Shown: positions 1-64,000 of the stretch, piece after piece
Layout of the letters: every line of letters starts with the position of its first letter
Position numbering within the stretch: position 1 is the first letter of the stretch
NCBI RefSeq assembly: GCF_030644225.1
Contig: NZ_CP128650.1
Location: 1,912,001 to 1,976,000, forward strand
DNA from: Selenomonas dianae
GTDB taxonomy: Bacteria; Bacillota; Negativicutes; Selenomonadales; Selenomonadaceae
Direction of reading: 5' to 3'
DNA: 64,000 nucleotides
The notes under the pieces: generated by a model
Database searches by the model: none
Told to the model about the DNA's origin: nothing
Seen by the model: only the letters and a program-made list of their open reading frames with translations
Translations under genes and position numbers: made by a program

Positions 1-1120
1 AGTTGCCGCCGCCCTGCTGATTCAGCGTCACATGGTTCAGCGTCACGGTGTTGTCCAGCCCAGCGCGATGCACCTGCACAGCACGTCCGTGATCCATATC
101 ACCAGTCTGCTGATAATCCTGTTCTCCGCGAATCTCGATCTTACTGCCGATGATCGTGCTGTTCTTCAGATCGACCTTGCCGCCCGAGAGACTGTACTGT
201 CCACTTCGTCCTGTAAAACCGTTCGCCGAAAGCACATTCGTTGCATCCGCATCTTCACGATAGGCATTGCCGTTGTAACCCGCCTGCTTGACCGCCATTG
301 CCTCGAACTTTCCACCGCTGCTGACAACAGCCCTGTCCAGATTCACCGATGAGCCGACCACACGAATATCGGCATCGTTGTAGACGTTCATCGTCCCGTG
401 GAACTCCGCCGTATTGTCCTTTGTCGTCGTGACGCGCACGGGCTGCGTTTCCCCATCCTTGGGATCCATCCACATATGTGCGCGATCCCCCGCAAAGATC
501 AGCGCATAGTGTTTGTACCCGGTCCTTTTGTCCGAGGGATTGAATATCACGCCATCGGCGACAACAACCTTACCGCCGTAGATATTCAGCGTATTGCCAA
601 CACCAATCTTCGCCCCGCTGTCGATCGTGACCGCCTTAACCCCCTGCGCCCCTTGTGCCAGCGTATAGTTGCTCCCGCTCGCCGCAGCGTTAAAGTCCCC
701 CGAGCTCATCGCAAGGGTCGAGAGCGTAATATTCGCCGCGTCAATGGACGCATTGCCGCCGATATGGATACCGTTCGGATTGACGACGAAGAGGGGATGT
801 GCGCCCGTCTGCGTCATCGTGCCGAGGAGCTCGGACACCTTGTCACTCGTCACACGGTTGAGCAGTGCGCCCGCCGCCGTGTTGAAGTTCAGCAGTTCCC
901 CCTTCCCGATGCTGAAATCGTTCCAGTTGATGATGCTGTTCGTCTGTGCCGTAATCGTTGCGCCGCTGCCGACCTGCACAAGATTGCCCGCACTGATGTC
1001 CACGCGCCCCTGCTCGACGACACCGCCCGAGGGCATTGCAAACACCGAACTACTGAGCGCAAGTGTGATAAGTGCCGTAAGCGTGCTCCTACGGAGATTC
1101 TTCTTCCATTTCGTAGTCAT
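1..1120 (-). CDS. TpsA-type filamentous haemagglutinin exoprotein, N-terminal part (runs off the window)
   Basis: Two-partner secretion exoprotein carried across the outer membrane by the TpsB protein encoded just upstream. The start (ATG ending at 1120) follows an AGGAAGG ribosome site, and 373 codons are visible before the window edge with no stop. Residues 1-28 form a Sec signal peptide with a basic start and an AxA-like site at VFA. The TPS recognition domain follows, with an NRV motif near residue 88 and the hallmark NPNG at 114-117, then a beta-helix pattern rich in Gly, Asn and short beta strands. Only 27 bp separate it from tpsB, so the two are co-transcribed. The passenger function (adhesin, haemagglutinin or other) cannot be judged because the C-terminus lies outside the window. 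Confidence 0.88.
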   Translation of the reverse strand, partial: MTTKWKKNLRRSTLTALITLALSSSVFAMPSGGVVEQGRVDISAGNLVQVGSGATITAQTNSIINWNDFSIGKGELLNFNTAAGALLNRVTSDKVSELLGTMTQTGAHPLFVVNPNGIHIGGNASIDAANITLSTLAMSSGDFNAAASGSNYTLAQGAQGVKAVTIDSGAKIGVGNTLNIYGGKVVVADGVIFNPSDKRTGYKHYALIFAGDRAHMWMDPKDGETQPVRVTTTKDNTAEFHGTMNVYNDADIRVVGSSVNLDRAVVSSGGKFEAMAVKQAGYNGNAYREDADATNVLSANGFTGRSGQYSLSGGKVDLKNSTIIGSKIEIRGEQDYQQTGDMDHGRAVQVHRAGLDNTVTLNHVTLNQQGGGN

Positions 1121-1147
1121 GCGAGACCTTCCTTTCCCCTATCGCTT

Positions 1148-2608
1148 TTAGAAGCTCATGCTTGCCGAGAAGTTCCACGGACGGCGGTTCTGGCGCAGTG
1201 TACTAAGATCAACCTTGTTTGCCTCCTTGATGATGTGCGCATAGTCCACCGCGAGGGACAGCCCGCTGCGCGGATTGGTATAGCGAACACCGAGACCAAT
1301 CGAGCCGATGGTATCGTGGTCGAAGCCGACGCTGCGCGGGTTCGCGTTGTTCCACAGCCACGCATAGTCCGTAAACGCGACGAAGCGCAGCCCCTTGTCC
1401 ACCTCGGGCGTATAAATTTCGATCTTGCCGACGATGCCCTTGTCCGCGCTCATCGCACGCTCATCAAAACCGCGCACGCTCGTCGCACCACCCGCACCGA
1501 TCTGCTCGGCGGAGATGATGTGCTGCCCCGTATACTGCCCCGTGAGGCTTACTCCTGTAATCCAATCGCTCTGCGAGCGTGCCTGATAATTCACACCTGC
1601 ACGCAGGAGGAGGAACTGCGCATCGCTCCCCGGCGTGATGTTCGCGTACTCCTTTTCATCACCGCTTACATTCGCCGCAAGTCCGACATTGTAGCCGAAC
1701 GTGGAGTTCTCCCTGCGCTCCCGATGACTAAAATCCATCGAGGCAAGGATCACGCGGTAGTCGTTGCGGTAGTTGATCGGTGTTCCACTGAAACTGAAGC
1801 CATAGTCGCTGCGCATCTTGCGATACCCGATGCCAAAGTCGAGGATGTTCTTCGTACGCGAGGTATAGGTAAGGAACTGGCGATAGTGCAGATCGAGCGC
1901 AAGGCTCTTGCCCGCGAGATCCAAGTCGAGTAGTCCGGGGTACGGCTGCATATCGTCGATATGGACGTTCCCGTAGCTCGCCTGTACGGAGATCTCACTA
2001 CCCATCTCGGGCAGGAGCTTCCGATAGGCGACGGCTCCCGTCTTGACATCGGAGAAATGTCCCGGTGAGGTGACGACGGAGACACCGAGGGTGTCCGCTT
2101 CCCCCGAAACATTGTTGTTCACATAGGTGAGTGAGGAACGCACCTGTCCCGTGTACTTCGTCCCCGTGTTGCTGATGCCCAGACGGAAATGATCGTTGTC
2201 CTGTGCGTCTGCGTGGACGAGCACACGATAGCCGCCCGTACCGTCCGGGGTGAACTCCGTGACAAAGACGAGAGCCCCCGTGTCGTTGACCGTCTGGATC
2301 TGCTGTGAGAGACGCTTGATGCTCACGGTCTCCTGTTTCAGCTCCGGCAGAAGGACGAGAAGCCGCTCGGGCTTCAGTTCGAGTGTGCCGCTCACCGCGA
2401 TCTCGCTGACACGGACGCGCTCACGATGCATCTCCATCTGCGGCGCATTCCCCTCGGCGGCGTGACGTACAGCGATCTCGGAGCGTTCGATTTCGCGCTG
2501 TGCGCTCCGATCCTCCTGTGCGGCAGCATCCGCCCCCACGCCATAGAGAAAAATTCCGCCTGCCAACAGTGCTGCGGCAATTCTTTTGGAATGAGCTTCC
2601 TTGTTCAT
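1148..2608 (-). CDS. TpsB outer-membrane transporter (ShlB/FhaC/HecB family)
   Basis: A 486-residue outer-membrane beta-barrel that exports the adjacent TpsA protein. Residues 1-30 are a signal peptide. A POTRA domain follows (around residues 45-135, with the pattern VSGTLELKPERL and a beta-alpha-beta layout). The rest is a 16-strand-type barrel of alternating residues with the conserved VRGF motif of the inward loop around residue 378, and it ends in an aromatic residue (MSF). Length is a little short of the usual 550-580 residues, because only one clear POTRA unit is seen. The gene is first in the tpsB-tpsA operon. The ribosome site is weak: GGGAG directly abuts the ATG and a better AAAGG lies 11 nt away. 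Its promoter carries a G7 tract. Confidence 0.9.
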   Translation of the reverse strand: MNKEAHSKRIAAALLAGGIFLYGVGADAAAQEDRSAQREIERSEIAVRHAAEGNAPQMEMHRERVRVSEIAVSGTLELKPERLLVLLPELKQETVSIKRLSQQIQTVNDTGALVFVTEFTPDGTGGYRVLVHADAQDNDHFRLGISNTGTKYTGQVRSSLTYVNNNVSGEADTLGVSVVTSPGHFSDVKTGAVAYRKLLPEMGSEISVQASYGNVHIDDMQPYPGLLDLDLAGKSLALDLHYRQFLTYTSRTKNILDFGIGYRKMRSDYGFSFSGTPINYRNDYRVILASMDFSHRERRENSTFGYNVGLAANVSGDEKEYANITPGSDAQFLLLRAGVNYQARSQSDWITGVSLTGQYTGQHIISAEQIGAGGATSVRGFDERAMSADKGIVGKIEIYTPEVDKGLRFVAFTDYAWLWNNANPRSVGFDHDTIGSIGLGVRYTNPRSGLSLAVDYAHIIKEANKVDLSTLRQNRRPWNFSASMSF

Positions 2609-2678
2609 CTCCCGACCAACCTTTCCTTAGTCACCTATGTGCATCATACAACTTATCCACAATTTTATGTGTATTAGA

Positions 2679-2706
2679 ATTATAGCACGTTCCACCCCCC
2701 CGTCTA
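2679..2706 (-). promoter_or_regulatory. Promoter of tpsB-tpsA with a G7 tract in the spacer
   Basis: Read on the minus strand, a -35 box TAGACG (2706-2701) and a perfect -10 TATAAT (2684-2679) with an extended TGC are separated by 16 bp. Seven consecutive Gs (2701-2695) begin at the last base of the -35 and run into the spacer. Change by one G would shift the spacing to 15 or 17 bp. The -35 assignment is less certain than the -10. Confidence 0.6.
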
Positions 2707-2741
2707 CTATATTCTTTACATCCTTATATATCGGCCAACAA

Positions 2742-2779
2742 AAAGAACCGCCGCACACTTTCGCGTACGACGGTTCTTT
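2742..2779 (-). terminator. Rho-independent terminator of the exonuclease gene
   Basis: A 12-bp stem with one mismatch (2742-2753 with 2768-2779) lies 8 bp past the exonuclease stop and is followed by a T run in the minus direction. Confidence 0.75.
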
Positions 2780-2786
2780 CATTTAC

Positions 2787-3446
2787 TTACAGCTTGTTCT
2801 TCAGTTTCTCAAGGTCGGGGAACAGATCCCCGATGGAGTTTGAGAGCCCCGCACTGGGTTCGAGGATCTCAAGGACGGGACGCATGGTCTCGCGGAATTT
2901 CGCGTCGTCCTGCATGAGTGAGAGGACGGCGCTCGTGTTGCGCGCATCGGCGAGCGCCGAGTGCTGACTGCCCTCAAAGCTGCGCCCCATCGCGCCGAGC
3001 GCGTGTTTCAGCGCGAGGCTGTTGTGCAGCCCCAGACGATCGTCAAATGCCTGTTGGAGATCGACCCAACGCACATCGAGCCAGCTCACATCGAAATCGG
3101 GCAGTTTCAATCGGCATTCCTTACGCAGCTGCTTGATGTCGGACATACTCCACGAGTAGATCTTTGTCTCCGCCGCGCCAATCCACGCGACGAAGCTGTG
3201 AAAGCTCTCGGAGAATGCAGGCCGCCCTGCGACTTTCTCCTGTGTGATGCCCGTGAGCTCGGTGATGTGCTTTTTCACCATCCCGTACTCGGGACAGACA
3301 TAGCACTGGAACTCGTCCTCCTGCTCGAAGTGCTCGTTCAGACGGACAGCGCCGATCTCGATGATCTCCCCGTTGAGCTTTCTGCGGATGTCCCTGTGCT
3401 CCTTCGCGACAGGGTTCATCTCAAGGTCTACGACGATGTGTTTCAT
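2787..3446 (-). CDS. DEDDh 3'-5' exonuclease (RNase T / DnaQ-like, KapD-like)
   Basis: A 219-residue stand-alone exonuclease domain. Motif ExoI is VDLE (Asp7 and Glu9 by the chosen start), ExoII lies around the SMSDIKQL segment, and ExoIII is the HSALADARNT stretch with the DEDDh-type His and Asp. The fold is the two-metal-ion exonuclease of DnaQ, RNase T and KapD. The substrate (RNA or DNA) cannot be told from sequence. The ATG at 3446 is preferred over the in-frame TTG six bases upstream because AAGGA sits six bases before it. A 33-codon reading frame lies just upstream in the same frame, separated by one TAA. It is divergent from the MFS gene. Confidence 0.82.
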   Translation of the reverse strand: MKHIVVDLEMNPVAKEHRDIRRKLNGEIIEIGAVRLNEHFEQEDEFQCYVCPEYGMVKKHITELTGITQEKVAGRPAFSESFHSFVAWIGAAETKIYSWSMSDIKQLRKECRLKLPDFDVSWLDVRWVDLQQAFDDRLGLHNSLALKHALGAMGRSFEGSQHSALADARNTSAVLSLMQDDAKFRETMRPVLEILEPSAGLSNSIGDLFPDLEKLKNKL

Positions 3447-3455
3447 GGGCAATCC

Positions 3456-3557
3456 TTACTTTCGAAAAAATCTGCCGTAAATGACGCGCGGCAGAGGGTG
3501 TTGCGGTGTTTTATGGCGCTGCCAAACGGCGCGCGTTTGCTGCATCAGCTGTTTCAT
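3456..3557 (-). CDS. Possible 33-residue leader peptide upstream of the exonuclease
   Basis: A basic 33-residue frame starts with ATG at 3557, only about 10 nt below a -10 box (3572-3567), so it would be nearly leaderless. It ends with TAA at 3456-3458, which touches the exonuclease ribosome site. The frame is the same as that of the exonuclease, so it could be a coupled leader peptide, a read-through extension, or chance. It begins MKQLMQQ and ends RFFRK. I do not recognise it. Confidence 0.25.
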   Translation of the reverse strand: MKQLMQQTRAVWQRHKTPQHPLPRVIYGRFFRK

Positions 3558-3566
3558 GTTTGTATT

Positions 3567-3595
3567 ATCATAGCACAATATTTTCAGAAAATCAA
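3567..3595 (-). promoter_or_regulatory. Promoter of the exonuclease gene
   Basis: Minus-strand -35 TTGATT (3595-3590), 17-bp spacer, -10 TATGAT (3572-3567) with an extended TGC. Confidence 0.5.
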
Positions 3596-3644
3596 TGTAT
3601 AGGCATTTCGTCCTATATGCCCCTGTTTTCTTTTCCTAAAAACG

Positions 3645-3653
3645 TGGTAAAAT
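3645..3653 (+). promoter_or_regulatory. Extended -10 of the MFS gene
   Basis: TGGTAAAAT (3645-3653), with only a weak T-rich -35 region. Transcription would start near 3660, which rules out the upstream in-frame ATG at 3658 as the start codon. Confidence 0.45.
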
Positions 3654-3678
3654 ACAGATGGACGGAGGGGGACTGCAG

Positions 3679-4869
3679 ATGAACTGGAAAGTGATACTCG
3701 CGCTGCTGACGTGCAATGTGCTCTTTATGTCGGCAAGCTATACGATGATTATTCCGTTCCTGCCGATGTACCTGACGCATGAGCTCGGCGTGTCGGATGC
3801 CTCGGTCAATCTCTGGGCGGGGCTGGCGTTCTCCGTGACGTTCCTCGTTTCTGCGGTGATGGCGCCGATCTGGGGGCGCATGGCGGATCGCCGCGGGAAA
3901 CGGCTCATGGCGATGCGTGCGAGCCTCCTCATCTCGATCAGTTACCTGCTCGGCGGCGTTGTCACCTCGCCCGAGCAGCTTGTCCTCGTCCGTGTCTTTC
4001 AGGGATTCGCGTCGGGGCTGTGGCCGATGGATCTGGCGATCATGACGCTCTATGCGCCGCGCGAGCGCCTCGGCTTCTCCCTCGGCATCCTACAGGGTAC
4101 GCTGACGGCGGGCGGCGTGGTCGGACCTCTGCTCGGCGGGGTGCTCGCGGAGGTGTTCGGGATGCGTGCGAGCTTCTACGTCGGAGGGCTGGCACTCTTC
4201 ATCAATTTCCTCGCGTTCACCTTTATCATCAAGGAGCCGCCGATGCCGCAGGATGCCGCGCCGCTCACGGCGGAGGAAAAGAATCCGTGGCATCTCTGGC
4301 GCATTCCCATCCTGCGCACGATGATGATTGTGAGCACGCTCGCGCAGATGACGACGTTCATCCTCATGCCCGTTCTCACAACCTACATCAAGTATCTTGC
4401 AGGCGACATGGAGAACATCGTACTTGTCGCAGGGATTGTCTTTTCACTCGGCGGGATTGCGGGCGCGATTGCCGCGCCGCTCTGGGGTATCTTCGGAGCG
4501 CGGCACAGCTATTTCCGCGCGATGTGTCTTGCAATGTTCTGCGCGGGGACGATGCTCACGTTGCAGGGGATTCCCGATACGCTCGTCCCGTTCGCGGCGA
4601 TGCAGTTCGGTGTCGGGCTCTTCCTCGCGGGCATCCAGCCCTCGCTGAATGCGGTCATTGCACAGCACACGCCCGCGCAGCTCAAGGGCAGCGTGTTCGG
4701 TATGCTCTTCGCCGCGCAGCAGGTCGGCGGGTTCACGGGGCCGCTGCTCGGCGGCGTGGTCGCGACCTATCTCGGGATGCACGATCTCTTCCCGATGGGC
4801 GGCGTGCTCCTCATCACACTTGCGCTGTTTGTGTGGTGGAGGTATATACACAAAAAAAGTGCAATATAA
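3679..4869 (+). CDS. Major facilitator superfamily transporter (drug efflux type, DHA1)
   Basis: A 396-residue inner-membrane protein with about 12 hydrophobic helices. Motif A between helices 2 and 3 is GRMADRRGKRLM. A motif-C-like GGVVGPLLGG follows in helix 5, as in drug:H+ antiporters (Bmr, MdtG group). Substrate is unknown. The ATG at 3679 is chosen because GGAGGGGG lies seven bases before it; the in-frame ATG at 3658 is at the likely transcription start. It is transcribed alone, divergent from the exonuclease and convergent with leuB, and ends at a strong two-way terminator. Confidence 0.87.
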   Translation: MNWKVILALLTCNVLFMSASYTMIIPFLPMYLTHELGVSDASVNLWAGLAFSVTFLVSAVMAPIWGRMADRRGKRLMAMRASLLISISYLLGGVVTSPEQLVLVRVFQGFASGLWPMDLAIMTLYAPRERLGFSLGILQGTLTAGGVVGPLLGGVLAEVFGMRASFYVGGLALFINFLAFTFIIKEPPMPQDAAPLTAEEKNPWHLWRIPILRTMMIVSTLAQMTTFILMPVLTTYIKYLAGDMENIVLVAGIVFSLGGIAGAIAAPLWGIFGARHSYFRAMCLAMFCAGTMLTLQGIPDTLVPFAAMQFGVGLFLAGIQPSLNAVIAQHTPAQLKGSVFGMLFAAQQVGGFTGPLLGGVVATYLGMHDLFPMGGVLLITLALFVWWRYIHKKSAI

Positions 4870-4910
4870 AAATGCGGTACGAAGTCAAAACAGCTTCGTA
4901 CCGCATTTTT
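4868..4910. terminator. Bidirectional terminator between the MFS gene and leuB
   Basis: Perfect 17-bp inverted repeat (4868-4884 with 4894-4910), 9-nt loop, A run on one side and T run on the other, so it serves both converging genes. Confidence 0.9.
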
Positions 4911-4942
4911 CGTTGGCGCAATCAAGGCTTTAGAGCCACTCC

Positions 4943-6005
4943 TTACAGATGCGCAAGCACCGCATCCGCCATCTCGCGCGTGCCGACCTGCGTGCAGCCC
5001 GTATCCGCGATGTAGATGTCCGCCGTGCGTTTGCCGTCCGCGAGTGCCGCGTCCACCGCCGCCTCGACCGCAGCGGCAGCCTCCTCCTCATGGAGGGCAT
5101 AGCGCAGGAGCATCGCCGCCGAGAGGATCGTCCCAAGGGGGTTTGCGATGCCCCGCCCTGCGATGTCGGGCGCACTGCCGTGAATCGGCTCAAAGAGGCT
5201 CGTCCCCGTGCCGATCGACGCGGACGGCATCAGCCCGATCGAGCCGCCGATGACCGCCGCCTCATCGGAGAGAATGTCGCCGAAGAGGTTGCCCGTCACG
5301 ATCACATCGAACTGCGTCGGACGCACGGCAAGCTGCATGGCACAGTTGTCCACATAGAGATGGTCGAGTTCGACATCGCCGTACTCCGGTGCAAGTGCCG
5401 TCACCGTACGCCGCCAGAGGCGCGAGGTCGCGAGCACGTTCGCCTTGTCCACGGACGTGACCTTGCCGCGTCTGAGACGCGCCGTCTCGAACGCAAGGCG
5501 TGCGATGCGCTCCACCTCGGGCACGGAGTAGTTCTCCATGTCCCACGCACGCTCTCTTCCGTCCACCTGCTCGGACTCGCATTTCTCGCCGAAGTAGATG
5601 CCGCCGATCAGCTCGCGTACAATGACGAGATCGACACCGCGCACGAGTTCCGGCTTCAGCGGCGAGTGCTCAATGAGCGCGTCCGCGACCTTCACGGGAC
5701 GCAGATTCGCATACAGCCCGAGCCCCTTGCGGAGACCCAAAATCGCACGCTCGGGACGCAGGGCAGGCTCCACGCTGTCCCACTTCGTCCCGCCGACCGC
5801 GCCGAAGAGCACTCCGTCCGATGCCTTGCAGACCGCGAGCGTGTCCTCGGGCAGCGGCGTGCCATATTTATCGTACGCCGTGCCGCCCGCGTCGCGCGTT
5901 TCGTAGGTCAGACCGAGCGCGAATTTCGCATCGACGGCACTCAGAACGCGTACGGCTTCCTCGGTGATCTCCTGCCCGATGCCGTCGCCCGGGACGACTG
6001 CAATC

Positions 6006-6016
<11 letters not shown>
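4943..6016 (-). CDS. leuB: 3-isopropylmalate dehydrogenase
   Basis: Third step of leucine synthesis: NAD-dependent oxidation and decarboxylation of 3-isopropylmalate, in the cytoplasm. 357 residues, normal for the family. Family signatures seen are the N-terminal PGDGIGQEI, the Arg-rich substrate segment around RPVKV, and the C-terminal FEPIHGSAPDIAGRGIANP signature. The ATG at 6016 is preceded by GGAGG at good spacing; an in-frame start farther upstream would only add a few residues. It overlaps the end of leuD by 11 bp, so translation is coupled in leuC-leuD-leuB. leuA is not in the window. Confidence 0.96.
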
Positions 6017-6508
<492 letters not shown>

Positions 6509-6509
<1 letters not shown>

Positions 6510-7765
6510 CACGCCACCTCCTCGGGAGCAGCAATCCGCCCCAGTATTGCACTCGCCGCCGCGACGTGCGGCCCTGCGAGATAAACCTCGCTGTCAACGT
6601 GTCCCATGCGCCCGCGAAAATTGCGGTTCGTCGTCGACACGCACCGCTCGCCCGCCGCGAGGATGCCCATGTAGCCGCCGAGACACGGTCCGCAGGTCGG
6701 TGTCGAGACCGCCGCGCCCGCATCCATAAAGATCTCGATGTAGCCGCGTCGCATTGCCTCCTGGTAGACCCACGGCGAGCCGGGAATGACGATGCAGCGG
6801 ACATGGGGATGCACCGTATGCCCCTTCAAAATCTCCGCCGCGATCGCCATGTCCTCAAGCCGCCCGTTCGTGCACGAACCGATAACAACCTGATCAATCG
6901 CAACGGGTTCTGCAATGTCCATGACGCGCTTCGTATTCTCCGGCAGATGCGGGAACGAAACGACGGGACGCAGCTCACTGAGGTTGATCTCCACCGTGCG
7001 TGCGTACTGCGCGTCGGGGTCGGGGTTCACGGGCTCAAACACGCCTGCCATACGCCCCTCGACGTATGCTTTGCACACATCATCGTACGGGAAAATGCCG
7101 TTCTTCGCGCCCGCCTCAATCGCCATGTTGGCAATCGTCAAACGGTCGGTCATGGTCAGCTCTGCGACACTCTCGCCCGTGAACTCAAGGCTCTGGTAGA
7201 GCGCACCGTCCACGCCGATCCTACCGATGAGCGTCAGAATGACATCCTTGCCGCTGATGTCGGCGGGCTTTTTGCCCGTCAGATGCACGTTGATCGCCTC
7301 GGGCACTTTGAACCACGCTTCGCCTGTCGCCATACCAACCGCGAGGTCGGTCGTACCGACCCCCGTCGAGAAGCCGTTGACCGCGCCATAGGTGCAGGTG
7401 TGTGAGTCCGCGCCGATCGTCAGCATACCGGGGCCGACGATGCCCTTTTCGGGGAGAATGACGTGCTCGATGCCGACGCGCCCCTGCTCATAGTAGTGCA
7501 GGATGTCATGTTTGCGTGCAAAGTCGCGCATGATCTTCGCGAGCTCCGAGGACTTGATGTCCTTTGCCGGCTGGAAATGATCGGGGATCAGCGCGATTTT
7601 CGTGCGGTCAAAGACGGGGCGACCCGTCTTTTCAAACTCCTTGATGGACGGCGGCCCCGTCACATCGTTTGCGAGCACCATGTCAAGACGGCACGTCACG
7701 AGCTGCCCCGGCTCGACGTGATCCAGTCCCGCATGGCGTGCGAGAATCTTCTCGCTCATATTCAT
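6509..7765 (-). CDS. leuC: 3-isopropylmalate dehydratase large subunit
   Basis: Large [4Fe-4S] subunit of isopropylmalate isomerase. About 418 residues with the aconitase landmarks [22 protein letters not shown] and [11 protein letters not shown]; the cysteines in these ligate the cluster. Length matches the short LeuC2/archaeal-type enzyme, in keeping with the short LeuD. Three in-frame ATGs are close together. The one at 7765 has the best spacing (9 nt) from GGAGGG; the first, at 7771, is only 3 nt away. It lies about 275 bp after ilvC, and the gap holds a repeat element. Confidence 0.95.
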
Positions 7766-7803
7766 GCCCATATGCCCTCCAAAATATAAACCAACACCTT
7801 ATC

Positions 7804-7977
7804 TGTGGTGTACCCCCACGCGAACACAGAGTTACGCAAGCGGTCGTGTGCTTATCTGCCTAAATACCTGCGGACTTCTTAAACGCGCTTCGCTTAAACG
7901 AAAGAAATCCGCAGGGGGCAGAACGCACACTTTTTCCCGCTCGCTTCACTAAGGTTCGCTTAGGGGCGCACACCACA
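7804..7977. repeat. Intergenic inverted-repeat element, family 1, copy A
   Basis: Lies between ilvC and leuC. About 165 bp of it matches the reverse complement of 62986-63147 at roughly 85-90 percent by eye. Terminal inverted repeats read TGTGGTGT...CCCC at both ends with small differences. An inner hairpin (7867-7917) has arms starting CCTGCGGA. No gene is encoded. It resembles a miniature element or a REP-like repeat. Confidence 0.75.
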
Positions 7978-7992
7978 AAGAAACATAACAGA

Positions 7993-8015
7993 AAAGGGGC
8001 TGTGCAGCCCCCTTT
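7993..8015 (-). terminator. Probable terminator of ilvC
   Basis: GGGGCT/AGCCCC hairpin flanked by A and T runs, 25 bp past the ilvC stop. Confidence 0.6.
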
Positions 8016-8040
8016 GATTGTTTTTGAAAAAGCCGCGCTG

Positions 8041-9568
<1,528 letters not shown>

Positions 9569-9617
9569 AGAAGCAACCTCCCCGCCGCATCGCAAGTGAT
9601 TTCATGAAAACTTCTTC

Positions 9618-9646
9618 ATTATCGCCGACGCATGAGCATTTGTCAA
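9618..9646 (-). promoter_or_regulatory. Promoter of ilvN-ilvC
   Basis: Minus strand: consensus -35 TTGACA (9646-9641), 17-bp spacer, -10 GATAAT (9623-9618). The leader to ilvN is only about 45 nt, too short for a T-box or leader-peptide attenuator. Confidence 0.75.
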
Positions 9647-9678
9647 TATGTTTAGGGGGCGCGGCGCGTGTATACGCA

Positions 9679-10629
9679 TCAGACGCGCACCTCGAAACGC
9701 GGTTTTTCCTCCGTTTCGTCCTGCTTTTGCGAGGATTTCACAGGTGTTTTCTGCGCGGAGGACGCTGTCGGTGCAGATACGGCAGACTGCGCTTTCGTCC
9801 CTGCTGTGCGCAGCGGCGCAGCAGCGGGCTTCGATGCGGCGGTACGCGGCGGTGCATCCATAGCGGACGGCGTGCGCGGTGCAGCCTGTTCCTCCTCCGC
9901 CAGACGCGCCAGTGCCTCGCCCGCTGTCAGCCCCGTGAACTCGGGCAGGAGCTCGCTGCGCGTATCACGGGCGCGGCGCGTGCGCTCCGCCGCCGCAATG
10001 AGATCGCCGTGTGTACTGCGCTCCCGTGTGTCCTGTGTGTGCGTTGCCCGCCGATGCGACGCACTCTCCCGATCATGGGCAAGGATGCGCTCTCCGAGGG
10101 ACGGCTCTTCCATTTCGTCCGCCCCCTGCCTTTTTTGAAAAAACCGGCGAAACAGAACCCCCCCGAGTACCAGAGCAACACCGATCATCCCTGCCCAGTA
10201 CAGTCCGCTCGTCGCCGTGTAGGGCGCGGGGGGGTGCGGCTGTTTTTGCTCCGTCCCCGCAAGCTGCTGCTTGAGCGCGGCATTCTCCTGCGCGAGGTCA
10301 AGCCCCTTCGCCACATCCGCGCCCGTCTGCCCCTCGACCTTTGCGGCGTGATCCACCTTTGATGCGGACGTGCTGACGGCGTCTCCCTTTGCCGCATCCG
10401 TGCGTGCGGGGGCGTTCGGACGCTCTGTGGCATTTTTATCCTTCGGCGTTTCGTGCGTTGTCTTGGAGAGTGCGCCGCCCCCCTGCGCCACGGAGTCACG
10501 CGCTTGCTGCTCCGCCTGCGCGTCGCCCGTCGTATTCGTCTGATTCGCCTGTGCATCACGCGCCGCATCGCCGAGCGTGATCTTCGGCGGCGAGGGAGGC
10601 GTGGGCGGTGTCGGCGGCGTAATCGCCAT
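9679..10629 (-). CDS. Unknown protein: proline-rich start, one membrane helix, disordered tail
   Basis: 316 residues, not recognised. It opens with a PPTPPTPPSPP-like segment, then about 120 low-complexity residues rich in Ala, Gln, Lys and Asp. A single strong membrane helix follows at about 143-161 (WAGMIGVALVLGGVLF, then RRFF). The remaining 150 residues are charged and disordered, with Arg-rich and Ala/Pro-rich stretches. No signal peptide is seen, so it may be anchored by the central helix with a long tail on each side. AAGGAG lies at good spacing before the ATG. A run of seven Cs in the coding strand (10234-10228) encodes part of a Pro stretch. Confidence 0.7.
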   Translation of the reverse strand: MAITPPTPPTPPSPPKITLGDAARDAQANQTNTTGDAQAEQQARDSVAQGGGALSKTTHETPKDKNATERPNAPARTDAAKGDAVSTSASKVDHAAKVEGQTGADVAKGLDLAQENAALKQQLAGTEQKQPHPPAPYTATSGLYWAGMIGVALVLGGVLFRRFFQKRQGADEMEEPSLGERILAHDRESASHRRATHTQDTRERSTHGDLIAAAERTRRARDTRSELLPEFTGLTAGEALARLAEEEQAAPRTPSAMDAPPRTAASKPAAAPLRTAGTKAQSAVSAPTASSAQKTPVKSSQKQDETEEKPRFEVRV

Positions 10630-10663
10630 AGCAGCACTCCTTTCTCATCCGGTCTATGCCCTT

Positions 10664-10669
10664 ACTATA
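10664..10669 (-). promoter_or_regulatory. -10 box of the 316-residue unknown gene
   Basis: Minus-strand TATAGT (10669-10664) with an extended TGC. The -35 is weak. Confidence 0.4.
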
Positions 10670-10696
10670 GCAGAAAATTTCGTTCGGCGAAATAGC

Positions 10697-10727
10697 AAAA
10701 GCGTCCCGCCATCTACGGGACGCTTTT
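10697..10727. terminator. Terminator of the methyltransferase gene
   Basis: Perfect 12-bp stem (10697-10708 with 10716-10727), 7-nt loop, with T runs in both directions. It lies 19 bp past the methyltransferase stop. Confidence 0.85.
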
Positions 10728-10745
10728 ATCATATCAAAAATACTA

Positions 10746-11372
10746 CTATGCCTTATACGCCCGAACGTTCAGACGGTCATGCGCCAAATCCTCGTCAATC
10801 TCCACGCGTGCAAAGCCCGCGCCCGTGAGCAGTGCCTCAAGTTCCTCACCCGTATAGACAGACAGTCCATCGACGAGTTTCTGCCACTTTTCATGTGCGC
10901 CCGTCTTACCGCTTGTTTCGTTCGTTATCATAAACACGCCGCCCGCTTTCAGCACACGATGAATTTCGGTAAAGCAGCGCGCAATCTCCGGCCAGAAATA
11001 CACCGTTTCAAATGCCGTCACAACGTCAAACTGTTCATTCTCAAACGGCAGCTCCAGTACATTCCCCTGCACGATCGCACAACGTCCCGCCTCGATTGCC
11101 GCGCGGTTCACCTCCCGCGCCTTTTCCACGGAGACGGTCGAGTAGTCCAGCCCCGTCACATGCCCCTCGTCCACCATCCGCAGGAACACGGCGACGTTTG
11201 CCCCGCCGCCGCAGCCGCAGTCAAGCACCTGCTCATTTCCTTGCAGGTCGAGATGCGAAAAGCCCCACGCCGCAATGCCCGCATGACCACGATTCATCAT
11301 GGCGATGACAAATTTTCCCATCTTCCCTTGAGGGTTTCCCATATTGCTGAAAAATTTACGAAGCAGACCCAT
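10746..11372 (-). CDS. Class I SAM-dependent methyltransferase (Methyltransf_11 type)
   Basis: A 208-residue soluble methyltransferase. Motif I is VLDCGCGGGANV at about 49-60, followed by an acidic post-I residue (TGLDYS) and the motif IV/V region FDVVTAFETVYFWPEI. A C-terminal GGVFMITNE strand completes the fold. It resembles small-molecule or quinone methyltransferases of the UbiE-like group, but the substrate is not evident. It is flanked by two strong terminators and appears to be monocistronic. The ribosome site is AAGGAAAA. Confidence 0.8.
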   Translation of the reverse strand: MGLLRKFFSNMGNPQGKMGKFVIAMMNRGHAGIAAWGFSHLDLQGNEQVLDCGCGGGANVAVFLRMVDEGHVTGLDYSTVSVEKAREVNRAAIEAGRCAIVQGNVLELPFENEQFDVVTAFETVYFWPEIARCFTEIHRVLKAGGVFMITNETSGKTGAHEKWQKLVDGLSVYTGEELEALLTGAGFARVEIDEDLAHDRLNVRAYKA

Positions 11373-11410
11373 TTTATTTTCCTTTCTGAAGGCAACGAAA
11401 ATATTATGCT

Positions 11411-11448
11411 AAAAATGTACCTTACGCGATTGCGTAAGGTACATTTTT
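11411..11448. terminator. Terminator of ddh
   Basis: Perfect 17-bp stem (11411-11427 with 11432-11448), 4-nt loop, A and T runs on both sides. Confidence 0.92.
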
Positions 11449-11462
11449 AGAAAACCATATAA

Positions 11463-12443
11463 TCAGAGCAGCGCCGCACGCAGCTCCGCACCACTCTGTG
11501 CCGAGAGATAGGCAGGGGCGATGTCGAGGACGGTCTTGCAGCCCTTCGCCCCCTCGGACGCAAGGCGATGCGCCGCTCGCGCGTACGCCGCGAGGACACA
11601 CGCCGTGAACTCGGGGTTCGAGTCGAGCTTCAGATTGAACTCGATGACGTGCCTATGCTCGCCATCCTTGCCCGTCGCGCCCGAGCGAACGACAAAGCCC
11701 GCATGGGGCAGCCCCGCATGGTCACGCTGCAGCTTCTCCTCGCTGATGAAGTGCACCGTCGTGTCATAGTCCGAGAAGTAGTTCGGCATCGTCACGATTG
11801 CCTTTTCCACCGCAGCCGCATCCGCGCCCTCTTCGAGCACGACGTAGCACTCGCGCGTATGCTTCTCGCGCGTCGTAAGCTCCGGATTTGCCCCGCTGCG
11901 CACCGCCTCAAGCGCGGCGGGTACGGGGACGGTATACTGCTTGGCATCCTTCACGCCCGGAACGCGGCGAATCGCATCCGAGTGCCCCTGACTGACCCCG
12001 CGTCCCCAGAACGTGTAGTCCGTGCCGTTCGTGAGCACCGCATTGCCGTAGACGCGTGCGAGCGAGAACAGCCCCGGATCCCAGCCGACCGAGATCACAC
12101 CGACGTGCCCCGCCGCCTTTGCCGCCGCATCCACCGCCGCGAAATGCGCGGGAATGTTTGCGTGCGTATCGAAGCTGTCCACGACGTTGAACAGTTTTGC
12201 AAATGCGGGCGTCTGCTTCGGCAGATCGGTCGCCGAACCGCCGCAGAGGATGAGTACATCCACCTTGTCCTTCCACTCCGCCGCCTTGTCCGCGTGGACG
12301 ACCGGCACATTTGTGCGCGGCTTCACCGACGCAGGGTCACGCCGCGTAAAGATGGCGACCAGCTCCATATCCTCATTTGCCTCGACCGCGTACTCCACGC
12401 CGCGTCCGAGATTGCCATAGCCAAGAATACCAATACGAATCAT
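11463..12443 (-). CDS. ddh: meso-Diaminopimelate D-dehydrogenase
   Basis: NADPH-dependent interconversion of meso-diaminopimelate and L-tetrahydrodipicolinate, giving a one-step route to the cell-wall and lysine precursor. 326 residues, the usual length. The N-terminal Rossmann motif is IGILGYGNLGRGVEYAV. Ddh-family segments DSFDTHANIPAHF, ISVGWDPGLFSLARV and WGRGVSQGHSDAIRR are all present. The ATG at 12443 follows GGGAGGAG. It shares a transcript with the small unknown gene upstream (66-bp gap). Confidence 0.94.
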   Translation of the reverse strand: MIRIGILGYGNLGRGVEYAVEANEDMELVAIFTRRDPASVKPRTNVPVVHADKAAEWKDKVDVLILCGGSATDLPKQTPAFAKLFNVVDSFDTHANIPAHFAAVDAAAKAAGHVGVISVGWDPGLFSLARVYGNAVLTNGTDYTFWGRGVSQGHSDAIRRVPGVKDAKQYTVPVPAALEAVRSGANPELTTREKHTRECYVVLEEGADAAAVEKAIVTMPNYFSDYDTTVHFISEEKLQRDHAGLPHAGFVVRSGATGKDGEHRHVIEFNLKLDSNPEFTACVLAAYARAAHRLASEGAKGCKTVLDIAPAYLSAQSGAELRAALL

Positions 12444-12509
12444 AAAAACTCCTCCCGCCATCCCCCCAAGGACAGCGTCAAACATAGGAGAAAGTGCTTT
12501 CGCGCTCCC

Positions 12510-12824
12510 TCAATAATGCGGGTGTGCCTTCACATAGTCGACAGGACGCGACCAGTCCACCTGCACACCCGTCTCGTTCCACAGGCGTGTGAGCGCCAGC
12601 TCAAAGCTCCCGCGATCCGCGAGCGGAGTGACGGTCTCCTTCGTGAAGTCCATCAGCGTCTTATGGGGCACCTCGACCTCATGATCTGCGGCGAGAAACG
12701 CCTCCACTGCCGCACGTCCCTTCTCATCCGCGAGATTCACCGTCGCCGTCCGGGCATCCGCATCGTAGTCAATCCAGCCAAGCGCGTCGCCATAACTGAT
12801 GGCGACACTGTACGTATCACTCAC
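12510..12824 (-). CDS. Small unknown protein upstream of ddh
   Basis: 104 residues, not recognised. The sequence is acidic and soluble with no membrane segment and no obvious metal site. It starts MSDTYSVAISYGD and ends KAHPHY. The GTG at 12824 is favoured because AAGAGGTGA lies six bases before it; the in-frame GTG at 12833 falls inside that ribosome site. Position in front of ddh on one transcript suggests, but does not show, a link to diaminopimelate metabolism. Confidence 0.65.
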   Translation of the reverse strand: MSDTYSVAISYGDALGWIDYDADARTATVNLADEKGRAAVEAFLAADHEVEVPHKTLMDFTKETVTPLADRGSFELALTRLWNETGVQVDWSRPVDYVKAHPHY

Positions 12825-12849
12825 TCGTATCACCTCTTATATTCGCCAA
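12817..12849 (-). promoter_or_regulatory. Possible 10-codon leader frame overlapping the start of the small gene
   Basis: TTG at 12849 has AAGGAG eight bases upstream and opens a 10-residue frame (MANIRGDTSE) that stops just inside the next gene's start. The AAGGAG sits in the loop of a CGATAAA/TTTATCG hairpin. It may be a coupling leader or chance. Confidence 0.2.
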
Positions 12850-12908
12850 CGATAAATCTCCTTTATCGCTGACCCCTCTCGATATATCCTGCCCTTGCGG
12901 GCGTTTTT

Positions 12909-12937
12909 ATTATAGAACGATTCCCCCACACGCGCAA
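12909..12937 (-). promoter_or_regulatory. Promoter of the small gene and ddh
   Basis: Minus strand: -35 TTGCGC (12937-12932), 17-bp spacer, consensus -10 TATAAT (12914-12909). Confidence 0.6.
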
Positions 12938-12992
12938 CCGCCCGATGAAAATAATTCTGTATACAGGCGTTCATCGTTTGTACAGTCACCTC

Positions 12993-13021
12993 TGGACACA
13001 CATACACATTGTCCTTATAAT
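12993..13021 (+). promoter_or_regulatory. Promoter of the thioesterase gene
   Basis: -35 TGGACA (12993-12998), 17-bp spacer, consensus -10 TATAAT (13016-13021), about 55 bp before the start codon. Confidence 0.75.
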
Positions 13022-13081
13022 ATAATGTAATAGGAAGCACTGATACATTCCGCACACGATACAAATAGAAGGAGCAATCAC

Positions 13082-13480
13082 ATGGACTACACGAGCAAGA
13101 TCGCCGCCGGCATGACACATGAGGCGGTGGACACGGTGACGGATGCAAATACGGCTCTGACGGTCGGCAGCGGTTCGCTCGCCGTGTATGCAACGCCTGC
13201 GATGGCGGCACTGATGGAGCGAGCGGCGGCAGAGCTTTGTCAGCAGGAGTGTCCCGCAGGTTGGACGACGGTCGGCACATCGCTGAACATCGCGCACCGT
13301 GCGGCGACCCCGACGGGGCTGACGGTACGTGCCATCGCCGCGGTGACGGCGGTGGACGGACGCGCGATTTCACTCAAGGTGACAGCGTACGACGAGCGCG
13401 AGGAGATCGGCAGCGGCACGCACACGCGCTTTGCCGTCGCCGTGGACAAATTTATGGCAAAGGCGGAGGGAAAACGGTAA
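13082..13480 (+). CDS. Hot-dog fold acyl-CoA thioesterase (FlK-like)
   Basis: 132 residues, a single hot-dog domain of the fluoroacetyl-CoA thioesterase-like family. Family features are a VGSGSLAVYATPAMAALMERAA helix preceded by strands, a conserved T-S-L-N-I-A-H segment, and YDEREEIGSGTHTR. These small thioesterases hydrolyse short acyl-CoAs, and many in anaerobes have no known substrate. AGAAGGAG lies upstream of the ATG. It is monocistronic on the plus strand between its own promoter and a strong terminator. Confidence 0.8.
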   Translation: MDYTSKIAAGMTHEAVDTVTDANTALTVGSGSLAVYATPAMAALMERAAAELCQQECPAGWTTVGTSLNIAHRAATPTGLTVRAIAAVTAVDGRAISLKVTAYDEREEIGSGTHTRFAVAVDKFMAKAEGKR

Positions 13481-13482
13481 CA

Positions 13483-13528
13483 AAAAAAGAGCGGCGGTAC
13501 GAAACATCTCGTACCGCCGCTCTTTTTT
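13483..13528. terminator. Bidirectional terminator between the thioesterase and autotransporter genes
   Basis: Perfect 20-bp stem (13483-13502 with 13509-13528), 6-nt loop, A and T runs on both flanks. Confidence 0.92.
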
Positions 13529-13546
13529 ATTCCTTATATAGCTGTC

Positions 13547-16500
13547 TTAGAATGCCCACGCAATGTTGAATCCGCCCGTGACACCCTTGCGCTTGCCCTT
13601 GAATGCCGTGAGGTTCAGACCGTAGGTGACGGTGCTGTCCACGGGGGCGAAACGGTATCCGAGTTCGAGGAGGGTTGTGCTGCCCTTGAGGCTTGTCCCC
13701 GGCAGGTTGTAGCCCTCGAAAGCTGCCGTACCCTTGCCGTCAAACTCGTATTCCCATGCAAGCCCCGCATAGAACTCGCCGCTCAGGTCGTTCTTTACGG
13801 TGTAGCGCGTGCCGAGACGGATGCGGCTCGAAGTCGATGCGCCGAAATCGTAGGTCTCGCCGGTCGAGAGCTTTGCACTCGTGCCCGCCTGATGCGCATA
13901 GAAGTATTTCGCATAGGTCTCGACCTTGTTGCCGCTGTCCAGCTCCGTCTTCTGTCCGATGCCGAGATGTCCGGCAACGTAGTTGCTCGACAGATCATAG
14001 CCGGTGCTTGACGTGCCGATTCTGCCGCTGTAGTCGCTCTTTGCACGGCCGGTGCGCAAACTGCCCTCAATGTACAGACCGTTCTCGCTCTCCGTCTTTG
14101 CCATGACACCGATACCGAGGTAGTCGGTCTTGCCGTTGCCGTGCGTGCCGTCGTCGAGATAGGAGTCGTACGAGCCGCGCCCGTATTCGACGAACGGTCC
14201 GAACGTGATGGAGCGGTCGATGAGGTCGTTGCGGCGTGCATAGCCAACGTTGAGGTTCCATCCCTTCGTATCGACGTAGGAGCCGGACTTGAGACGCATA
14301 TTGCCGAAGCTCTGCGCCGCAAACAGCTGATAGCTGCCGAGTGTGGAGAGGGGAACGGAGGCAGCCGCAGAGTTTTTCTCACTGCCGGCATACGGGGTGT
14401 CCACGATGTCCGCGATCTGGATCGCCGCCGCCTCCGCTGCGGGGATGCCGACATCCGTGAGGAGGTCGGAGCCGCTCCCGAGGAACGCAATCGCCGCCGC
14501 CTGTGTCTCGACAAGGGATTTCGTCTGCGGGTTTACGGATATGTTCTTCACCCGTGCGACAAGCTCGTTCTTGATGAGCGACTGATTCGCAAGCGTACCG
14601 CGCGTCTCAAGACCAAAGGTATAGTTCAGCGTAACCCCCTTCGTGGTCTTATACTCCTTGCCGGTAAAGTCGTCCGTCGTGAGATTCTTGTCCGTGGGCA
14701 GCTTGATGAGGCTGATGATGTCGCCGCTGTGAATCGGCGCACTGGTTCCATTGATGTCGATACTCAGCTTCATCCCGCGAATATCCTTATGCGAAGGATC
14801 GGTCAGCGTCAGCATCGAAAGGCGCGTATCCGCCTGCGGGCTGAGGTAGAAATTGAGGTTCTGGAACCCCTCGAAATAGCCCACCGTCGTACCCATATCA
14901 TAGATATTCAGCGTATTGCCGTCCGTAACGGGAGCCGCTGCACCGGTCGAAAGCCAACCGCCGTAGACGTGCCCCTTCACGGTCGTACCGCGCAGCGTAA
15001 CGGTGTTGTCCTTTGCCGTCTTGCCCCAGCCGCCGTAGACATTGCCGCCGATCAGACTGCCGTTGTTTGCAATGCTCCCGATGGTAACGCGCCCGAGATC
15101 GACAATGCTCTTTTCCACATCGCCGCTGACCGAGTATCCGCCGTAGATATTGCCCACAACCGAGCCATTCATCACCTGAACGCGGTTGGAGGAGAGCTTC
15201 AGCTTGCTCTCGGACTTTGCACCGTAGATGTTGCCCGTGAGATTGCCGTGCAGGAGGACGACGCTGTTCTCCTTCATCTCTCCGTCGCTCGCGGGGTTCT
15301 TCGCATAGGCGCCGTATACGTCACGGATGCTCAGAGCCGCATCGCGGTCGATGGTGAGCGCGTTGCCCGTGAGGTTCGCCTTCTTTTCACCCGTCGTGAC
15401 ACCTGCCGCAGCAAAGGTCTTGATGCCGCCTGCCTGCGTTCCCGTGATGAGGAGCTTGTTCCGCTCCACATCATAGCCCATCGCAGAGATACCCGTGAAC
15501 ACCTCATCGCTCACGAGTTTGGCATCCGTGCCGTCATAGCGGCGGTCGCCGTCACGCAGACGGTTGACTGTCATCAGAACATCCTGCCCCGTGACCGTTC
15601 CCGCAGCTGTCGTCGTGCTCTCGTTGCCGTTGATGTGCAGATAGGCTTCGTAGGGATCGTTCGGATAGTAGGTCTTTGTGAGATCCGTCGCGGAGTAGTT
15701 CGAGAAGTTCATCCCGTCCGCACTCTGAATGAGCCGCAGAGAGTGCGACCCCATCCACGTCGGGTCAATGTTGAACTTCTTGGCATCCACCGTGATTTTC
15801 TTGAAATCAATCGTGTTGCCAAGACCGCCCGCTCCCTTGATTTGGAGCATGGTCTTGCCGATGAGGTTGTTGTTGTGGAGAACAAATTTGAAGGTGTCGA
15901 AGTTCTTCACCTGCTGCACGGAGACATTGCCCGCCTGCACGACGAGTGTATTGTCCGCACCGGCACCGGTATCGTTCGCACCGTAGATCTTGCCCTCGAT
16001 GGTCGCATCGTAGCTGCCGTTGTCCGCACCGAGGATGAGGGTATTCTTCGTCGCCTGACCTGCGGTCGCAGCATAGCCCGCATAGACATCGCCCGTCACC
16101 TTGCCGCCCGTAATCTGAACGGTATTCTCCGTAACCGCACCCGTTCCTTTCGAGTAGCCTCCATAGAGCGTCCCTGCCGTGCCGCCCGCCATGAGGACGC
16201 GGTTGTTCTGCACTGTGCCGGCATTGTTGCTGCGACCGATGTAGCCGCCGTAGCCCTCTGTCACAGAGAAGGGATTTTTGCCCGTGGAGCGAATTTCGAG
16301 GGTGTTCCCGTCATTGGCGGTTGTGCCGCCCGAGCCGCCCGTCTTGCCGAGGGTCTTGGCGCCGTATGCCGCGATGCTGCGGGTCAGCGTGCCGTCGATG
16401 ATCAGGCGGTTGTGCGTGGTCGTCTGCCCGCCGTAGGAGAGGCCGGCAAACCACTCTGCCTGATCCTTCGTTTTATCCGTCGCTTCGTATTTTACATCGC

Positions 16501-19500
16501 CGTTTCGGAAACGGTTGTAGTCGAGCAGGACTTGCTTGCCCTGTGCCGTATCCGTATCCGTACGCAGGGAATACTCATAGTCTCCGTTCGTCTTCGTCGC
16601 CGCCGATGCGCCCTGCGGATCGTAGTTCGTAAACGACAGCCCGTTGGACTTGGAGGCGTCGAGAAGTGTGACCCTGCCCGCAATCTGCCGGTTCGACATC
16701 CGTGTCAGATCCAGCCCGAAGTTCGCAAAGTCCACGCTCTGCGTCCCCGTAAAGAGTTTGCCCGAGGGATCCTGCCCCGTCAGCGTGAGCATGGTGTCGC
16801 CCGCTTGGATCTGATCGGTGAGGAAGAACCTGTAGTTTTGGAAGTTATAAACCGCCTTGACGGTGATGTTCTTCGCCTTGACATTCAGTGTGTTGCCGTC
16901 TGCTGTCGTTGCGCCGCCGTAGAGGGTCGTATGCGTGAGATCTGCGCTGTACTGTCCGTCCGGCGAACCGAGGTTGATCGTGTTCCCCGTCTCAACGGTC
17001 TTGTTCGTCCCATGGGCATAGCCGCCGTAGATGGCAGTATCCACGACGGAGTTGTCCTCACGCAAACCTCCGACGCGCCCGTCTGTGATGGTGACGATGT
17101 TCCCACCGGACGATTTTTCCAGTTTATCCCCGCCCGTGGGAAGATCGGCACGTGTGATGCCACCGTACACATTTCCATGGACGACGCCGCCCGTGATGGT
17201 GACCTCGTTCTTCGTAACGACAGCGGCATTGTACGCCGACGAGGTACTCTCTCCACCGACGACATCGGTGCGAACGTCGCCGCTTTCAATCGTGACCTTG
17301 TTTTCCGTCACCTCGCCGTCCGTGCCTTTGCCGTCGGACCATGTACCGTTGGAGAGTGCGCCGTAGACGTTGTTGACGACGGCATCCGAGCCGGCACGAA
17401 TTGTGACCTTGTTCCCCACCAGACGGGCAGTACCGTCTGTGTAGGCACCATAGATCTTATCGCCGAGCTTCGCCGTCCCCGTCACCGTGACCTCGTTCTC
17501 CAATGCCGTACCGATCTTCTTCAGATATGCGCCGCAGATGTCCTTTGCAGAGCCACCGCTGATCGTGACTATGTTTTTCTCGACAGTCGGCGTATAGGTA
17601 TCCTGTGCACTGCCCGATGCCCAGAAATCACCGTAGACACCATAGACAATTTTCTGAATATCGCCCTCGGTGATCGTGACCTTGTTCCCTGTCGCCGTGC
17701 GGACGGTGCTGTCGTCGCCGTCGATGGATGCGCCACGTACTTCGCCGCCAATGACCGAATAAACGGTATCGCCGATCTTGTTCCCCTGAATGGTGACCTC
17801 GTTCTCCGAGACGGTCGTTTTGCCGGAACCGCCCGTGACACCGCCCTTGACCTCTGCGTTGTCCACGGTGACGGTGTTTTTATGAACGACGCCCGTTCCC
17901 TCAGAGCGTCCGCCGATGATCTCGCCTGTTACCGTGCCACCCGTGAGGACAACCCCATTCTCCTTGACACTGCCCTCGTGTTCCGCATGACCACCGTAAA
18001 GGTTCGCCATCACGCCGCCCGTCATACTGAGCTGGTTTTTAATGGCATCTGCCCCTGTGGTTGTCTTGCCGCCGTATGCCGAAAGCGTCCCCTGATATGT
18101 TCCGTCCGGCAGAAGTGTACCTCCTGCGTTTGTAATTTTCAGCTTGTTGTCACGGACGTTCCGCTTCTCCCAGATGGAATAGCCGCCGTAGATAGCACCG
18201 TTTACAGCAGCGGAACTGTTATAGGTCGCATCGGCGTTCTGGAAGCGATGGAAGGTAGCCTTGACCTCACGCCACGTTGTCGAGCGTTGGGGAGCAAGAA
18301 GATGATCTTGTGTCACATAAGTGTTCACCGACATCTGATACTCGTAGTCTTCGCTGACCCCCGTCGGCTTGGCAGAAGGGTTCGTAATGTAGAGGTTTGA
18401 GGCACGGTTGCTCAGTGTAGGATTGTTTTGCGTTTTGCCGTCCTTCATCAGCGTAACGGTACCGACATCACCATAGTAGCCCGTCACATCCTGATTCTGT
18501 GCATTGACCCCCTTGCCGCTCCAACCTGTCGCATCGACCTTGAAGTCTGCGAGGCTCACGTTACGCCCGAGCGCATTCCCGTCCTCGGTCAGCGTGAGCA
18601 TGGTATTGCCCGCACGGATGCCCGCATTCAGTGCAAATGTATATTTGTCAAAATTCTTCGCGGAGACCGTGGTAACGTTCTTTGTCCGTACGGTCAGTTC
18701 GTTTTTCCCGTAGTGAACCGTATCATTGCCGCCGTAAAGCTCCGCCTTCGTGAGATCCGGCGTATAGTCGCCCTTCACATCACCGATGGTGACGCGGTTG
18801 GCAGCCGTTGCTCCGTTGGTGGAGATATTCTCGGCATAGCCGCCGTAGACCTTGCCCTCGACCGTGCCGCGCTCGATGACGACATCGTTGTTGTTCGCCG
18901 AGGTCTTGCCCCTGCCGCCCGCGATGGCAATGCCGTCCGCCCCCGCCTTGACCGTTCCGTACACGGTGCCGCCCGCATTCGTGAGTTCCACCTTGCCGTG
19001 CGTCGCGCCGCCTTTGATAGAATACGAACCATAAAGTGCCCCTGTCACCGTGCCGCCGCTCATGCGAACGGTATTTTCGATTGTTTTGCCCGTCCCTGTC
19101 TGCTGAACCATGCTCTCTGCATGACTGCCGTGGAGTTCGCCCGTCACCGTGCCGCCGTTCATCTCGACGATGTTGTTGAATACGCTCCCCTTACCCTCGC
19201 CGGCATAGGCGTTCCCGACGAGGTTGATGTTGTTAATGGTGAGCGTATTGCCCGACACGTCTGCGGTCGTCGCCGCCTTGCCGCCCGCCGTAATCGTTCC
19301 GTTCACGCGCGGCAGATTAGGACTTGGCAGGATTAACTCTCCGATGGTGAGATGGTTGCCCGCTACGGATCCGTTCATCAGATTCGTGCCGACAATATCG
19401 CCGTAGGGATGTGCCACTGTCCCATCATTTCCGCCAATGTTGTCCCCAGTCTTGACGGTCGCACTCTCTGCCGCATACGCCGCAGGCGCACCTGCAAACG

Positions 19501-19564
19501 CACCGCCAACGGCGAGCGCGACAAATGCGGCGAGCTGCCGCTTTGCTTTCATTCCTTTGAGCAT
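13547..19564 (-). CDS. Giant autotransporter adhesin-like protein (type Va)
   Basis: 2005 residues. The ATG at 19564 follows GGAGGAGAGG at 4-5 nt. Residues 1-31 are a signal peptide (MKAKRQLAAFVALAVGG..., cleaved after AAYA). The passenger is a long beta-helix made of many NxVTIxGG / VYGGY strand repeats. Four related connector blocks (pattern NTLxVxxKN...NF..Y.F.L......TMLTLT) lie near 18.7, 16.9, 15.9 and 14.9 kb, giving a modular build. The last roughly 280 residues form the autotransporter beta-barrel (FGPFVEYGRGSYDSYL, ending AWAF with terminal Phe). The passenger should be exposed on the surface; no protease triad or other catalytic motif was noticed, so an adhesin role is inferred. It is monocistronic, with a G9 tract in its leader. 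Confidence 0.9.
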   Translation of the reverse strand: MLKGMKAKRQLAAFVALAVGGAFAGAPAAYAAESATVKTGDNIGGNDGTVAHPYGDIVGTNLMNGSVAGNHLTIGELILPSPNLPRVNGTITAGGKAATTADVSGNTLTINNINLVGNAYAGEGKGSVFNNIVEMNGGTVTGELHGSHAESMVQQTGTGKTIENTVRMSGGTVTGALYGSYSIKGGATHGKVELTNAGGTVYGTVKAGADGIAIAGGRGKTSANNNDVVIERGTVEGKVYGGYAENISTNGATAANRVTIGDVKGDYTPDLTKAELYGGNDTVHYGKNELTVRTKNVTTVSAKNFDKYTFALNAGIRAGNTMLTLTEDGNALGRNVSLADFKVDATGWSGKGVNAQNQDVTGYYGDVGTVTLMKDGKTQNNPTLSNRASNLYITNPSAKPTGVSEDYEYQMSVNTYVTQDHLLAPQRSTTWREVKATFHRFQNADATYNSSAAVNGAIYGGYSIWEKRNVRDNKLKITNAGGTLLPDGTYQGTLSAYGGKTTTGADAIKNQLSMTGGVMANLYGGHAEHEGSVKENGVVLTGGTVTGEIIGGRSEGTGVVHKNTVTVDNAEVKGGVTGGSGKTTVSENEVTIQGNKIGDTVYSVIGGEVRGASIDGDDSTVRTATGNKVTITEGDIQKIVYGVYGDFWASGSAQDTYTPTVEKNIVTISGGSAKDICGAYLKKIGTALENEVTVTGTAKLGDKIYGAYTDGTARLVGNKVTIRAGSDAVVNNVYGALSNGTWSDGKGTDGEVTENKVTIESGDVRTDVVGGESTSSAYNAAVVTKNEVTITGGVVHGNVYGGITRADLPTGGDKLEKSSGGNIVTITDGRVGGLREDNSVVDTAIYGGYAHGTNKTVETGNTINLGSPDGQYSADLTHTTLYGGATTADGNTLNVKAKNITVKAVYNFQNYRFFLTDQIQAGDTMLTLTGQDPSGKLFTGTQSVDFANFGLDLTRMSNRQIAGRVTLLDASKSNGLSFTNYDPQGASAATKTNGDYEYSLRTDTDTAQGKQVLLDYNRFRNGDVKYEATDKTKDQAEWFAGLSYGGQTTTHNRLIIDGTLTRSIAAYGAKTLGKTGGSGGTTANDGNTLEIRSTGKNPFSVTEGYGGYIGRSNNAGTVQNNRVLMAGGTAGTLYGGYSKGTGAVTENTVQITGGKVTGDVYAGYAATAGQATKNTLILGADNGSYDATIEGKIYGANDTGAGADNTLVVQAGNVSVQQVKNFDTFKFVLHNNNLIGKTMLQIKGAGGLGNTIDFKKITVDAKKFNIDPTWMGSHSLRLIQSADGMNFSNYSATDLTKTYYPNDPYEAYLHINGNESTTTAAGTVTGQDVLMTVNRLRDGDRRYDGTDAKLVSDEVFTGISAMGYDVERNKLLITGTQAGGIKTFAAAGVTTGEKKANLTGNALTIDRDAALSIRDVYGAYAKNPASDGEMKENSVVLLHGNLTGNIYGAKSESKLKLSSNRVQVMNGSVVGNIYGGYSVSGDVEKSIVDLGRVTIGSIANNGSLIGGNVYGGWGKTAKDNTVTLRGTTVKGHVYGGWLSTGAAAPVTDGNTLNIYDMGTTVGYFEGFQNLNFYLSPQADTRLSMLTLTDPSHKDIRGMKLSIDINGTSAPIHSGDIISLIKLPTDKNLTTDDFTGKEYKTTKGVTLNYTFGLETRGTLANQSLIKNELVARVKNISVNPQTKSLVETQAAAIAFLGSGSDLLTDVGIPAAEAAAIQIADIVDTPYAGSEKNSAAASVPLSTLGSYQLFAAQSFGNMRLKSGSYVDTKGWNLNVGYARRNDLIDRSITFGPFVEYGRGSYDSYLDDGTHGNGKTDYLGIGVMAKTESENGLYIEGSLRTGRAKSDYSGRIGTSSTGYDLSSNYVAGHLGIGQKTELDSGNKVETYAKYFYAHQAGTSAKLSTGETYDFGASTSSRIRLGTRYTVKNDLSGEFYAGLAWEYEFDGKGTAAFEGYNLPGTSLKGSTTLLELGYRFAPVDSTVTYGLNLTAFKGKRKGVTGGFNIAWAF

Positions 19565-19623
19565 TTTTCCTCTCCTCCACGAAAGCGAACCTGCTGTGTG
19601 GGGCATCATTTTCATATGAATGT

Positions 19624-19632
19624 CCCCCCCCC
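19624..19632 (-). repeat. G9 homopolymer in the autotransporter leader
   Basis: Nine Gs on the coding strand, about 45 nt after the predicted transcription start and 60 nt before the start codon. Confidence 0.85.
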
Positions 19633-19679
19633 GCAGACATACAGGCAATCATTACTCTACGGGGATTTCTCATTTATCT

Positions 19680-19708
19680 ATTATATGGCAGATGTTTGAA
19701 AACGTCAA
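19680..19708 (-). promoter_or_regulatory. Promoter of the autotransporter gene
   Basis: Minus strand: -35 TTGACG (19708-19703), 17-bp spacer, consensus -10 TATAAT (19685-19680). This is close to a full-strength sigma-70 promoter. Confidence 0.8.
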
Positions 19709-19728
19709 TCACTAGTTTGGAGCGTTCC

Positions 19729-20472
19729 TCACATCTCCTGCCCATAAATGCTGCGAATCTCCTCGGTATACCGCCCCTCCGCGTCGCGCACGATGAGTGC
19801 GGGCTCGTGGCGCATCCCTGTGAGTGCCGCGCCCTTGAGCGCCTCGATGAGCATGAGGTTCGGCGCACGATCCGCACGCGGCTGTACCATGCGCAGACGC
19901 TTGACGGCAAGGTGCTCCGCGTGGAGGGCGAGAACGATCTCGCCGAGCCGTTCGGGCAGGTGTACCAGAACGAGCCGTCCGCCGTAACGGAGGGCGTACG
20001 ATGCGGCGTGTACGGTGTCGGCAAGGGTCGCGGTGATTTCGTGACGTGCCGCCGCGCGTGCGCCCACGCTGAGAGCTCCGCTTGTCACGGGGCGGTACGG
20101 CGGATTGCTGAATACGAGATCATATGCTCCGCACGCAAAAAGAGCGGGAGGGTCGCGATAGTCGCCCTCCCGCACCGTTATTTTCTCTGTGAGTCCGTTC
20201 ATCCGGACGTTCCGCGCGGCAAGCTCCGCCTGCACGGGACTGAGCTCCACTGCCGTGATATGCGCCGCGAAATCTGCGACGAGGAGCGGAATGACCCCCG
20301 TCCCCGTGCCGAGGTCGAGCACGCGCTCGCGTCCTCTGAGCGTCGGGAAATGTGCGAGGAGAACGGCATCCATCGAAAAGCAGAATTCATCCGTGCGCTG
20401 GATGATGCGCCGTCCGCCCAACGAGAGGTCGTCGATGCGCTCGTTCGGGCGCAGGTCGATCCGCTCACTCAT
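19729..20472 (-). CDS. tRNA1(Val) (adenine-37-N6)-methyltransferase-like (TrmN6/YabB)
   Basis: 247 residues. An N-terminal Rossmann methyltransferase with motif I VLDLGTGTGVIPLL and the adenine-N6 signature NPPY (FSNPPYRPV) typical of N6-adenine methylases that modify nucleic acid. The N-terminal DDLSLGGRRIIQR and FCFSMDAVLLAHF segments match the YfiC/YabB family, which methylates A37 of tRNA1(Val). It follows ricT as yabB does in Bacillus. The ATG at 20472 overlaps the ricT stop by eight bases (ATGAGTGA); an ATG nine bases farther up is also possible. Confidence 0.85.
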   Translation of the reverse strand: MSERIDLRPNERIDDLSLGGRRIIQRTDEFCFSMDAVLLAHFPTLRGRERVLDLGTGTGVIPLLVADFAAHITAVELSPVQAELAARNVRMNGLTEKITVREGDYRDPPALFACGAYDLVFSNPPYRPVTSGALSVGARAAARHEITATLADTVHAASYALRYGGRLVLVHLPERLGEIVLALHAEHLAVKRLRMVQPRADRAPNLMLIEALKGAALTGMRHEPALIVRDAEGRYTEEIRSIYGQEM

Positions 20473-21562
20473 GCGGTACATCGTCCCGCTGCGGACGCGG
20501 ACGGTTGTGCCGCCGTCTGCTGTGCGGGCGGCGATTCTTTGCGGGGCGTTCCTGCCCTACACGGTTCTCGCGCCCGTCGCGCGGCGTACGCTCTGTACGC
20601 TCGTGCTGCCGACGCGCGGGACGCTCCCGCCGCTCCTGTCCGGCACGGCTGTCACGGGGCGTACGCTCACGCTCTCTGCGCTCCCTGTGCGGCGTATGCG
20701 TCCGTTCCTGCGTACGTTGCGGACAGCCCTCCTGCTCCGCGTCCTCGGCGCGTGCGACATCCTCCCATGCAGCAACGACGGTTTTCCCGTCGTCCATCAG
20801 GATGGTCGCCGTACGACGCTGTTCGCTGACCGCCACGACGCGTCCCTCCCCATCCTCGGCAAGGACGCGGTCGCTGACCGCAGGTGTGTACTCGGTCTTT
20901 TTCACACGCATACAGCCGCCGCAGCCGTAGCCCTCGCTCTCGTATTTCAGGCAGCACATGAGCCGCCCGCAGATGCCCGAGATCTTCGTGGGGTTGAGCG
21001 AGAGGTTCTGCTCCTTTGCCATGCGAATGGAGACGGGCACGAAGTCGCCGAGGAAGGTCGCGCAGCACAGCGGCCGCCCGCAGCAGCCCATACCGCCCAT
21101 CATCTTCGCCTCGTCGCGCACGCCGATCTGACGCAGCTCGATGCGCGTGCGGAACACGCCCGCGAGTTCACGTACGAGCTGGCGGAAGTCCACGCGCCCG
21201 TCTGCGGTAAAATAAAAGAGCATTTTCGACAGGTCAAAGGTCAGCTCGACATCGACGAGCTTCATTTTCAGTCCGAGTTCTCGAATCTTCTCCTCGCAGA
21301 CGGTGTGTGCCTCCCGCTCCCGTGCATGATTCTCCTCGATGCGTGCGAGGTCGGAGGGATCCGCAACGCGGTGGACGACGCGGAGATTCGGCGGCACGGA
21401 TCCATCGGACACCGCACGCGGCGGAATGACAACCCTGCCACACTCCATGCCGCGCGTGGTCTCGACGACGACATAATCGCCCTCGACAATGGTCAGCTGC
21501 CCCTGTCCGAAGGAGTATATCTTGCCCGCCGGTTTGAAGCGGACACCTACAATCGTTTGCAA
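20465..21562 (-). CDS. ricT: PSP1-domain protein RicT/YaaT with an Arg-rich tail
   Basis: 365 residues. The PSP1 core (about 1-265) includes the conserved cysteine clusters GMGCCGRPLCC and GICGRLMCCL; in Bacillus these help carry an iron-sulphur cluster in the RicA-RicF-RicT complex, which acts with RNase Y in mRNA maturation. Residues about 272-365 are an extra tail dominated by Arg with Glu, Thr and Pro, absent from the compact Bacillus protein and possibly RNA-binding. The start is TTG at 21562, supported by AGGAGG five bases upstream. It follows holB as in Bacillus, but a 328-bp gap with two repeats intervenes, and yabA is missing. Confidence 0.88.
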   Translation of the reverse strand: MQTIVGVRFKPAGKIYSFGQGQLTIVEGDYVVVETTRGMECGRVVIPPRAVSDGSVPPNLRVVHRVADPSDLARIEENHAREREAHTVCEEKIRELGLKMKLVDVELTFDLSKMLFYFTADGRVDFRQLVRELAGVFRTRIELRQIGVRDEAKMMGGMGCCGRPLCCATFLGDFVPVSIRMAKEQNLSLNPTKISGICGRLMCCLKYESEGYGCGGCMRVKKTEYTPAVSDRVLAEDGEGRVVAVSEQRRTATILMDDGKTVVAAWEDVARAEDAEQEGCPQRTQERTHTPHRERRERERTPRDSRAGQERRERPARRQHERTERTPRDGRENRVGQERPAKNRRPHSRRRHNRPRPQRDDVPHE

Positions 21563-21600
21563 AACTTCCTCCTAGGTATGTATATGTATCGTCGCACGTT

Positions 21601-21695
21601 TGATGTCCCGCGCAAACGCCTCGTTGCGCAAGTGATCGTGTGCTTTTCTGCCCCCTTTACTCACTTGCTCCACTATGGTTCGCTTTGGGACACCA
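21601..21695. repeat. Family 1 element, copy C (internally deleted)
   Basis: Shares the outer thirds of copies A and B (for example GCGCAAGTGATCGTGTGCTT near the left end and TTGCTCCACTATGGTTCGCT near the right) but lacks the central hairpin. Ends are TGATGTCCC and GGGACACCA. It lies in the holB-ricT gap. Confidence 0.65.
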
Positions 21696-21714
21696 TTCCG
21701 CACAACGTAAGTTT

Positions 21715-21876
21715 AGGAATCGCTGATAAAATGAAGTCCGTCAGATTGGCGTAGATTTTTCGTCCGAACAAGGAGGCAAACCGGACGCATAGCAAGGGCT
21801 ATGTGGAGGATCGCGGGCACAGTGCGGGCAAAAAAGATGCGTCAAGATGGCGGTGCTGAATTTATCAGTGCTTCCT
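21715..21876. repeat. Family 2 element, long copy
   Basis: 162 bp with terminal inverted repeats AGGAATCGCTGATAAA and its near complement ending in AGTGCTTCCT. The inside holds small hairpins (around ATAGC...GCTAT and GTCCG...CGGAC). Its two ends match the short copy at 27358-27411. The rest of the holB-ricT gap holds nothing else recognisable. Confidence 0.7.
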
Positions 21877-21890
21877 TTATCTTGGAGCAC

Positions 21891-22952
21891 TCATACAAAC
21901 GGCTTCCTCGCCCGCAGCAAAAACGCCTCGATCTGTAGGGCGGGGTTCACATTTGCCGCAAAACGCTGCGCGAGCCGGCGCGTCTCCTCCATGAGCGCAA
22001 AGATGTCCGCATGGGTCATCTTCGCGCACAGCGCGGTGAGTTCTGCGCGGCGGTCGATGTGACAGAGCGCATCGCTCGCGCCGTCCTCGGAGAGGAGGAG
22101 CAGGTCACGCAGCGCCATCTGCAAAAAGCCGATCCACGCCGTCCGCTCCGCGTGTGTGCGTGCTCCAAGCGCCTCGGCACACGCCCAAATATCCTCAATG
22201 CCGAGGGTGCGGAGGCGGAGGAGGAGTGTGAGTGCCTCGTCCCGCAGGGCGAGCCCCTCCTCCGCGAGCGCATATGCCCGCCCGAGGCTGCCGTCGGAGA
22301 GCGCGGCGATCGCCTCCGCATTCTCTGCGCCGCGCTCCGTGAGTACCGCCGCAATCTCCGCACGGGGCAGCGCACCGAATGCGATGCGTACGGCACGCGA
22401 GCGGATGGTGGGGAGGACGGCATCGTAGGCACTCGTCACGAGGAGAAAGAGCACCTCGCCCGTCGGCTCCTCGATGGTCTTGAGAAGCCGGTTTGCCGCT
22501 GTTTCGTTCATGCAGTCCGCACCGTCGATGAGGATGATGCGCCGGTTGCTCTGAACGGGCGTCCCCGATGCGGCAACGAGGATGTCACGCACCGCCTCCG
22601 TGCGGATCATCGCCGCACTCTTGCCCCGTGCCTCGGGCGCGGTCTCGAAGTAGTCGGGATGCACACCCGCCGCCATTGTGCGGCACGATGCACAGTGTCC
22701 GCAGGGGTGATCTCCCGCCTCGGCGCAGAGCAGTGTCCGCGCGAGCACGCGTGCCGTGCGCCGCTTGCCGATGCCCTCCATGCCGCAAAAGATGAGGGCA
22801 TGGGGCAAACGCTGTGCGGCGGCAAGTACGCGCAGACGGCGGATGATCTGCGTATGTCCGCAGATGTCCGCCCAGTCGCGCGGAAACGCCTCCCGCACGG
22901 TCTCATCGCCGGCAGGTGCGGACACAACGACATTTTTCTTTGTCCGTGCCAT
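21891..22952 (-). CDS. holB: DNA polymerase III delta' subunit
   Basis: 353 residues, clamp-loader AAA+ protein. Walker A-like GMEGIGKRR lies around residues 57-65, the zinc knuckle CGHCASC around 82-88, and a Walker B-like IILIDGAD follows. The sensor region reads SRAVRI where many family members have SRCQ-type sequence. It loads the sliding clamp together with DnaX and delta. The start overlaps the yaaR stop by one base (TAATG). Gene order yaaR-holB matches Bacillus. Confidence 0.9.
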   Translation of the reverse strand: MARTKKNVVVSAPAGDETVREAFPRDWADICGHTQIIRRLRVLAAAQRLPHALIFCGMEGIGKRRTARVLARTLLCAEAGDHPCGHCASCRTMAAGVHPDYFETAPEARGKSAAMIRTEAVRDILVAASGTPVQSNRRIILIDGADCMNETAANRLLKTIEEPTGEVLFLLVTSAYDAVLPTIRSRAVRIAFGALPRAEIAAVLTERGAENAEAIAALSDGSLGRAYALAEEGLALRDEALTLLLRLRTLGIEDIWACAEALGARTHAERTAWIGFLQMALRDLLLLSEDGASDALCHIDRRAELTALCAKMTHADIFALMEETRRLAQRFAANVNPALQIEAFLLRARKPFV

Positions 22953-23416
22953 TACATATAGAGATCAACGAGCAGACCGCGGATGGCATCGTGGCTCGCG
23001 ATGATGTCGAGCTGGTCGGACTGCCCGAGACGGATTTTCTCCGCCATCTCCTCCAATTTGCGGTCGATCTTGCGTACCGATGTGTAGACCTTCTGCCGCC
23101 CGAGGCGATCCCACCCCGCCTGTGTGCGCAGCTCGTACATCGAGCCGACCGCCTCACCGATGAAGCTCTGAATGAGCGAGCGGTACGAGCGCAGTTCGTC
23201 GAACGTCGGCGACTTTGAGAGGCGCGCGCCCTGCTTGTCGATCTGCTCCAACAGGCGATCCATCGCCTCGCGCGACATCGCGGACTCCTGATCCGCCAGC
23301 TCCATGCCGAAATCCGTCGCCGCACCGCGCACACCCGCATCCGTCTCTGCACGCGGCATCGCGAGTGATGTGTTTCGCGTTATGCTGCTGTCTATCTTCA
23401 TCGCCACCGCGTCCAC
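22952..23416 (-). CDS. yaaR: YaaR family protein (DUF327)
   Basis: 154 residues, an all-helical protein of the YaaR family, function unknown, found next to holB in many Firmicutes. The conserved C-terminal half reads ...YELRTQAGWDRLGRQKVYTSVRKIDRKLEEMAE in fragments. The GTG at 23416 is supported by AAGGA nine bases upstream; the in-frame ATG at 23401 lacks a good site. A strong promoter is directly upstream, so this is the first gene of yaaR-holB-(repeats)-ricT-trmN6. yaaQ and tmk, the usual neighbours in Bacillus, are not here. Confidence 0.85.
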   Translation of the reverse strand: MDAVAMKIDSSITRNTSLAMPRAETDAGVRGAATDFGMELADQESAMSREAMDRLLEQIDKQGARLSKSPTFDELRSYRSLIQSFIGEAVGSMYELRTQAGWDRLGRQKVYTSVRKIDRKLEEMAEKIRLGQSDQLDIIASHDAIRGLLVDLYM

Positions 23417-23458
23417 CGCCCCTTTTCCTTAATGAATCGACATAATTCACCGATTGTT

Positions 23459-23487
23459 ATTATAGCCCGAACAAAAGCCAAAGTCAA
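23459..23487 (-). promoter_or_regulatory. Promoter of yaaR-holB
   Basis: Minus strand: -35 TTGACT (23487-23482), 17-bp spacer, consensus -10 TATAAT (23464-23459). Confidence 0.8.
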
Positions 23488-23511
23488 AGCAGTTATCGCT
23501 TCCGGTGAAAA

Positions 23512-23540
23512 TTGACTTTACAGTACATCTCTGTTATCCT
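23512..23540 (+). promoter_or_regulatory. Promoter of the PilZ gene
   Basis: -35 TTGACT (23512-23517), 17-bp spacer, -10 TATCCT (23535-23540). It diverges from the yaaR promoter 25 bp away. Confidence 0.65.
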
Positions 23541-23603
23541 TATTCCTCGGAAAGAGAATGCGGATGAATGTATCCATCATTTAGAAAGAAAGGATTTGAC
23601 AGC

Positions 23604-24332
23604 ATGATCCTGGAAGGGGACAAACTGACCGCTCTCCTGCGCCACGGCGCTGCCATCCACATCGTAGATGCAGCGCTTGAAATCGACTACTACGGAACGC
23701 TTGAACACAGCGAGGAGGAACAGGCGGCGGCCGGACCTGCAGATGTTCTTGCCGTTCGTCTCGATATTCCCGTTGGGAAATACATCAACACCCCCGAGAC
23801 GGGTCATGTCTTTCAATGTCATCTGACGGGTCCCGGCTGCGTCTACCACTTCGCTGTCGCCTACCGCTCCGCCGCACCGCTGCCGGATACGGTCTGGTAT
23901 CTGGATCTGCCCACGCGTGCGGAACGCATTCAGCTGCGCGACTATGTCCGTATCCCTATCCCGATGTCCATCGAGGTGAAACTGCCGGGCGATCACGGAA
24001 GCCTCAAGAACTATCGCGAGGTCGAGCTGATCGACATCAGCGGCGGCGGGCTTTGCTTTGTGCATGATGCGCCGCTGATCATTGATGCGCAGCTTGCCGT
24101 GCGCGTACCCGATCTGCCGCACATCGGAACGCTTGAAACGGAGGGGTCGATCCGGCGTGCGACACCGATTGAAACGACACTCGGTATGATCTATCACATC
24201 GGTATTTCTTTCGGGAACAGCCTCGGAAAGAGGGAGCGGGAGCGGTTGCTGCAGAGCATCTACCAGCTCCAGCAGAGCTATCTGCGCAAGGGGCTGAAGA
24301 TCCCGCAGATCGACCATACCAAGAGAAGCTGA
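23604..24332 (+). CDS. YcgR-like c-di-GMP receptor (PilZ domain)
   Basis: 242 residues with the two-domain layout of YcgR/YpfA: an N-terminal beta-barrel (1-105) and a C-terminal PilZ domain. The c-di-GMP motifs are intact: RxxxR as RDYVR at about 114-118 and DxSxxG as DISGGG near 144-149. Such proteins slow flagella or regulate exopolysaccharide when c-di-GMP is high. The ATG at 23604 follows AAAGGA; an in-frame ATG 36 bases earlier has no site. It is one of only three complete plus-strand genes and is alone between its promoter and a terminator. Confidence 0.88.
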   Translation: MILEGDKLTALLRHGAAIHIVDAALEIDYYGTLEHSEEEQAAAGPADVLAVRLDIPVGKYINTPETGHVFQCHLTGPGCVYHFAVAYRSAAPLPDTVWYLDLPTRAERIQLRDYVRIPIPMSIEVKLPGDHGSLKNYREVELIDISGGGLCFVHDAPLIIDAQLAVRVPDLPHIGTLETEGSIRRATPIETTLGMIYHIGISFGNSLGKRERERLLQSIYQLQQSYLRKGLKIPQIDHTKRS

Positions 24333-24338
24333 ATATGG

Positions 24339-24373
24339 AAAGAGGGGACTGCACGATGTGCAGTCCCCTCTTT
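24339..24373. terminator. Bidirectional terminator between the PilZ and YbjN genes
   Basis: Perfect 16-bp stem (24339-24354 with 24358-24373), 3-nt loop, flanked by A and T. Confidence 0.85.
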
Positions 24374-24382
24374 GTGTCAAGC

Positions 24383-24868
24383 TCACGCCCAGCGCAGTTT
24401 CATCAGCTCCGGATAGACCTCCTCAAGCACCTGCAAGCCAACGCCGACCATCGCCATGAAGCTGTCCGCCTGAAAGGCTCCGATGTGCAGATCGAGCGGC
24501 AGGTCGATGTCTACGACCACATCGCGCTCGTCGTCAACGACAAACTTCACATAGCGGTACTGACTGTTCCACTCGTTGAGCTTCTCATGGAACAGCTTCT
24601 CATCCGAGTTCTCGTCGAGCCGCACAAGCCCGAAGTATTTGATCTTGATAAAATCGTTCGTATCGCCGTGCTCGGTGACGACGATCGCGATGCTCACGAC
24701 GCTGCCGTTGTCAAGCTGCTGACGCATACGGATGATCTGTTCCTCGCCATCCTCCGTCGCGTCCTCGCCGTATTTCATGTCCTGCTTGTCCAGTTCCGCC
24801 TTGATCGCTTCAAATGCGCTGTTCTTGAGTCCTTCGTCGCTTCCGCTGAAGCCATCAAAAAGTCCCAT
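24383..24868 (-). CDS. YbjN-domain protein, paralogue 1
   Basis: 161 residues, an acidic soluble protein of the YbjN type (fold related to type III secretion chaperones), function unknown. It shares with its upstream neighbour the opening MGLFDGF, a central FIKIK..., and a C-terminal RYVKF..D...DVV(V/I)DIDLPLDL...GAFQ(A/P)DS block, so the two arose by tandem duplication. The ATG at 24868 follows GGAGG by five bases, which is better than the in-frame start 12 bases earlier. Confidence 0.78.
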   Translation of the reverse strand: MGLFDGFSGSDEGLKNSAFEAIKAELDKQDMKYGEDATEDGEEQIIRMRQQLDNGSVVSIAIVVTEHGDTNDFIKIKYFGLVRLDENSDEKLFHEKLNEWNSQYRYVKFVVDDERDVVVDIDLPLDLHIGAFQADSFMAMVGVGLQVLEEVYPELMKLRWA

Positions 24869-24893
24869 AGAATCCTCCATTCAAACGTGCGTA

Positions 24894-25412
24894 TTATTCC
24901 TGCGAACGCGGCATATGTCCACGCGTACACAGTTCCATCAGGTCGTCGTAAACATTCTCCACAACGCGCATACCGACCCCCATCATCCCCATGACACTGT
25001 CGGGCTGAAACGCCCCCCTGCGCAGGTCGAGCGGCAGGTCGATGTCGATGACGACATCCTGATCGCGGTCGAGGCAGAATTTGACATAGCGAAACGCACC
25101 GTTCCATTCATTGATCTTCGCCAGGAGCGCAGCACGTCGGTCGGACTCCTCCAGATAGGCAATATCATAGAGTTTGATCTTGATGAATCCATCGGCATGG
25201 TGAACGTACTCGCGCACGACAACCACCGCTGTAACCAGCTCGTCGTTCTCAAGTTCGTTCCTCATGTAGAAATGCGTTTCCTGATGATCCTGCTCACTCT
25301 CATCGCTGATCTCATAGTTCCATTCGTTGCGGTCAAGTTCTTCCTTGATCGCATTTCTGATCTCCAGGGCGGTGGTCTCCTCACCGCCTTTGAATCCGTC
25401 AAAGAGTCCCAT
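24894..25412 (-). CDS. YbjN-domain protein, paralogue 2
   Basis: 172 residues, the tandem paralogue of the next gene downstream (25 bp away). The same blocks are present (MGLFDGF, GFIKIKLYD, RYVKFCLDRDQDVVIDIDLPLDL). It differs by a short polar C-terminal extension ending in RSQE. GGAGGGG lies at good spacing before the ATG. Partners or targets cannot be named; the pair may form a heterodimer, which is only inference from duplication. Confidence 0.78.
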   Translation of the reverse strand: MGLFDGFKGGEETTALEIRNAIKEELDRNEWNYEISDESEQDHQETHFYMRNELENDELVTAVVVVREYVHHADGFIKIKLYDIAYLEESDRRAALLAKINEWNGAFRYVKFCLDRDQDVVIDIDLPLDLRRGAFQPDSVMGMMGVGMRVVENVYDDLMELCTRGHMPRSQE

Positions 25413-25615
25413 TTGTCCCCTCCATATCTGCTCTGCTCTGTCCGCAGGGCATATGTCCCCATTCCTATGGCACAGAGGCGATCAAGCCGCCCGCGCGGGC
25501 ATATAATCACCGCAGTGCCGCATATCTGAATCCCGTTTTCCATGATGCTGTCTGCCGCCCGACTGCGCTTCAGAGAAGCCCCCCAGCTCCTCCGAATCGC
25601 AGCGCACAGGAGAGG
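25413..25615. other. 203-bp intergenic stretch
   Basis: No gene or terminator is seen. The one striking element is a perfect 12-bp GC palindrome, GCCCGCGCGGGC, at 25489-25500, within the likely promoter region of the YbjN pair. Confidence 0.5.
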
Positions 25616-26524
25616 TCAGTCGCTCTCCCTGCCGGCACGCAGCTCGCTCAGCCCCCATGCGAAGAACGCATCCATCCCGACGAAGGCAAAGCCGTTGTCC
25701 GTCACCGCCTCCCCGAACTCCTCCATTGTGCCAATGGCGAAGGAGCCGGCATGGCGTCCCGGCGCACGCTGCGGCAGATCCCCCTCCACCCCGCGTGCAA
25801 AGAACTCCTCGGTGTCCACGTTGACAGCGGCAAGCTCATGCAGGAAGTTGCGCGCCATCTTCATCTTGCCCAGACGATAGAACAGCATCGCCAGAGGCAG
25901 GTACATCATCGCCACACCTTCCTCGTAGCGCTGATAGAGTGCGATCGCCGCATCCCCCTCCTCGATTGCCGCGTAGATGAACATGAGCTGGTAGCGGCGA
26001 CCGAGTGCGTCATGCTCCGAGAGGCGCAGCATCTCCTCGCACTCCTTTGCCGCCAGACGCAGCTTGCGCGCTGCGACAAGCGCCTCAAGATAGGACAGCC
26101 GCAGGAACATATAGGGCTTCGTCGCGGGTAGCGCCCAGAACTTTCCGATGTTCTCCTCCGAGAACACGCCCTCTGATTGGAGCCGTGCCGTCGCCTTGCG
26201 CGTCAGATCCTCATAGTGGTGTACACGGTCGTCGGCGTTCTTCGCGAGGTACTCGATCTGCATACTGGCGGCGGTGATGTTGTCCGGCTCCATGCGCAGC
26301 ACACGCTTGATGATGCGATAGCGTTCCTCGCCCTTCTTCTTGCGCGCGCGTGCGATCAGTTCATCCGCAGTGAGCGTATTCACCTCACGCGGCAGATTCG
26401 GATTCTCACGCAGTCGCTGATTCAGCTCCGAAACGATCTCGGTCATGCGCTCCACGCTGACCTTTCCTCCTTCAGCCTGTACCATGCGGTTCAGTTCAAG
26501 CTGCATCCATTCCTTGTCTGTCAT
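25616..26524 (-). CDS. Unknown helical-repeat (TPR-like) protein
   Basis: 302 residues, cytoplasmic, nearly all helical. The middle part (about 65-235) shows helical hairpin repeats of TPR style (for example ARARKKKGEERYRIIKRVLRMEPDN and ALVAARKLRLAAKECEEMLRL in fragments), resembling bacterial ST7/TPR-like domains. No enzymatic motif is visible. The ribosome site is AAGGAAGGG. It sits in a run of minus-strand genes of unknown role, so no pathway is suggested. Confidence 0.65.
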   Translation of the reverse strand: MTDKEWMQLELNRMVQAEGGKVSVERMTEIVSELNQRLRENPNLPREVNTLTADELIARARKKKGEERYRIIKRVLRMEPDNITAASMQIEYLAKNADDRVHHYEDLTRKATARLQSEGVFSEENIGKFWALPATKPYMFLRLSYLEALVAARKLRLAAKECEEMLRLSEHDALGRRYQLMFIYAAIEEGDAAIALYQRYEEGVAMMYLPLAMLFYRLGKMKMARNFLHELAAVNVDTEEFFARGVEGDLPQRAPGRHAGSFAIGTMEEFGEAVTDNGFAFVGMDAFFAWGLSELRAGRESD

Positions 26525-26601
26525 GCGGTGTCCCTTCCTTTGCTGGTAGTTCCTGTCTATATTATACCTTGTTTTTGCGGAAAAAGCTACAAAAAAGAAC
26601 T

Positions 26602-26618
26602 GCCGTCGCGCACACGGC
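26602..26618 (-). terminator. Weak candidate terminator of the Lys-tailed secreted protein gene
   Basis: 5-bp GC stem (26602-26606 with 26614-26618), then six Ts after a 5-nt gap in the minus direction. Confidence 0.3.
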
Positions 26619-26635
26619 GGACGACAGAACCTTTG

Positions 26636-27298
26636 CTATTCTTTTTTCTTCTTCTTTTCTTTCTTGTCCTTCTTCGCGTGCTTGTCGTGGCTATTGCCGG
26701 GCTGCACAAGCTCCGGATGCTTCTTCGCCTCAAGCGCCGCGCGATCCGCATCGCTAAGTATACCGCGCGACCGGCGGATCATCTCCTCCCGATGACCGAT
26801 TGCATAGTTGATGATCGCATCGAAAAATTTCTTTTCGACATCCTTTTCCGAGAGGGTGGAGAGCGGGATCTCCTTCGCGTTCTCCTCGCGTGTGAGCGTC
26901 CCCCACTCACTGTCCAGATCCTCGTGCACGGTGACGTGGACGACCCCGGCCGCGAGGTCGATCAGAAGATACTCGGCAGCGCCCGAGAGATCGCTGTAGC
27001 CGTCCAGCGGCAGCATACGCCAACGGCGCTTCGACACAACATCCTGGATCTGGATCTCGTCATAGATGCGGAGCGTCGGCACGACGATCTTCGTGAGGTC
27101 GATGTGACCGTGCGTGTCCACGGCATACTGAATCTGCTCCTTGTTGAAATAATAGCCCTGCCGTGCCGTCGACTGCACCCACTCATAGACGTGCGGCGGA
27201 ATCTCCTCGGCGGCACCGGCGGAACGGACACCCGTCAGCAGAACGGCGCAGAGAACAAGTGCCGCTCCCCATTTTTTTTGCAAGATCATCGCTCCCAT
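26636..27298 (-). CDS. Unknown secreted protein with a poly-lysine tail
   Basis: 220 residues. A signal peptide (LVLCAVLLTGVRSAGA, cleaved before AEE) is followed by about 150 residues of mixed alpha/beta with aromatic patches (YEWVQSTARQGYYF). The C-terminus is KKDKKEKKKKKE. It may stay bound to negatively charged envelope polymers through this tail. It is not recognised. The start is uncertain: ATG at 27298, ATG at 27289, or TTG at 27301. An A8 run (27272-27279) lies in the signal-peptide codons. It follows metA, with a repeat element between. Confidence 0.62.
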   Translation of the reverse strand: MGAMILQKKWGAALVLCAVLLTGVRSAGAAEEIPPHVYEWVQSTARQGYYFNKEQIQYAVDTHGHIDLTKIVVPTLRIYDEIQIQDVVSKRRWRMLPLDGYSDLSGAAEYLLIDLAAGVVHVTVHEDLDSEWGTLTREENAKEIPLSTLSEKDVEKKFFDAIINYAIGHREEMIRRSRGILSDADRAALEAKKHPELVQPGNSHDKHAKKDKKEKKKKKE

Positions 27299-27357
27299 CA
27301 ATGCATTGTGTGCTCTCTATGCTAGTATCGGAAACTGAATTTTTGCTGAACATATTA

Positions 27358-27411
27358 GGGAAGCACGGATAAATTCAGCACCGCCGGACTTCATGGGATC
27401 CGTGCTTTCCC
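27358..27411. repeat. Family 2 element, short (internally deleted) copy
   Basis: 54 bp: GGGAAGCACGGAT at one end and ATCCGTGCTTTCCC at the other, with the inner blocks AAATTCAGCACCGCC and GGACTTCAT that flank the deleted centre of the long copy. It can form a long hairpin and may also act as the metA terminator. Confidence 0.7.
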
Positions 27412-27435
27412 ATGTCAGAGGCCGGAGCGGTACGC

Positions 27436-28362
27436 TCAGTCGTCTGTATTGTCGAGGCTGTCCAGCTCGTACGGCGTTCCCTGATAGACGTAGTAGTTCA
27501 GCCAGTTGGCAAAGAGCAGATGTGCGACGCTGCGCCACCGCACGACGGGCATACGGTTCGGATCATCCTCGGGGTAATAGTTGCACGGTATATCGGGGGC
27601 AAGCCCCGCCGCAAGGTCGCGGTCGTACTCCGCCTTGAGCGTCATCGGATCGTACTCGGCGTGTCCCGTGATGAAGAACTGACGCCGGTGCAGATTCGCG
27701 ATGATGTAGACCCCGGCATCCCCCTCGGCAAGAATCGTCAGCTCCGGCACGCGCTCGATGTCCGTGCGCAGCGTTTCCGTATGGCGTGAGTGCGGTACAT
27801 AGAAGCTGTCGTCAAAGCCGCGCAGGAGGGGCTCGTGCTGCACGCAGAGACGGTGCTCAAAGACGCCGAAGATCTTCTTCTGCGTCCAGTGCTTCGGAAT
27901 GCCGTAGTGATAGTAAAGTCCTGCCTGTGCGCCCCAGCAGATATGAAAGGTCGAGTAGGCGTGTTTCTTGCTCCACTGCATGATTTCGGAGACTTCGTCC
28001 CAGTAGGCGACGCGCTCGAACGGAAGCTGTTCGATCGGCGCACCCGTGATGATGAATCCGTCGTATTTCTTGTGGCGCACCTCGGCAAATGTGCCGTAGA
28101 ACTCCGAGAGATAGGCACGCGAGGTGTGCGACGGGATGTAGGACTCCGTATAGATAAAGTCCGCCTCCACCTGCAAGGGTGTGTTGCCGAGCAGACGCAG
28201 GAGCTGCGTCTCGGTCACGTCCTTGATCGGCATGAGGTTCAGAATGAGGATGCGCAGCGGACGGATGTCCTGCCCGTACGCACGCGCCGCATTCATGACA
28301 AAGACGTTCTCCCTCTCAAGAACGTTGGTCGCAGGTAAATGATTCGGTATTTTAATGGGCAT
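27436..28362 (-). CDS. metA: Homoserine O-acyltransferase (MetA type, probably acetyl-specific)
   Basis: 308 residues. First committed step of methionine synthesis, acylating the homoserine hydroxyl. The glutamine-amidotransferase-like fold has nucleophile Cys142 (ICWGAQAG) and the His-Glu pair at 234/236 (TGHAEYD). Residue 111 is Glu ([11 protein letters not shown]); in characterised MetA proteins Glu here goes with acetyl-CoA and Gly with succinyl-CoA use, so acetyl transfer is predicted despite the usual succinyltransferase label. GGAAGGAAAA precedes the ATG. No SAM riboswitch was noticed upstream. Confidence 0.93.
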
Positions 28363-28407
28363 ATTGTCCGTTTTCCTTCCCCAACGAGATGCGCCATCCC
28401 CGCCGCA

Positions 28408-29283
28408 TCACGAAAGCTGATAGCGGTTGACCCACGTCGCATAGCCGTCCGCAAAGGCACGCAGGCGGATGAGCCCGCGCCCCTCGGAGGACTCGGAACG
28501 GATCATCCGATACGAACCCTCATAGGCATCCTCCAACGGATGCCAGCCCTCTGCGGGAGTCCAGTATTTCCCCGTCACCATGCGCTCCGTCCCCTGCGGA
28601 AGGTTCACCGCACGCTTGTCAAATTTGATCTCAATCGCCTTGCCGTCCGCATCACGCACCTCCGTCCACGCCCAGAAGATGAGGTTGTCCCCCATGCGGC
28701 GCATGGTCGAGGTATCCGCCGTCACCTGCGTCCGCATCCCGCCGGAACTCTCGTCCGACCACAGGAGGATCCAGCGGTCGTCTGCGTGCATCCGCTCGAA
28801 CTCCCCCTGATGAAAGACGGCATCGACGATCACGGCATAGAACTCCTCGTCAAACTGCTGGGAGTTCATCTCCTTCTCCCTGCCCTCCGCCTTGGACCAG
28901 AGGACATTGCCCGCCGCATCGTAGAATGTCTCGCTGATGTACTGCAAGGTGCGCTGCTGCGGAACGACCCGCACGGCGGCAACGGTATACGCAAGCTGTC
29001 CCGGATCCTCGATGACGTGTTCAATCTGATAGTTGCGAATCGTCTCCTCCGCGCCCGCATAGCTGAGGGTCGTCTTGATCTCCGCCGCGATCTCAGTCGC
29101 CACAGAGGATGCCCCGGACGCGGGCATGATCTGCTGCAGCACACGCACGGAGGCGGGCGCATAGAATTTCGAATACTTGTCCGACGCACTCACAAATGTC
29201 CATGTGTATTCTGCCGCGAGGGCTGCAGGACACAGTACGAGGAGAAAGAACAGGGTCGTGATGAAACTTACACCATAGCGCAT
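28408..29283 (-). CDS. Unknown secreted protein
   Basis: 291 residues with a clear signal peptide (residues 1-23, ending ALA before AEYTW). The mature part is mixed beta/alpha with many Trp (WTFVS, WILLWSDE, FWAWTEV, KYWTPAEGW) in short repeats of strand-rich segments. This resembles the periplasmic SH3-like or lipoprotein-type unknowns common in Selenomonadales, but no named family is certain. AAGGAG lies before the ATG. It is between the PHP phosphatase and metA. Confidence 0.65.
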   Translation of the reverse strand: MRYGVSFITTLFFLLVLCPAALAAEYTWTFVSASDKYSKFYAPASVRVLQQIMPASGASSVATEIAAEIKTTLSYAGAEETIRNYQIEHVIEDPGQLAYTVAAVRVVPQQRTLQYISETFYDAAGNVLWSKAEGREKEMNSQQFDEEFYAVIVDAVFHQGEFERMHADDRWILLWSDESSGGMRTQVTADTSTMRRMGDNLIFWAWTEVRDADGKAIEIKFDKRAVNLPQGTERMVTGKYWTPAEGWHPLEDAYEGSYRMIRSESSEGRGLIRLRAFADGYATWVNRYQLS

Positions 29284-29301
29284 TCTTTGGCACTCCTTTC
29301 T

Positions 29302-30153
29302 CTAGTCCAGAGCGACGCACGCACGCGTACGCCCTCCCGTGAAGCGAATCTGCTCCCGATAACCGAAGGAGTGTGCGTACTGCACCGCCTCCTCGTTGTA
29401 GCGTGCGCAGTCCTCCGGCTTGTGCGCATCCGAGGTGGTGATGAGCGGCAATCCATAGTCCCGCGCCACACGCATAAAGTCCGGATACGGAGAGAACTCC
29501 TTCACGGGGTAGCGGTAGTACGTCCCCGTGTTGAGGTCAACGATCATATCCGCCGCCTTCATCGCACGCGCCACGCGTTCGAGGTACGGCGTGACATCAA
29601 AGTCGGGGAAATGTTTGTACAGGCGGATGTTAAAGGGATGGCCGAGCGCATCGTAAAGCCCCGCTGCCGCGAGCTTTTCCACCTCCTCGGTATACCATTC
29701 GTAGATGTCCGTGAGAGAGTGGTTCTCCCATTCCGCCACGATCGCCCCCGTATCATACGCCCAGCCGCGCAGGAAATGCACAGACCCGATCACATAGTCA
29801 AAGGGGTAGGCACGGAGGATTTTTGCGACCGCCTCCTGATTTTGGAAGTTGCAGACCTCGATGCCCGCGAGAACCTTGTATTTTTTTTGCAGCTTTTCAA
29901 TAAAGGCAAAGTATTCGTCGAGCGTGTACTTGAACTTGTTCGTCTTCAGCCATGTGCGCTGAAAGCTGCCGACAAAGGAATCGTCCAAGATGAGATCGTC
30001 ATAGTAGAGCTGCTCGAACTCCGGAAAGGTGTGCGAATGCTCGGAAAAACCGATCTCATGCACGCCGCGCTCCGCCGCCGCGCGGACGAAGCCCGCAGCG
30101 TAGTCCTCATCGTACGAGCCATACTCAAGGTGCATATGATAGTCAAAGCGCAT
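29302..30153 (-). CDS. PHP-family histidinol-phosphatase-like hydrolase
   Basis: 283 residues, a PHP metal-dependent phosphoesterase of the HisK/HisJ group. Metal-binding motifs are YHMHLE (about 5-10), the SEHS region near 37-40, the GIEVCNF region, GSVHFL and TSDAHK near the C-terminus. These ligate a tri-metal centre. Members dephosphorylate histidinol phosphate, but without other his genes nearby the substrate is not certain. It is followed closely by the HAD phosphatase gene upstream (9-bp gap), so the two are probably co-transcribed. Confidence 0.82.
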   Translation of the reverse strand: MRFDYHMHLEYGSYDEDYAAGFVRAAAERGVHEIGFSEHSHTFPEFEQLYYDDLILDDSFVGSFQRTWLKTNKFKYTLDEYFAFIEKLQKKYKVLAGIEVCNFQNQEAVAKILRAYPFDYVIGSVHFLRGWAYDTGAIVAEWENHSLTDIYEWYTEEVEKLAAAGLYDALGHPFNIRLYKHFPDFDVTPYLERVARAMKAADMIVDLNTGTYYRYPVKEFSPYPDFMRVARDYGLPLITTSDAHKPEDCARYNEEAVQYAHSFGYREQIRFTGGRTRACVALD

Positions 30154-30162
30154 GGGATCACC

Positions 30163-30966
30163 TCAATCAAATTCACCTGCAAGGATGCGCTCGCAGACCG
30201 TCAGCACCCCGTGCGCCCGATTGCTCGGCGCACGGTATCGCGCACGCTCCTTGACGGCGGGAATGGCGTTCTCCATCGCAAAGCTGTGTGTCACGGCATC
30301 CATGAGCTCCAGATCGTTCCCATAGTCGCCGAACGCCGCGCATTCATCGGGGGCGATGCCAAGCCGCTCCTGAATCCGCCGGGCGGCGACGCCCTTGCTC
30401 ACGCCCTGCCCGTAGACATCTACCCACTCGGCGCTGGAGAGGGTTACCTGCATCCGATCCGCATACTGCTGCATGGCAGGGTAGATCGTCTGCGCGGCGT
30501 TGCCCGACGGGTCACAGAACGCCATCTTGATCGGCACATCGTCCACGGCGGCAAAATCCTCCACCACAGCCGAGTCCGACACATATTTTGCGAGCTCCGT
30601 GCGAAAGGACTCCGTATTGTCCGCCGCGTGGAGATAGCCGCACTTTTTCCCGCAGTATATGGAATGCACGCCCGCCAGCCCTTCGCCCGTCCGCATCACA
30701 GCAAGCGCAAGCGATGTGTCCACGGGACTGGAAAACAGCTCCCTGTCGTGCTCCATCACAAGCGTACCGTTCTCCGCGAGAAAGATCATCTCATCCCACC
30801 ACGGTGCAAACGTCTGACGGAGCGAGGCATACTGCCGCCCCGACGCGGGCGCGAATCGGATGCCGCGCTCCTTTAGGCGTGCGTAGACCGCGCCGAACCC
30901 TGCGGGCAGATTCCCATGCTCGTCGAGCAGCGTTCCGTCCATATCCGAAAAGATCAGCCGTATCAT
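30163..30966 (-). CDS. HAD-superfamily phosphatase (Cof type)
   Basis: 267 residues. HAD motif I is DMDGTLLDE (Asp nucleophile and acid), motif II is ASGR at about 37-40, and the C-terminal GDYGNDLELMDAV carries motif IV; a C2 cap lies between. Cof-type enzymes are promiscuous sugar-phosphate or flavin-phosphate phosphatases. The ATG at 30966 is chosen because GGAGAGGTGA lies close upstream. An in-frame ATG far upstream would add a hydrophobic segment but overlaps the upstream non-coding region. Confidence 0.87.
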   Translation of the reverse strand: MIRLIFSDMDGTLLDEHGNLPAGFGAVYARLKERGIRFAPASGRQYASLRQTFAPWWDEMIFLAENGTLVMEHDRELFSSPVDTSLALAVMRTGEGLAGVHSIYCGKKCGYLHAADNTESFRTELAKYVSDSAVVEDFAAVDDVPIKMAFCDPSGNAAQTIYPAMQQYADRMQVTLSSAEWVDVYGQGVSKGVAARRIQERLGIAPDECAAFGDYGNDLELMDAVTHSFAMENAIPAVKERARYRAPSNRAHGVLTVCERILAGEFD

Positions 30967-31068
30967 CCCGTCACCTCTCCTTCTCCATAATGTTCTCATT
31001 ATAACAAAGAACAATTTTACACGCAATGAAAAGAAACCGCAGGATAAGACAGCAATAAAAAATGAGCT

Positions 31069-31096
31069 GCTGCACGAGGCAAAAGCCTCGCACAGC
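31069..31096 (-). terminator. Terminator of the propionate operon
   Basis: 12-bp stem with two G-U pairs (31069-31080 with 31085-31096), 4-nt loop, then TCATTTTTT in the minus direction, 28 bp past the mmdC stop. Confidence 0.8.
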
Positions 31097-31124
31097 AACC
31101 CATAAACGTATCTCTGCGTCGAAA

Positions 31125-31520
31125 TCAGCCGAGGATGACAAGTGCCTCGCGCACCTTGACCGACTGTCCTGCCGTAACGTTGATCGCCTTGACCGTGCCG
31201 TCCGCAGGTGCTGCGATCTCGTTCTGCATCTTCATCGCCTCAAGGATGAGGAGCGTATCGCCCGCCTTGACCGCCTGACCGACCGAGACCTTGACCTCGA
31301 TGATCTTGCCGGGCATCGGAGCGTCCACGGAGCTCTCGCCCGCCCCTGCCGATGCCGCCGGTGCTGCCGGAGCCGCAGGAGCTGCCGGTGCAGGAGCAGC
31401 CGGAGCCGGTGCAGGAGCGGCTGCACGCGGTGCAGCTGCGGGAGCTGCGCCTGCTGCGCGTACTTCCTCGACCTCAACCTCATAAGCAGTGCCGTTGACC
31501 GTGATGTTGAACTTCTTCAT
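31125..31520 (-). CDS. mmdC: Biotin carrier subunit of methylmalonyl-CoA decarboxylase (gamma)
   Basis: 131 residues. After an N-terminal beta segment, an Ala-Pro linker (about 22-58) leads to a biotinyl domain whose acceptor lysine is Lys97 in EAMKM. It carries CO2 taken from methylmalonyl-CoA by the alpha subunit. It is last in the operon, before the terminator. The beta subunit that would use the carboxybiotin to pump Na+ is not adjacent. An alternative reading is a transcarboxylase 1.3S-type carrier. Confidence 0.92.
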
Positions 31521-31550
31521 GTGTTATTCCTCCAACATTTATATTCCCAA

Positions 31551-31580
31551 GGGAAGCACGCCGTTTCATCAATGCTTCCC
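31551..31580. repeat. Small inverted repeat between mmdE and mmdC
   Basis: GGGAAGCA (31551-31558) and TGCTTCCC (31573-31580) form an 8-bp stem. The arm equals the tip of the family 2 repeat, so it may be a solo remnant. Confidence 0.5.
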
Positions 31581-31596
31581 CCGCGACAGACATTCC

Positions 31597-31734
31597 TCAA
31601 AGATTGCTGCGATTGGCGAGCGTCCAGATCTCTGCCGGCTTGATGCGCACAGCGACAACCTTGCCGCCCATCGCCGACTGAACAGCGGCTGTGATGACTG
31701 CGACGATCTCCGGCCCAGCGGTATTTGTAGCCAT
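31597..31734 (-). CDS. mmdE: Tiny decarboxylase subunit, epsilon-like
   Basis: 45 residues, with a textbook ribosome site (AGGAGG, five bases before the ATG at 31734) and 18 bp after mmdA. The sequence (EIVAVITAAVQSAMGG ... VRIKP ... WTLANR) matches the pattern of the Veillonella epsilon subunit and the C-terminal end of delta/OadG subunits (alternating V-A helix, then Arg-rich strand and W-x-x-x-x-R). These ends bind the alpha subunit and stabilise the complex. The membrane-anchoring helix of a delta subunit is missing and no mmdD gene is found. It is too short to be listed by most gene callers. Confidence 0.8.
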   Translation of the reverse strand: MATNTAGPEIVAVITAAVQSAMGGKVVAVRIKPAEIWTLANRSNL

Positions 31735-31752
31735 ATTTTACCTCCTGCCTGA

Positions 31753-33285
31753 TTAGAGCGGAATGTTCCCGTGCTTCTTCGCGGGATTGTCCTCACGCTT
31801 GCTCGCAAGTGCGTTGAGTGCCGTGATGATGTAGGGGCGCGTCTCACTCGGCGTGATGACCATGTCGGCGTAGCCGCGCTCCGCCGCCTTGTACGGGGTC
31901 GCGAACTCCTCAATGTACTCCGCCGTACGCGCATCCTTGTCCGGATCCTTGCGGAAGATGATGTTCGCCGCGCCCGCAGGGCCCATGACGGCGATCTCAG
32001 ACGTCGGCCATGCCATGACCTGATCCGCACCGAGCTCGCGGTTGCACATTGCGATGTAGGAGCCGCCGTACGCCTTGCGCGTGATGACCGTAACCTTCGG
32101 CACCGTCGCCTCGCTGTAGGCATAGAGCATCTTCGCGCCGTGGCGGATGATGCCGCTGTACTCCTGATCGACGCCCGGCAGGAAACCCGGCACATCGACG
32201 AGGTTGACGAGCGGAATGTTGAACGCATCGCAGAAGCGGATGAAGCGCGCCGACTTGTTGGACGCATCGACATCGAGGCAGCCCGCCATGACGTTCGGCT
32301 CGTTCGCGATGATGCCGACCGTGCGGCCGTCAAAGCGTGCGAAGCAGCAGATGATGTTCGTCGCGAAATGCTGATGCACCTCGTAGAACTCGCCGTTGTC
32401 GACGATGGAACGAATGACATCCTTCATGTCATACGGTGCATTCGGATTGTCGGGGATGAGCGTGTTGAGGCTCTCGTCCTGACGGTTCGGGTCGTCGCCC
32501 GTCTCTACGTGCGGGACTTCCTCCATGTTGTTGCTCGGGAGGAAGGAGAGCAGGTAGCGGATCTGGTCGATGCAGTCCTGATCGTTCTCCGCCGCAAAAT
32601 GTGCAACGCCGGAGCGGCTGTTGTGCGTCATTGCACCGCCGAGTGCCTCCGCCGTGACCTCCTCCGCCGTGACCGCCTTGATAACGGCAGGTCCCGTGAT
32701 GAACATCTGGCTTGTTTTCTTCACCATGAAGATGAAGTCCGTAAGAGCGGGGCTGTAGACCGCGCCGCCCGCGCAGGGTCCCATGATGACAGAGATCTGC
32801 GGGATGACACCCGAGGACTTCGTGTTGCGGTAGAAGATGCCGCCGTAGCCCGAGAGGGCATCGACCGCCTCCTGGATGCGTGCGCCGCCCGAATCGTTGA
32901 TGCCGATGCAGGGTGCGCCCATCTTCATCGCGAGATCCATGACCTTCCAGATCTTGTGTGCGTGCTTTTCGCCGAGCGAACCGCCCTCAACGGTGAAGTC
33001 CTGTGCGAATGCGTAGACGAGGCGGCCGTTCACCGTGCCGTAGCCCGTCACAACGCCCTCGCCCGGCAGCTCCTTCTTGTCCTGCCCGAAGTTGGTGCAG
33101 CGATGACGAACGAACATATCCAGTTCGACGAAGCTGTCCTCATCGAAAAGCAGGTCAAGGCGCTCACGTGCGGTGAGTTTGCCCTTGCTGTGCTGTTTCT
33201 CGATGTTCTTGGCGCCGCCGCCCTGTTTCAGATGCTCTTTCTTCTCCAGCATCAACTCAATTTTTTCCTGGACTGTGGACATCAT
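31753..33285 (-). CDS. mmdA: Methylmalonyl-CoA decarboxylase alpha subunit (carboxyltransferase)
   Basis: 510 residues, acyl-CoA carboxyltransferase with duplicated crotonase folds. Oxyanion-type glycine pairs are seen in GINDSGGARIQE, MGPCAGGAVYSPA and TRKAYGGSYIAM, and the start ARERLDLLFDEDSFVELD is typical. It moves CO2 from (S)-methylmalonyl-CoA to biotin on MmdC, giving propionyl-CoA. Length equals the Veillonella subunit (about 509). AGGAGGG lies before the first of two adjacent ATGs. It belongs to the operon between the epimerase and the tiny subunit. Confidence 0.95.
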   Translation of the reverse strand: MMSTVQEKIELMLEKKEHLKQGGGAKNIEKQHSKGKLTARERLDLLFDEDSFVELDMFVRHRCTNFGQDKKELPGEGVVTGYGTVNGRLVYAFAQDFTVEGGSLGEKHAHKIWKVMDLAMKMGAPCIGINDSGGARIQEAVDALSGYGGIFYRNTKSSGVIPQISVIMGPCAGGAVYSPALTDFIFMVKKTSQMFITGPAVIKAVTAEEVTAEALGGAMTHNSRSGVAHFAAENDQDCIDQIRYLLSFLPSNNMEEVPHVETGDDPNRQDESLNTLIPDNPNAPYDMKDVIRSIVDNGEFYEVHQHFATNIICCFARFDGRTVGIIANEPNVMAGCLDVDASNKSARFIRFCDAFNIPLVNLVDVPGFLPGVDQEYSGIIRHGAKMLYAYSEATVPKVTVITRKAYGGSYIAMCNRELGADQVMAWPTSEIAVMGPAGAANIIFRKDPDKDARTAEYIEEFATPYKAAERGYADMVITPSETRPYIITALNALASKREDNPAKKHGNIPL

Positions 33286-33304
33286 ATCCCTCCTGTATCT
33301 CTTA

Positions 33305-33336
33305 CCGCAGGATGCAGGAATGATGCAATCCTGCGG
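33305..33336. other. Intercistronic hairpin upstream of mmdA
   Basis: Perfect 9-bp arms, CCGCAGGAT (33305-33313) and ATCCTGCGG (33328-33336), without a T run. It may stabilise or process mRNA. Confidence 0.5.
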
Positions 33337-33366
33337 GAATGAACATTCTATAGCGCGGGTCGCTCC

Positions 33367-33783
33367 TCAGCGATCCTCATGCTCACAGATCTCAAGGAGA
33401 ACGCCCTTCGTCGATTTCGGATGGAGGAACGCGATCTTCGCGCCGCCCGCACCGATGCGCGGCTTCTCGTCGATCATGCGGACGCCCTTCGCCTTGAGAT
33501 CGGCAATCGCATTCTCGATGTTGTCCACGCGCAGGGCAATGTGCTGGATGCCCTCGCCCTTCTTCTCGATGTATTTCGTGATCGGGCTGTCCTCTGCCGT
33601 GCCGATGAGCAGCTCGATCTCACTCTTGTTCGGTGTCGGATGGAACGTCGTCGTGACCTTCTGCTCGGCGACGGTTTCCTCAGCCGTGCAGGGGATACCG
33701 ATCACGTCCGACCAGAAATTCTTTCCCTCCTCGAGATCTTTTACGGCAATCCCGATGTGATCCACTGCCAGAACCTTGAACAT
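33367..33783 (-). CDS. mce: Methylmalonyl-CoA epimerase
   Basis: 138 residues, vicinal-oxygen-chelate fold. Metal-ligand motifs are DHIGIAV (His9), the ELLIG stretch, QHIALRVDN and LLEICE (Glu near the end). It interconverts the R and S forms of methylmalonyl-CoA between the mutase and the decarboxylase. It lies 40 bp after meaB, with a small GGAAATT/AATTTCC hairpin (33800-33819) between. Confidence 0.94.
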   Translation of the reverse strand: MFKVLAVDHIGIAVKDLEEGKNFWSDVIGIPCTAEETVAEQKVTTTFHPTPNKSEIELLIGTAEDSPITKYIEKKGEGIQHIALRVDNIENAIADLKAKGVRMIDEKPRIGAGGAKIAFLHPKSTKGVLLEICEHEDR

Positions 33784-33823
33784 AGGTGCTTCCTCCTTGG
33801 GAAATTGCTGTCAATTTCCACTG

Positions 33824-34762
33824 TTAAGATAACATTTCGGCCATGACATCGCCCACCACGGTATAGGGGTCGGTCTCATGCGCCTTGATTTTCGCCACAT
33901 AGTCGTCCAGTCTGCCCGTATCGACAATGCGGCTCTCGATGTGACGGCGGACACCTGCGTGCAGGATGTCCAGCATCTCATCGCGTGTGCGGCGCGTACG
34001 CCGCTCGGTAAGGACACCATTCCCTTCGATATGGATACGGTGCTCCTCGATGGTATCGACCAGCTCCGTGATCCCATCGCCGCGATTCGCGACGACCTTG
34101 CGGATCGGAGGCCGCCAGTCGCTCATGTGATCGTCCAGATCGAGCATCATATTGATCTCACGGACGAGCTTGTCCGCGCCGTCAAGATCGGACTTGTTGA
34201 TGGCGAACACGTCGCCGATCTCAAGGATGCCCGCCTTGATCGCCTGGATGTCGTCGCCCATGCCCGGAATCAGTACGACCATGGTTGTGTCCGCCGCCCG
34301 CACAATATCCACTTCGGACTGCCCGACACCGACGGTCTCGACAAAGATGATGTCCTTGCCGAACGCATCCATGACCTTTACCGCGTCAGCAGTTTTGTGC
34401 GAAAGGCCGCCGAGGCTGCCGCGCGTTCCCATGCTGCGGATAAAAACGCCCTCATCGAGCGTCAGGTCGTTCATGCGGATGCGGTCGCCCAAAATGGCGC
34501 CGCCGGAAAAGGGGCTCGTGGGGTCGACGGCGATGATGCCGACGGTTTTCCCGCGTTTGCGGTATTCCTTGGCAATCTTGTCCGTCATGGTGCTTTTGCC
34601 CGCACCCGGAGGGCCGGTAATGCCGAGAACATAGGCATGTCCCGTATGCGGATAGAGCGCCTTCATGATGTCCGTCGCCGACGCGCGTTCGTTCTCGATC
34701 GCCGTGATGGCGCGCGAGAGCGCGAGGCGGTTTCCATTGAGCACTTCGGCTGCAATATCCAT
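33824..34762 (-). CDS. meaB: MeaB/ArgK GTPase, methylmalonyl-CoA mutase chaperone
   Basis: 312 residues, SIMIBI-class P-loop GTPase. Walker A GPPGAGKST is at about 50-58, the DPTSPFSGGAILGDRIRM switch region follows, then VETVGVGQSE and the base-specificity motif NKSD. It gates delivery of adenosylcobalamin to, and protects, methylmalonyl-CoA mutase. It is directly downstream of the mutase small subunit. The conserved C-terminal dimerisation helices are present. Confidence 0.94.
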   Translation of the reverse strand: MDIAAEVLNGNRLALSRAITAIENERASATDIMKALYPHTGHAYVLGITGPPGAGKSTMTDKIAKEYRKRGKTVGIIAVDPTSPFSGGAILGDRIRMNDLTLDEGVFIRSMGTRGSLGGLSHKTADAVKVMDAFGKDIIFVETVGVGQSEVDIVRAADTTMVVLIPGMGDDIQAIKAGILEIGDVFAINKSDLDGADKLVREINMMLDLDDHMSDWRPPIRKVVANRGDGITELVDTIEEHRIHIEGNGVLTERRTRRTRDEMLDILHAGVRRHIESRIVDTGRLDDYVAKIKAHETDPYTVVGDVMAEMLS

Positions 34763-34800
34763 GCGCCCACCTCCTTCGCGCAGTCACTCCATACAGGGGA

Positions 34801-34839
34801 ATGGATGACAGACAAAAGATTCTCCTGCCTGTCATCCAT
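34801..34839. other. Intercistronic hairpin between the mutase small subunit and meaB
   Basis: Perfect 11-bp arms, ATGGATGACAG (34801-34811) and CTGTCATCCAT (34829-34839). No T run, so it is unlikely to be a full terminator. Confidence 0.55.
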
Positions 34840-34857
34840 CCTTTCAAAATGACGTTG

Positions 34858-35250
34858 TTACGCCACATGCTCCTTGATGAAGTCAACTACGTCGCCGGTC
34901 GGTGTGCCGGGGGTAAAGACTGCGGCAACGCCCGCCTCCTTGAGTGCGGGGATGTCGCCCTCGGGGATGACCCCGCCGCCGATGACGAGCACGTCGTCCA
35001 TGCCCTTCTCGCGCAGCAGGTTCACGACCTTCGGGAACAGGTGCGGATGCGCACCCGAGAGAATACTCATCGCAACGACGTTCACATCCTCCTGCAGAGC
35101 TGCCTCGGCGATCTCCTCGGGGGTCTGACGAAGCCCCGTGTAGACGACCTCGAAGCCTGCATCGCGCAGGGCGCGGGCAACGACCTTCGCGCCGCGGTCA
35201 TGACCATCCAGACCCGGCTTTGCAACGAGCACTCTGATTTTCTCTGCCAT
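34858..35250 (-). CDS. Methylmalonyl-CoA mutase, B12-binding small subunit
   Basis: 130 residues, a stand-alone cobalamin-binding domain. The DxHxxG motif is DGHDRG (His17 is the lower cobalt ligand), followed by [10 protein letters not shown] and GGGVIP loops. It works with the separately encoded catalytic subunit upstream, a split arrangement known in archaea and some anaerobes. The ATG at 35250 follows GGAGG; longer in-frame reading is rejected. The 129-bp gap to the catalytic gene contains two GC hairpins. Confidence 0.93.
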
Positions 35251-35275
35251 TTTTATATTCCTCCTGAACAGGGCT

Positions 35276-35369
35276 GCCGCCGTGCGGGCGGCATACCCCC
35301 CTTGCATTCACCAAATTGTTTTCAGCTCTGTCCCGCAAACCGTGGATACGTGCGGTATATCCCCCGCAC
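35276..35369. other. Two hairpins between the mutase subunit genes
   Basis: GCCGCC/GGCGGC at 35276-35292 and GTGCGG/CCGCAC at 35350-35369. No coding frame is seen in this gap. Confidence 0.4.
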
Positions 35370-35379
35370 AAACACAGGC

Positions 35380-37026
35380 TTACAGGTTGACGTGCGCCTC
35401 GTACTCGCCGAATACCTCGCGCATGACGCCGCAGATTTCGCCGAGCGTCGCATAGGTCTTGACCGCTGCGAGGATGTGCGGCATGAGGTTCTCGTTCTCG
35501 TCGCCGCACGCCGCCTTGAGGTCGGCAAGAGCCGCCTGAACAGCTGCGTTGTCGCGCTTCGCCTTCATCGCCTCGACCTTTGCCTTCTGCTTCTCGCCGA
35601 CGGATGCGTCGACGCGGAGCAGGTTCTTCGGTGCTTCTTCCTCCACCTGGAACTTGTTGACACCGACGATGACGCGGGCACCGGACTCGACGTCCATCTG
35701 CCACTTGTAGGCGCTGTCCTGAATTTCCTTCTGGATGTAGCCCTTCTCGATCGCCGCAACCGCGCCGCCGAGATCGTCGATCTTCTTGATGTACTCCCAC
35801 GCCTCTTTCTCGATGCGGTTCGTCATCGCCTCGACGTAGTACGAGCCTGCGAGCGGGTCAACGACATCGGCAAGTCCGCTCTCGTACGCAACGATCTGCT
35901 GCGTACGGAGGGCGACCATGACCGAGTCCTCCGTCGGAAGCGCAAGCGCCTCGTCGCGGGAATTCGTGTGGAGCGACTGCGTGCCGCCCATAACGGCGGC
36001 TGCCGTCTGGAGCGCGACGCGGACGATGTTGTTGTTCGGCTGCTGTGCGGTGAGCATCGAGCCTGCCGTCTGCGTGTGGACGCGGAGCATCATGGACTTC
36101 GGCTTTTCCGCCTTGAAGCGTTCCTTCATGACCTTCGCCCAGATGCGGCGGGATGCACGGAACTTCGCGACCTCCTCAAGCACGTTGTTGTGTGCGTTCC
36201 AGAAGAAGGAGAGCCGTCCTGCGAACGCATCGACGCTGAGTCCTGCCTTGATGGCAGCCTCGACGTAGGCGATGCCGTCCGCGATGGTGAATGCAATTTC
36301 CTGCGATGCCGTGGAGCCGGCCTCGCGGATGTGGTAGCCCGAGATGGAGATGGTGTTCCAGTTCGGGACGTTCTTGGAGCAATATTCAAAAATGTTCGTG
36401 ATGAGGCGCATGGACGGGCGCGGCGGGAAGATGTACGTGCCGCGTGCCGCATACTCCTTCAGAATGTCGTTCTGGATCGTGCCCTTGAGCTTGTCTGCCG
36501 ACACGCCCTGCTTCTCCGCCACGGCGATGTACATCGCGAGGAGGACGGACGCGGGCGCGTTGATCGTCATGGACGTGGAGACCTTGCCGAGGTCGATCTG
36601 GTCAAAGAGGATTTCCATGTCGGCGAGCGAGTCGATCGCAACGCCGACCTTGCCGACCTCGCCCTCGGAGATGGCATCCGTGGAGTCGTAGCCGATCTGC
36701 GTCGGGAGGTCAAATGCACACGAAAGTCCCGTTGCGCCGCTCTCGATGAGGTAACGGTAACGCTTGTTGGACTCCTCCGCCGTGGAGAATCCTGCGTACA
36801 TACGCATCGTCCAGAAGCGTCCGCGGTACATCGTCGGCTGAACGCCGCGGGTATAGGGGTAGACACCGGGGAAGCCGATGTCCTCCGCATAGTCCGTCTC
36901 CGCAATATCGAGCGGCGTATAGAGCCCCTGCTCGGGGATGTGGGGACGTGCGGGGAACTTCGCCGTTGCCTTTTCTACGGCGGCATTGTACTTGTCAAGC
37001 TCCGCCTGGATCTTTTCATTGCTCAT
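35380..37026 (-). CDS. Methylmalonyl-CoA mutase, catalytic (TIM-barrel) subunit
   Basis: 548 residues, the substrate-binding barrel without the cobalamin domain. Family segments include [47 protein letters not shown] and [12 protein letters not shown]. It rearranges succinyl-CoA to (R)-methylmalonyl-CoA with the small subunit. Related isobutyryl- or ethylmalonyl-CoA mutases share this fold, but the operon (epimerase, MeaB, decarboxylase, CoA-transferase) makes methylmalonyl-CoA the clear choice. Confidence 0.94.
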
Positions 37027-37072
37027 GAATGTATTCTCCTTTACCTTTACAGTTCTTTGTGTTGGGTTATAT

Positions 37073-37093
37073 AAAGGGCTTTGTGCCCTCTTT
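37073..37093 (-). other. Weak hairpin between the CoA-transferase and mutase genes
   Basis: GGGC/GCCC stem extended by A-T pairs with a bulge. In the minus direction it is followed by TTTATAT, so it may be a partial attenuator. Confidence 0.35.
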
Positions 37094-37101
37094 CTATCGG
37101 G

Positions 37102-38598
37102 TTATTTCTGCATCGACCCCGTCGCGAGGAAGCGCTGATGGAAGGAAAGCGCCTCGTCGAGAAGGTGCGGCGTCTGTGCGCCCTTTGTCGCTGCAAGTGC
37201 ACGCTCGTAGTAGTCGAGCAGGATCGGACGATAGTCCGGATGTGCGCAGTTGTTGATGATCTCAAGCGCACGCTCACGCGGACACTTGCCGCGCAAATCC
37301 GCAACGCCCTGCTCCGTGATGACGATGTCGACATCGTGTGCGCCGTGGTCGACGTGCGAGCAGAACGGAACGATGGACGAGATCTTGCCGCCCTTTGCCT
37401 CGGACTGCGTGTAGAAAATGGTGAGGTAGGCATTGCGTGCGAAGTCGCCGCTGCCGCCGATGCCGTTCATCATCTTCGTGCCCGTGACGTGCGTGGAGTT
37501 GACGTTGCCGTATATATCGACCTCGATCGCCGTGTTCATCGCGATGACACCGAGACGGCGGACAACCTCGGGGTTGTTCGAGATCTCCTGCGGACGGAGC
37601 ATCATGATCTTCTTGTACTTGTCGATGTCCTTGTAGAAGCGCTGGAGGCCTTCGGGCGAGGGCGAGAACGCCGTGCCGGACGCGAATTTCAGCTTACCTG
37701 CATCGGCGAGGTCGAACATACCGTCCTGAATGACCTCGGTATAGACCTCAAGATCCGTGAAGTCGGAACTGACAAAGCCCGCGATGACCGCGTTCGCCAC
37801 GTTTCCGACACCCGACTGGAGCGGGAGAAGCCCCTTCGGCATACGCCCCTCGGCGATCTCCTTCTTGAGGAGCTCTACCGTGAACGCGCCCATCTTGCGT
37901 GCAATGTCGTCCACCGGGGCGAGTGCGCGCGTCTTGTCCGTGATGTCACAGGGGACGATGTACTTGATCTTGTCCAGCGGGCACGGCATGAACGTCGTAC
38001 CGATGCGGTCGCCCGCCTTCGTGATGGGGATCGGCAGACGGTTCGGAGGATCGAGGGGGATGTAGATGTCATGCATACCGACGAGCTCCATCGGCTGGCT
38101 CGTGTTCACCTCGACGATGACCACGTCAGCGCTCTGGATGTACGACGGCGTATTGCCGACCGAAGTCGAGGGGATGATGCCCTCCTCCGTGATCGCGACC
38201 GCCTCGACAAGAGCGACATCGATCTTTCCGAGGAAGCCCTCGCGCGACTGCTGCGCGACCTCGGAGAGGTGCATATCAATGTAGTTCACAAGACCCGAGT
38301 TGATCGCACTTCTGAGGGGTGAATTTGTCTGATACGGCAGCCGCTGCTTGATGCCGCCCGCCTCCGCGAGTGCGCCGTCCAGCTCGGGTCCCGTCGATGC
38401 CCCCGTCCAGATATTGACCTTGAACGGATTCTTCTTCATGCGCTCGGCAATGGCGAGCGTAACTGCCTTCGGATAACCGGAAGGCGTAAACCCGCTCGCA
38501 CCGATGGTCATGCCGTCGGCAAAGTACTCTGCCGCCGTTTCTGCACTGACGACCCTGTCCGCCAAGGATTTAGGTATGCGATCGGAAATATCGATCAT
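37102..38598 (-). CDS. Propionyl-CoA:succinate CoA-transferase (acetyl-CoA hydrolase family)
   Basis: 498 residues, class I CoA-transferase of the Cat1/ScpC/acetyl-CoA hydrolase group. Family segments are GASGFTPSGYPKAV near the start, VGNTPSYIQSADVVIVEVN, the LQSGVGNVANAV loop and HVDHGAHDVDIVITEQGVADLRG. It is first in the methylmalonyl operon, so it probably recycles CoA from propionyl-CoA to succinate, closing the succinate-to-propionate cycle. An acetyl-CoA:succinate specificity cannot be excluded from sequence. It has an own promoter region, with a TATAAT at 38743-38738 but no good -35. Confidence 0.9.
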   Translation of the reverse strand: MIDISDRIPKSLADRVVSAETAAEYFADGMTIGASGFTPSGYPKAVTLAIAERMKKNPFKVNIWTGASTGPELDGALAEAGGIKQRLPYQTNSPLRSAINSGLVNYIDMHLSEVAQQSREGFLGKIDVALVEAVAITEEGIIPSTSVGNTPSYIQSADVVIVEVNTSQPMELVGMHDIYIPLDPPNRLPIPITKAGDRIGTTFMPCPLDKIKYIVPCDITDKTRALAPVDDIARKMGAFTVELLKKEIAEGRMPKGLLPLQSGVGNVANAVIAGFVSSDFTDLEVYTEVIQDGMFDLADAGKLKFASGTAFSPSPEGLQRFYKDIDKYKKIMMLRPQEISNNPEVVRRLGVIAMNTAIEVDIYGNVNSTHVTGTKMMNGIGGSGDFARNAYLTIFYTQSEAKGGKISSIVPFCSHVDHGAHDVDIVITEQGVADLRGKCPRERALEIINNCAHPDYRPILLDYYERALAATKGAQTPHLLDEALSFHQRFLATGSMQK

Positions 38599-38773
38599 AG
38601 AAAAACCTCCCTTTGATGCTCATCCGACCGATGCACCAAGCGCCCTTGCAGCACTTCAGAACTCGTATTTCGTCGCGCCCACTATTCATGGTAGGAATGT
38701 TCTAAATAACTACAAGTTATCGTAGGTGCATAAGTCAATTATATCTTTCCATAGGATAGCACGAAAAAAAAAC

Positions 38774-38796
38774 GCCGTCAAGATTACATTGACGGC
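38774..38796 (-). terminator. Terminator of rex
   Basis: 8-bp stem GCCGTCAA/TTGACGGC (38774-38781 with 38789-38796), then nine or more Ts in the minus direction. Confidence 0.85.
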
Positions 38797-38833
38797 ATTT
38801 TCTGTGATTTGTGAAAAAAGGGGCAAATGAGTT

Positions 38834-39505
38834 TCAATCACGCGAATTTTTGTCCGACAACTCCGTTTCCTCGGGCACTGCGTGTGAGAGATAATACGAG
38901 AGCGAACTGAGCCCGACGGACAGATCCTCGCTGACAAACGGGATGTTCGGCGGCACCCGGAGTTTCACGGGCGCAAAGTTCCAAATCCCACGAATGCCTG
39001 CCGCGACGAGCTTGTCGGCAACGCTCTGTGCCGCTGCGGCGGGCACGGCGATCACACCGATGCGGATGTCGCGCTCGGCAATGATCTCCGCAAGGTAGGC
39101 GATGTCCTCCACGCGCCGTTCTCCGACGCGCGTACCGATAACGATCGGATTTGCATCGAGGATGGCGGCAAGCCGGAAGCCGAGACGTGTGATTCCCTGA
39201 TAGTTTGCAAGGGCGGCACCCAGATGTCCCATGCCGATAATCGCGACATTCCAATGGTGATCAAGACCGAGTATCGTTCCTATGCTTTCCTTGAGTTCGG
39301 CGACATAGTAGCCCACGCCCTTCTTTCCGAACTGCCCGAAAAACGCCAAGTCCTTCCGAATCTGTTCGGGGTTGATGGCAAGGCGGCGGCCGAGCTCCTC
39401 CGAGGAGGCGATCTCCACGCCCTCGTCCGTCAGCTGGCGCAGACAGCGATAGTAGCGCGGCAGACGATCCACGGTCGCCTTCGATATCAATAGATGTTCC
39501 TGCAT
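38834..39505 (-). CDS. rex: Redox-sensing transcriptional repressor Rex
   Basis: 223 residues. The N-terminal winged helix (about 8-85) has RLPRYYRCLRQL and the recognition part NPEQIRKDLAFFGQFG. The NAD(H)-binding Rossmann domain has IIGMGHLGAALANY, and a C-terminal swapped helix follows. Rex senses NADH/NAD+ and represses fermentation genes when NAD+ is high. The ATG at 39505 lies 2 bp after the ligase stop, with AAGGAAGG upstream. Its 3' end faces the propionate operon; no full Rex operator (TTGTGAA...TTCACAA) was found there, only a half site near 38813. Confidence 0.93.
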   Translation of the reverse strand: MQEHLLISKATVDRLPRYYRCLRQLTDEGVEIASSEELGRRLAINPEQIRKDLAFFGQFGKKGVGYYVAELKESIGTILGLDHHWNVAIIGMGHLGAALANYQGITRLGFRLAAILDANPIVIGTRVGERRVEDIAYLAEIIAERDIRIGVIAVPAAAAQSVADKLVAAGIRGIWNFAPVKLRVPPNIPFVSEDLSVGLSSLSYYLSHAVPEETELSDKNSRD

Positions 39506-39507
39506 GG

Positions 39508-40851
39508 TCAGCCTTCCTTCGTCTCCCGCGCAATCGTGTGCAGTGCCGCCGTCATGGCGGCGAGCATCCAAAGCAGCATGGAGGACGGTATGTTAAAGAG
39601 CAGATGATCCGTGATGCCGTTGAGCGCAACGGAAAGAAATGCGAGTCCGAGCCCGGTCGAAAGCCCCTCGACGAAGCGCCGTCTGCGCCAGCGTGCAAGT
39701 GCCGTACGCACATCGGCGACCGTGCGCCACTCGTGTTCGTGTGCGGCGAGCACCGCCTCCCACGGGGGTACGCGTTTGGGCAGCCGAAAGGCAAGCACGA
39801 GCGAACCGAAGAAGAACCAGAGGAATGAGAGAGCTCCCGGCACGCCGATCTCTGCGGCATAGTTCAGATACATATTGTGGGCGTGTACGATCTGCACAGG
39901 CGCCCCTTGCAGATAGAAATCGTACTCGGGGTAAACCATGAAGTACATCCCCCAGCCGATGCCGAGGAAGGGATGATCGAGGATCATCGCGACGGTGCTC
40001 TCCCAAAACGCGAGGCGCATCTCCGAGGAGGTGTCCACGCGCGTAAAGACGGAAAGCAGCCGGTCGGCGAGCACGGGATCGGCGAGGAGTGCGCCGCCGC
40101 CGAGCACCACAAGTCCCACGAGGATGCGCCAATCCCGCAGCGCACCGTAGCCGGCAAGCAGGACGGCGACGACAAGGCACGCCCCACGCGCATAGGTCAT
40201 GCCGAGGCACGCGAGCGCGGCGACAAGCAGAATGCCCGCGATCATGCGCCATGTGCGCGAGAGCACAGGCAAAAGCCCCACCGCAGCGCAGATGACAATA
40301 TCGAGGTATCCCGCGAGGATGTTCGGATTCTCCCACGTCGAAAAGACGCGTTTCGAGAGTTCGGGAAACGCCTCTCCGTCCACCCACTTCATCGCCCCGA
40401 TGTCGATGCCGAAAATGAACTGATAGAATCCATAGAGGATAACGAGCCCCGCCGACAGCGCCATCGCAAGCACAACGCGCTGACATTCGCGCGGCGTACG
40501 CAGGGTCTGCCCGACGAGCAGATAGGTCAGCGCATAGATGGGTACGAGATGATAGAAGTTATAGAAACTGAACGCCCGATCCTGCGCAACGGCAACCGAC
40601 AGAAGTCCGATGATGACAAAGAGCAGTGCCGGCGCATCGTACGGCAGACGGCGCAGATGAAACCCCCGATCCATTCGCAGACGCAGGAGCATCGCTCCGC
40701 AGCCGAGGAGCAGCACTGCCATTGCCGCAAGGGGACTGAGCGGAATCAAAAACGCCTCGGCAATGACGGCGTACATCATCACGCGCGCCATGCGCCCCGC
40801 TCGGCGGCGGCGGCGCAGAACACGCCGCCGCTCCTGAAATTCTTCACCCAC
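39508..40851 (-). CDS. O-antigen ligase / Wzy-type polymerase (Wzy_C family)
   Basis: 447 residues with about 10-11 membrane helices and a large periplasmic loop. WaaL/Wzy landmarks are TYARGACLV and the loop motif HNMYLNYAAEIGVPG, containing the conserved His, and a following Glu-x-Gly. It joins or polymerises surface glycan on the periplasmic face. The GTG at 40851 is chosen because GGGAGGTGA, made partly from the folC stop region, lies just before it; earlier starts overlap folC heavily. The gene is embedded in the valS-folC-rex transcript, 4.1 kb from the glycan operon. Confidence 0.82.
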   Translation of the reverse strand: MGEEFQERRRVLRRRRRAGRMARVMMYAVIAEAFLIPLSPLAAMAVLLLGCGAMLLRLRMDRGFHLRRLPYDAPALLFVIIGLLSVAVAQDRAFSFYNFYHLVPIYALTYLLVGQTLRTPRECQRVVLAMALSAGLVILYGFYQFIFGIDIGAMKWVDGEAFPELSKRVFSTWENPNILAGYLDIVICAAVGLLPVLSRTWRMIAGILLVAALACLGMTYARGACLVVAVLLAGYGALRDWRILVGLVVLGGGALLADPVLADRLLSVFTRVDTSSEMRLAFWESTVAMILDHPFLGIGWGMYFMVYPEYDFYLQGAPVQIVHAHNMYLNYAAEIGVPGALSFLWFFFGSLVLAFRLPKRVPPWEAVLAAHEHEWRTVADVRTALARWRRRRFVEGLSTGLGLAFLSVALNGITDHLLFNIPSSMLLWMLAAMTAALHTIARETKEG

Positions 40852-40855
40852 GCCG

Positions 40856-42157
40856 TCACCTCCCCGCCAAGAGAAGCGCACGGATGCCGCCCACCAGATA
40901 GAGCGACCCCGCAGCGACAAGGAGGGCATGGCTGCGCTGCGCCCGGTGCTCCGCCTCGGCGAGTGCCGTCTGCGGGTCGGCACAGGCACAGGTGTCCGCG
41001 TCAAGCCCCGCTGCGGCCGCCGCCACAACATCCGCCGCCGCCGCACGTGCGGAGTTCGGACGCACGGTGACGACCGTATCGCCGGGGCGCAGAAGTGCGG
41101 TGAGCATCGCGTCGATGTCCTTGTCCTTCAGAATGCCGAGCAAAAAGACGCGCGGCAGTTCGGGGAAATACGCGTCGAGCCCCGCACGCAGGGCACACAT
41201 TCCCGCAGGGTTGTGCGCCCCGTCGATGACGACGGGCAAATTCTCCCGCGTGAGGATTTCAAACCGTGCGGGATGGCGCACCGTGCGCAGTGCCGTGCGA
41301 ATGGCTTTGTCCGTAACACGCGCGTCCTCGCGCTCAAGGAGCTTTGCCGCCATGATGACGAGCGCGGCGTTCTCCGCCTGACACGTTCCCGCAAGTGCGA
41401 GGTCAAACGGCTCCGGTTCGCGGCAGACGACGGAGTGGAACGCGACGCGCTGCCCGCCCTCCTTCGGAAAGAACAGCTGCGCCGAGAAATCCTCACCGCA
41501 GACAAAGACATCCGCGCCGAGCTCCTCCGCCCGCCGCTCGATGATCGTCAGCGGCTCGCCCGTCGCCGCCGTAATGACAGGCACCCCCTCCTTGATGATG
41601 CCCGCCTTGTGCGCGGCGATGCCCGCCAGTGTCCCGCCGCAGCGATCGGCGTGCTCCATCGTCACATTGGTGATGATCGTAAGCATCGGCTCAACGACAT
41701 TCGTCGAGTCCAGAAGCCCGCCAAGCCCCGTCTCAATCACGGCGGCCTCGACCTGCTCCTCTGCAAAGTAGAGAAAGGCAAGCGCCGTCAGCGCCTCGAA
41801 CTGCGTCGGGTGCTCACACCCCGCCGCAACCATCTCATCGGCAGCCGTGCGCACGCGCGTGAGGAGTTCTGCAAACCGCTCCTCGGAAATATCGTGACCG
41901 TCCACACTCATGCGCTCCGTATAGGAGATGAGGTGCGGCGAGAGATAGCGTCCGCTGCGGATCTCCGAGGCACGCAGCACCGCATCCAACATCTGCGTGA
42001 CCGAGCCTTTCCCGTTCGTCCCTGTGATGTGGATGGTCGCATAGCACCGCTCGGGATTGCCCAGACGCGCGCACAGTTCTTCGATGCGTGCCAGCCCCGG
42101 ACGAATGCCGAACGTATTCAGTTCATCGAGATAGAGAAGTGCCTCCGCATAGTTCAT
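40856..42157 (-). CDS. folC: Folylpolyglutamate / dihydrofolate synthase
   Basis: 433 residues, Mur-ligase fold. The P-loop GTNGKGSV is at about 46-53, with SPHLISYTERM, HPTQFEALTALAF and the C-terminal-domain DGAHNPAGM. It adds glutamate to folates. The start is 9 bp after valS. In Negativicutes valS-folC is a common pair. The enzyme complements the folate one-carbon genes fhs-folD found at 58-60 kb. Confidence 0.94.
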   Translation of the reverse strand: MNYAEALLYLDELNTFGIRPGLARIEELCARLGNPERCYATIHITGTNGKGSVTQMLDAVLRASEIRSGRYLSPHLISYTERMSVDGHDISEERFAELLTRVRTAADEMVAAGCEHPTQFEALTALAFLYFAEEQVEAAVIETGLGGLLDSTNVVEPMLTIITNVTMEHADRCGGTLAGIAAHKAGIIKEGVPVITAATGEPLTIIERRAEELGADVFVCGEDFSAQLFFPKEGGQRVAFHSVVCREPEPFDLALAGTCQAENAALVIMAAKLLEREDARVTDKAIRTALRTVRHPARFEILTRENLPVVIDGAHNPAGMCALRAGLDAYFPELPRVFLLGILKDKDIDAMLTALLRPGDTVVTVRPNSARAAAADVVAAAAAGLDADTCACADPQTALAEAEHRAQRSHALLVAAGSLYLVGGIRALLLAGR

Positions 42158-42166
42158 CGGAGCACC

Positions 42167-44830
42167 TCAGAGCTTCGCAAGATCCGAAAGACGCGTGCGG
42201 ATGAGCGTGACCTTCTCCTCATAGCCCGCGAGCTTTTCGCGTTCCGCCGCAACCACCGCTGCGGGAGCTTTCGATGTAAACCCTGCGTTCGAGAGTTTGC
42301 CCGTGAGGCGCACAATCTCCTTTTCGAGATTGTCCCGCTCCTTCGTGAGGCGCGCCCGCTCCTTCTCCACGTCGATGAGCCCCGCGAGCGGCAGATAGAC
42401 CGCCGCACCCGCGAGTGCCCCCGTTACCACATTCTCGGGATCGGGCGCATCCCCTGCGAGGAATGTCACCTCGGACGCGGAGGCGAGCGCGTGGAAATAG
42501 TCCTCGTGCGCCGCAAAGGTATCCGCAAGCGACGCATCACGTACGCGCAGGATCAGCGTGCTCTTTTTGCCGGGCGGCGTGCCGAGCTCCGCACGCAGGT
42601 TGCGCGTCACCTTGATAACCTCCATGATCGCAGTCATCGCCGCCTCGGCCTCCGCGTCGATTTCCGCCTCCGACGCCTCGGGCCACGGCGCACGCATAAT
42701 GCTCTCACCCTCGTGCGGGAGTTTCTGCCAGATCTCCTCGGTCAGGAACGGCATGAAGGGATGCAGAAGGCGCATCGTACGCTCCAACACCGTACGCAGG
42801 ACGTAGAGCGCCGTGTTCTTTGCGCGCACATTCTCCTTGTCGTACAGACGTGCCTTCGTCAGCTCGATGTACCAGTCGCAGAACTCGCTCCACAGGAACT
42901 CGTAGATGGCACGTCCCGCCTCACCGAGCTCGTAGTGCTCAAGGTTCGCCGTCACATCGCGTGCCGTCTGTGCCGCACGCGATAGGATCCAACGGTCGGC
43001 GAGCGTATAGTCGCTCTCCGCGGGGACAAAGGAATCGTCCGTGCCCTCAAGGTTCATCAGCATATAGCGCGACGCATTCCAAATTTTATTTGCAAAATTA
43101 CGCGCCGCCTCGACACGCTCCCAATAGAAGCGCATATCGTTGCCCGGCGTATTGCCTGTGATGAGCATGAAACGCAGGGTGTCCGCGCCGTATTTCTCGA
43201 CGACCTCCACGGGGTCGATGCCGTTGCCGAGCGACTTCGACATCTTGCGTCCCTCGCTGTCGCGCACAAGCCCGTGGATGAACACATCGCGAAACGGCAC
43301 ATCGCCGCCGAACCGCAGCCCCATCATGACCATCCGCGCGACCCAGAAGAAGATGATGTCATAGCCCGTAACAAGCGTTGCCGTCGGGTAGAAATGGCGA
43401 AGATCTTTCGTCTGCTCGGGCCAGCCCAGTGTCTCAAACGGCCAGAGCGCGGAGCTGAACCACGTATCGAGCACGTCCTCATCCTGATGGATGTGCGTGC
43501 TGCCGCAGTGCATACACGCCGTAATATCCTCGCGCGAGACAGATGTCTCGCCGCAGTCCTCACAGTGCCACGCGGGAATGCGGTGCCCCCACCAGAGCTG
43601 GCGCGAGATGCACCAGTCGCGGATATTTTCGAGCCAGTTTTCGTAGATTTTCGTAAAGCGTTCGGGGACGAAGCGGATGCGCCCGTCCTTCACCGCCGCA
43701 ATCGCGGGCTTTGCCAGATCCTCCATGCGGACAAACCACTGCTTCGATACGAGCGGCTCGATTGTCGTCTTGCAGCGCGAACAGTGCCCGACGGCGTGCT
43801 CGTGCTTCTCCGTGCGCACGAGTGCACCGATTTCCTCAAGTTCCTGCACAAGCGCCTTGCGGCACTCATAGCGGTCAAGCCCCGCATACTTTCCTGCGCC
43901 CGCGCCCATCGTGCCGTCGGCATTGATGACGACCACCTGTTCAAGATTGTGGCGCAGTCCCATCTCAAAGTCGTTCGGATCGTGCGCGGGGGTCACCTTG
44001 ACCGCGCCCGTGCCAAATGCGGGATCGACGTACGCATCTGCAAAGAGGGGAATGCGTCGCTCCACGACGGGCAGGATCAGCGTCTTGCCCACGAGATGCT
44101 TGTAGCGCTCGTCGTCGGGGTGGACGGCGACACCCGTGTCGCCGAACATCGTCTCGGGGCGCGTCGTCGCAATCTCAACGTAGTCGTCCGTACCCTCAAT
44201 CCGATAGCGGATGTGCCAGAGATGCCCCTCCTCCGTCGCGTGCTCGACCTCGATGTCCGAGATCGCCGTCGAACAGCCCGGACACCAATTCGTGATGCGC
44301 GTGCCCTGATAGATCAGCCCCTGTTCATAGAGGCTCACGAATACCTCGCGCACGGCACGCGAACAGCCCTCATCCATCGTGAACCGCGCGCGCTCCCAGT
44401 CGCAGGACGCACCGAGCATCCGCAGCTGATACATAATACGGTCGCCGTACTGCTGCTTCCAGTCCCAGACGCGTGCGAGGAACTTCTCGCGCCCGAGTGC
44501 GAAGCGGTTCGTCCCCTCCGCACGCAGACTCTCCTCCACCTTTGCCTGTGTCGCGATGCCCGCGTGGTCGCAGCCCGGAATCCAGACGACATTTTTCCCG
44601 CGCATCCGCTGATAGCGCACGAGGATGTCCTGCAGCGTTTCGTCGAGCGCATGACCCATATGGAGCTGCCCCGTCACATTCGGCGGCGGGATCACTACGC
44701 TGTACGGCTCGCGCCCCTCGTCCGCCACATCGTGAAAAAGATTGTGCTGCTCCCAGTAGTCGTACCATTTGCGTTCAAAACTCTGCGGGTCATACGTCTT
44801 TGGAATATTTGCACCGGATTCCTGACTCAT
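42167..44830 (-). CDS. valS: Valyl-tRNA synthetase
   Basis: 887 residues, class Ia synthetase. HIGH-type HMGH is at 57-60 and KMSKS occurs in the GRKMSKSLGNGIDP segment. The CP1 editing domain (MFGDTGVAVHPDDERY) and a C-terminal coiled coil (EKERARLTKERDNLEKEI) with the typical ValS tRNA arm follow. GGGAGG lies before the ATG. The leader is about 85 nt with one GC hairpin; no T-box signature (AGGGTGG...) was found. Confidence 0.97.
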   Translation of the reverse strand: MSQESGANIPKTYDPQSFERKWYDYWEQHNLFHDVADEGREPYSVVIPPPNVTGQLHMGHALDETLQDILVRYQRMRGKNVVWIPGCDHAGIATQAKVEESLRAEGTNRFALGREKFLARVWDWKQQYGDRIMYQLRMLGASCDWERARFTMDEGCSRAVREVFVSLYEQGLIYQGTRITNWCPGCSTAISDIEVEHATEEGHLWHIRYRIEGTDDYVEIATTRPETMFGDTGVAVHPDDERYKHLVGKTLILPVVERRIPLFADAYVDPAFGTGAVKVTPAHDPNDFEMGLRHNLEQVVVINADGTMGAGAGKYAGLDRYECRKALVQELEEIGALVRTEKHEHAVGHCSRCKTTIEPLVSKQWFVRMEDLAKPAIAAVKDGRIRFVPERFTKIYENWLENIRDWCISRQLWWGHRIPAWHCEDCGETSVSREDITACMHCGSTHIHQDEDVLDTWFSSALWPFETLGWPEQTKDLRHFYPTATLVTGYDIIFFWVARMVMMGLRFGGDVPFRDVFIHGLVRDSEGRKMSKSLGNGIDPVEVVEKYGADTLRFMLITGNTPGNDMRFYWERVEAARNFANKIWNASRYMLMNLEGTDDSFVPAESDYTLADRWILSRAAQTARDVTANLEHYELGEAGRAIYEFLWSEFCDWYIELTKARLYDKENVRAKNTALYVLRTVLERTMRLLHPFMPFLTEEIWQKLPHEGESIMRAPWPEASEAEIDAEAEAAMTAIMEVIKVTRNLRAELGTPPGKKSTLILRVRDASLADTFAAHEDYFHALASASEVTFLAGDAPDPENVVTGALAGAAVYLPLAGLIDVEKERARLTKERDNLEKEIVRLTGKLSNAGFTSKAPAAVVAAEREKLAGYEEKVTLIRTRLSDLAKL

Positions 44831-44852
44831 TGTCTGTTCCTCCCGAAAGAAA

Positions 44853-44879
44853 CACCCCCGTCCCGAGGGGACGAGGGCG
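44853..44879 (-). promoter_or_regulatory. Leader hairpin of valS
   Basis: GC-rich stem (CGCCCTCGTCCC with GGGACGGGGGTG) immediately before the valS ribosome site. It could act as an attenuator or protect the 5' end. It is too simple to be a T-box. Confidence 0.4.
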
Positions 44880-44920
44880 TCCGCACGTCGTCAATGCTGC
44901 TCTTATGAATTGCAACGATA

Positions 44921-44949
44921 AGATTAGCATAAAACAACTTTTTTTGCAA
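44921..44949 (-). promoter_or_regulatory. Promoter of valS-folC-ligase-rex
   Basis: Minus strand: -35 TTGCAA (44949-44944), 17-bp spacer, extended -10 TGC-TAATCT (44926-44921). No terminator for the upstream glycan operon was seen, so read-through into valS is possible. Confidence 0.55.
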
Positions 44950-44963
44950 GAATATGTCTACGA

Positions 44964-46067
44964 TCACGCTCTGCAGGAAAGAACCACGTCACAAATACGA
45001 TCCACCTCCGCCGCCTCCAGTTCCGGATAGATCGGCAGTGTCAGAACGCGGTTGGCAATATCACGCGCAATCGGGGTCTGCTCTACGTCATACTTCCCAT
45101 GGAAACATTCAAAGGTATTCGTGAGCGGGTAGAAATACTTCCTGCTGTGTACGTCGGCCCGCTCCAACGCGGCAAACACATCGTCGCGCGTACTGCCGAA
45201 CTCCTTTTCATGAAACACCACGGGGAAATAGGCGTAGTTCGGCACGACATCCGTCTGCATGGGGTTCAGCTGCACGCCGCCGATGCCTTCCAACCGCTCA
45301 CGATAGCGTTCCGCGACCGCCTTGCGCCGCGCAATATCGTCATGGACATGGCGCAGGTTGCACAGCCCCATCGCCGCACAGAACTCGTTCATCTTCGCAT
45401 TGGAGCCGATGCCGTCGACGCACTCCGCGTCGCGAATGCCAAAGTTCTTCAGGCGGTACAGCTTTCGCCCAAGCTCCTCATCGCGAAAGCACGCCGCGCC
45501 GCCCTCGATGGTGTGAAAGACCTTTGTCGCATGGAAACTGAAACACGCAACATCGCCGTACACTGCCGTACTCCGCCCCCGATAACGCACGCCAAAGGAA
45601 TGTGCGGCATCATAGATCACCTTCAGCCCATACCTGCGGGCAATGCGCTCGATCTCCTCCACACGGCAGACATTCCCATAGACATGGACGGGCATAATGG
45701 CAGACGTGCGCTCTGTAATCAGACGCTCGATCTTCGTCACATCCATCGTATAGTCCTCAGGGTCAATATCGCAGAATACCGGCTCCAGTCCGTTGCGTAC
45801 AATCGCGTGCGTCGTCGAGGCAAATGTGAACGGTGTCGTGACGACCTCGCCCGTGAGATTCATCGCCTGCAGCGAGAGTTCGAGCGCCATATGTCCGTTC
45901 GTAAAGAGCTCGACCTGTGCCACACCAAAAAAGTTCCTCAGGGCTGATTGAAACTCCTGATGCTTTGCCCCCATATTGGTCAGCCAACGCGACTGCCAAA
46001 TATCGCGGATCTCCGCGATGTACTCCTCCATCGACGGCATCGACGACCGCGTCACCATGATACTCAT
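44964..46067 (-). CDS. DegT/DnrJ/EryC1-type sugar aminotransferase
   Basis: 367 residues, PLP-dependent. Schiff-base Lys182 lies in FSFHATKVFHTIEGGA and the cofactor Asp153 in IYDAAHSFG. TNGHMALELSL near the N-terminus and a MPVHVYGN motif are typical. These enzymes aminate keto-sugars attached to nucleotides (the VioA/FdtB group makes 4-amino-4,6-dideoxy sugars). It is the last gene of the glycan operon. A non-sugar aldehyde acceptor is conceivable given the LuxC genes upstream, but is only inference. Confidence 0.9.
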   Translation of the reverse strand: MSIMVTRSSMPSMEEYIAEIRDIWQSRWLTNMGAKHQEFQSALRNFFGVAQVELFTNGHMALELSLQAMNLTGEVVTTPFTFASTTHAIVRNGLEPVFCDIDPEDYTMDVTKIERLITERTSAIMPVHVYGNVCRVEEIERIARRYGLKVIYDAAHSFGVRYRGRSTAVYGDVACFSFHATKVFHTIEGGAACFRDEELGRKLYRLKNFGIRDAECVDGIGSNAKMNEFCAAMGLCNLRHVHDDIARRKAVAERYRERLEGIGGVQLNPMQTDVVPNYAYFPVVFHEKEFGSTRDDVFAALERADVHSRKYFYPLTNTFECFHGKYDVEQTPIARDIANRVLTLPIYPELEAAEVDRICDVVLSCRA

Positions 46068-46093
46068 ACCCTGCCTCCCCGCTGCATAGATTA

Positions 46094-47710
46094 TCAGCCC
46101 TCATCCATATGCAATACGAGCGTTGTGTCAATATCGAACGCAATGCGGCAATCGTTGCGGAGAGCCTCCGACATCCCTGCAAAAACGCACAGCAGATCAC
46201 GAAATTCCGCATCGTCCCAAAGATTGGGCGTCATTGTGGCTATCCGAAGAAATTCACTTGCCATCCTCAACCAGCCCGTAACAGCCTTTCGACGTGTATC
46301 TGAATCATGGAGGTAGATATTGCGTTTCATTGCCTCTCGAATGACCAGCGCCCAACAAATGATACAACGAATGCGGCAGGGCAGCGATCGCTGTTCATTC
46401 CCGTCATGAACACGGAACTTGCTCAGCGGCTGTGGAAAATACACCATATTTCCTTGACTGAGCAGACGCAGCCACGTGGGAAAATCTGATATGAGATATT
46501 TGCCCTCTCGGCCCGAAAAGCCCAGATCATGCCCATCCAACATAAATTTCTTTTTGAGCAGTGCCGTGGTCGGTTCACCGACAAAATTAGTCAGATGTGC
46601 AAGAATATTCGCTCCAATTGTCTCGCCGCTGAATTTCGTAACCTCCTGAGCAATGGGGCTTGTTACAGGAATATCCGGCAGCTTATTTCCATCCGCATCG
46701 ATAAGTTCCCGATACGATGTAACAAAACTAATGTCGGGGTGTGCAAAGAACGCGTCCATCATGACCGCGATCTTATCCGGCATAAAGAGATCATCGTCCA
46801 TCAGCCAGTTGACATAGCGTGCATCCGCGTTGTCATAACTGCGGGCGCGCGCCCAGTTCTCAAACGCCCCGTAGGAGGGATGGTGTTCGTAGTGAATGCG
46901 CGGGTCATCCGAAAAATCCCGCCGCATCATGTCCGCCGTCTCCGTATTGTGCGAGTTGTCCGTAATGAAAATGTCCAGATTGCGATAGGTCTGTGCAAGC
47001 ACGCTCTCAAGTGCAAGGCGGAAATAGTGCGGGCGCTCAAACGTTGGAATAATGACCGAGACGAGCGGATAGATGTCCTTGGAATACGTATCGAGAAACA
47101 CCTCACGGCTCGTTTGATTATACTGAAATTCCTTCTTGCCCGCAAGCAGCCACGCCTCTTCCTGTCTGGGCACAACTGTACGATAGCCCCTCTTCCGGAA
47201 TTCGATGCACTGCGCTTCCGCAAAAAAACAATCGCCATGGAAAAGATCACTGCGCCAAGGAATATCGTACTGCGTGGCGATGAGATCACTGCTCACCGCC
47301 ATGACATCCTCCACATCGTCCGCAATATCATCTCCGTGGAAGCCGGTATCATCCATATATAAAAGCTTTCCGCAGATCGATGGCGACTCTGCAAACACCC
47401 CCGATGTCGAGAGCTGCGCCGTACCGACGAGCCCCATAATGCCGATTGCGGGATCCGCAAATACGCGCAGCATCTCCGCAAAGAAATTCAGCCGCAAGAG
47501 GATGCTCCCCGCCGCGAGATAAACTTTATACTTCGCGTCACTCCCTTCCATCGCACGCTGATAGGCGGCTGCGACATTCCCACCGGACGGTATCTCGATC
47601 AGCTCCACCGCATAGCCCTGCGGCACATCAATCGCATCGAGATACGGGCGTATGGCAGAGCCTCCACCTGCATCGCACTGGGCAATGACTGCGATTTTCC
47701 TGTCATTCAT
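46094..47710 (-). CDS. Two-domain glycosyltransferase (PF13712-like plus GT2)
   Basis: 538 residues. Residues 1-200 match the pattern of the Glyco_tranf_2_5 domain (GYAVELIEIPSGGNVAAAYQ, SDAKYKVYL, GIMGLVGTAQL in pieces, then YNQTSREVFLDTYSKD). From about 213 a GT2 catalytic domain begins (PLVSVIIPTFERPHYFRLALESV in parts, with the acidic motif MDDD near 307). It probably transfers a sugar to a lipid-linked or protein glycan at the membrane. ATG at 47710 is preferred to an in-frame TTG six bases earlier. Base composition is lower in GC than the flanks. Confidence 0.85.
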   Translation of the reverse strand: MNDRKIAVIAQCDAGGGSAIRPYLDAIDVPQGYAVELIEIPSGGNVAAAYQRAMEGSDAKYKVYLAAGSILLRLNFFAEMLRVFADPAIGIMGLVGTAQLSTSGVFAESPSICGKLLYMDDTGFHGDDIADDVEDVMAVSSDLIATQYDIPWRSDLFHGDCFFAEAQCIEFRKRGYRTVVPRQEEAWLLAGKKEFQYNQTSREVFLDTYSKDIYPLVSVIIPTFERPHYFRLALESVLAQTYRNLDIFITDNSHNTETADMMRRDFSDDPRIHYEHHPSYGAFENWARARSYDNADARYVNWLMDDDLFMPDKIAVMMDAFFAHPDISFVTSYRELIDADGNKLPDIPVTSPIAQEVTKFSGETIGANILAHLTNFVGEPTTALLKKKFMLDGHDLGFSGREGKYLISDFPTWLRLLSQGNMVYFPQPLSKFRVHDGNEQRSLPCRIRCIICWALVIREAMKRNIYLHDSDTRRKAVTGWLRMASEFLRIATMTPNLWDDAEFRDLLCVFAGMSEALRNDCRIAFDIDTTLVLHMDEG

Positions 47711-47725
47711 ACGCAACGTTCCCTT

Positions 47726-48688
47726 CTATCGCCAAAGTCCATGTCTTTGCAAAAACGCAGCCGGATCGTTCATAACATCCAGGTGCTCATGTATCTTTTC
47801 CAGCGGCCAGTCCCACCAGCGCAGATGCAGGAGGGATTCAATCATCTCGGGAGGAAAACGGTACTTGATGATCTGTGCGGGATTGCCGCCCACGATGGCG
47901 TAGGGCGGTACATCCTTCACAACGACACTGTCCGCCGCGATCACCGCACCGTCCCCGACCGTCAGAATGCCGCTGTCGCCCGCTGCCTTCAGGCGACTGC
48001 CGCGTCCGATCCAAACATCCGAACCGATATGTACCCCCCCCGCATAACTCTTATACCCCAGAGAGGAACACCAATCCTCCGCATCAAAATCCATACACCC
48101 CGGATCATAAGTAGTGATGCGGCGGTAGTCATGCTGATTGTTCAAGCCGACCTCAAGGACAACGTGCGGGCCAAAGGACGTGTAATTCCCGATGCGCACC
48201 TCCTGCACGCCGCCGCGATAGCCCCATTCGATGCGTCCGCCAAAATAACTCTTTACGCCGACCGAGACCGTACGTGAACCATACGACCAGACGCGCGGAA
48301 TCTCTGCCCGCGTCACATCCAAAAACGCCTCTTCCCGATCCGTAAGTTCCGCTTGAAGCGGCGCATAGCCGACATTTTCCGCAAAGAGGCGCGGCACGTC
48401 CAGCCCCGGCATCCGAAAAATACGCCCATCAAGCAGCGCTGCACGCGGAATCTCGGGTGCACAGCGCCGCAGATACGCAATCATCGGAAAGAGCTTCGAG
48501 CAGGAAAGCAGGACGCGATGAATTTCCACCTCTCCCCTCACGCCCTCGACGGAAAGCCCCCGTTCCGTACATCTCGCATAACCGACAATCGAAAGCGTCC
48601 CCTCCTGCTCCGCACGCCGATAACGAGGAATAAGCTCCTCGTCCAAGTCGCCGCCGAGAACGACGAGTACCTTCGTACACATGGGCAT
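47726..48688 (-). CDS. CatB/XAT-like O-acyltransferase with a G8 tract in the coding region
   Basis: 320 residues. The N-terminal 120 residues are not recognised. Then comes a left-handed beta-helix acyltransferase of the xenobiotic (CatB/VatD) type, with catalytic-type His186 in LNNQHDYRRITTYDP and hexapeptide turns VHIGSDVWIGRGS and VIAADSVVVKDVPPYAIVGGNPAQ. It is expected to acetylate, or otherwise acylate, a sugar hydroxyl with acyl-CoA. Codons 216-219 (A-G-G-V) include eight consecutive Gs at 48041-48034. In this sequence the frame is intact. Confidence 0.83.
   Translation of the reverse strand: MPMCTKVLVVLGGDLDEELIPRYRRAEQEGTLSIVGYARCTERGLSVEGVRGEVEIHRVLLSCSKLFPMIAYLRRCAPEIPRAALLDGRIFRMPGLDVPRLFAENVGYAPLQAELTDREEAFLDVTRAEIPRVWSYGSRTVSVGVKSYFGGRIEWGYRGGVQEVRIGNYTSFGPHVVLEVGLNNQHDYRRITTYDPGCMDFDAEDWCSSLGYKSYAGGVHIGSDVWIGRGSRLKAAGDSGILTVGDGAVIAADSVVVKDVPPYAIVGGNPAQIIKYRFPPEMIESLLHLRWWDWPLEKIHEHLDVMNDPAAFLQRHGLWR
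48034..48041 (-). repeat. G8 homopolymer inside the O-acyltransferase gene
   Basis: Eight Gs on the coding strand across codons 216-219. Loss or gain of one would truncate the protein within its hexapeptide domain. Confidence 0.85.
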
Positions 48689-48700
48689 ATCCCCCTCCGT

Positions 48701-49906
48701 TCAAACCGCCCAGATCACACGGCTCATCGTCCGAATGAGATCAACACCGTCCCAGACGAGCGCAAAGTCCATCGTACGTCCCATGGGTACAATGCGATCC
48801 ACGCCGGCAGGGCGCATGGCAAGCACCTCCCGCAAGAGGCTGTCCCGCTCCACGCCATAATACGAAAGCGTCTGGCACGAAATACCGCACAGCGGTCGTA
48901 TCTCTGCAAGTTCCTGCGCCCGATATTCGATAAAGAAACCGCTTCCCGCCTTGTAGGCAGCAAGTTCCTCCGTCAGCTTTGCCACACAGACGCGCGTAAT
49001 AAGGTTGTCCTCCATCGGAACCTGCCGCGCCTCAAAGCACGCACCAAGCCGATAGAGCTGCGTCAGCTTATCCACCGCCTGAACACCTTGCAGCGTGTAG
49101 CGATCCTTCACAAGCGTATGCAGGGTGCTCCAAAACACCTCCTGCGCCGCCTTTACCTTCTCTGCTGCACCGAGCCAGATAATAAAATGTGGCGCGGTAC
49201 AGGCATTTTGGTCGCTAAGATAGGTATCGTTGTAAAAGTCCTGTGTAATGCGCTCCTTGTCCGCTGCCACAAGATAGGCATCGGCGTCAAGAACGGCGAG
49301 CGAATGACGGTCGGCAAACGTGATTTCATGCGCACGCGGAGCAAGGGGCGAGCGGCGTATCTCTTCAATCGTCGCATCGCCGCCCCATATGACACGGGTC
49401 TGACACATACGTGAATAGTGTTCGTTCACCTCCTGCGCGTGCCCGTAACGGACAAAGAGGAAGTACGGCAGGAGTGCAGGAAAGTCCACCAGCGTTTCCG
49501 CGAAAATCCGACAGAGAACATCGACCTGCGGGAAGGCCTTTGACGGCAGACGCACAATGCTCGCGTTTCCCGCGAGAAATGCCGCAAGACATGAGTAGGC
49601 AAAGTTCACCGCCACATTCGAGGGTGCAATGTGAAAGACAATGCCGCGCCCAATCCTCTTTTTCTCCGCCTCATAGACGCGCTGCATTTGGCGAAGCGCG
49701 GCGGGACGGCACCAAAAGCCGAGTGTTACAACATCGGGGTACGCCCTTGCCGCCGTATCCGCAAGAATCCGTGCCGAGAGTGCGGAGAGGAACGCACACG
49801 CCGCCTCCGAAAAAATCGGAAGCGGGCGCACGTCCGCCATCTGCGCCTCGCTTTCTGCGCTGCCGAGCACATAGTCCACACCCTCAAAACGCTGCCGCAT
49901 AGGCAT
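48701..49906 (-). CDS. LuxC-like acyl reductase, copy 1
   Basis: 401 residues, LuxC family of the aldehyde dehydrogenase superfamily. The nucleotide-loop region is GRGIVFHIAPSNVAVNFAYS, and the catalytic-type Cys236 lies in SDQNACTAPHF. In luminous bacteria LuxC reduces an acyl group received from LuxE to fatty aldehyde with NADPH. The last 100 residues (IVPMGRTMDFALVWDGVDLI) match copy 2 closely. The start overlaps LuxE copy 1 by 23 bp. High GC, like the host. There is no luciferase in the window, so the product aldehyde, if formed, serves another purpose. Confidence 0.85.
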   Translation of the reverse strand: MPMRQRFEGVDYVLGSAESEAQMADVRPLPIFSEAACAFLSALSARILADTAARAYPDVVTLGFWCRPAALRQMQRVYEAEKKRIGRGIVFHIAPSNVAVNFAYSCLAAFLAGNASIVRLPSKAFPQVDVLCRIFAETLVDFPALLPYFLFVRYGHAQEVNEHYSRMCQTRVIWGGDATIEEIRRSPLAPRAHEITFADRHSLAVLDADAYLVAADKERITQDFYNDTYLSDQNACTAPHFIIWLGAAEKVKAAQEVFWSTLHTLVKDRYTLQGVQAVDKLTQLYRLGACFEARQVPMEDNLITRVCVAKLTEELAAYKAGSGFFIEYRAQELAEIRPLCGISCQTLSYYGVERDSLLREVLAMRPAGVDRIVPMGRTMDFALVWDGVDLIRTMSRVIWAV

Positions 49907-50963
49907 CGCTGCACCCCCTCAGTTCCGCCTCTTTCAGCCTGCCGAGCACCTTGAAATACTTCCCTTTACGTCCGCATGGGCAGTCGTCCTCACCGAGCAG
50001 AACGCCCTCGTCCTCCGTTAGGAGCGCGTGTCCCGGGTACGACTCCGGCAGGAGCGAGACCACCTCGATGATGCCGCGCTCGCCGAAATCCGCAGACGAA
50101 AAGTCAAACGGCCGGCGCACAATGATGTCGGCGTACGTGCTTGTGTGGAGATGTCCCTCCGCGCATTCGAGATGGATGCAGCCCGTCTGTTCCACCATGC
50201 CGTAGTAGTCCGCAACATCAAGATCGCCGCAGACCGTACGCAGTGCAGCGCGAAACGCCGCAGGCGTAACCGCCTCGGAGGCGAGCCTTTTCCAGCCGCC
50301 ACCATGAATCAATATGGCATTCGAGAGATCAAGCCGTTCCCCCGCCGCCCGCAAAGACTTGTAAAAATGCTGCCACACCATAAAGGTAAAGCCGAAGATC
50401 AAAATGCGCCGCCCCGCGTGCTCTGCGAGAAATGCGCGAACGGCATCGAGCTGCAGCTCCATCGCATCATTCAACGCGTAGAGCTTCTTGCGCCCGAAAA
50501 TCGAAAAACCGAGGATCCCCGCCCCGCGTGCCGAGAACATCGCACGGTTCTTGACCACCGAAGGGCAGTCGATGATAAGCATCGGCATACGGCTTTTTCC
50601 CGTCCATGCGGAAACGATACGCACAAGAGTTTTCTGCTGGTTCGCCGCTGTTTTGCGGTCGAGGAAAATACGTGATACCTGCTGCCCCGTTGTCCCCGAC
50701 GAGGTCATCGTCTTGAACACATCCTCCTCCGCCACACTCCGCAGCTCCATCTCCTTGAAGAGGCGCACAGGCAAAAACGGAACATCCTCCACCGAGCGAA
50801 CATCCGCAGCAGAAAAGCCGACCGCCTCCATCATCCGCGCATAGGGCGCACAGTGCGCCCTGTGGTGCTCCGTCAGGCGCAGCAGCCCCCCGCACAGGAG
50901 CGCCTGTTTGTCCGTGCGCCCCACGCCGAACGGCGGCAGGGCAAGCACATCCTCATACGTCAT
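49884..50963 (-). CDS. LuxE-like acyl-protein synthetase, copy 1
   Basis: 359 residues, adenylate-forming superfamily, LuxE type. The activation loop is SSGTTGQQ near 89-96, the YYGMVEQTGC core follows, and the CPCGRKGKY motif is present. A C-terminal Cys351 (RGCSDAYAAAF) is in the position of the Vibrio LuxE cysteine that carries the acyl group. LuxE activates an acid with ATP and passes the acyl to LuxC. The ATG at 50963 overlaps the ligase gene by 11 bp (TGACGTATGA junction). It is 23 bp overlapped with LuxC copy 1. Confidence 0.85.
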   Translation of the reverse strand: MTYEDVLALPPFGVGRTDKQALLCGGLLRLTEHHRAHCAPYARMMEAVGFSAADVRSVEDVPFLPVRLFKEMELRSVAEEDVFKTMTSSGTTGQQVSRIFLDRKTAANQQKTLVRIVSAWTGKSRMPMLIIDCPSVVKNRAMFSARGAGILGFSIFGRKKLYALNDAMELQLDAVRAFLAEHAGRRILIFGFTFMVWQHFYKSLRAAGERLDLSNAILIHGGGWKRLASEAVTPAAFRAALRTVCGDLDVADYYGMVEQTGCIHLECAEGHLHTSTYADIIVRRPFDFSSADFGERGIIEVVSLLPESYPGHALLTEDEGVLLGEDDCPCGRKGKYFKVLGRLKEAELRGCSDAYAAAF

Positions 50964-52365
50964 AATACTGCTCCAATGCGCGATAGACCGTCTTGCCCGA
51001 AGCATTCTTCGGGATCTCCGCGATATACTTCGCCGTGAGCGCCGTATGGTGCAGGCCGAGCTTTGCGCTCAAAAACGGCACAATCGCGGGAACAAGCGCC
51101 TCCTGCGTCACAAAGATATGGAGGTGATCGTCAACGCCCGCACACGCGACCTCGACCTCACCAAACTGCCGGCGCAGGATATGCTCAACCTCCTGCAAAT
51201 TCGTCCGCTTGCCGAACATCTTCAAAAAGCGCCGCTTGCGACCGACGATGGTATAGTACCCATCCGCATCGCGGCGGGCGAGATCGCCCGTCTCATAGCG
51301 GCCATGACGCTCGTCGCCCCGAGCGAGATCCGCACCGCCCTCCGCATAGCCGAGCGTAACATTTGCGCCATAGTAGACCAGCTCGCCGACGGTATCCACC
51401 GCCGTGATCTCCGCGCCCACCTCGTCGATGAGCGCGAACCTGCCGCCCGGGATCGCAACGCCCATCGCCCCGACCTTTTCAAGGGCATCCTGCGGCGGCA
51501 GATACCCCATGCGTGCCGTTGCTTCTGCCGCACCGTACATCACGACAAACGACTTGCCCTCCCGAGCGGCAAACTCTGCAAACTGCGCATGAAGTTCAGG
51601 GTCGAGCTTGCCGCCCGCCTGCGTCAGCGTGCGGAGCGCGGGGAGATCCATACGGAAGAAGCGGAGCCGCTTCAGCATCGCATAGGTATAGGGAACACCG
51701 GAAAGATTTGTAACTTTTTTTTCCCGCATAAGCTGCCAAAAACTGCGGTCAAAGAGTGTTTTGTCCGTCACAACAACCGACGCGTCGACCGCAAGGTGTG
51801 TATTGAGAACAGAAAGCCCATAGACATAGTGAAGCGGCAAATTCGTCACAGCACGTTCATCTTCGTGAAGATCCAAATACTTCACAATGGACGCTGTATT
51901 TGCCTTGAGATTATCATAGCTCTGCCGCACCAGCTTCGGGCTGCCCGTCGAGCCCGATGTCGTCATGAGGAGTGCGAGATCGTCATGCAGGGGAAAGGGA
52001 TGCTGCTCCGCAAGATCGTAAAGGACACTACCCGCTATGTGTAAAGTCTGCGTATAACGATCCAAAAAGTCGAAATGCGCTTCCTCCGCAAAAATATAGG
52101 TCGGTAAATACTTCTCTAAAAGGTTCTGAAACAATTCCTCATCCAAATCCTTATCGACCATAACGGGAACAATCCCATGGTTGATAAAGCCCACATATGC
52201 CGCAATGGATGCAGGCGTATTGCTGCACACCAAAAAAACCAACGAGCGCGTTGGTACCATCCCCGCAATCTTTTCCGATATATCAAACAACTTGTTGTAT
52301 GCCCACACTTCATTTTCCATAAGGAGTGCGGGCGTCTCGGCAAAAGATTTCAGATCAAAAAACAC
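50953..52365 (-). CDS. Acyl-AMP ligase (AMP-dependent synthetase family)
   Basis: 470 residues. A3 motif TTSGSTGSPK is at 135-144, A5 lies in MYGAAEATARMGYL, A7 in YETGDLARRDADGYYTIVGRKR, and the A10 lysine in PKNASGKTVYR. The enzyme adenylates a carboxylic acid and loads it onto CoA or, more likely here, the phosphopantetheine of the carrier protein encoded 11 bp upstream. Length is shorter than in fatty acyl-CoA ligases (about 550), closer to acyl-ACP ligases. An A8 run (51715-51722) lies in the coding strand. Confidence 0.87.
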   Translation of the reverse strand: MFFDLKSFAETPALLMENEVWAYNKLFDISEKIAGMVPTRSLVFLVCSNTPASIAAYVGFINHGIVPVMVDKDLDEELFQNLLEKYLPTYIFAEEAHFDFLDRYTQTLHIAGSVLYDLAEQHPFPLHDDLALLMTTSGSTGSPKLVRQSYDNLKANTASIVKYLDLHEDERAVTNLPLHYVYGLSVLNTHLAVDASVVVTDKTLFDRSFWQLMREKKVTNLSGVPYTYAMLKRLRFFRMDLPALRTLTQAGGKLDPELHAQFAEFAAREGKSFVVMYGAAEATARMGYLPPQDALEKVGAMGVAIPGGRFALIDEVGAEITAVDTVGELVYYGANVTLGYAEGGADLARGDERHGRYETGDLARRDADGYYTIVGRKRRFLKMFGKRTNLQEVEHILRRQFGEVEVACAGVDDHLHIFVTQEALVPAIVPFLSAKLGLHHTALTAKYIAEIPKNASGKTVYRALEQYYDV

Positions 52366-52376
52366 GGCACAGCCTC

Positions 52377-52616
52377 TTAAAATGTGATGTTGTAATTCTT
52401 CGACAGGATCTCTTTCCCCCGTTCAAAAGAATTAAAGTCGATGATATCATCGGTATCCATCATGATATCAAAGGCATCCTCGATGGCAGCCACCAATTCC
52501 ATGTGTCCGACCGAATCCCATGCACTGATGGACTGATATGTGAGTCCCTCCACATCGTCCTTGGAAACGCCAAGGCTGTCAGAAAATATCTGCGTGTACT
52601 TCTCCAAATTCGTCAT
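52377..52616 (-). CDS. Acyl carrier protein
   Basis: 79 residues, four-helix carrier. The phosphopantetheine serine is Ser35 in DSVGHMEL. The acidic helix after it (IEDAFDIMMDTDDI) is typical of the face that docks with partner enzymes. It is dedicated to this operon rather than to fatty acid synthesis, as it lies between the acyl-AMP ligase and LuxC copy 2. Confidence 0.92.
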   Translation of the reverse strand: MTNLEKYTQIFSDSLGVSKDDVEGLTYQSISAWDSVGHMELVAAIEDAFDIMMDTDDIIDFNSFERGKEILSKNYNITF

Positions 52617-52640
52617 GATATTGCTCCCTCTCTGTATACG

Positions 52641-53837
52641 TTATTGATTGTTGATCTTTCTGGAAAGTGTCAACGGCATATCATAGCCGTCCCAAACAAA
52701 GGACAGATCAAGGCTGTGTCCCATGGGAACGATGCGATCCCCCCCTCGCAGCCCCTGTTGGAAGATGATCTCCTTGATTTTATCATGCAGATGATCCCCC
52801 AGATACGTAACGGTCTGGCACCGCTTGCCAAGAATGCACGCCAGTTCATCCAAGTTCCCTAAACTATATTCGAGAAAGTACCCACAATTCCCTTTATAAT
52901 CCATCACATCCTCGTACAGTTCCGGCAACTCGATCCGCACCAACGCATTATTCTGCCGAATCTCCTTGATGCCGGGACAGGCAGCCGCAAGCACTGCCGT
53001 CTGCAGCAGTTTTTCCGACCCGCTGATATCGCTCAGTTGATACCCTTGATGTACTTTTTCTTGAAGACTCTCCCAAAAAAGTTTTTTTGCCTGATCGATG
53101 CAATTTCCTGTCCATAGAACCAGCCGCGTTGAGCTGCAAGCGTTCTGATCAGAATAGTAGGTATCGAGATAAAAATCGCGCGCAACGATCTGTGGTTCCT
53201 TCTGCAAATACGTATCCGCGTCAATGACTGCAATCGAATACCGATCCGCAAACCCCAACTCCACGCATCGGGATTGTGTGGTGTTTCTTTTTATATCTTC
53301 GATTGTTTTATCGCCGCCCCATATCATTCTGAGATCACAGAGTGATGACAGCACGTGCGTCGCCGCGTTGTCATGTGCATATCGAACAATGCAGATATAT
53401 GGATGCAGTTTCTGAAACTCCTCCTGCAATAGTGTGTTGATCGTCTCACACAGGAGATCCACCTGCTCAAACTGCTTATCGGATACACGGATCACAGACG
53501 CATTGCCGGCGGTCAATGCATAGACAAGGGAAACTGCAAACTGCACGGGAATATTCGACGGCGCGATATGGAACGCCATCCCCCAGCCAATTCTTCTGCC
53601 AGAAGCTTCATATTTGGCGGCCTCTTTTTTTATGGACGCCTTGCGAAGCCAAAAAGCAAAGGCAGCGATGTCCCCATATGCCTTCGCTCGGGGATCACGA
53701 AGCAGCACCTCGGATAATCTACCCAGAAAGGATACGACATCTTCTGAAAACATCGGCAGTGCCCGCGTCTTTTCCATATTGCAGAGGACATCCATATTTC
53801 CGACCAAAAAGTCGATGTCCCTATATACGTGCTCCAT
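52641..53837 (-). CDS. LuxC-like acyl reductase, copy 2
   Basis: 398 residues, homologous along its whole length to copy 1. The motifs are GRRIGWGMAFHIAPSNIPVQF in pieces, catalytic-type Cys234 in SDQNACSST, and the C-terminal RIVPMGHSLDLSFVWDGYD. The sequence is clearly more AT-rich than copy 1, and the two have diverged considerably, so this is not a recent duplication. The start overlaps LuxE copy 2 by 17 bp, the same layout as in the first pair. Confidence 0.85.
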   Translation of the reverse strand: MEHVYRDIDFLVGNMDVLCNMEKTRALPMFSEDVVSFLGRLSEVLLRDPRAKAYGDIAAFAFWLRKASIKKEAAKYEASGRRIGWGMAFHIAPSNIPVQFAVSLVYALTAGNASVIRVSDKQFEQVDLLCETINTLLQEEFQKLHPYICIVRYAHDNAATHVLSSLCDLRMIWGGDKTIEDIKRNTTQSRCVELGFADRYSIAVIDADTYLQKEPQIVARDFYLDTYYSDQNACSSTRLVLWTGNCIDQAKKLFWESLQEKVHQGYQLSDISGSEKLLQTAVLAAACPGIKEIRQNNALVRIELPELYEDVMDYKGNCGYFLEYSLGNLDELACILGKRCQTVTYLGDHLHDKIKEIIFQQGLRGGDRIVPMGHSLDLSFVWDGYDMPLTLSRKINNQ

Positions 53838-54897
53838 AGGTATCGCTGCACCCCCTTATTTCCGCCTGCTCCACCCTGCCTAGGATACGGATGTATTTCC
53901 CTTTTCTTCCGCACGGGCAGTCATCCTCCCCCTCGATGATACCTTCATCCTCCGTGAGAATCGAGTGCCCCGGGTACGAATGCGGCAGCGTAGAGAGGAG
54001 CTGAATAAAGCCCTTCTCGCCCATGGCACAAGGCGAAAAATCACGATATCGACGTATGATTACATCCGAGTAGATGCTGGCATGAAGATGCCCGTATTCG
54101 CACTCCGCATAGATGCAGCCCGTCTGCTCTGCCATTCCATAGTGATCCACATAATGTTTTATTCCACAGACAGCCTGTCCCATGTTCTTGAAATCTTCAT
54201 TGGAGATTTTCAGATTGACTAACTTTTTCCAACCGCCTGCTGTAAGCAGATAACCGTTCGACAAATCGGCAGTTCTGCCCGCTTGTTTTAATCGCCGGAA
54301 AAGATGCTGCCAAACCATAAAGGTGAATCCAAAAATGATGAATGGCTCGGCTCCGTAGGCTTGAATAAAGTCATCCAGCACATCTTCCTTGAGCTGCATC
54401 TGTTCATCCAGTGCAAAAATCATACGTCTGGCGGCAAACTCCAACCCCATGATCGTTGCACCTCTCGTGGTAAAGTTTCGTCGATCCCTAATCACCGCAT
54501 CCGAATCAATCACGAGCATCGGCAGCCTACGATTCCCGATAAAATCCCCCAGCAGTCGGAGCAGTACCTTTTGCTGTAAAACAGCTGTTTCCCGATCCAG
54601 ATAAATCCTCGACTGTTTTTGACCGCTTGTTCCCGATGACATCATCACCTTGAAAACATCGTCATCCGGGATGCTCTTCATCTGCAACTCTTTGAATGCA
54701 CGAATGGGAAGAAACGGCACGTTCTCCAGTGTTTTGACACCAGCCGGATCATAGCCGATGGCATCCAAATACCTTTGGTACGGAACGCAGCGATGCCGAT
54801 GCCATTCGGTCAATTTCCGCATGGCAGACAATAAAAGCTTTTCCTTTTCAGCTTTCGGTAATGCATACGGGGCAAGCTCGTGAAAGACTTCTAGCAT
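53821..54897 (-). CDS. LuxE-like acyl-protein synthetase, copy 2
   Basis: 358 residues, homologous to copy 1. The activation loop is SSGTSGQKQ, the HYGMAEQTGC core and CPCGRKGKY follow, and a C-terminal Cys350 (RGCSDTYGARI) keeps the acyl-carrying position. AT-rich like LuxC copy 2. It follows the NeuB-like gene by 15 bp. Confidence 0.85.
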   Translation of the reverse strand: MLEVFHELAPYALPKAEKEKLLLSAMRKLTEWHRHRCVPYQRYLDAIGYDPAGVKTLENVPFLPIRAFKELQMKSIPDDDVFKVMMSSGTSGQKQSRIYLDRETAVLQQKVLLRLLGDFIGNRRLPMLVIDSDAVIRDRRNFTTRGATIMGLEFAARRMIFALDEQMQLKEDVLDDFIQAYGAEPFIIFGFTFMVWQHLFRRLKQAGRTADLSNGYLLTAGGWKKLVNLKISNEDFKNMGQAVCGIKHYVDHYGMAEQTGCIYAECEYGHLHASIYSDVIIRRYRDFSPCAMGEKGFIQLLSTLPHSYPGHSILTEDEGIIEGEDDCPCGRKGKYIRILGRVEQAEIRGCSDTYGARI

Positions 54898-54912
54898 ATC
54901 TCCATCCCTGCA

Positions 54913-55914
54913 CTATTCCAGATCATCCGGCAGAAGCATCTCATCGGCTTCCATATCGCGTTTCACTTTCTTGCCAATCACACGGGCAAACTCATTGGGA
55001 GGTATCCCGTCCCCCGGCCGTTTTGCGTCAAGATCCTCCATCGAAAGCACCTGCCCTGCAGGAATGTGCTTCGCGGCAACAATGCTCCTTCGCATCTTTC
55101 CCCGCTGTGCAAGCTCCTCTTCCGTCACACTTCGTTCATAAGACCCCAGCGCCGCCGCGACGTTTCGACATTCCCGCACCAACTTCTCCATTTGTTCCGG
55201 CTCGGTCGCCATCTGATTATCCCAGCCGATCACACTGCTGTCGAGGGTAAAATGCTTTTCGATCATCACCGCGCCAAGTGCCGTTGCGGCACACGCGGCT
55301 TCACTTCCCATGGTATGATCCGAATATCCGACGCTGCATTCCGGGAACTCCGCTTTCAGCATACGCATATTATTCAGATGAATATGTTCATGCGCCACGG
55401 GATACAGTGAAACACAATGGAGAATACAGATCTGATGATTGCCTCTGCCCTCAATCGCACGAACAGCCGCCCTGATTTCATCAAGCGTTGCCATCCCCGT
55501 AGAGAGTACAATCGGAACCATGCGGCCTGCAATATACTCCAAAAAAGGGATGTTGTTGATGTCCATGGATGCGATCTTGATATACGGAACGTCACACGCA
55601 TCAACCAGGAGATCAACCTCACTGCGGGAATAAGGTGTGGATGCGAAATCAATGCCGCTCTCCCTGCAATAGGAGGACAGTTCCACGAGCGCCTCCGGCA
55701 AAAGCGCAAAGCCCTTCACCATGCGCCGCGCGATCGGGTTCTTTGTGTAATATGTCTTGCTGTAGAGAGAAGTCTCCGTCCATGACTGGAATTTGACCGC
55801 ATCGCAGCCACACGCCTTCGCCGCATCGATCATTTTTTTTGCGACTTCAACCTTTCCCCTGTGGCTGGAATTCAGCTCAGCCACAATATACGGGCACGCT
55901 TTATCCAAGTACAT
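54913..55914 (-). CDS. NeuB-family synthase (sialic/nonulosonic acid synthase type)
   Basis: 333 residues. A TIM-barrel NeuB domain (about 1-265) has YIVAELNSSHRG, DAVKFQSW, FASTPYSR, IKIASMDINN, STGMATLDEI, YPVAHEHIHL, GYSDHT and the metal/PEP-site EKHF. A C-terminal antifreeze-like SAF domain follows (RRSIVAAKHIPAGQVL). The family condenses phosphoenolpyruvate with the open-chain aldehyde of a hexosamine to give a nonulosonic acid. No NeuA (CMP transferase) or NeuC/epimerase lies in the window, so the aldehyde partner and the onward step are open. Confidence 0.88.
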   Translation of the reverse strand: MYLDKACPYIVAELNSSHRGKVEVAKKMIDAAKACGCDAVKFQSWTETSLYSKTYYTKNPIARRMVKGFALLPEALVELSSYCRESGIDFASTPYSRSEVDLLVDACDVPYIKIASMDINNIPFLEYIAGRMVPIVLSTGMATLDEIRAAVRAIEGRGNHQICILHCVSLYPVAHEHIHLNNMRMLKAEFPECSVGYSDHTMGSEAACAATALGAVMIEKHFTLDSSVIGWDNQMATEPEQMEKLVRECRNVAAALGSYERSVTEEELAQRGKMRRSIVAAKHIPAGQVLSMEDLDAKRPGDGIPPNEFARVIGKKVKRDMEADEMLLPDDLE

Positions 55915-55915
55915 T

Positions 55916-56707
55916 TCACAGGCCTCCTTCGCTTAAATCCAGTTTCATCGTCACCCCCAATGCTTGAGATTTTCGTCCTCCATCAACTACAATATTTTGC
56001 CCGGTAACGAACGATGCCATATCCGATGCCAAGAACAAAATGGCATTTGCAACCTCTTCCGGAGCCCCCTGCCGTTTCAATGGGGTCTCTTGAAGTATTT
56101 TCTCCTTGAGCGCATCGCTGCGCGCGTGCCACATATCCGTATCAATAAACCCGGGAGAAACCGCATTCACCCTGATGCCATACTTCCCGAGTTCGAGTGC
56201 CATCGTCTGCGTCGAAAAAAGCACCGCAGCTTTGCTGCTGCCGTACGCGAGCCCGCCTTCCTCCGCCTCCATCCCGGCGACCGAGGCTACATTGATGATC
56301 GCCCCCGCCTTATTTCTCATCATATACCGTGATACAAGCTGAGCCAACTGCACCTGTGACATAAAATTTGTGTGCATACAGTCTTCAATCGTTTTGATTG
56401 CGGTCATCGGGAATAATTGTTCCACGGAGATTCCCGCATTATTCACCAGAATGTCAATGCGCTTTTGTTTGTCTCCGATGGTTTTGATGGCTTTTTTTAC
56501 CGCGTCTGCATCTGCGACATCAAAATAGAACGGGTAAATTTCCGTTGCATACTGCTCCGATAATGTCTTAATTTTTTTTTCAAATTCTTCCGTCTGCCGT
56601 CTTGCGCAAGCCCAAATGCAGGCGTGATGTTCGGCAAATTTTTGTACCGTTGCCCCCCCGATGCCCCGATTCGCACCTGTGATGACCGCAATTTTACCGT
56701 TCAGCAT
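55916..56707 (-). CDS. Short-chain reductase, FabG-like
   Basis: 263 residues. TGANRGIG is at 10-17, NNAG at 89-92, and the catalytic triad Ser142, Tyr155, Lys159 lies in ASVAG...YGSSK. The C-terminal GQNIVVDGG is typical of 3-oxoacyl reductases. In this operon it could reduce a beta-keto acyl-carrier intermediate, or a keto-sugar. It overlaps the dehydratase gene by 14 bp. The coding strand contains an A9 run (56572-56580) at codons 43-45, E-K-K-I. Confidence 0.87.
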   Translation of the reverse strand: MLNGKIAVITGANRGIGGATVQKFAEHHACIWACARRQTEEFEKKIKTLSEQYATEIYPFYFDVADADAVKKAIKTIGDKQKRIDILVNNAGISVEQLFPMTAIKTIEDCMHTNFMSQVQLAQLVSRYMMRNKAGAIINVASVAGMEAEEGGLAYGSSKAAVLFSTQTMALELGKYGIRVNAVSPGFIDTDMWHARSDALKEKILQETPLKRQGAPEEVANAILFLASDMASFVTGQNIVVDGGRKSQALGVTMKLDLSEGGL

Positions 56708-57185
56708 TTTTTTCCACTCTCTTCGGTCGATATTTGTAAAATACAGAGGGAATCAAAAGTGTCACTTCTGCCTCACAAGCAAGCTCACCATCCACATAGC
56801 CTCTGGACACACCTTTCCCGATTCCTCTCGTATACGATTTTACTTCTGCAACAATGTCCAGTCGATCCCCAGGGCGGATTTTTTTAATGAATTTGACTTT
56901 ACATTCTACACCTTCAATATTGATATCCTCGACCCCATCCATCGTATTGAGTGCAATCGTCAGCATTTGACACAGTGCTTCCATCTGAACGGCACCGGGC
57001 ACAAGAGGCTTCCCCGGATAATGTATGGGGAAAAACCACTCATTATTCGTCAGATTTTTATATCCCTTGGCATATTTCCCAGGCACACACTCCGTTACCC
57101 GATCAATATAAAGAAACGGATAGCGATTTGGCTCGTATTTCTGGAGTTCATCACTATCGAATGATAAGATTTTTTCTTCTGACAT
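56694..57185 (-). CDS. Hot-dog 3-hydroxyacyl-carrier dehydratase, FabZ-like
   Basis: 163 residues, with the FabZ-type NRYPFLYIDRV start and the active-site block FFPIHYPGKPLVPGAVQMEAL. His55 and Glu69 correspond to the catalytic pair. The wide hydrophobic tunnel cannot be judged. It is expected to dehydrate a 3-hydroxyacyl thioester on the operon's carrier protein, next to the FabG-like reductase. An isomerase or thioester hydrolase role is less likely. Confidence 0.85.
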   Translation of the reverse strand: MSEEKILSFDSDELQKYEPNRYPFLYIDRVTECVPGKYAKGYKNLTNNEWFFPIHYPGKPLVPGAVQMEALCQMLTIALNTMDGVEDINIEGVECKVKFIKKIRPGDRLDIVAEVKSYTRGIGKGVSRGYVDGELACEAEVTLLIPSVFYKYRPKRVEKNAER

Positions 57186-57207
57186 ACCGATATAACCTCA
57201 CTTCCAT

Positions 57208-57864
57208 CTAGTCCCGAAAAACCCTATGCTCGTCATTGCCCTTTGTTACTCTGGCAGGATTCCCAAGAACAGTACATCCATCCTCCACTGATCTGAAAAC
57301 CATAGAGCCCATTCCGACAATGACGTTATCTCCTAAATTTGTGCGTTCCTTCATCGAGGAGTTCAGACCGATAAACGTATTTTCACCGACGGTAGAGCCG
57401 CCGCCGACCGTTGCCATCGGACATACAACGGTATTCTTTTTCAGATGTGCATCATGTCCGACGACCACATGGAAGCCCAAAAAGCAATTTTCTTCTAAGA
57501 CAGCATTGGATGATACGATGGAATGCGCATTGACGATACACCCCGGTGCAATCTGCGCTGTAGGTGAAACTATGGCAGAAGGGTCAACGAGGGTTGCCAA
57601 CTTATAGCCGCTTTCCTCAATGCGTTTCAGCAGAAAAGCACGCGCCGCAGGTTCACCGACGGCAATAACAAATTCAAATTCTTCCTGTGCGATCGTTTCA
57701 CACGAAGAAAAGTGAATCCGTTCCGTCCCATAATACGACACTTCTTCTTCAAAGTCATCAATGAGGTAAATTTTCGAATACCTGTGGGATACTGCATTCA
57801 CGCGCTCTGCCAAGTCATAGATCTCAATGGCAGCACCGCTTGCTCCATATATAAATAAAATCAT
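57208..57864 (-). CDS. NeuD/PglD-like sugar acyltransferase (hexapeptide)
   Basis: 218 residues. The N-terminal Rossmann-like domain (GASGAAIEIYDL) is followed by a left-handed beta-helix of hexapeptide repeats (IVSPTAQIAPGCIVNAHSIV, VVVGHDAHLKKN, catalytic-type His in GHDAH). It acylates an amino or hydroxyl group of a nucleotide sugar. It is the first gene of the glycan operon and has only a weak ribosome site. Upstream lies a 199-bp region with a hairpin. Confidence 0.86.
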   Translation of the reverse strand: MILFIYGASGAAIEIYDLAERVNAVSHRYSKIYLIDDFEEEVSYYGTERIHFSSCETIAQEEFEFVIAVGEPAARAFLLKRIEESGYKLATLVDPSAIVSPTAQIAPGCIVNAHSIVSSNAVLEENCFLGFHVVVGHDAHLKKNTVVCPMATVGGGSTVGENTFIGLNSSMKERTNLGDNVIVGMGSMVFRSVEDGCTVLGNPARVTKGNDEHRVFRD

Positions 57865-57936
57865 CTATGAATCACTCGCAAACCTATAGGAATTGTAGAT
57901 GCCTGTCCGATCGTGCGACAGCCCCTCGCACAACTC

Positions 57937-58050
57937 TATATACCATTAGGACACACCATTCGTGTATTCGCACAAGAAAGAGCTGCCTCCACACGAAAAC
58001 AACTCGTAAAGAGCTCCATGTGGACACAGCTCATGATATTCCTCTACCAT
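57937..58050 (-). CDS. Candidate 37-residue cysteine-rich small protein
   Basis: A 37-residue frame starts with ATG at 58050 and ends with TAG at 57937-57939. It has four cysteines (9, 20, 27, 33) in CPHG and CPNG settings. No good ribosome site is seen and part of it folds into the inverted repeat at 57980-58032, so it may be non-coding leader instead. Confidence 0.2.
57980..58032. promoter_or_regulatory. Leader hairpin upstream of the glycan operon
   Basis: 14-bp arms with two mismatches (57980-57993 and 58019-58032, tips GAGCTG/CAGCTC), followed by a smaller hairpin GTGCGA/TCGCAC near 57914-57932. It lies between fhs and the NeuD-like gene and could terminate fhs or control the operon. 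Confidence 0.45.
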
Positions 58051-58063
58051 CGTCCCGCATCTC

Positions 58064-59734
58064 TCAAAACAGCCCCGTAATCACGCCGTCCTCGGTGATG
58101 TCCATGCCCATTGCAGCGGGAACTTTCGGCAGCCCCGGCATGGTGAGGACATTCCCCGTGAGGGCGACGACGAAGCCCGCACCGCAGGAGGCACGCAGTT
58201 CGCGCACGGTGATGCGGAAACCTGCGGGACGGCCGAGGAGCGCAGGGTTGTCCGAGAGCGAATACTGGGTCTTTGCCATGCAGACGGGTGTTTCCGTCAT
58301 GCCGAGCGTCTCCATCTCCGCCATCTGCTTCTGCGCCGCATCCGTAAAGTCCACGCCGTCCGCGCCGTAGATTTCCTTTGCAATCGTTTCGATCTTCTCC
58401 GCAATGGACTTCTTCGCATCATAGATCGGGTGGAAGTCGGCGGGCTTTCCGAGAGCATCCATGACGGCATCCGCAAGTGCAAGTCCGCCCTCTCCGCCCT
58501 TCGCCCAGACCTCGGAGCGCACGGCGGTCACACCGAGACGCGCACAGAGTTCGGTGAGGAGTGCCAGCTCCGCCTCGGTGTCCGTCGGGAATACGTTGAC
58601 GGCGACGACGGCGGGCACACCGTACTTGCCGACGTTCTCAATGTGCTTTTCGAGATTCGCCGCGCCGCGCCGGAGCGCGTCGAGATTTTCCGTACCGAGC
58701 GCGTCCTTCGGCACGCCGCCGTTCATCTTGAGCGCACGCACGGTGGCGACAATGACGACGGCATTGGGCGAGAGCCCCGCAAGGCGGCACTTGATGTCAA
58801 AGAATTTCTCGGCGCCGAGATCTGCGCCGAAGCCCGCCTCCGTCACGACGTAGTCGACACATTTGAGAGCGTATTTTGTCGCCATAACGCTGCTGCATCC
58901 GTGCGCGATGTTCGCGAATGGCCCGCCGTGGATGAAGGCGGGCGTGCCGCCGATGGTCTGCACGAGGTTCGGCTTGATGGCATCCTTGAAGAGGAGTGTG
59001 AGCGCACCCGTTGCGCCGAGTTCGTCCGCATGGACGGGACGGCCGCCGCGCGTCCATCCGATGAGGATGCGCCCGAGACGGCGCTTCATGTCCGTAAGGC
59101 CATCCGAAAGGCAGAGGATCGCCATCATCTCCGAGGCGACCGTAATGTCAAAGCCCGACTCGCGCGGAATGCCGTGCACGCGCCCCCCCAGCCCCGTGAC
59201 GACATGGCGCAGGGCGCGGTCGTTGATGTCGAGGACACGCTTCCACACGATACGGTTCACATCGAGGTCGAGCGCATTTCCCTGAAAGATGTGGTTGTCG
59301 ATCAGCGCCGCAAGGAGGTTGTGCGCCGTGGTGATGGCGTGGAAGTCCCCTGTGAAGTGGAGGTTGATGTCCTCCATCGGCACGACCTGCGCATAGCCGC
59401 CGCCCGCCGCGCCGCCCTTCATGCCGAAGCACGGACCGAGGGACGGCTCGCGCAGGGCGACGACGGTCTTTTTGCCCTGCCTGTGCAGAGCGTCGGCAAG
59501 TCCGACGCTCGTCGTGGTCTTGCCCTCGCCCGCAGGAGTCGGGTTGATCGCCGTGACGAGGATGAGCTTGCCGTTTGCCCCGTTTGCCCCCGCAAGTGCG
59601 GCGGGGGTCAGCTTTGCCTTGTACCTGCCGTACGGCTCGATGTGTTCCTCAGCGATTCCAAGCGTCCCCGCGATCTCTGCGATGGGGCGCAGCTGTGCCG
59701 CGCGTGCGATCTCGACATCCGATTTCATTGTCAT
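58064..59734 (-). CDS. fhs: Formate-tetrahydrofolate ligase
   Basis: 556 residues, the usual length. P-loop [14 protein letters not shown] is at about 66-79, with [24 protein letters not shown] and the FTGDFHAI motif typical of FTHFS. It makes 10-formyl-tetrahydrofolate from formate and ATP. The start overlaps the folD stop by four bases (ATGA), so the pair is translationally coupled. GGGGAGA precedes the ATG. Confidence 0.97.
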
Positions 59735-60600
59735 CGCTCTCCCCCCGCTTCCATCTGCATCCTTGCCGCCTGCACGACGTTCTCCATCAGCATGGCGACG
59801 GTCAAAAGACCCACGCCGCCCGGGACGGGCGTAATCGCTCCCGCCACCTCCGCCACGGCATCAAAGTCCACGTCGCCGACGAGCTTCTTCGGTGCAACGC
59901 GATTGATGCCGACATCAATCACCGTCGCGCCCGCCTTCACCATATCCGCCGTGACAAAATGCGGCCGTCCGACCGCCGCGACGAGGATATCCGCCTCACG
60001 TGTCACCTGTGCAAGGTTCTTCGTCCGCGAGTGACAGACGGTCACGGTCGCATTGCGCTCCAAAAGGAGATGTGCCATAGGCTTGCCCACGATGTTGCTG
60101 CGCCCGATGATAACCGCGTGTGCGCCCTCGATGGGGATGCCCGCATAGTCAAGCATACGGATGCAGCCCGCAGGGGTGCAGGGGCGCAGCCCGGGTACGC
60201 CGATGGTAAGGTGACCGACGTTCACGGGATGAAATCCGTCCACATCCTTGCGTGGGTCGATGCGGCTCAGAACTTCCTCCTCATGTGCCGCAATCTGCGC
60301 GGGCAGGGGCAGCTGGACGAGGATACCGTGCACATCCCGATCCGCGTTCAGCGCGTCGATGCAGGCAAGCAGCTCCGCACGCGTCGTTTCTGCGGGCAGG
60401 GCGATGTGATCCGAGAGGATGCCCAGCTCCTCACACGCCTTCCGCTTGTTGCGGACGTAGACCTCGGACGCGGGGTCGCTGCCCACGATGATAACGGCGA
60501 GGCGCGGCTGAATGCCTTTGATTTTCAGCTCCGCCGCCGCACGCCCCGCCTCCTCTTTGATCTTTGCGGCAAATTCCTTGCCATACAGTATGCGTGCCAT
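59731..60600 (-). CDS. folD: Bifunctional methylenetetrahydrofolate dehydrogenase / cyclohydrolase
   Basis: 289 residues. The catalytic Lys lies in the [13 protein letters not shown] segment, the QLPLPAQI and DVDGFHPVN signatures are present, then the NADP-binding [15 protein letters not shown] and the C-terminal [15 protein letters not shown]. It interconverts 5,10-methylene- and 10-formyl-tetrahydrofolate and supplies Fhs. An operon with fhs and FolC elsewhere forms the local folate set. Confidence 0.96.
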
Positions 60601-60627
60601 AGCTGCTCTCCTTTGATCCGTGATTTC

Positions 60628-61488
60628 CTACACCAAATAACTGATCCACGTAAAGATAAAAATTGCAATCGACACAATCCCGTTCCGCATAAAGTACATC
60701 TGTGTCACGCGCGAGAAGTCCGTCGGACCCGCAATGCGGTGCTGATAGACGAGCGTTCCCGCCGCGATGGCGACACCGATGTAGTAGGGAAATGCAAGAT
60801 GCATCATCGCACCGAGCGCAACAAAGAGGATGATGGAGAGAACGTGCATGGCACGCGCGATCCGAAACGCCCCCTCTGCACCGAACGTGACCGCGAGGGA
60901 GTGGAGCCCATGACTGCGGTCAAACGCCTCATCCTGCGCCCCGTACATCGCATCGAACGCGGCGATCCAGAGCGCGACAGCGATAAAGAGGACGAGCATC
61001 GGCAGCTCGATCTTCCCACTGACCGCCACCCAGCCGCCCGCCGGCGCCATGCCGATGGCAACGCCGAGGAAGAGATGAACCCACCCCGTCACACGTTTCA
61101 TATACGGGTAGATGAGAAATGGTACGGCGGCAAACGGCAGAAGGCGGATGCAGACGGGATTCAGCTGCAAGACGGCAAATACAAGCACAAGGAGGCACAC
61201 GCCTATAAAGACGAGCGCCTCCTTCTTTGTCACGCGCCCCTGCACCATCGCACGATAGGCGAGGCGGGGCTGCTGTTTGTCATACTTCAGATCAGCGAGA
61301 TTGTCGAGGGCGAGTGCCGCCGAACGCGCCGCCGTGATGGCGAGCACGATCCAGCCGAGATCGCCGAGGGGCGGATTGCCCCCTGCCGCAAGCAGTGCTC
61401 CCATGAGCGCGAACGGCAGGGAGAACACCGTATGATGAAAGGCGGTATTGTTCATGTGCGCCCGCAGACGCTCCATCCACCAGCTCAA
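60628..61488 (-). CDS. UbiA-family prenyltransferase (MqnP-like, menaquinone)
   Basis: 286 residues with about eight helices. Prenyl-diphosphate motifs are the first Asp-rich site DNLADLKYD (about 62-70) and the second DAMYGAQDEAFD. The start HTVFSLPFALMGAL is typical of the 4-hydroxybenzoate/dihydroxynaphthoate group. Location directly after a UbiD-type gene (overlap of four bases) points to the futalosine menaquinone pathway (MqnP with MqnL). The start is uncertain: TTG at 61488 has AAGGAG 11 bases away, and ATG at 61476 is the alternative. Confidence 0.87.
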   Translation of the reverse strand: MSWWMERLRAHMNNTAFHHTVFSLPFALMGALLAAGGNPPLGDLGWIVLAITAARSAALALDNLADLKYDKQQPRLAYRAMVQGRVTKKEALVFIGVCLLVLVFAVLQLNPVCIRLLPFAAVPFLIYPYMKRVTGWVHLFLGVAIGMAPAGGWVAVSGKIELPMLVLFIAVALWIAAFDAMYGAQDEAFDRSHGLHSLAVTFGAEGAFRIARAMHVLSIILFVALGAMMHLAFPYYIGVAIAAGTLVYQHRIAGPTDFSRVTQMYFMRNGIVSIAIFIFTWISYLV

Positions 61489-62945
61489 TCCAGACCGAAC
61501 TCCTTCCAGCGTTCATCGACCCGCTTCACAATGTCCTCCGACATTTCGATCTCATCGGGCCACTCGCGTGCGTGCCCTTCCTCCGGCCACGTCTTTGTCG
61601 CGTCGATGCCGAGCTTCGAGCCCCACTTTGCCATCGGCGAGGAGTGGTCGAGCACGTCCAGAGGCCCCTGCACGATCTCAAGATCGTACTTCGCGTCGAT
61701 GTTGTTAAAGACGCGCCACCAGACTTCCTTCATGTCCTGCACGTTGACGTGCGCGTCCACGACGATGATCATCTTGACGTTCATCATCTGTCCCATGCCC
61801 CAGAGCGCGTGCATGACCTTGCGCGCGTGCATCGGGAACTGCTTCTTGATGGAGACGACAACGCAGTCGTGGAATACGCCCTCAAGCGGCATATTGACAT
61901 CGACGACCTCGGGCAGCATCTGCTTGAGGAGCGGCAGGAAGATGCGCTCCGTCGCCTTGGCGAGAAAGCAGTCCTCCATCGGCGGCTTGCCGACCACCGT
62001 TGCGGCGTAGATGGCATCTCTCCGGTGCGTGATCGCCGTGATGTGAAAGACGGGATAGTCGTCCGCGAGGGAGTAGTAGCCCGTATGGTCGCCAAACGGT
62101 CCCTCGCGGCGCATCTCGTTCGTATCGACGTAGCCCTCAAGGATGATCTCTGCCGTTGCGGGTACTTCGAGGTCAACGGTGATACACTTCACCAGTTCGA
62201 CGGATTTATGCCGCAGGAAGCCCGCAAAGACCATCTCGTCGATGTCGCGCGGCAGCGGTGCCGTCGCGGCATAGGTCACGACGGGGTCGGTGCCGATGGC
62301 GACCGCCGCCTCGATGCGCGCACCGCCGCGCGCCTTCATGTCGCGGAAGTTCTCTGCGCCGTTCTTGTGGATGTGCCAGTGCATTCCCGTCGTGCGGCTG
62401 TCGTACTTTTGCAGACGGTACATACCGACGTTGCGCTTGCCCGTCGCGGGGTTCTTCGTAAAGACGAGCGGCAGGGTCACGAACGGGCCGCCGTCGTCCG
62501 GCCAGCATTTCAGAATGGGGATCTCGTCGAGGTTCGGATGCTCCGTTTCGACGACCTCCTGGCAGGGCGCATTCTTCACGTATTTCGGGAAGTTGATCGC
62601 CTTGCGCGCCATCGGGATCAGCGTCATGAGGTTCATCTTGTTCTGGAGCGAGATGTGTGGAATCTTTAGGATCTCCGTGAGCTCGTCCGCCACATCGTCG
62701 AGTTTTTCCACGCCGAATGCGAGTGCCATGCGCTCGTAGCTGCCGAACGCGTTCATGAGCACGGGCATCTTCGAGCCTTTGACGTTCTCAAAGAGCAGTG
62801 CAACATTTTTTTCGCCCTCGCGCTTTGAGATGCGATCCGTGATCTCGGTGATCTCAAGCTCCGGATCGACCTCCGCCGTAATGCGTCGGAGCAGTCCGCG
62901 CTCCTCAAGCGCGGCGATGTATTCGCGCAGATCCTTATATGCCAA
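61485..62945 (-). CDS. UbiD-family decarboxylase (MqnL-like)
   Basis: 486 residues. UbiD/MqnL segments include NMYRLQ-type MYRLQKYDSRTTGMHWH, EGPFGDHTGYYS with the catalytic Glu-Arg-Glu region (ILEGYVD and RREGPFG), and DCFLAKATERIF. The enzyme uses prenylated FMN made by a UbiX partner (not in the window) to decarboxylate an aromatic acid in menaquinone synthesis. The start is TTG at 62945, supported by AGGAGGG; a longer frame would run into the repeat element upstream. Confidence 0.9.
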   Translation of the reverse strand: MAYKDLREYIAALEERGLLRRITAEVDPELEITEITDRISKREGEKNVALLFENVKGSKMPVLMNAFGSYERMALAFGVEKLDDVADELTEILKIPHISLQNKMNLMTLIPMARKAINFPKYVKNAPCQEVVETEHPNLDEIPILKCWPDDGGPFVTLPLVFTKNPATGKRNVGMYRLQKYDSRTTGMHWHIHKNGAENFRDMKARGGARIEAAVAIGTDPVVTYAATAPLPRDIDEMVFAGFLRHKSVELVKCITVDLEVPATAEIILEGYVDTNEMRREGPFGDHTGYYSLADDYPVFHITAITHRRDAIYAATVVGKPPMEDCFLAKATERIFLPLLKQMLPEVVDVNMPLEGVFHDCVVVSIKKQFPMHARKVMHALWGMGQMMNVKMIIVVDAHVNVQDMKEVWWRVFNNIDAKYDLEIVQGPLDVLDHSSPMAKWGSKLGIDATKTWPEEGHAREWPDEIEMSEDIVKRVDERWKEFGLD

Positions 62946-62985
62946 GATGTTCCCTCCTAGTTGAAACGAGTACGCAATGCTGCGG

Positions 62986-63147
62986 TAATACCCCAAAGCG
63001 AACCCTAGTGGAGCAAGCGGGGAAAGCGGGCGTTTCGCCCCCTGCGGATTTCTTTCGTTCAAGCGAAGCGCGTTTAAGAAGTCCGCAGGTATTTAGGCGA
63101 ATAAGCGCGCGACCGCTTGCGTAACTAAGCGTTCGCGCGGGGTATTA
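62986..63147. repeat. Intergenic inverted-repeat element, family 1, copy B
   Basis: 162 bp between tatC and the UbiD gene, in reverse orientation to copy A. Perfect 9-bp tips TAATACCCC and GGGGTATTA extend to about 20-bp imperfect arms. The inner hairpin is at 63041-63089 with arms CCTGCGGA/TCCGCAGG. Confidence 0.8.
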
Positions 63148-63157
63148 TGAAGCAAAA

Positions 63158-63970
63158 TTACTTTCTCAGTATAAACCGTACAATCAGATAGCCGACCCCG
63201 TAGAGCGCGATCATCGGCAGGGCGATCATCGACTGCGTGAACACGTCGGGTGTCGGCGAGATCACGGCGGCAATGATGAACGAGAGGAAGATGACGATGC
63301 GGGCGTATTTCCGCAGGAATGCAGAGGAAATGAAGCCCAACTTGCCGAGGATCGTGATGACGAGCGGCAGTTCAAAGACGAAGCCGAACGGCAGCACGAA
63401 CATAATGACGAACTCGAAATAGCGGTTCACGGAAAAGAGCGCCTCAAGTTCCTCGTTGCCGAATCCCTTGAAGAACATGATTGCCGCAGGGAATACGAGG
63501 AAGAACGAGAATGCGAGCCCGAGGAAAAAGAGAATCACCGAAACAGGCACGACAATCCCGAGAACAAGCCGCTCCGCACGCGTCAGGGCGGGCAGGAAAA
63601 ACCGCCACACATGATAGAAGATGACGGGCAGCGCGAGAAGAAAGCCCACGACAACGGCAATCTTGATGTAGGTAAAGAACGCCTCTGCGGGCTGCATATA
63701 GTAGAGCTTTCCGACCGGAACGGTCAGATAGTGCATGATCTCGTCGATGAAGTAATAGCCGACACCGGAGCCGACGGCGACCGCAAGCAGGCACTTGATG
63801 AGGCGCGAACGCAGCTCCGTGAGGTGTGCGATGAGCGACATGCTGCCGTCGTCGTCCGTCACATCCGCCGCAGACGCTGTCTCCAACCGCGGTGCAGGCG
63901 AAGCGTCAACGGGTGCAGGGACAGGCTGCTCCCCGCTCACTGCACCGACTTCTTTCGAATCCTCCGCCAT
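63158..63970 (-). CDS. tatC: Sec-independent protein translocase TatC
   Basis: 270 residues with six helices. The TatC signature starts SLIAHLTELRSRL (about 45-57), with a Glu in the first periplasmic/cytoplasmic loop and the PxxxxE-type FELPLVITILGKLG. It exports folded proteins with a twin-arginine signal. The first 43 residues are an extra acidic, Pro/Ala-rich extension. If the in-frame ATG at residue 44 were used the protein would have the normal length. It lies 3 bp from a stop codon that probably ends a TatA/B gene. Confidence 0.93.
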   Translation of the reverse strand: MAEDSKEVGAVSGEQPVPAPVDASPAPRLETASAADVTDDDGSMSLIAHLTELRSRLIKCLLAVAVGSGVGYYFIDEIMHYLTVPVGKLYYMQPAEAFFTYIKIAVVVGFLLALPVIFYHVWRFFLPALTRAERLVLGIVVPVSVILFFLGLAFSFFLVFPAAIMFFKGFGNEELEALFSVNRYFEFVIMFVLPFGFVFELPLVITILGKLGFISSAFLRKYARIVIFLSFIIAAVISPTPDVFTQSMIALPMIALYGVGYLIVRFILRK

Positions 63971-63973
63971 GGG

Positions 63974-64000
63974 TCAGCTCTTTGCCTCTTTTTTCTCACT
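63974..64000 (-). CDS. C-terminal end of an upstream gene, probably tatA/tatB
   Basis: Eight codons (S-E-K-K-E-A-K-S) and a TGA stop run off the window edge in the same direction as tatC. The charged tail fits a TatA or TatB end, but this rests on context. Confidence 0.35.
   Translation of the reverse strand, partial: SEKKEAKS

Follow-up and report, generated by a model that had tools for sequence, protein, structure and literature searches.

A LuxE/LuxC operon of Selenomonas dianae that may build a short polar chain through an aldehyde for a surface glycan

What would a bacterium make with an operon that places two LuxE/LuxC pairs next to an acyl carrier protein (ACP), a NeuB-family synthase and glycan enzymes? 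The question is raised by a stretch of 64,000 nucleotides of Selenomonas dianae (NZ_CP128650.1, positions 1,912,001 to 1,976,000; hereafter the window), in which 13 open reading frames occupy positions 44964-57864 between fhs and valS, all on the minus strand. The 12 gene junctions measure, in the order listed below, 22, -14, 1, 15, -17, 24, 11, -53, -23, 12, 9 and 26 bp, four of them being overlaps, which confirms the preliminary description of thirteen tightly packed, often overlapping genes. The NeuD/PglD, FabA-type hot-dog, short-chain dehydrogenase/reductase (SDR), NeuB and SAF, LuxE (two), LuxC (two), AMP-binding, hexapeptide, GT2 and DegT assignments all exceed Pfam gathering cut-offs; the ACP falls just below its own, yet carries a phosphopantetheine-type D-S-V-G-H-M motif.

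58064..59734, minus strand: fhs, formyl-THF ligase recognised by eye (housekeeping flank, outside the system)
57208..57864, minus strand: NeuD/PglD-type hexapeptide acyltransferase, 218 aa (PF17836, PF00132)
56694..57185, minus strand: FabZ-like hot-dog dehydratase, 163 aa (PF07977, 73.5 bits)
55916..56707, minus strand: FabG-like SDR, 263 aa (PF13561, 213 bits)
54913..55914, minus strand: NeuB-family PEP-condensing synthase with SAF domain, "NSSH" subtype, 333 aa (PF03102, PF08666)
53821..54897, minus strand: LuxE-type acyl-protein synthetase, pair 1, 358 aa (PF04443, 161 bits)
52641..53837, minus strand: LuxC-type acyl reductase, pair 1, 398 aa (PF05893, 67 bits)
52377..52616, minus strand: ACP, 79 aa (PF00550, 20.4 bits; cut-off 20.8)
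50953..52365, minus strand: AMP-forming acyl (acyl-ACP) ligase, 470 aa, GTG start (PF00501, 146 bits)
49884..51005, minus strand: LuxE-type acyl-protein synthetase, pair 2, 373 aa (PF04443, 153 bits, family alignment); translation may really begin at the internal Met 15
48701..49906, minus strand: LuxC-type acyl reductase, pair 2, 401 aa (PF05893, 80 bits, family alignment)
47726..48688, minus strand: CatB/Vat/ApmA-like hexapeptide acyltransferase, 320 aa (NCBIfam Vat/CatB, 99-105 bits, below cut-offs)
46094..47716, minus strand: two-domain GT2-type glycosyltransferase, 540 aa, TTG start (PF13712, 158 bits; PF00535, 61 bits)
44964..46067, minus strand: DegT-type sugar aminotransferase, closest to DesI, 367 aa (PF01041, 338 bits)
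42167..44830, minus strand: valS, valine-tRNA ligase recognised by eye (housekeeping flank, outside the system)

The fhs-valS interval is variable. Among 14 congeners (the own genome counted), all of which have fhs, it holds the cassette in four, other cargo in three and less than about 3 kb in seven; the valS orthologues of genomes G004, G006 and G011 are 94-95% identical. The GC content differs along the operon as well, being 0.43-0.54 from neuD to the ligase gene and 0.52-0.60 from luxE2 to degT. The variable site and the uneven GC content would suit a set of chance or hitch-hiking neighbours, which we nevertheless regard as very improbable, given the overlapping genes, the position of LuxC directly downstream of LuxE in 71 of 79 LuxE loci, and the nearly identical gene order in G708 (locus L164), a genome of a different family. 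The order there is neuD-hotdog-SDR-neuB-luxE-luxC-ACP-ligase-thioesterase-luxE-luxC-degT, with 43-73% identity to the window operon gene by gene, an extra thioesterase, and no CatB-like and GT2 genes at that place. Chance adjacency is thus largely refuted by an order of LuxE, LuxC, ACP and NeuB genes that is conserved outside the genus, and the proposal of the preliminary description that the sugar and acyl genes are functionally linked is upheld by it and by the partners that recur across the 79 loci. The operon is not unique in this, as its ACP/AMP-ligase/LuxE/LuxC core is a widespread cassette, with ACPs 52-77% identical near LuxE in most of 80 loci. Most Selenomonas loci share a distal block of ligase-LuxE2-LuxC2 followed by GT2 and DegT, with a CatB-like gene in some, which stays while the proximal block changes. 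The two LuxE/LuxC pairs of the operon have separate histories. Pair 1 follows NeuB in the window and TktC in loci L068 and L107.

Both enzymes of these pairs retain the cysteines of their families. The C-terminal LuxE cysteine, which we take to be the acyl-accepting site, occurs in 98 of 104 aligned rows, the other six being gapped there, and the LuxC cysteine, presumably catalytic, in 98 of 98. In the operon they stand in RGCSD and DQNAC, which align with the GCS (the G-C-S of the family) and DQQAC of LuxE and LuxC in PDB 7xc6. Fusions of LuxE to LuxC in loci L083 and L224 support a direct hand-over between the two. Neither a LuxD thioesterase nor a LuxAB luciferase is matched among the 13 operon proteins, and the window holds no thioesterase; 25 of the 79 loci have a thioesterase-like or MBL-fold gene upstream of LuxE and no more than two genes away, and its product may play a LuxD-like role.

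In luminous bacteria, LuxC and LuxE act on tetradecanoyl chains, and lipidation of a glycan by a long fatty chain, as acyl group or as aldehyde, is conceivable here too, as in the liposugar proposed for flagellin islands in the sections available of PMC4875605 and PMC7874193. We consider this improbable. On the lux equivalog models the operon proteins reach no more than a fraction of the cut-off (61 and 48 bits where 550 is required, 39 and 30 where 750 is), and the partners found across the loci (transketolase, NeuB and aldolase-like enzymes) point to polar chains. A motif scan for KAS I/II was negative in all 80 loci, and KAS III occurs in eight of the 61 loci of at least 15 kb and in 10 of the 80, although chains might still come from the fatty acid synthase of the cell itself. 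Ketosynthase families find no match among the 13 operon proteins either, so that the "complete acyl toolkit" of the preliminary description was too strong a term, and the beta-modified acyl chain that it was to produce lacks the enzyme set assumed for it. The hot-dog enzyme itself falls short of the thresholds of the FabZ equivalogs (106.8 against 113; 98 against 155).

The NeuB of the operon is an unusual relative of the sialic acid synthases. It has the NeuB domain with the PEP and metal residues of the nonulosonic acid synthases, and scores below the cut-offs of both the NeuB (327.2 against 399.65) and PseI (263.1 against 340.25) equivalogs. In the tree, 18 of 27 rows, this protein among them, form a clade of their own (support 100/100) with the motif E-x-N-[ST]-S-H, from which one row differs, instead of E-x-G-x-N-H. 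The window protein reads ELNSSH, which does not fit E-x-[GS]-x-N-H, and N27 is present in 18 of 18 clade rows, whereas in a sample of 398 genomes all 29 of the remaining NeuB loci read carry E-x-G-[VI]-N-H. Within the clade F112 is replaced by Y, N184 by S (A in one row) and F288 by K, N or R, the last position being variable in the other NeuBs of the tree too. The clade retains K53, T110, K129, S132, S154, S213, H215, H236 and R314, the roles of K53, S132, S154 and H236 being partly our presumption, and also D247, which we count as a sugar-site residue. T110, K129, S213, H215 and R314 are described as site residues in the text available of PMC6795526, and the remainder of the roles of the other four is taken from PMC7371886, which also ascribes NeuB specificity to a loop with N74, a loop that failed to align here. 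E25 and R314, both kept, lie in the sugar-binding site of the meningococcal enzyme, so that this NeuB could also take a sugar-like substrate.

This leads to an alternative close to the preliminary description, in which two branches run in parallel: NeuB would make a true nonulosonate-like sugar, and the ACP, ligase, LuxE and LuxC would independently make a short substituent, acyl or aldehyde, with which an amino sugar is decorated. Consistent with that, the sugar-site residues E25, Q55, Y186 and R314 are all conserved, NeuD narrowly exceeds the NeuD/PglB/VioB cut-off (TIGR03570, 161.3 bits against 160.8), canonical NeuB adjoins the cassette in some loci (in G164 and G102), and pse genes occur in the Aeromonas group II islands, as far as the available part of PMC7874193 goes. 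Against it, no CMP-nonulosonate synthetase of PF02348 was found in the genome, where the only matches are KdsB and GlmU, a search that covers homologues of that family and leaves room for a non-homologous cytidylyltransferase. The NeuC, PseB, PseG and PseH families likewise have no match in the operon, and DegT stays under the PseC cut-off. Together with the distribution of the two NeuB types described next, this makes parallel branches a serious but unlikely explanation.

Of the 79 LuxE loci, 61 are 15 kb or longer. In these, a split transketolase pair is present in 28 and the NSSH-type NeuB in 12, and both in none (Fisher p 2.2e-4, a value that overstates independence, given the kinship of the loci and the large share of metagenome bins among them); the two were not found together at any distance within the stretches covered. 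Canonical NeuB, by contrast, co-occurs with the transketolase pair (L084, L114), so that the two NeuB types behave differently. LuxE is no more than 6 kb away from 14 of 15 NSSH-type NeuBs and from 31 of 38 TktNs, and the two NSSH-type NeuBs that were newly found without the use of LuxE (in G708 and G1010) both sit in LuxE-ligase-ACP loci. Since transketolase and this NeuB clade take turns in the cassette, the enzyme is unlikely to be a sugar enzyme that just happens to lie nearby. The main property common to transketolase and NeuB is that, in their known chemistry, both use an aldehyde acceptor, and the exchange thereby yields a testable chemical idea, that of an aldehyde acceptor with a C2 or a C3 donor. 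Loci L083 and L107, which have a ThDP gene and no NSSH-type NeuB in the stretch, contain an HMGL-type protein whose best NCBIfam match, below cut-off, is 4-hydroxy-2-oxovalerate aldolase, and which would give the same class of product as the reaction proposed here for NeuB. It has to be noted that the modules are sometimes non-exclusive, as L107 combines its ThDP gene with a TktC at the stretch edge, and that there is no one-to-one rule, since L065, L114 and L129 have two transketolase pairs and one LuxE/LuxC pair. The transketolase pair, NSSH-type NeuB and the ThDP gene are all absent within 9 kb in 16 of the 61 loci (15 at any distance), where either the core works without these partners too or the search profiles missed the partner. 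In quinocarcin-type pathways a transketolase loads a C2 unit on an ACP, and by analogy the transketolase of the cassette could do the same instead.

For the window operon, the reading that we favour, at slightly less than an even chance, is that a short, polar, non-fatty chain is built via an aldehyde and attached to an amino sugar in a glycan of the cell surface (LPS, another polysaccharide or flagellin). By the known chemistry of its lux homologues, pair 1 would activate a carboxylic acid on the LuxE cysteine and reduce it on LuxC to an aldehyde, onto which NeuB would transfer a three-carbon pyruvyl unit from PEP to give a 4-hydroxy-2-oxo acid, the hand-over of the aldehyde to NeuB and the identity of this product being what we infer. 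The lack of a PF02348 synthetase in the genome agrees with this reading; against it, some Lachnospiraceae-type genomes with the NSSH-type NeuB do carry PF02348 proteins. The AMP ligase would then load the acid onto the ACP, where the SDR and hot-dog enzymes may reduce or dehydrate it, and the chain would either serve as acyl donor for the NeuD- or CatB-like transferase or be reduced again to an aldehyde by pair 2. Judged from the enzyme families, the acceptor would be a DegT-made 4-amino-6-deoxy sugar, probably dTDP-linked and assembled by GT2. The best NCBIfam match of DegT is TIGR04427, DesI (289 against a cut-off of 650), its best PDB match is 2po3, and the genome encodes a dTDP-glucose 4,6-dehydratase (485 against a cut-off of 365). 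DesI is a dTDP-4-keto-6-deoxyglucose aminotransferase. The CatB-like protein matches PDB ApmA over residues 217-317, its approximately 155 N-terminal residues having no Pfam or NCBIfam match.

DegT might instead transaminate the LuxE/LuxC aldehyde to an amine, which the CatB-like enzyme would acylate, and the end product would then be an amino-alcohol-like appendage in place of an acyl group. The persistence of DegT with ligase-LuxE2-LuxC2 in the distal Selenomonas block while the proximal block changes, and the DegT-type genes that 28 of the 61 loci have at 9 kb or less, agree with such a route; the likeness to DesI and the dTDP-glucose dehydratase make a sugar acceptor the simpler explanation, and there is only a small chance that DegT acts on the aldehyde.

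With somewhat more reserve than for the operon itself, the aldehyde-based reading may be extended to a widespread modular pathway, in which LuxE/LuxC would repeatedly reduce ordinary acids to aldehydes and a C2 ketol (from the split transketolase) or a C3 pyruvyl unit (from a NeuB subfamily or an aldolase) would then be added, with tailoring on the ACP, to give sugar-like chains. This would be an aldehyde-based assembly line apart from fatty acid and polyketide synthesis and from nucleotide-sugar chemistry, with a NeuB subfamily acting on a LuxC-made, non-sugar aldehyde. If true, it would explain a class of surface-glycan modifications in Bacillota, Pseudomonadota, Spirochaetota, Synergistota, Thermodesulfobacteriota and Melainabacteria.

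As to the glycan, the preliminary description had suggested a surface structure (LPS, S-layer or flagellin). Flagellin is a possible target, as a flagellin gene adjoins the G708 operon and published islands, so far as their text is available, are flagellin islands. The flagellin motif was, however, positive in only two of the loci scanned (L164 and L169), in none of the 80 loci L050-L129 and nowhere in the window, where the operon's neighbours are fhs and valS and not flagellar genes, which makes non-flagellin surface glycans at least as likely.

Of the known systems, the cispentacin-type AmcB, AmcH and AmcE are matched by the operon's ACP, ligase and hot-dog enzyme at 21.8, 80.9 and 38.2 bits, far below the cut-offs of 80, 370 and 140 and probably by general family likeness only. 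With the NeuB/PseI/SpsE synthases the window NeuB shares the NeuB and SAF domains and the PEP and metal residues, and differs in its distinct clade and in a genome with no NeuA-type partner. The LuxC-LuxD-LuxE reductase of bioluminescence (PDB 7xc6) has LuxE and LuxC alike, with both cysteines aligned, and relatives of the operon add a thioesterase in the LuxD-like place; the operon itself has no luciferase or thioesterase, its partners being polar-chain and sugar enzymes. Further close counterparts are the flagellin glycosylation islands of Aeromonas (group II), Dickeya and other enterobacteria, which share the ACP-FabG-AMP ligase-LuxE-LuxC core that the operon possesses in full. In the portions available of PMC7874193, PMC4875605, PMC7575072 and PMC4522980, this cassette is called "fatty acid synthesis", and such LuxE/LuxC cassettes have been reported since about 2015 with no product named. 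The statement of the preliminary description that no pathway with exactly this set is described thus stands for the papers searched, with the qualification that the ACP-reductase-ligase-LuxE-LuxC set was already in print. The Dickeya island, as partially available, further has VioA (DegT-type), a hexapeptide acyltransferase, a glycosyltransferase and split transketolase. In place of transketolase the window operon has the NSSH-type NeuB and a second LuxE/LuxC pair, and it lies at fhs-valS rather than at a flagellar locus. New here are the exchange of the C-C-forming enzyme, the NeuB clade and its motif, the genome's lack of a PF02348 synthetase, the separate histories of the pairs and the G708 operon. 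The pathway proposed may also be relevant to masses still unassigned, for example the 102 Da moiety of Aeromonas AH-3 flagellin, whose island carries the cassette according to the part available of PMC7874193, the link being speculation.

The 13 minus-strand open reading frames that the preliminary description had assigned to one operon were confirmed at positions 44964-57864 of the window (neuD, a hot-dog gene, SDR, neuB, luxE1, luxC1, ACP, ligase, luxE2, luxC2, a CatB-like gene, GT2 and degT, flanked by fhs and valS), with intergenic spacings of -53 to +26 bp, overlaps at 4 of the 12 junctions and family names backed by Pfam and NCBIfam matches. LuxE and LuxC clearly belong to their families, yet the two LuxE proteins score 61 and 48 bits against the cut-off of 550 and the two LuxC proteins 39 and 30 bits against the cut-off of 750 of the respective luminous-bacteria equivalogs. 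On alignment with the luminous-bacteria LuxC/LuxE (PDB 7xc6), the DQxAC cysteine of LuxC and the GCS cysteine of LuxE are in place, and the catalytic cysteine was found in 98/98 LuxC and 98/104 LuxE proteins, the remaining six being gapped at the site. The genome is a single contig of 2.39 Mb. The operon has a GC content of 0.529 (whole window: 0.582), and within it the values step from 0.43-0.54 (neuD to ligase) to 0.52-0.60 (luxE2 to degT). The first ~155 residues of the CatB-like protein (47726-48688) match no Pfam or NCBIfam model, and at 39508-41046 of the window an O-antigen-ligase-type protein (PF04932) adjoins one that carries PF06971 and PF02629, domains of the Rex type.

The interval between fhs, which is present in 14/14 congeners (own genome included), and valS is variable in Selenomonas. 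With sizes estimated from valS starts and read outward from fhs, it holds the cassette (the ACP/AMP ligase/LuxE/LuxC core) in four of the 14 (G000, which is the window's own genome, G004, G006 and G011) and a different cargo, roughly 7-12 kb long, in three (G002, G012 and G013), and spans under about 3 kb in seven. LuxC occurs in 6/14 congeners, the cassettes of G005 and G008 being sited elsewhere. A distal block of ligase, LuxE2 and LuxC2, followed by GT2 and DegT and in some cases by the CatB-like gene, recurs across these genomes with varying proximal blocks, the gene names being partly assigned by likeness to already named proteins.

Proximal blocks accompanying the recurrent distal block in Selenomonas genomes
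G000, G004 and G008 (G008 split over two contigs): neuB with LuxE1/LuxC1
G006: KAS III, ThDP enzyme and neuB
G011: KAS III-like gene with split transketolase
G005: radical SAM gene with split transketolase

Outside the genus, G029 has a layout like that of G006, but GT2 is absent at that place. In the trees, pair 2 (LuxE2/LuxC2) groups with proteins from Selenomonas loci whose proximal blocks differ, and pair 1 (LuxE1/LuxC1) with G004, G008 and G708, a genome from another genus; the LuxE1 group is next joined by the extra pairs of loci L068 and L107, and the LuxC1 group by L040 and L041 and then by L068, L083 and L107. The extra pair of L068 and L107 directly follows transketolase, and from this adjacency and the tree groupings pair 1 seems to travel with a carbon-carbon module, as pair 2 does with the ACP-ligase block.

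The preliminary description had called for a search of conserved neighborhoods, and this showed the cassette to be widespread and the operon of G708 to resemble that of the window. A GTDB genome scan with a LuxE alignment gave at least 586 relatives, the best 80 loci of which were retained and come from Bacillota, Pseudomonadota, Spirochaetota, Synergistota, Thermodesulfobacteriota, Melainabacteria and Bacteroidales records. With L064 left out (no LuxE open reading frame called), LuxC is the next same-strand gene after LuxE in 71 of 79 of these best loci, and a gene of thioesterase-like or metallo-beta-lactamase fold lies at most two genes upstream of LuxE in 25/79; the thioesterase-like protein of L164, the operon locus of G708, is PF00975. 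LuxE-LuxC fusions occur at L083:10001-12358 (785 aa) and L224:2925-5243 (772 aa).

After a further 18 loci shorter than 15 kb were left out, modules were counted in 61 loci from these best 80 of at least 586, within 9 kb of one LuxE anchor per locus and with NeuB split by motif into the canonical type (E-x-G-x-N-H) and a subtype with E-x-N-[ST]-S-H, here NSSH-NeuB. Both transketolase halves were found in 28 loci, NSSH-NeuB in 12, both modules in none and neither in 21 (Fisher p 2.2e-4, relatedness ignored), and the two modules were likewise never found together when the fetched stretches were taken over their whole length. A looser count of the same 61 loci, made before the one-LuxE anchoring and the motif split, gave transketolase in 29, any NeuB in 15 and both in two; canonical NeuB does accompany transketolase, in L084 and L114. 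A ThDP enzyme is present in 13/61 loci, eight of them with NSSH-NeuB (p 1.5e-4, relatedness ignored) and none with both transketolase halves, and at least one of the three modules in 45/61. Five ThDP loci were scored as lacking NSSH-NeuB: L052; L060, whose NSSH-NeuB lies 9.2 kb from LuxE and thus just past the limit; L083; L107, where the ThDP gene is accompanied by a TktC truncated by the stretch edge; and L112. L083 and L107 encode an HMGL-type protein with 4-hydroxy-2-oxovalerate aldolase as its best NCBIfam match, below cut-off; this aldolase and NeuB yield the same kind of product. Transketolase and NeuB alike take an aldehyde as acceptor, and it is because the modules interchange and both families share this acceptor that the LuxC aldehyde is proposed as their substrate, which is the core of the argument.

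A radical SAM/SPASM protein (L039:3198-4247 and others) lies beside transketolase and hot-dog genes in 6/61 long loci, and an L-lactate/malate dehydrogenase-type gene (L062:12211-13296 and others), hinting at a 2-hydroxy acid, is near the cassette in 9/61. The region L048:7950-11085 of the window's own genome (contig C1, about 2061949-2065084) holds another NeuB homologue, which at 294 aa falls short of a complete NeuB-SAF protein. Its neighbors are a KdsC-like HAD phosphatase, an acetolactate-synthase-like ThDP enzyme and, recognized by eye, a CDP-sugar dehydratase-like gene; this group is perhaps a further NeuB-ThDP chain-building set.

The best explanation of the operon, held at a little short of even confidence, is a putative mechanism in which LuxE/LuxC would convert an acid to an aldehyde, NSSH-NeuB would add PEP to it, and the product would be tailored on the ACP and then transferred to an amino sugar. 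Its strongest rival, held at clearly lower confidence, is a reading of the operon as two independent branches. Fatty acid synthesis was rejected as the leading reading for lack of ketosynthases, the KAS profile being built from KAS III only and KAS I/II covered by a motif scan. The preliminary description, which saw a dedicated acyl route for a surface glycan, is partly supported: sugar and acyl genes belong together, as in the similar operon of G708, but the completeness of the acyl set is not supported.

In a tree of 27 NeuB rows (26 different), for which the program warned of long branches among the reference sequences, the NeuBs of the cassette fall into a single clade (18 rows, support 100/100) separate from SpsE, PseI and meningococcal NeuB. 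At meningococcal position 27 the clade has Asn in 18/18 rows as against Gly or Ser in the others, and at position 29 Ser replaces Asn in 17/18. Among the residues listed as lining the meningococcal site in the available part of PMC6795526, E25, Q55, T110, K129, Y186, S213, H215, E234 and R314 are kept, F112 is changed to Y, N184 to S (A in one row) and F288 to K, N or R, and N74 falls in an alignment gap.

In a phylum sample of 398 genomes, LuxE exceeded 200 bits in six, NSSH-NeuB was found by score only in the window, and the other 29 of the 30 NeuB loci in which the motif was read were canonical; as this was a weak reverse test, it was repeated in other families. Among 299 genomes of the family of Roseburia faecis (G491), four NeuBs passed 1e-100, of which one, that of G708, is NSSH and belongs to an operon resembling that of the window; for the three with the canonical motif, no LuxE was found within the fetched stretch, L166 lying near a contig end. 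In the 245 genomes of the family of T. bryantii (G794), NSSH-NeuB was found by score in two, G795 (known via LuxE) and G1010 (new), both in cassettes, so that both newly found NSSH-NeuBs (G708 and G1010) are cassette-borne. Canonical NeuB also occurs near LuxE in G164 and G102.

The Treponema denticola FlaB glycan reportedly carries a 2-methoxy-4,5,6-trihydroxyhexanoyl group, such as PEP and glyceraldehyde together could yield. For this glycan, the available part of PMC9481697 confirms solely the mass of 450.2 Da. NSSH-NeuB is an unlikely source of it in most treponemes, because the type is found in 2/245 genomes of the G794 family as against some NeuB homologue (at 1e-20) in 223/245. The motif was read in 30 loci of the latter, and eight treponeme-family loci (L194-L201) have E-x-G-T-[SA]-H, which differs from both the canonical and the NSSH motif.

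The usual nonulosonate activation appears to be missing in the window's genome, since a PF02348 search of it matched only KdsB and, weakly, GlmU; activation there may proceed by a non-homologous enzyme, such as is mentioned in PMC7371886. It has to be noted that PF02348 matched above cut-off in 9/10 genomes behind other cassette loci, four with NSSH-NeuB among them, which counts against the generality of a missing route. Adjoining kdsB in the window's genome, an 839 aa open reading frame (L049:6283-8802) resembles by eye a KdtA (WaaA)-LpxK fusion. A dTDP-glucose 4,6-dehydratase above cut-off and a DegT closest to DesI, though below the DesI cut-off, point to a dTDP-4-amino-4,6-dideoxy sugar as the candidate acceptor.

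As to destination, the G708 operon and a flagellin gene (L164:3-1331; PF00669 and PF00700) meet tail to tail, and the published cassette islands are flagellar. A flagellin motif scan of the loci collected by then was positive only in L164 and L169, the latter about 16 kb from LuxE, with 0/80 among L050-L129 and none within the window, and polysaccharide-type neighbors are commoner (ArnC-type glycosyltransferase in 21/61 loci, rmlB-like gene in 11/61). The destination would therefore be a surface glycan of host-dependent type, that of flagellin in some hosts and probably LPS or another polysaccharide in others.

The cassette itself is already in print: the available parts of the sources describe it in Aeromonas group II flagellin islands (PMC7874193), in islands of Enterobacteriaceae, where 73 strains have LuxE (PMC4875605), and in Dickeya zeae with tktA-tktB near fliC (PMC7575072, PMC4522980), and in these parts the authors interpret it as fatty acid synthesis. 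In Kosakonia (L119) it adjoins fliA and fliZ, recognized by eye. Against the open-license literature searched, the operon of the window is a new variant of this known cassette.
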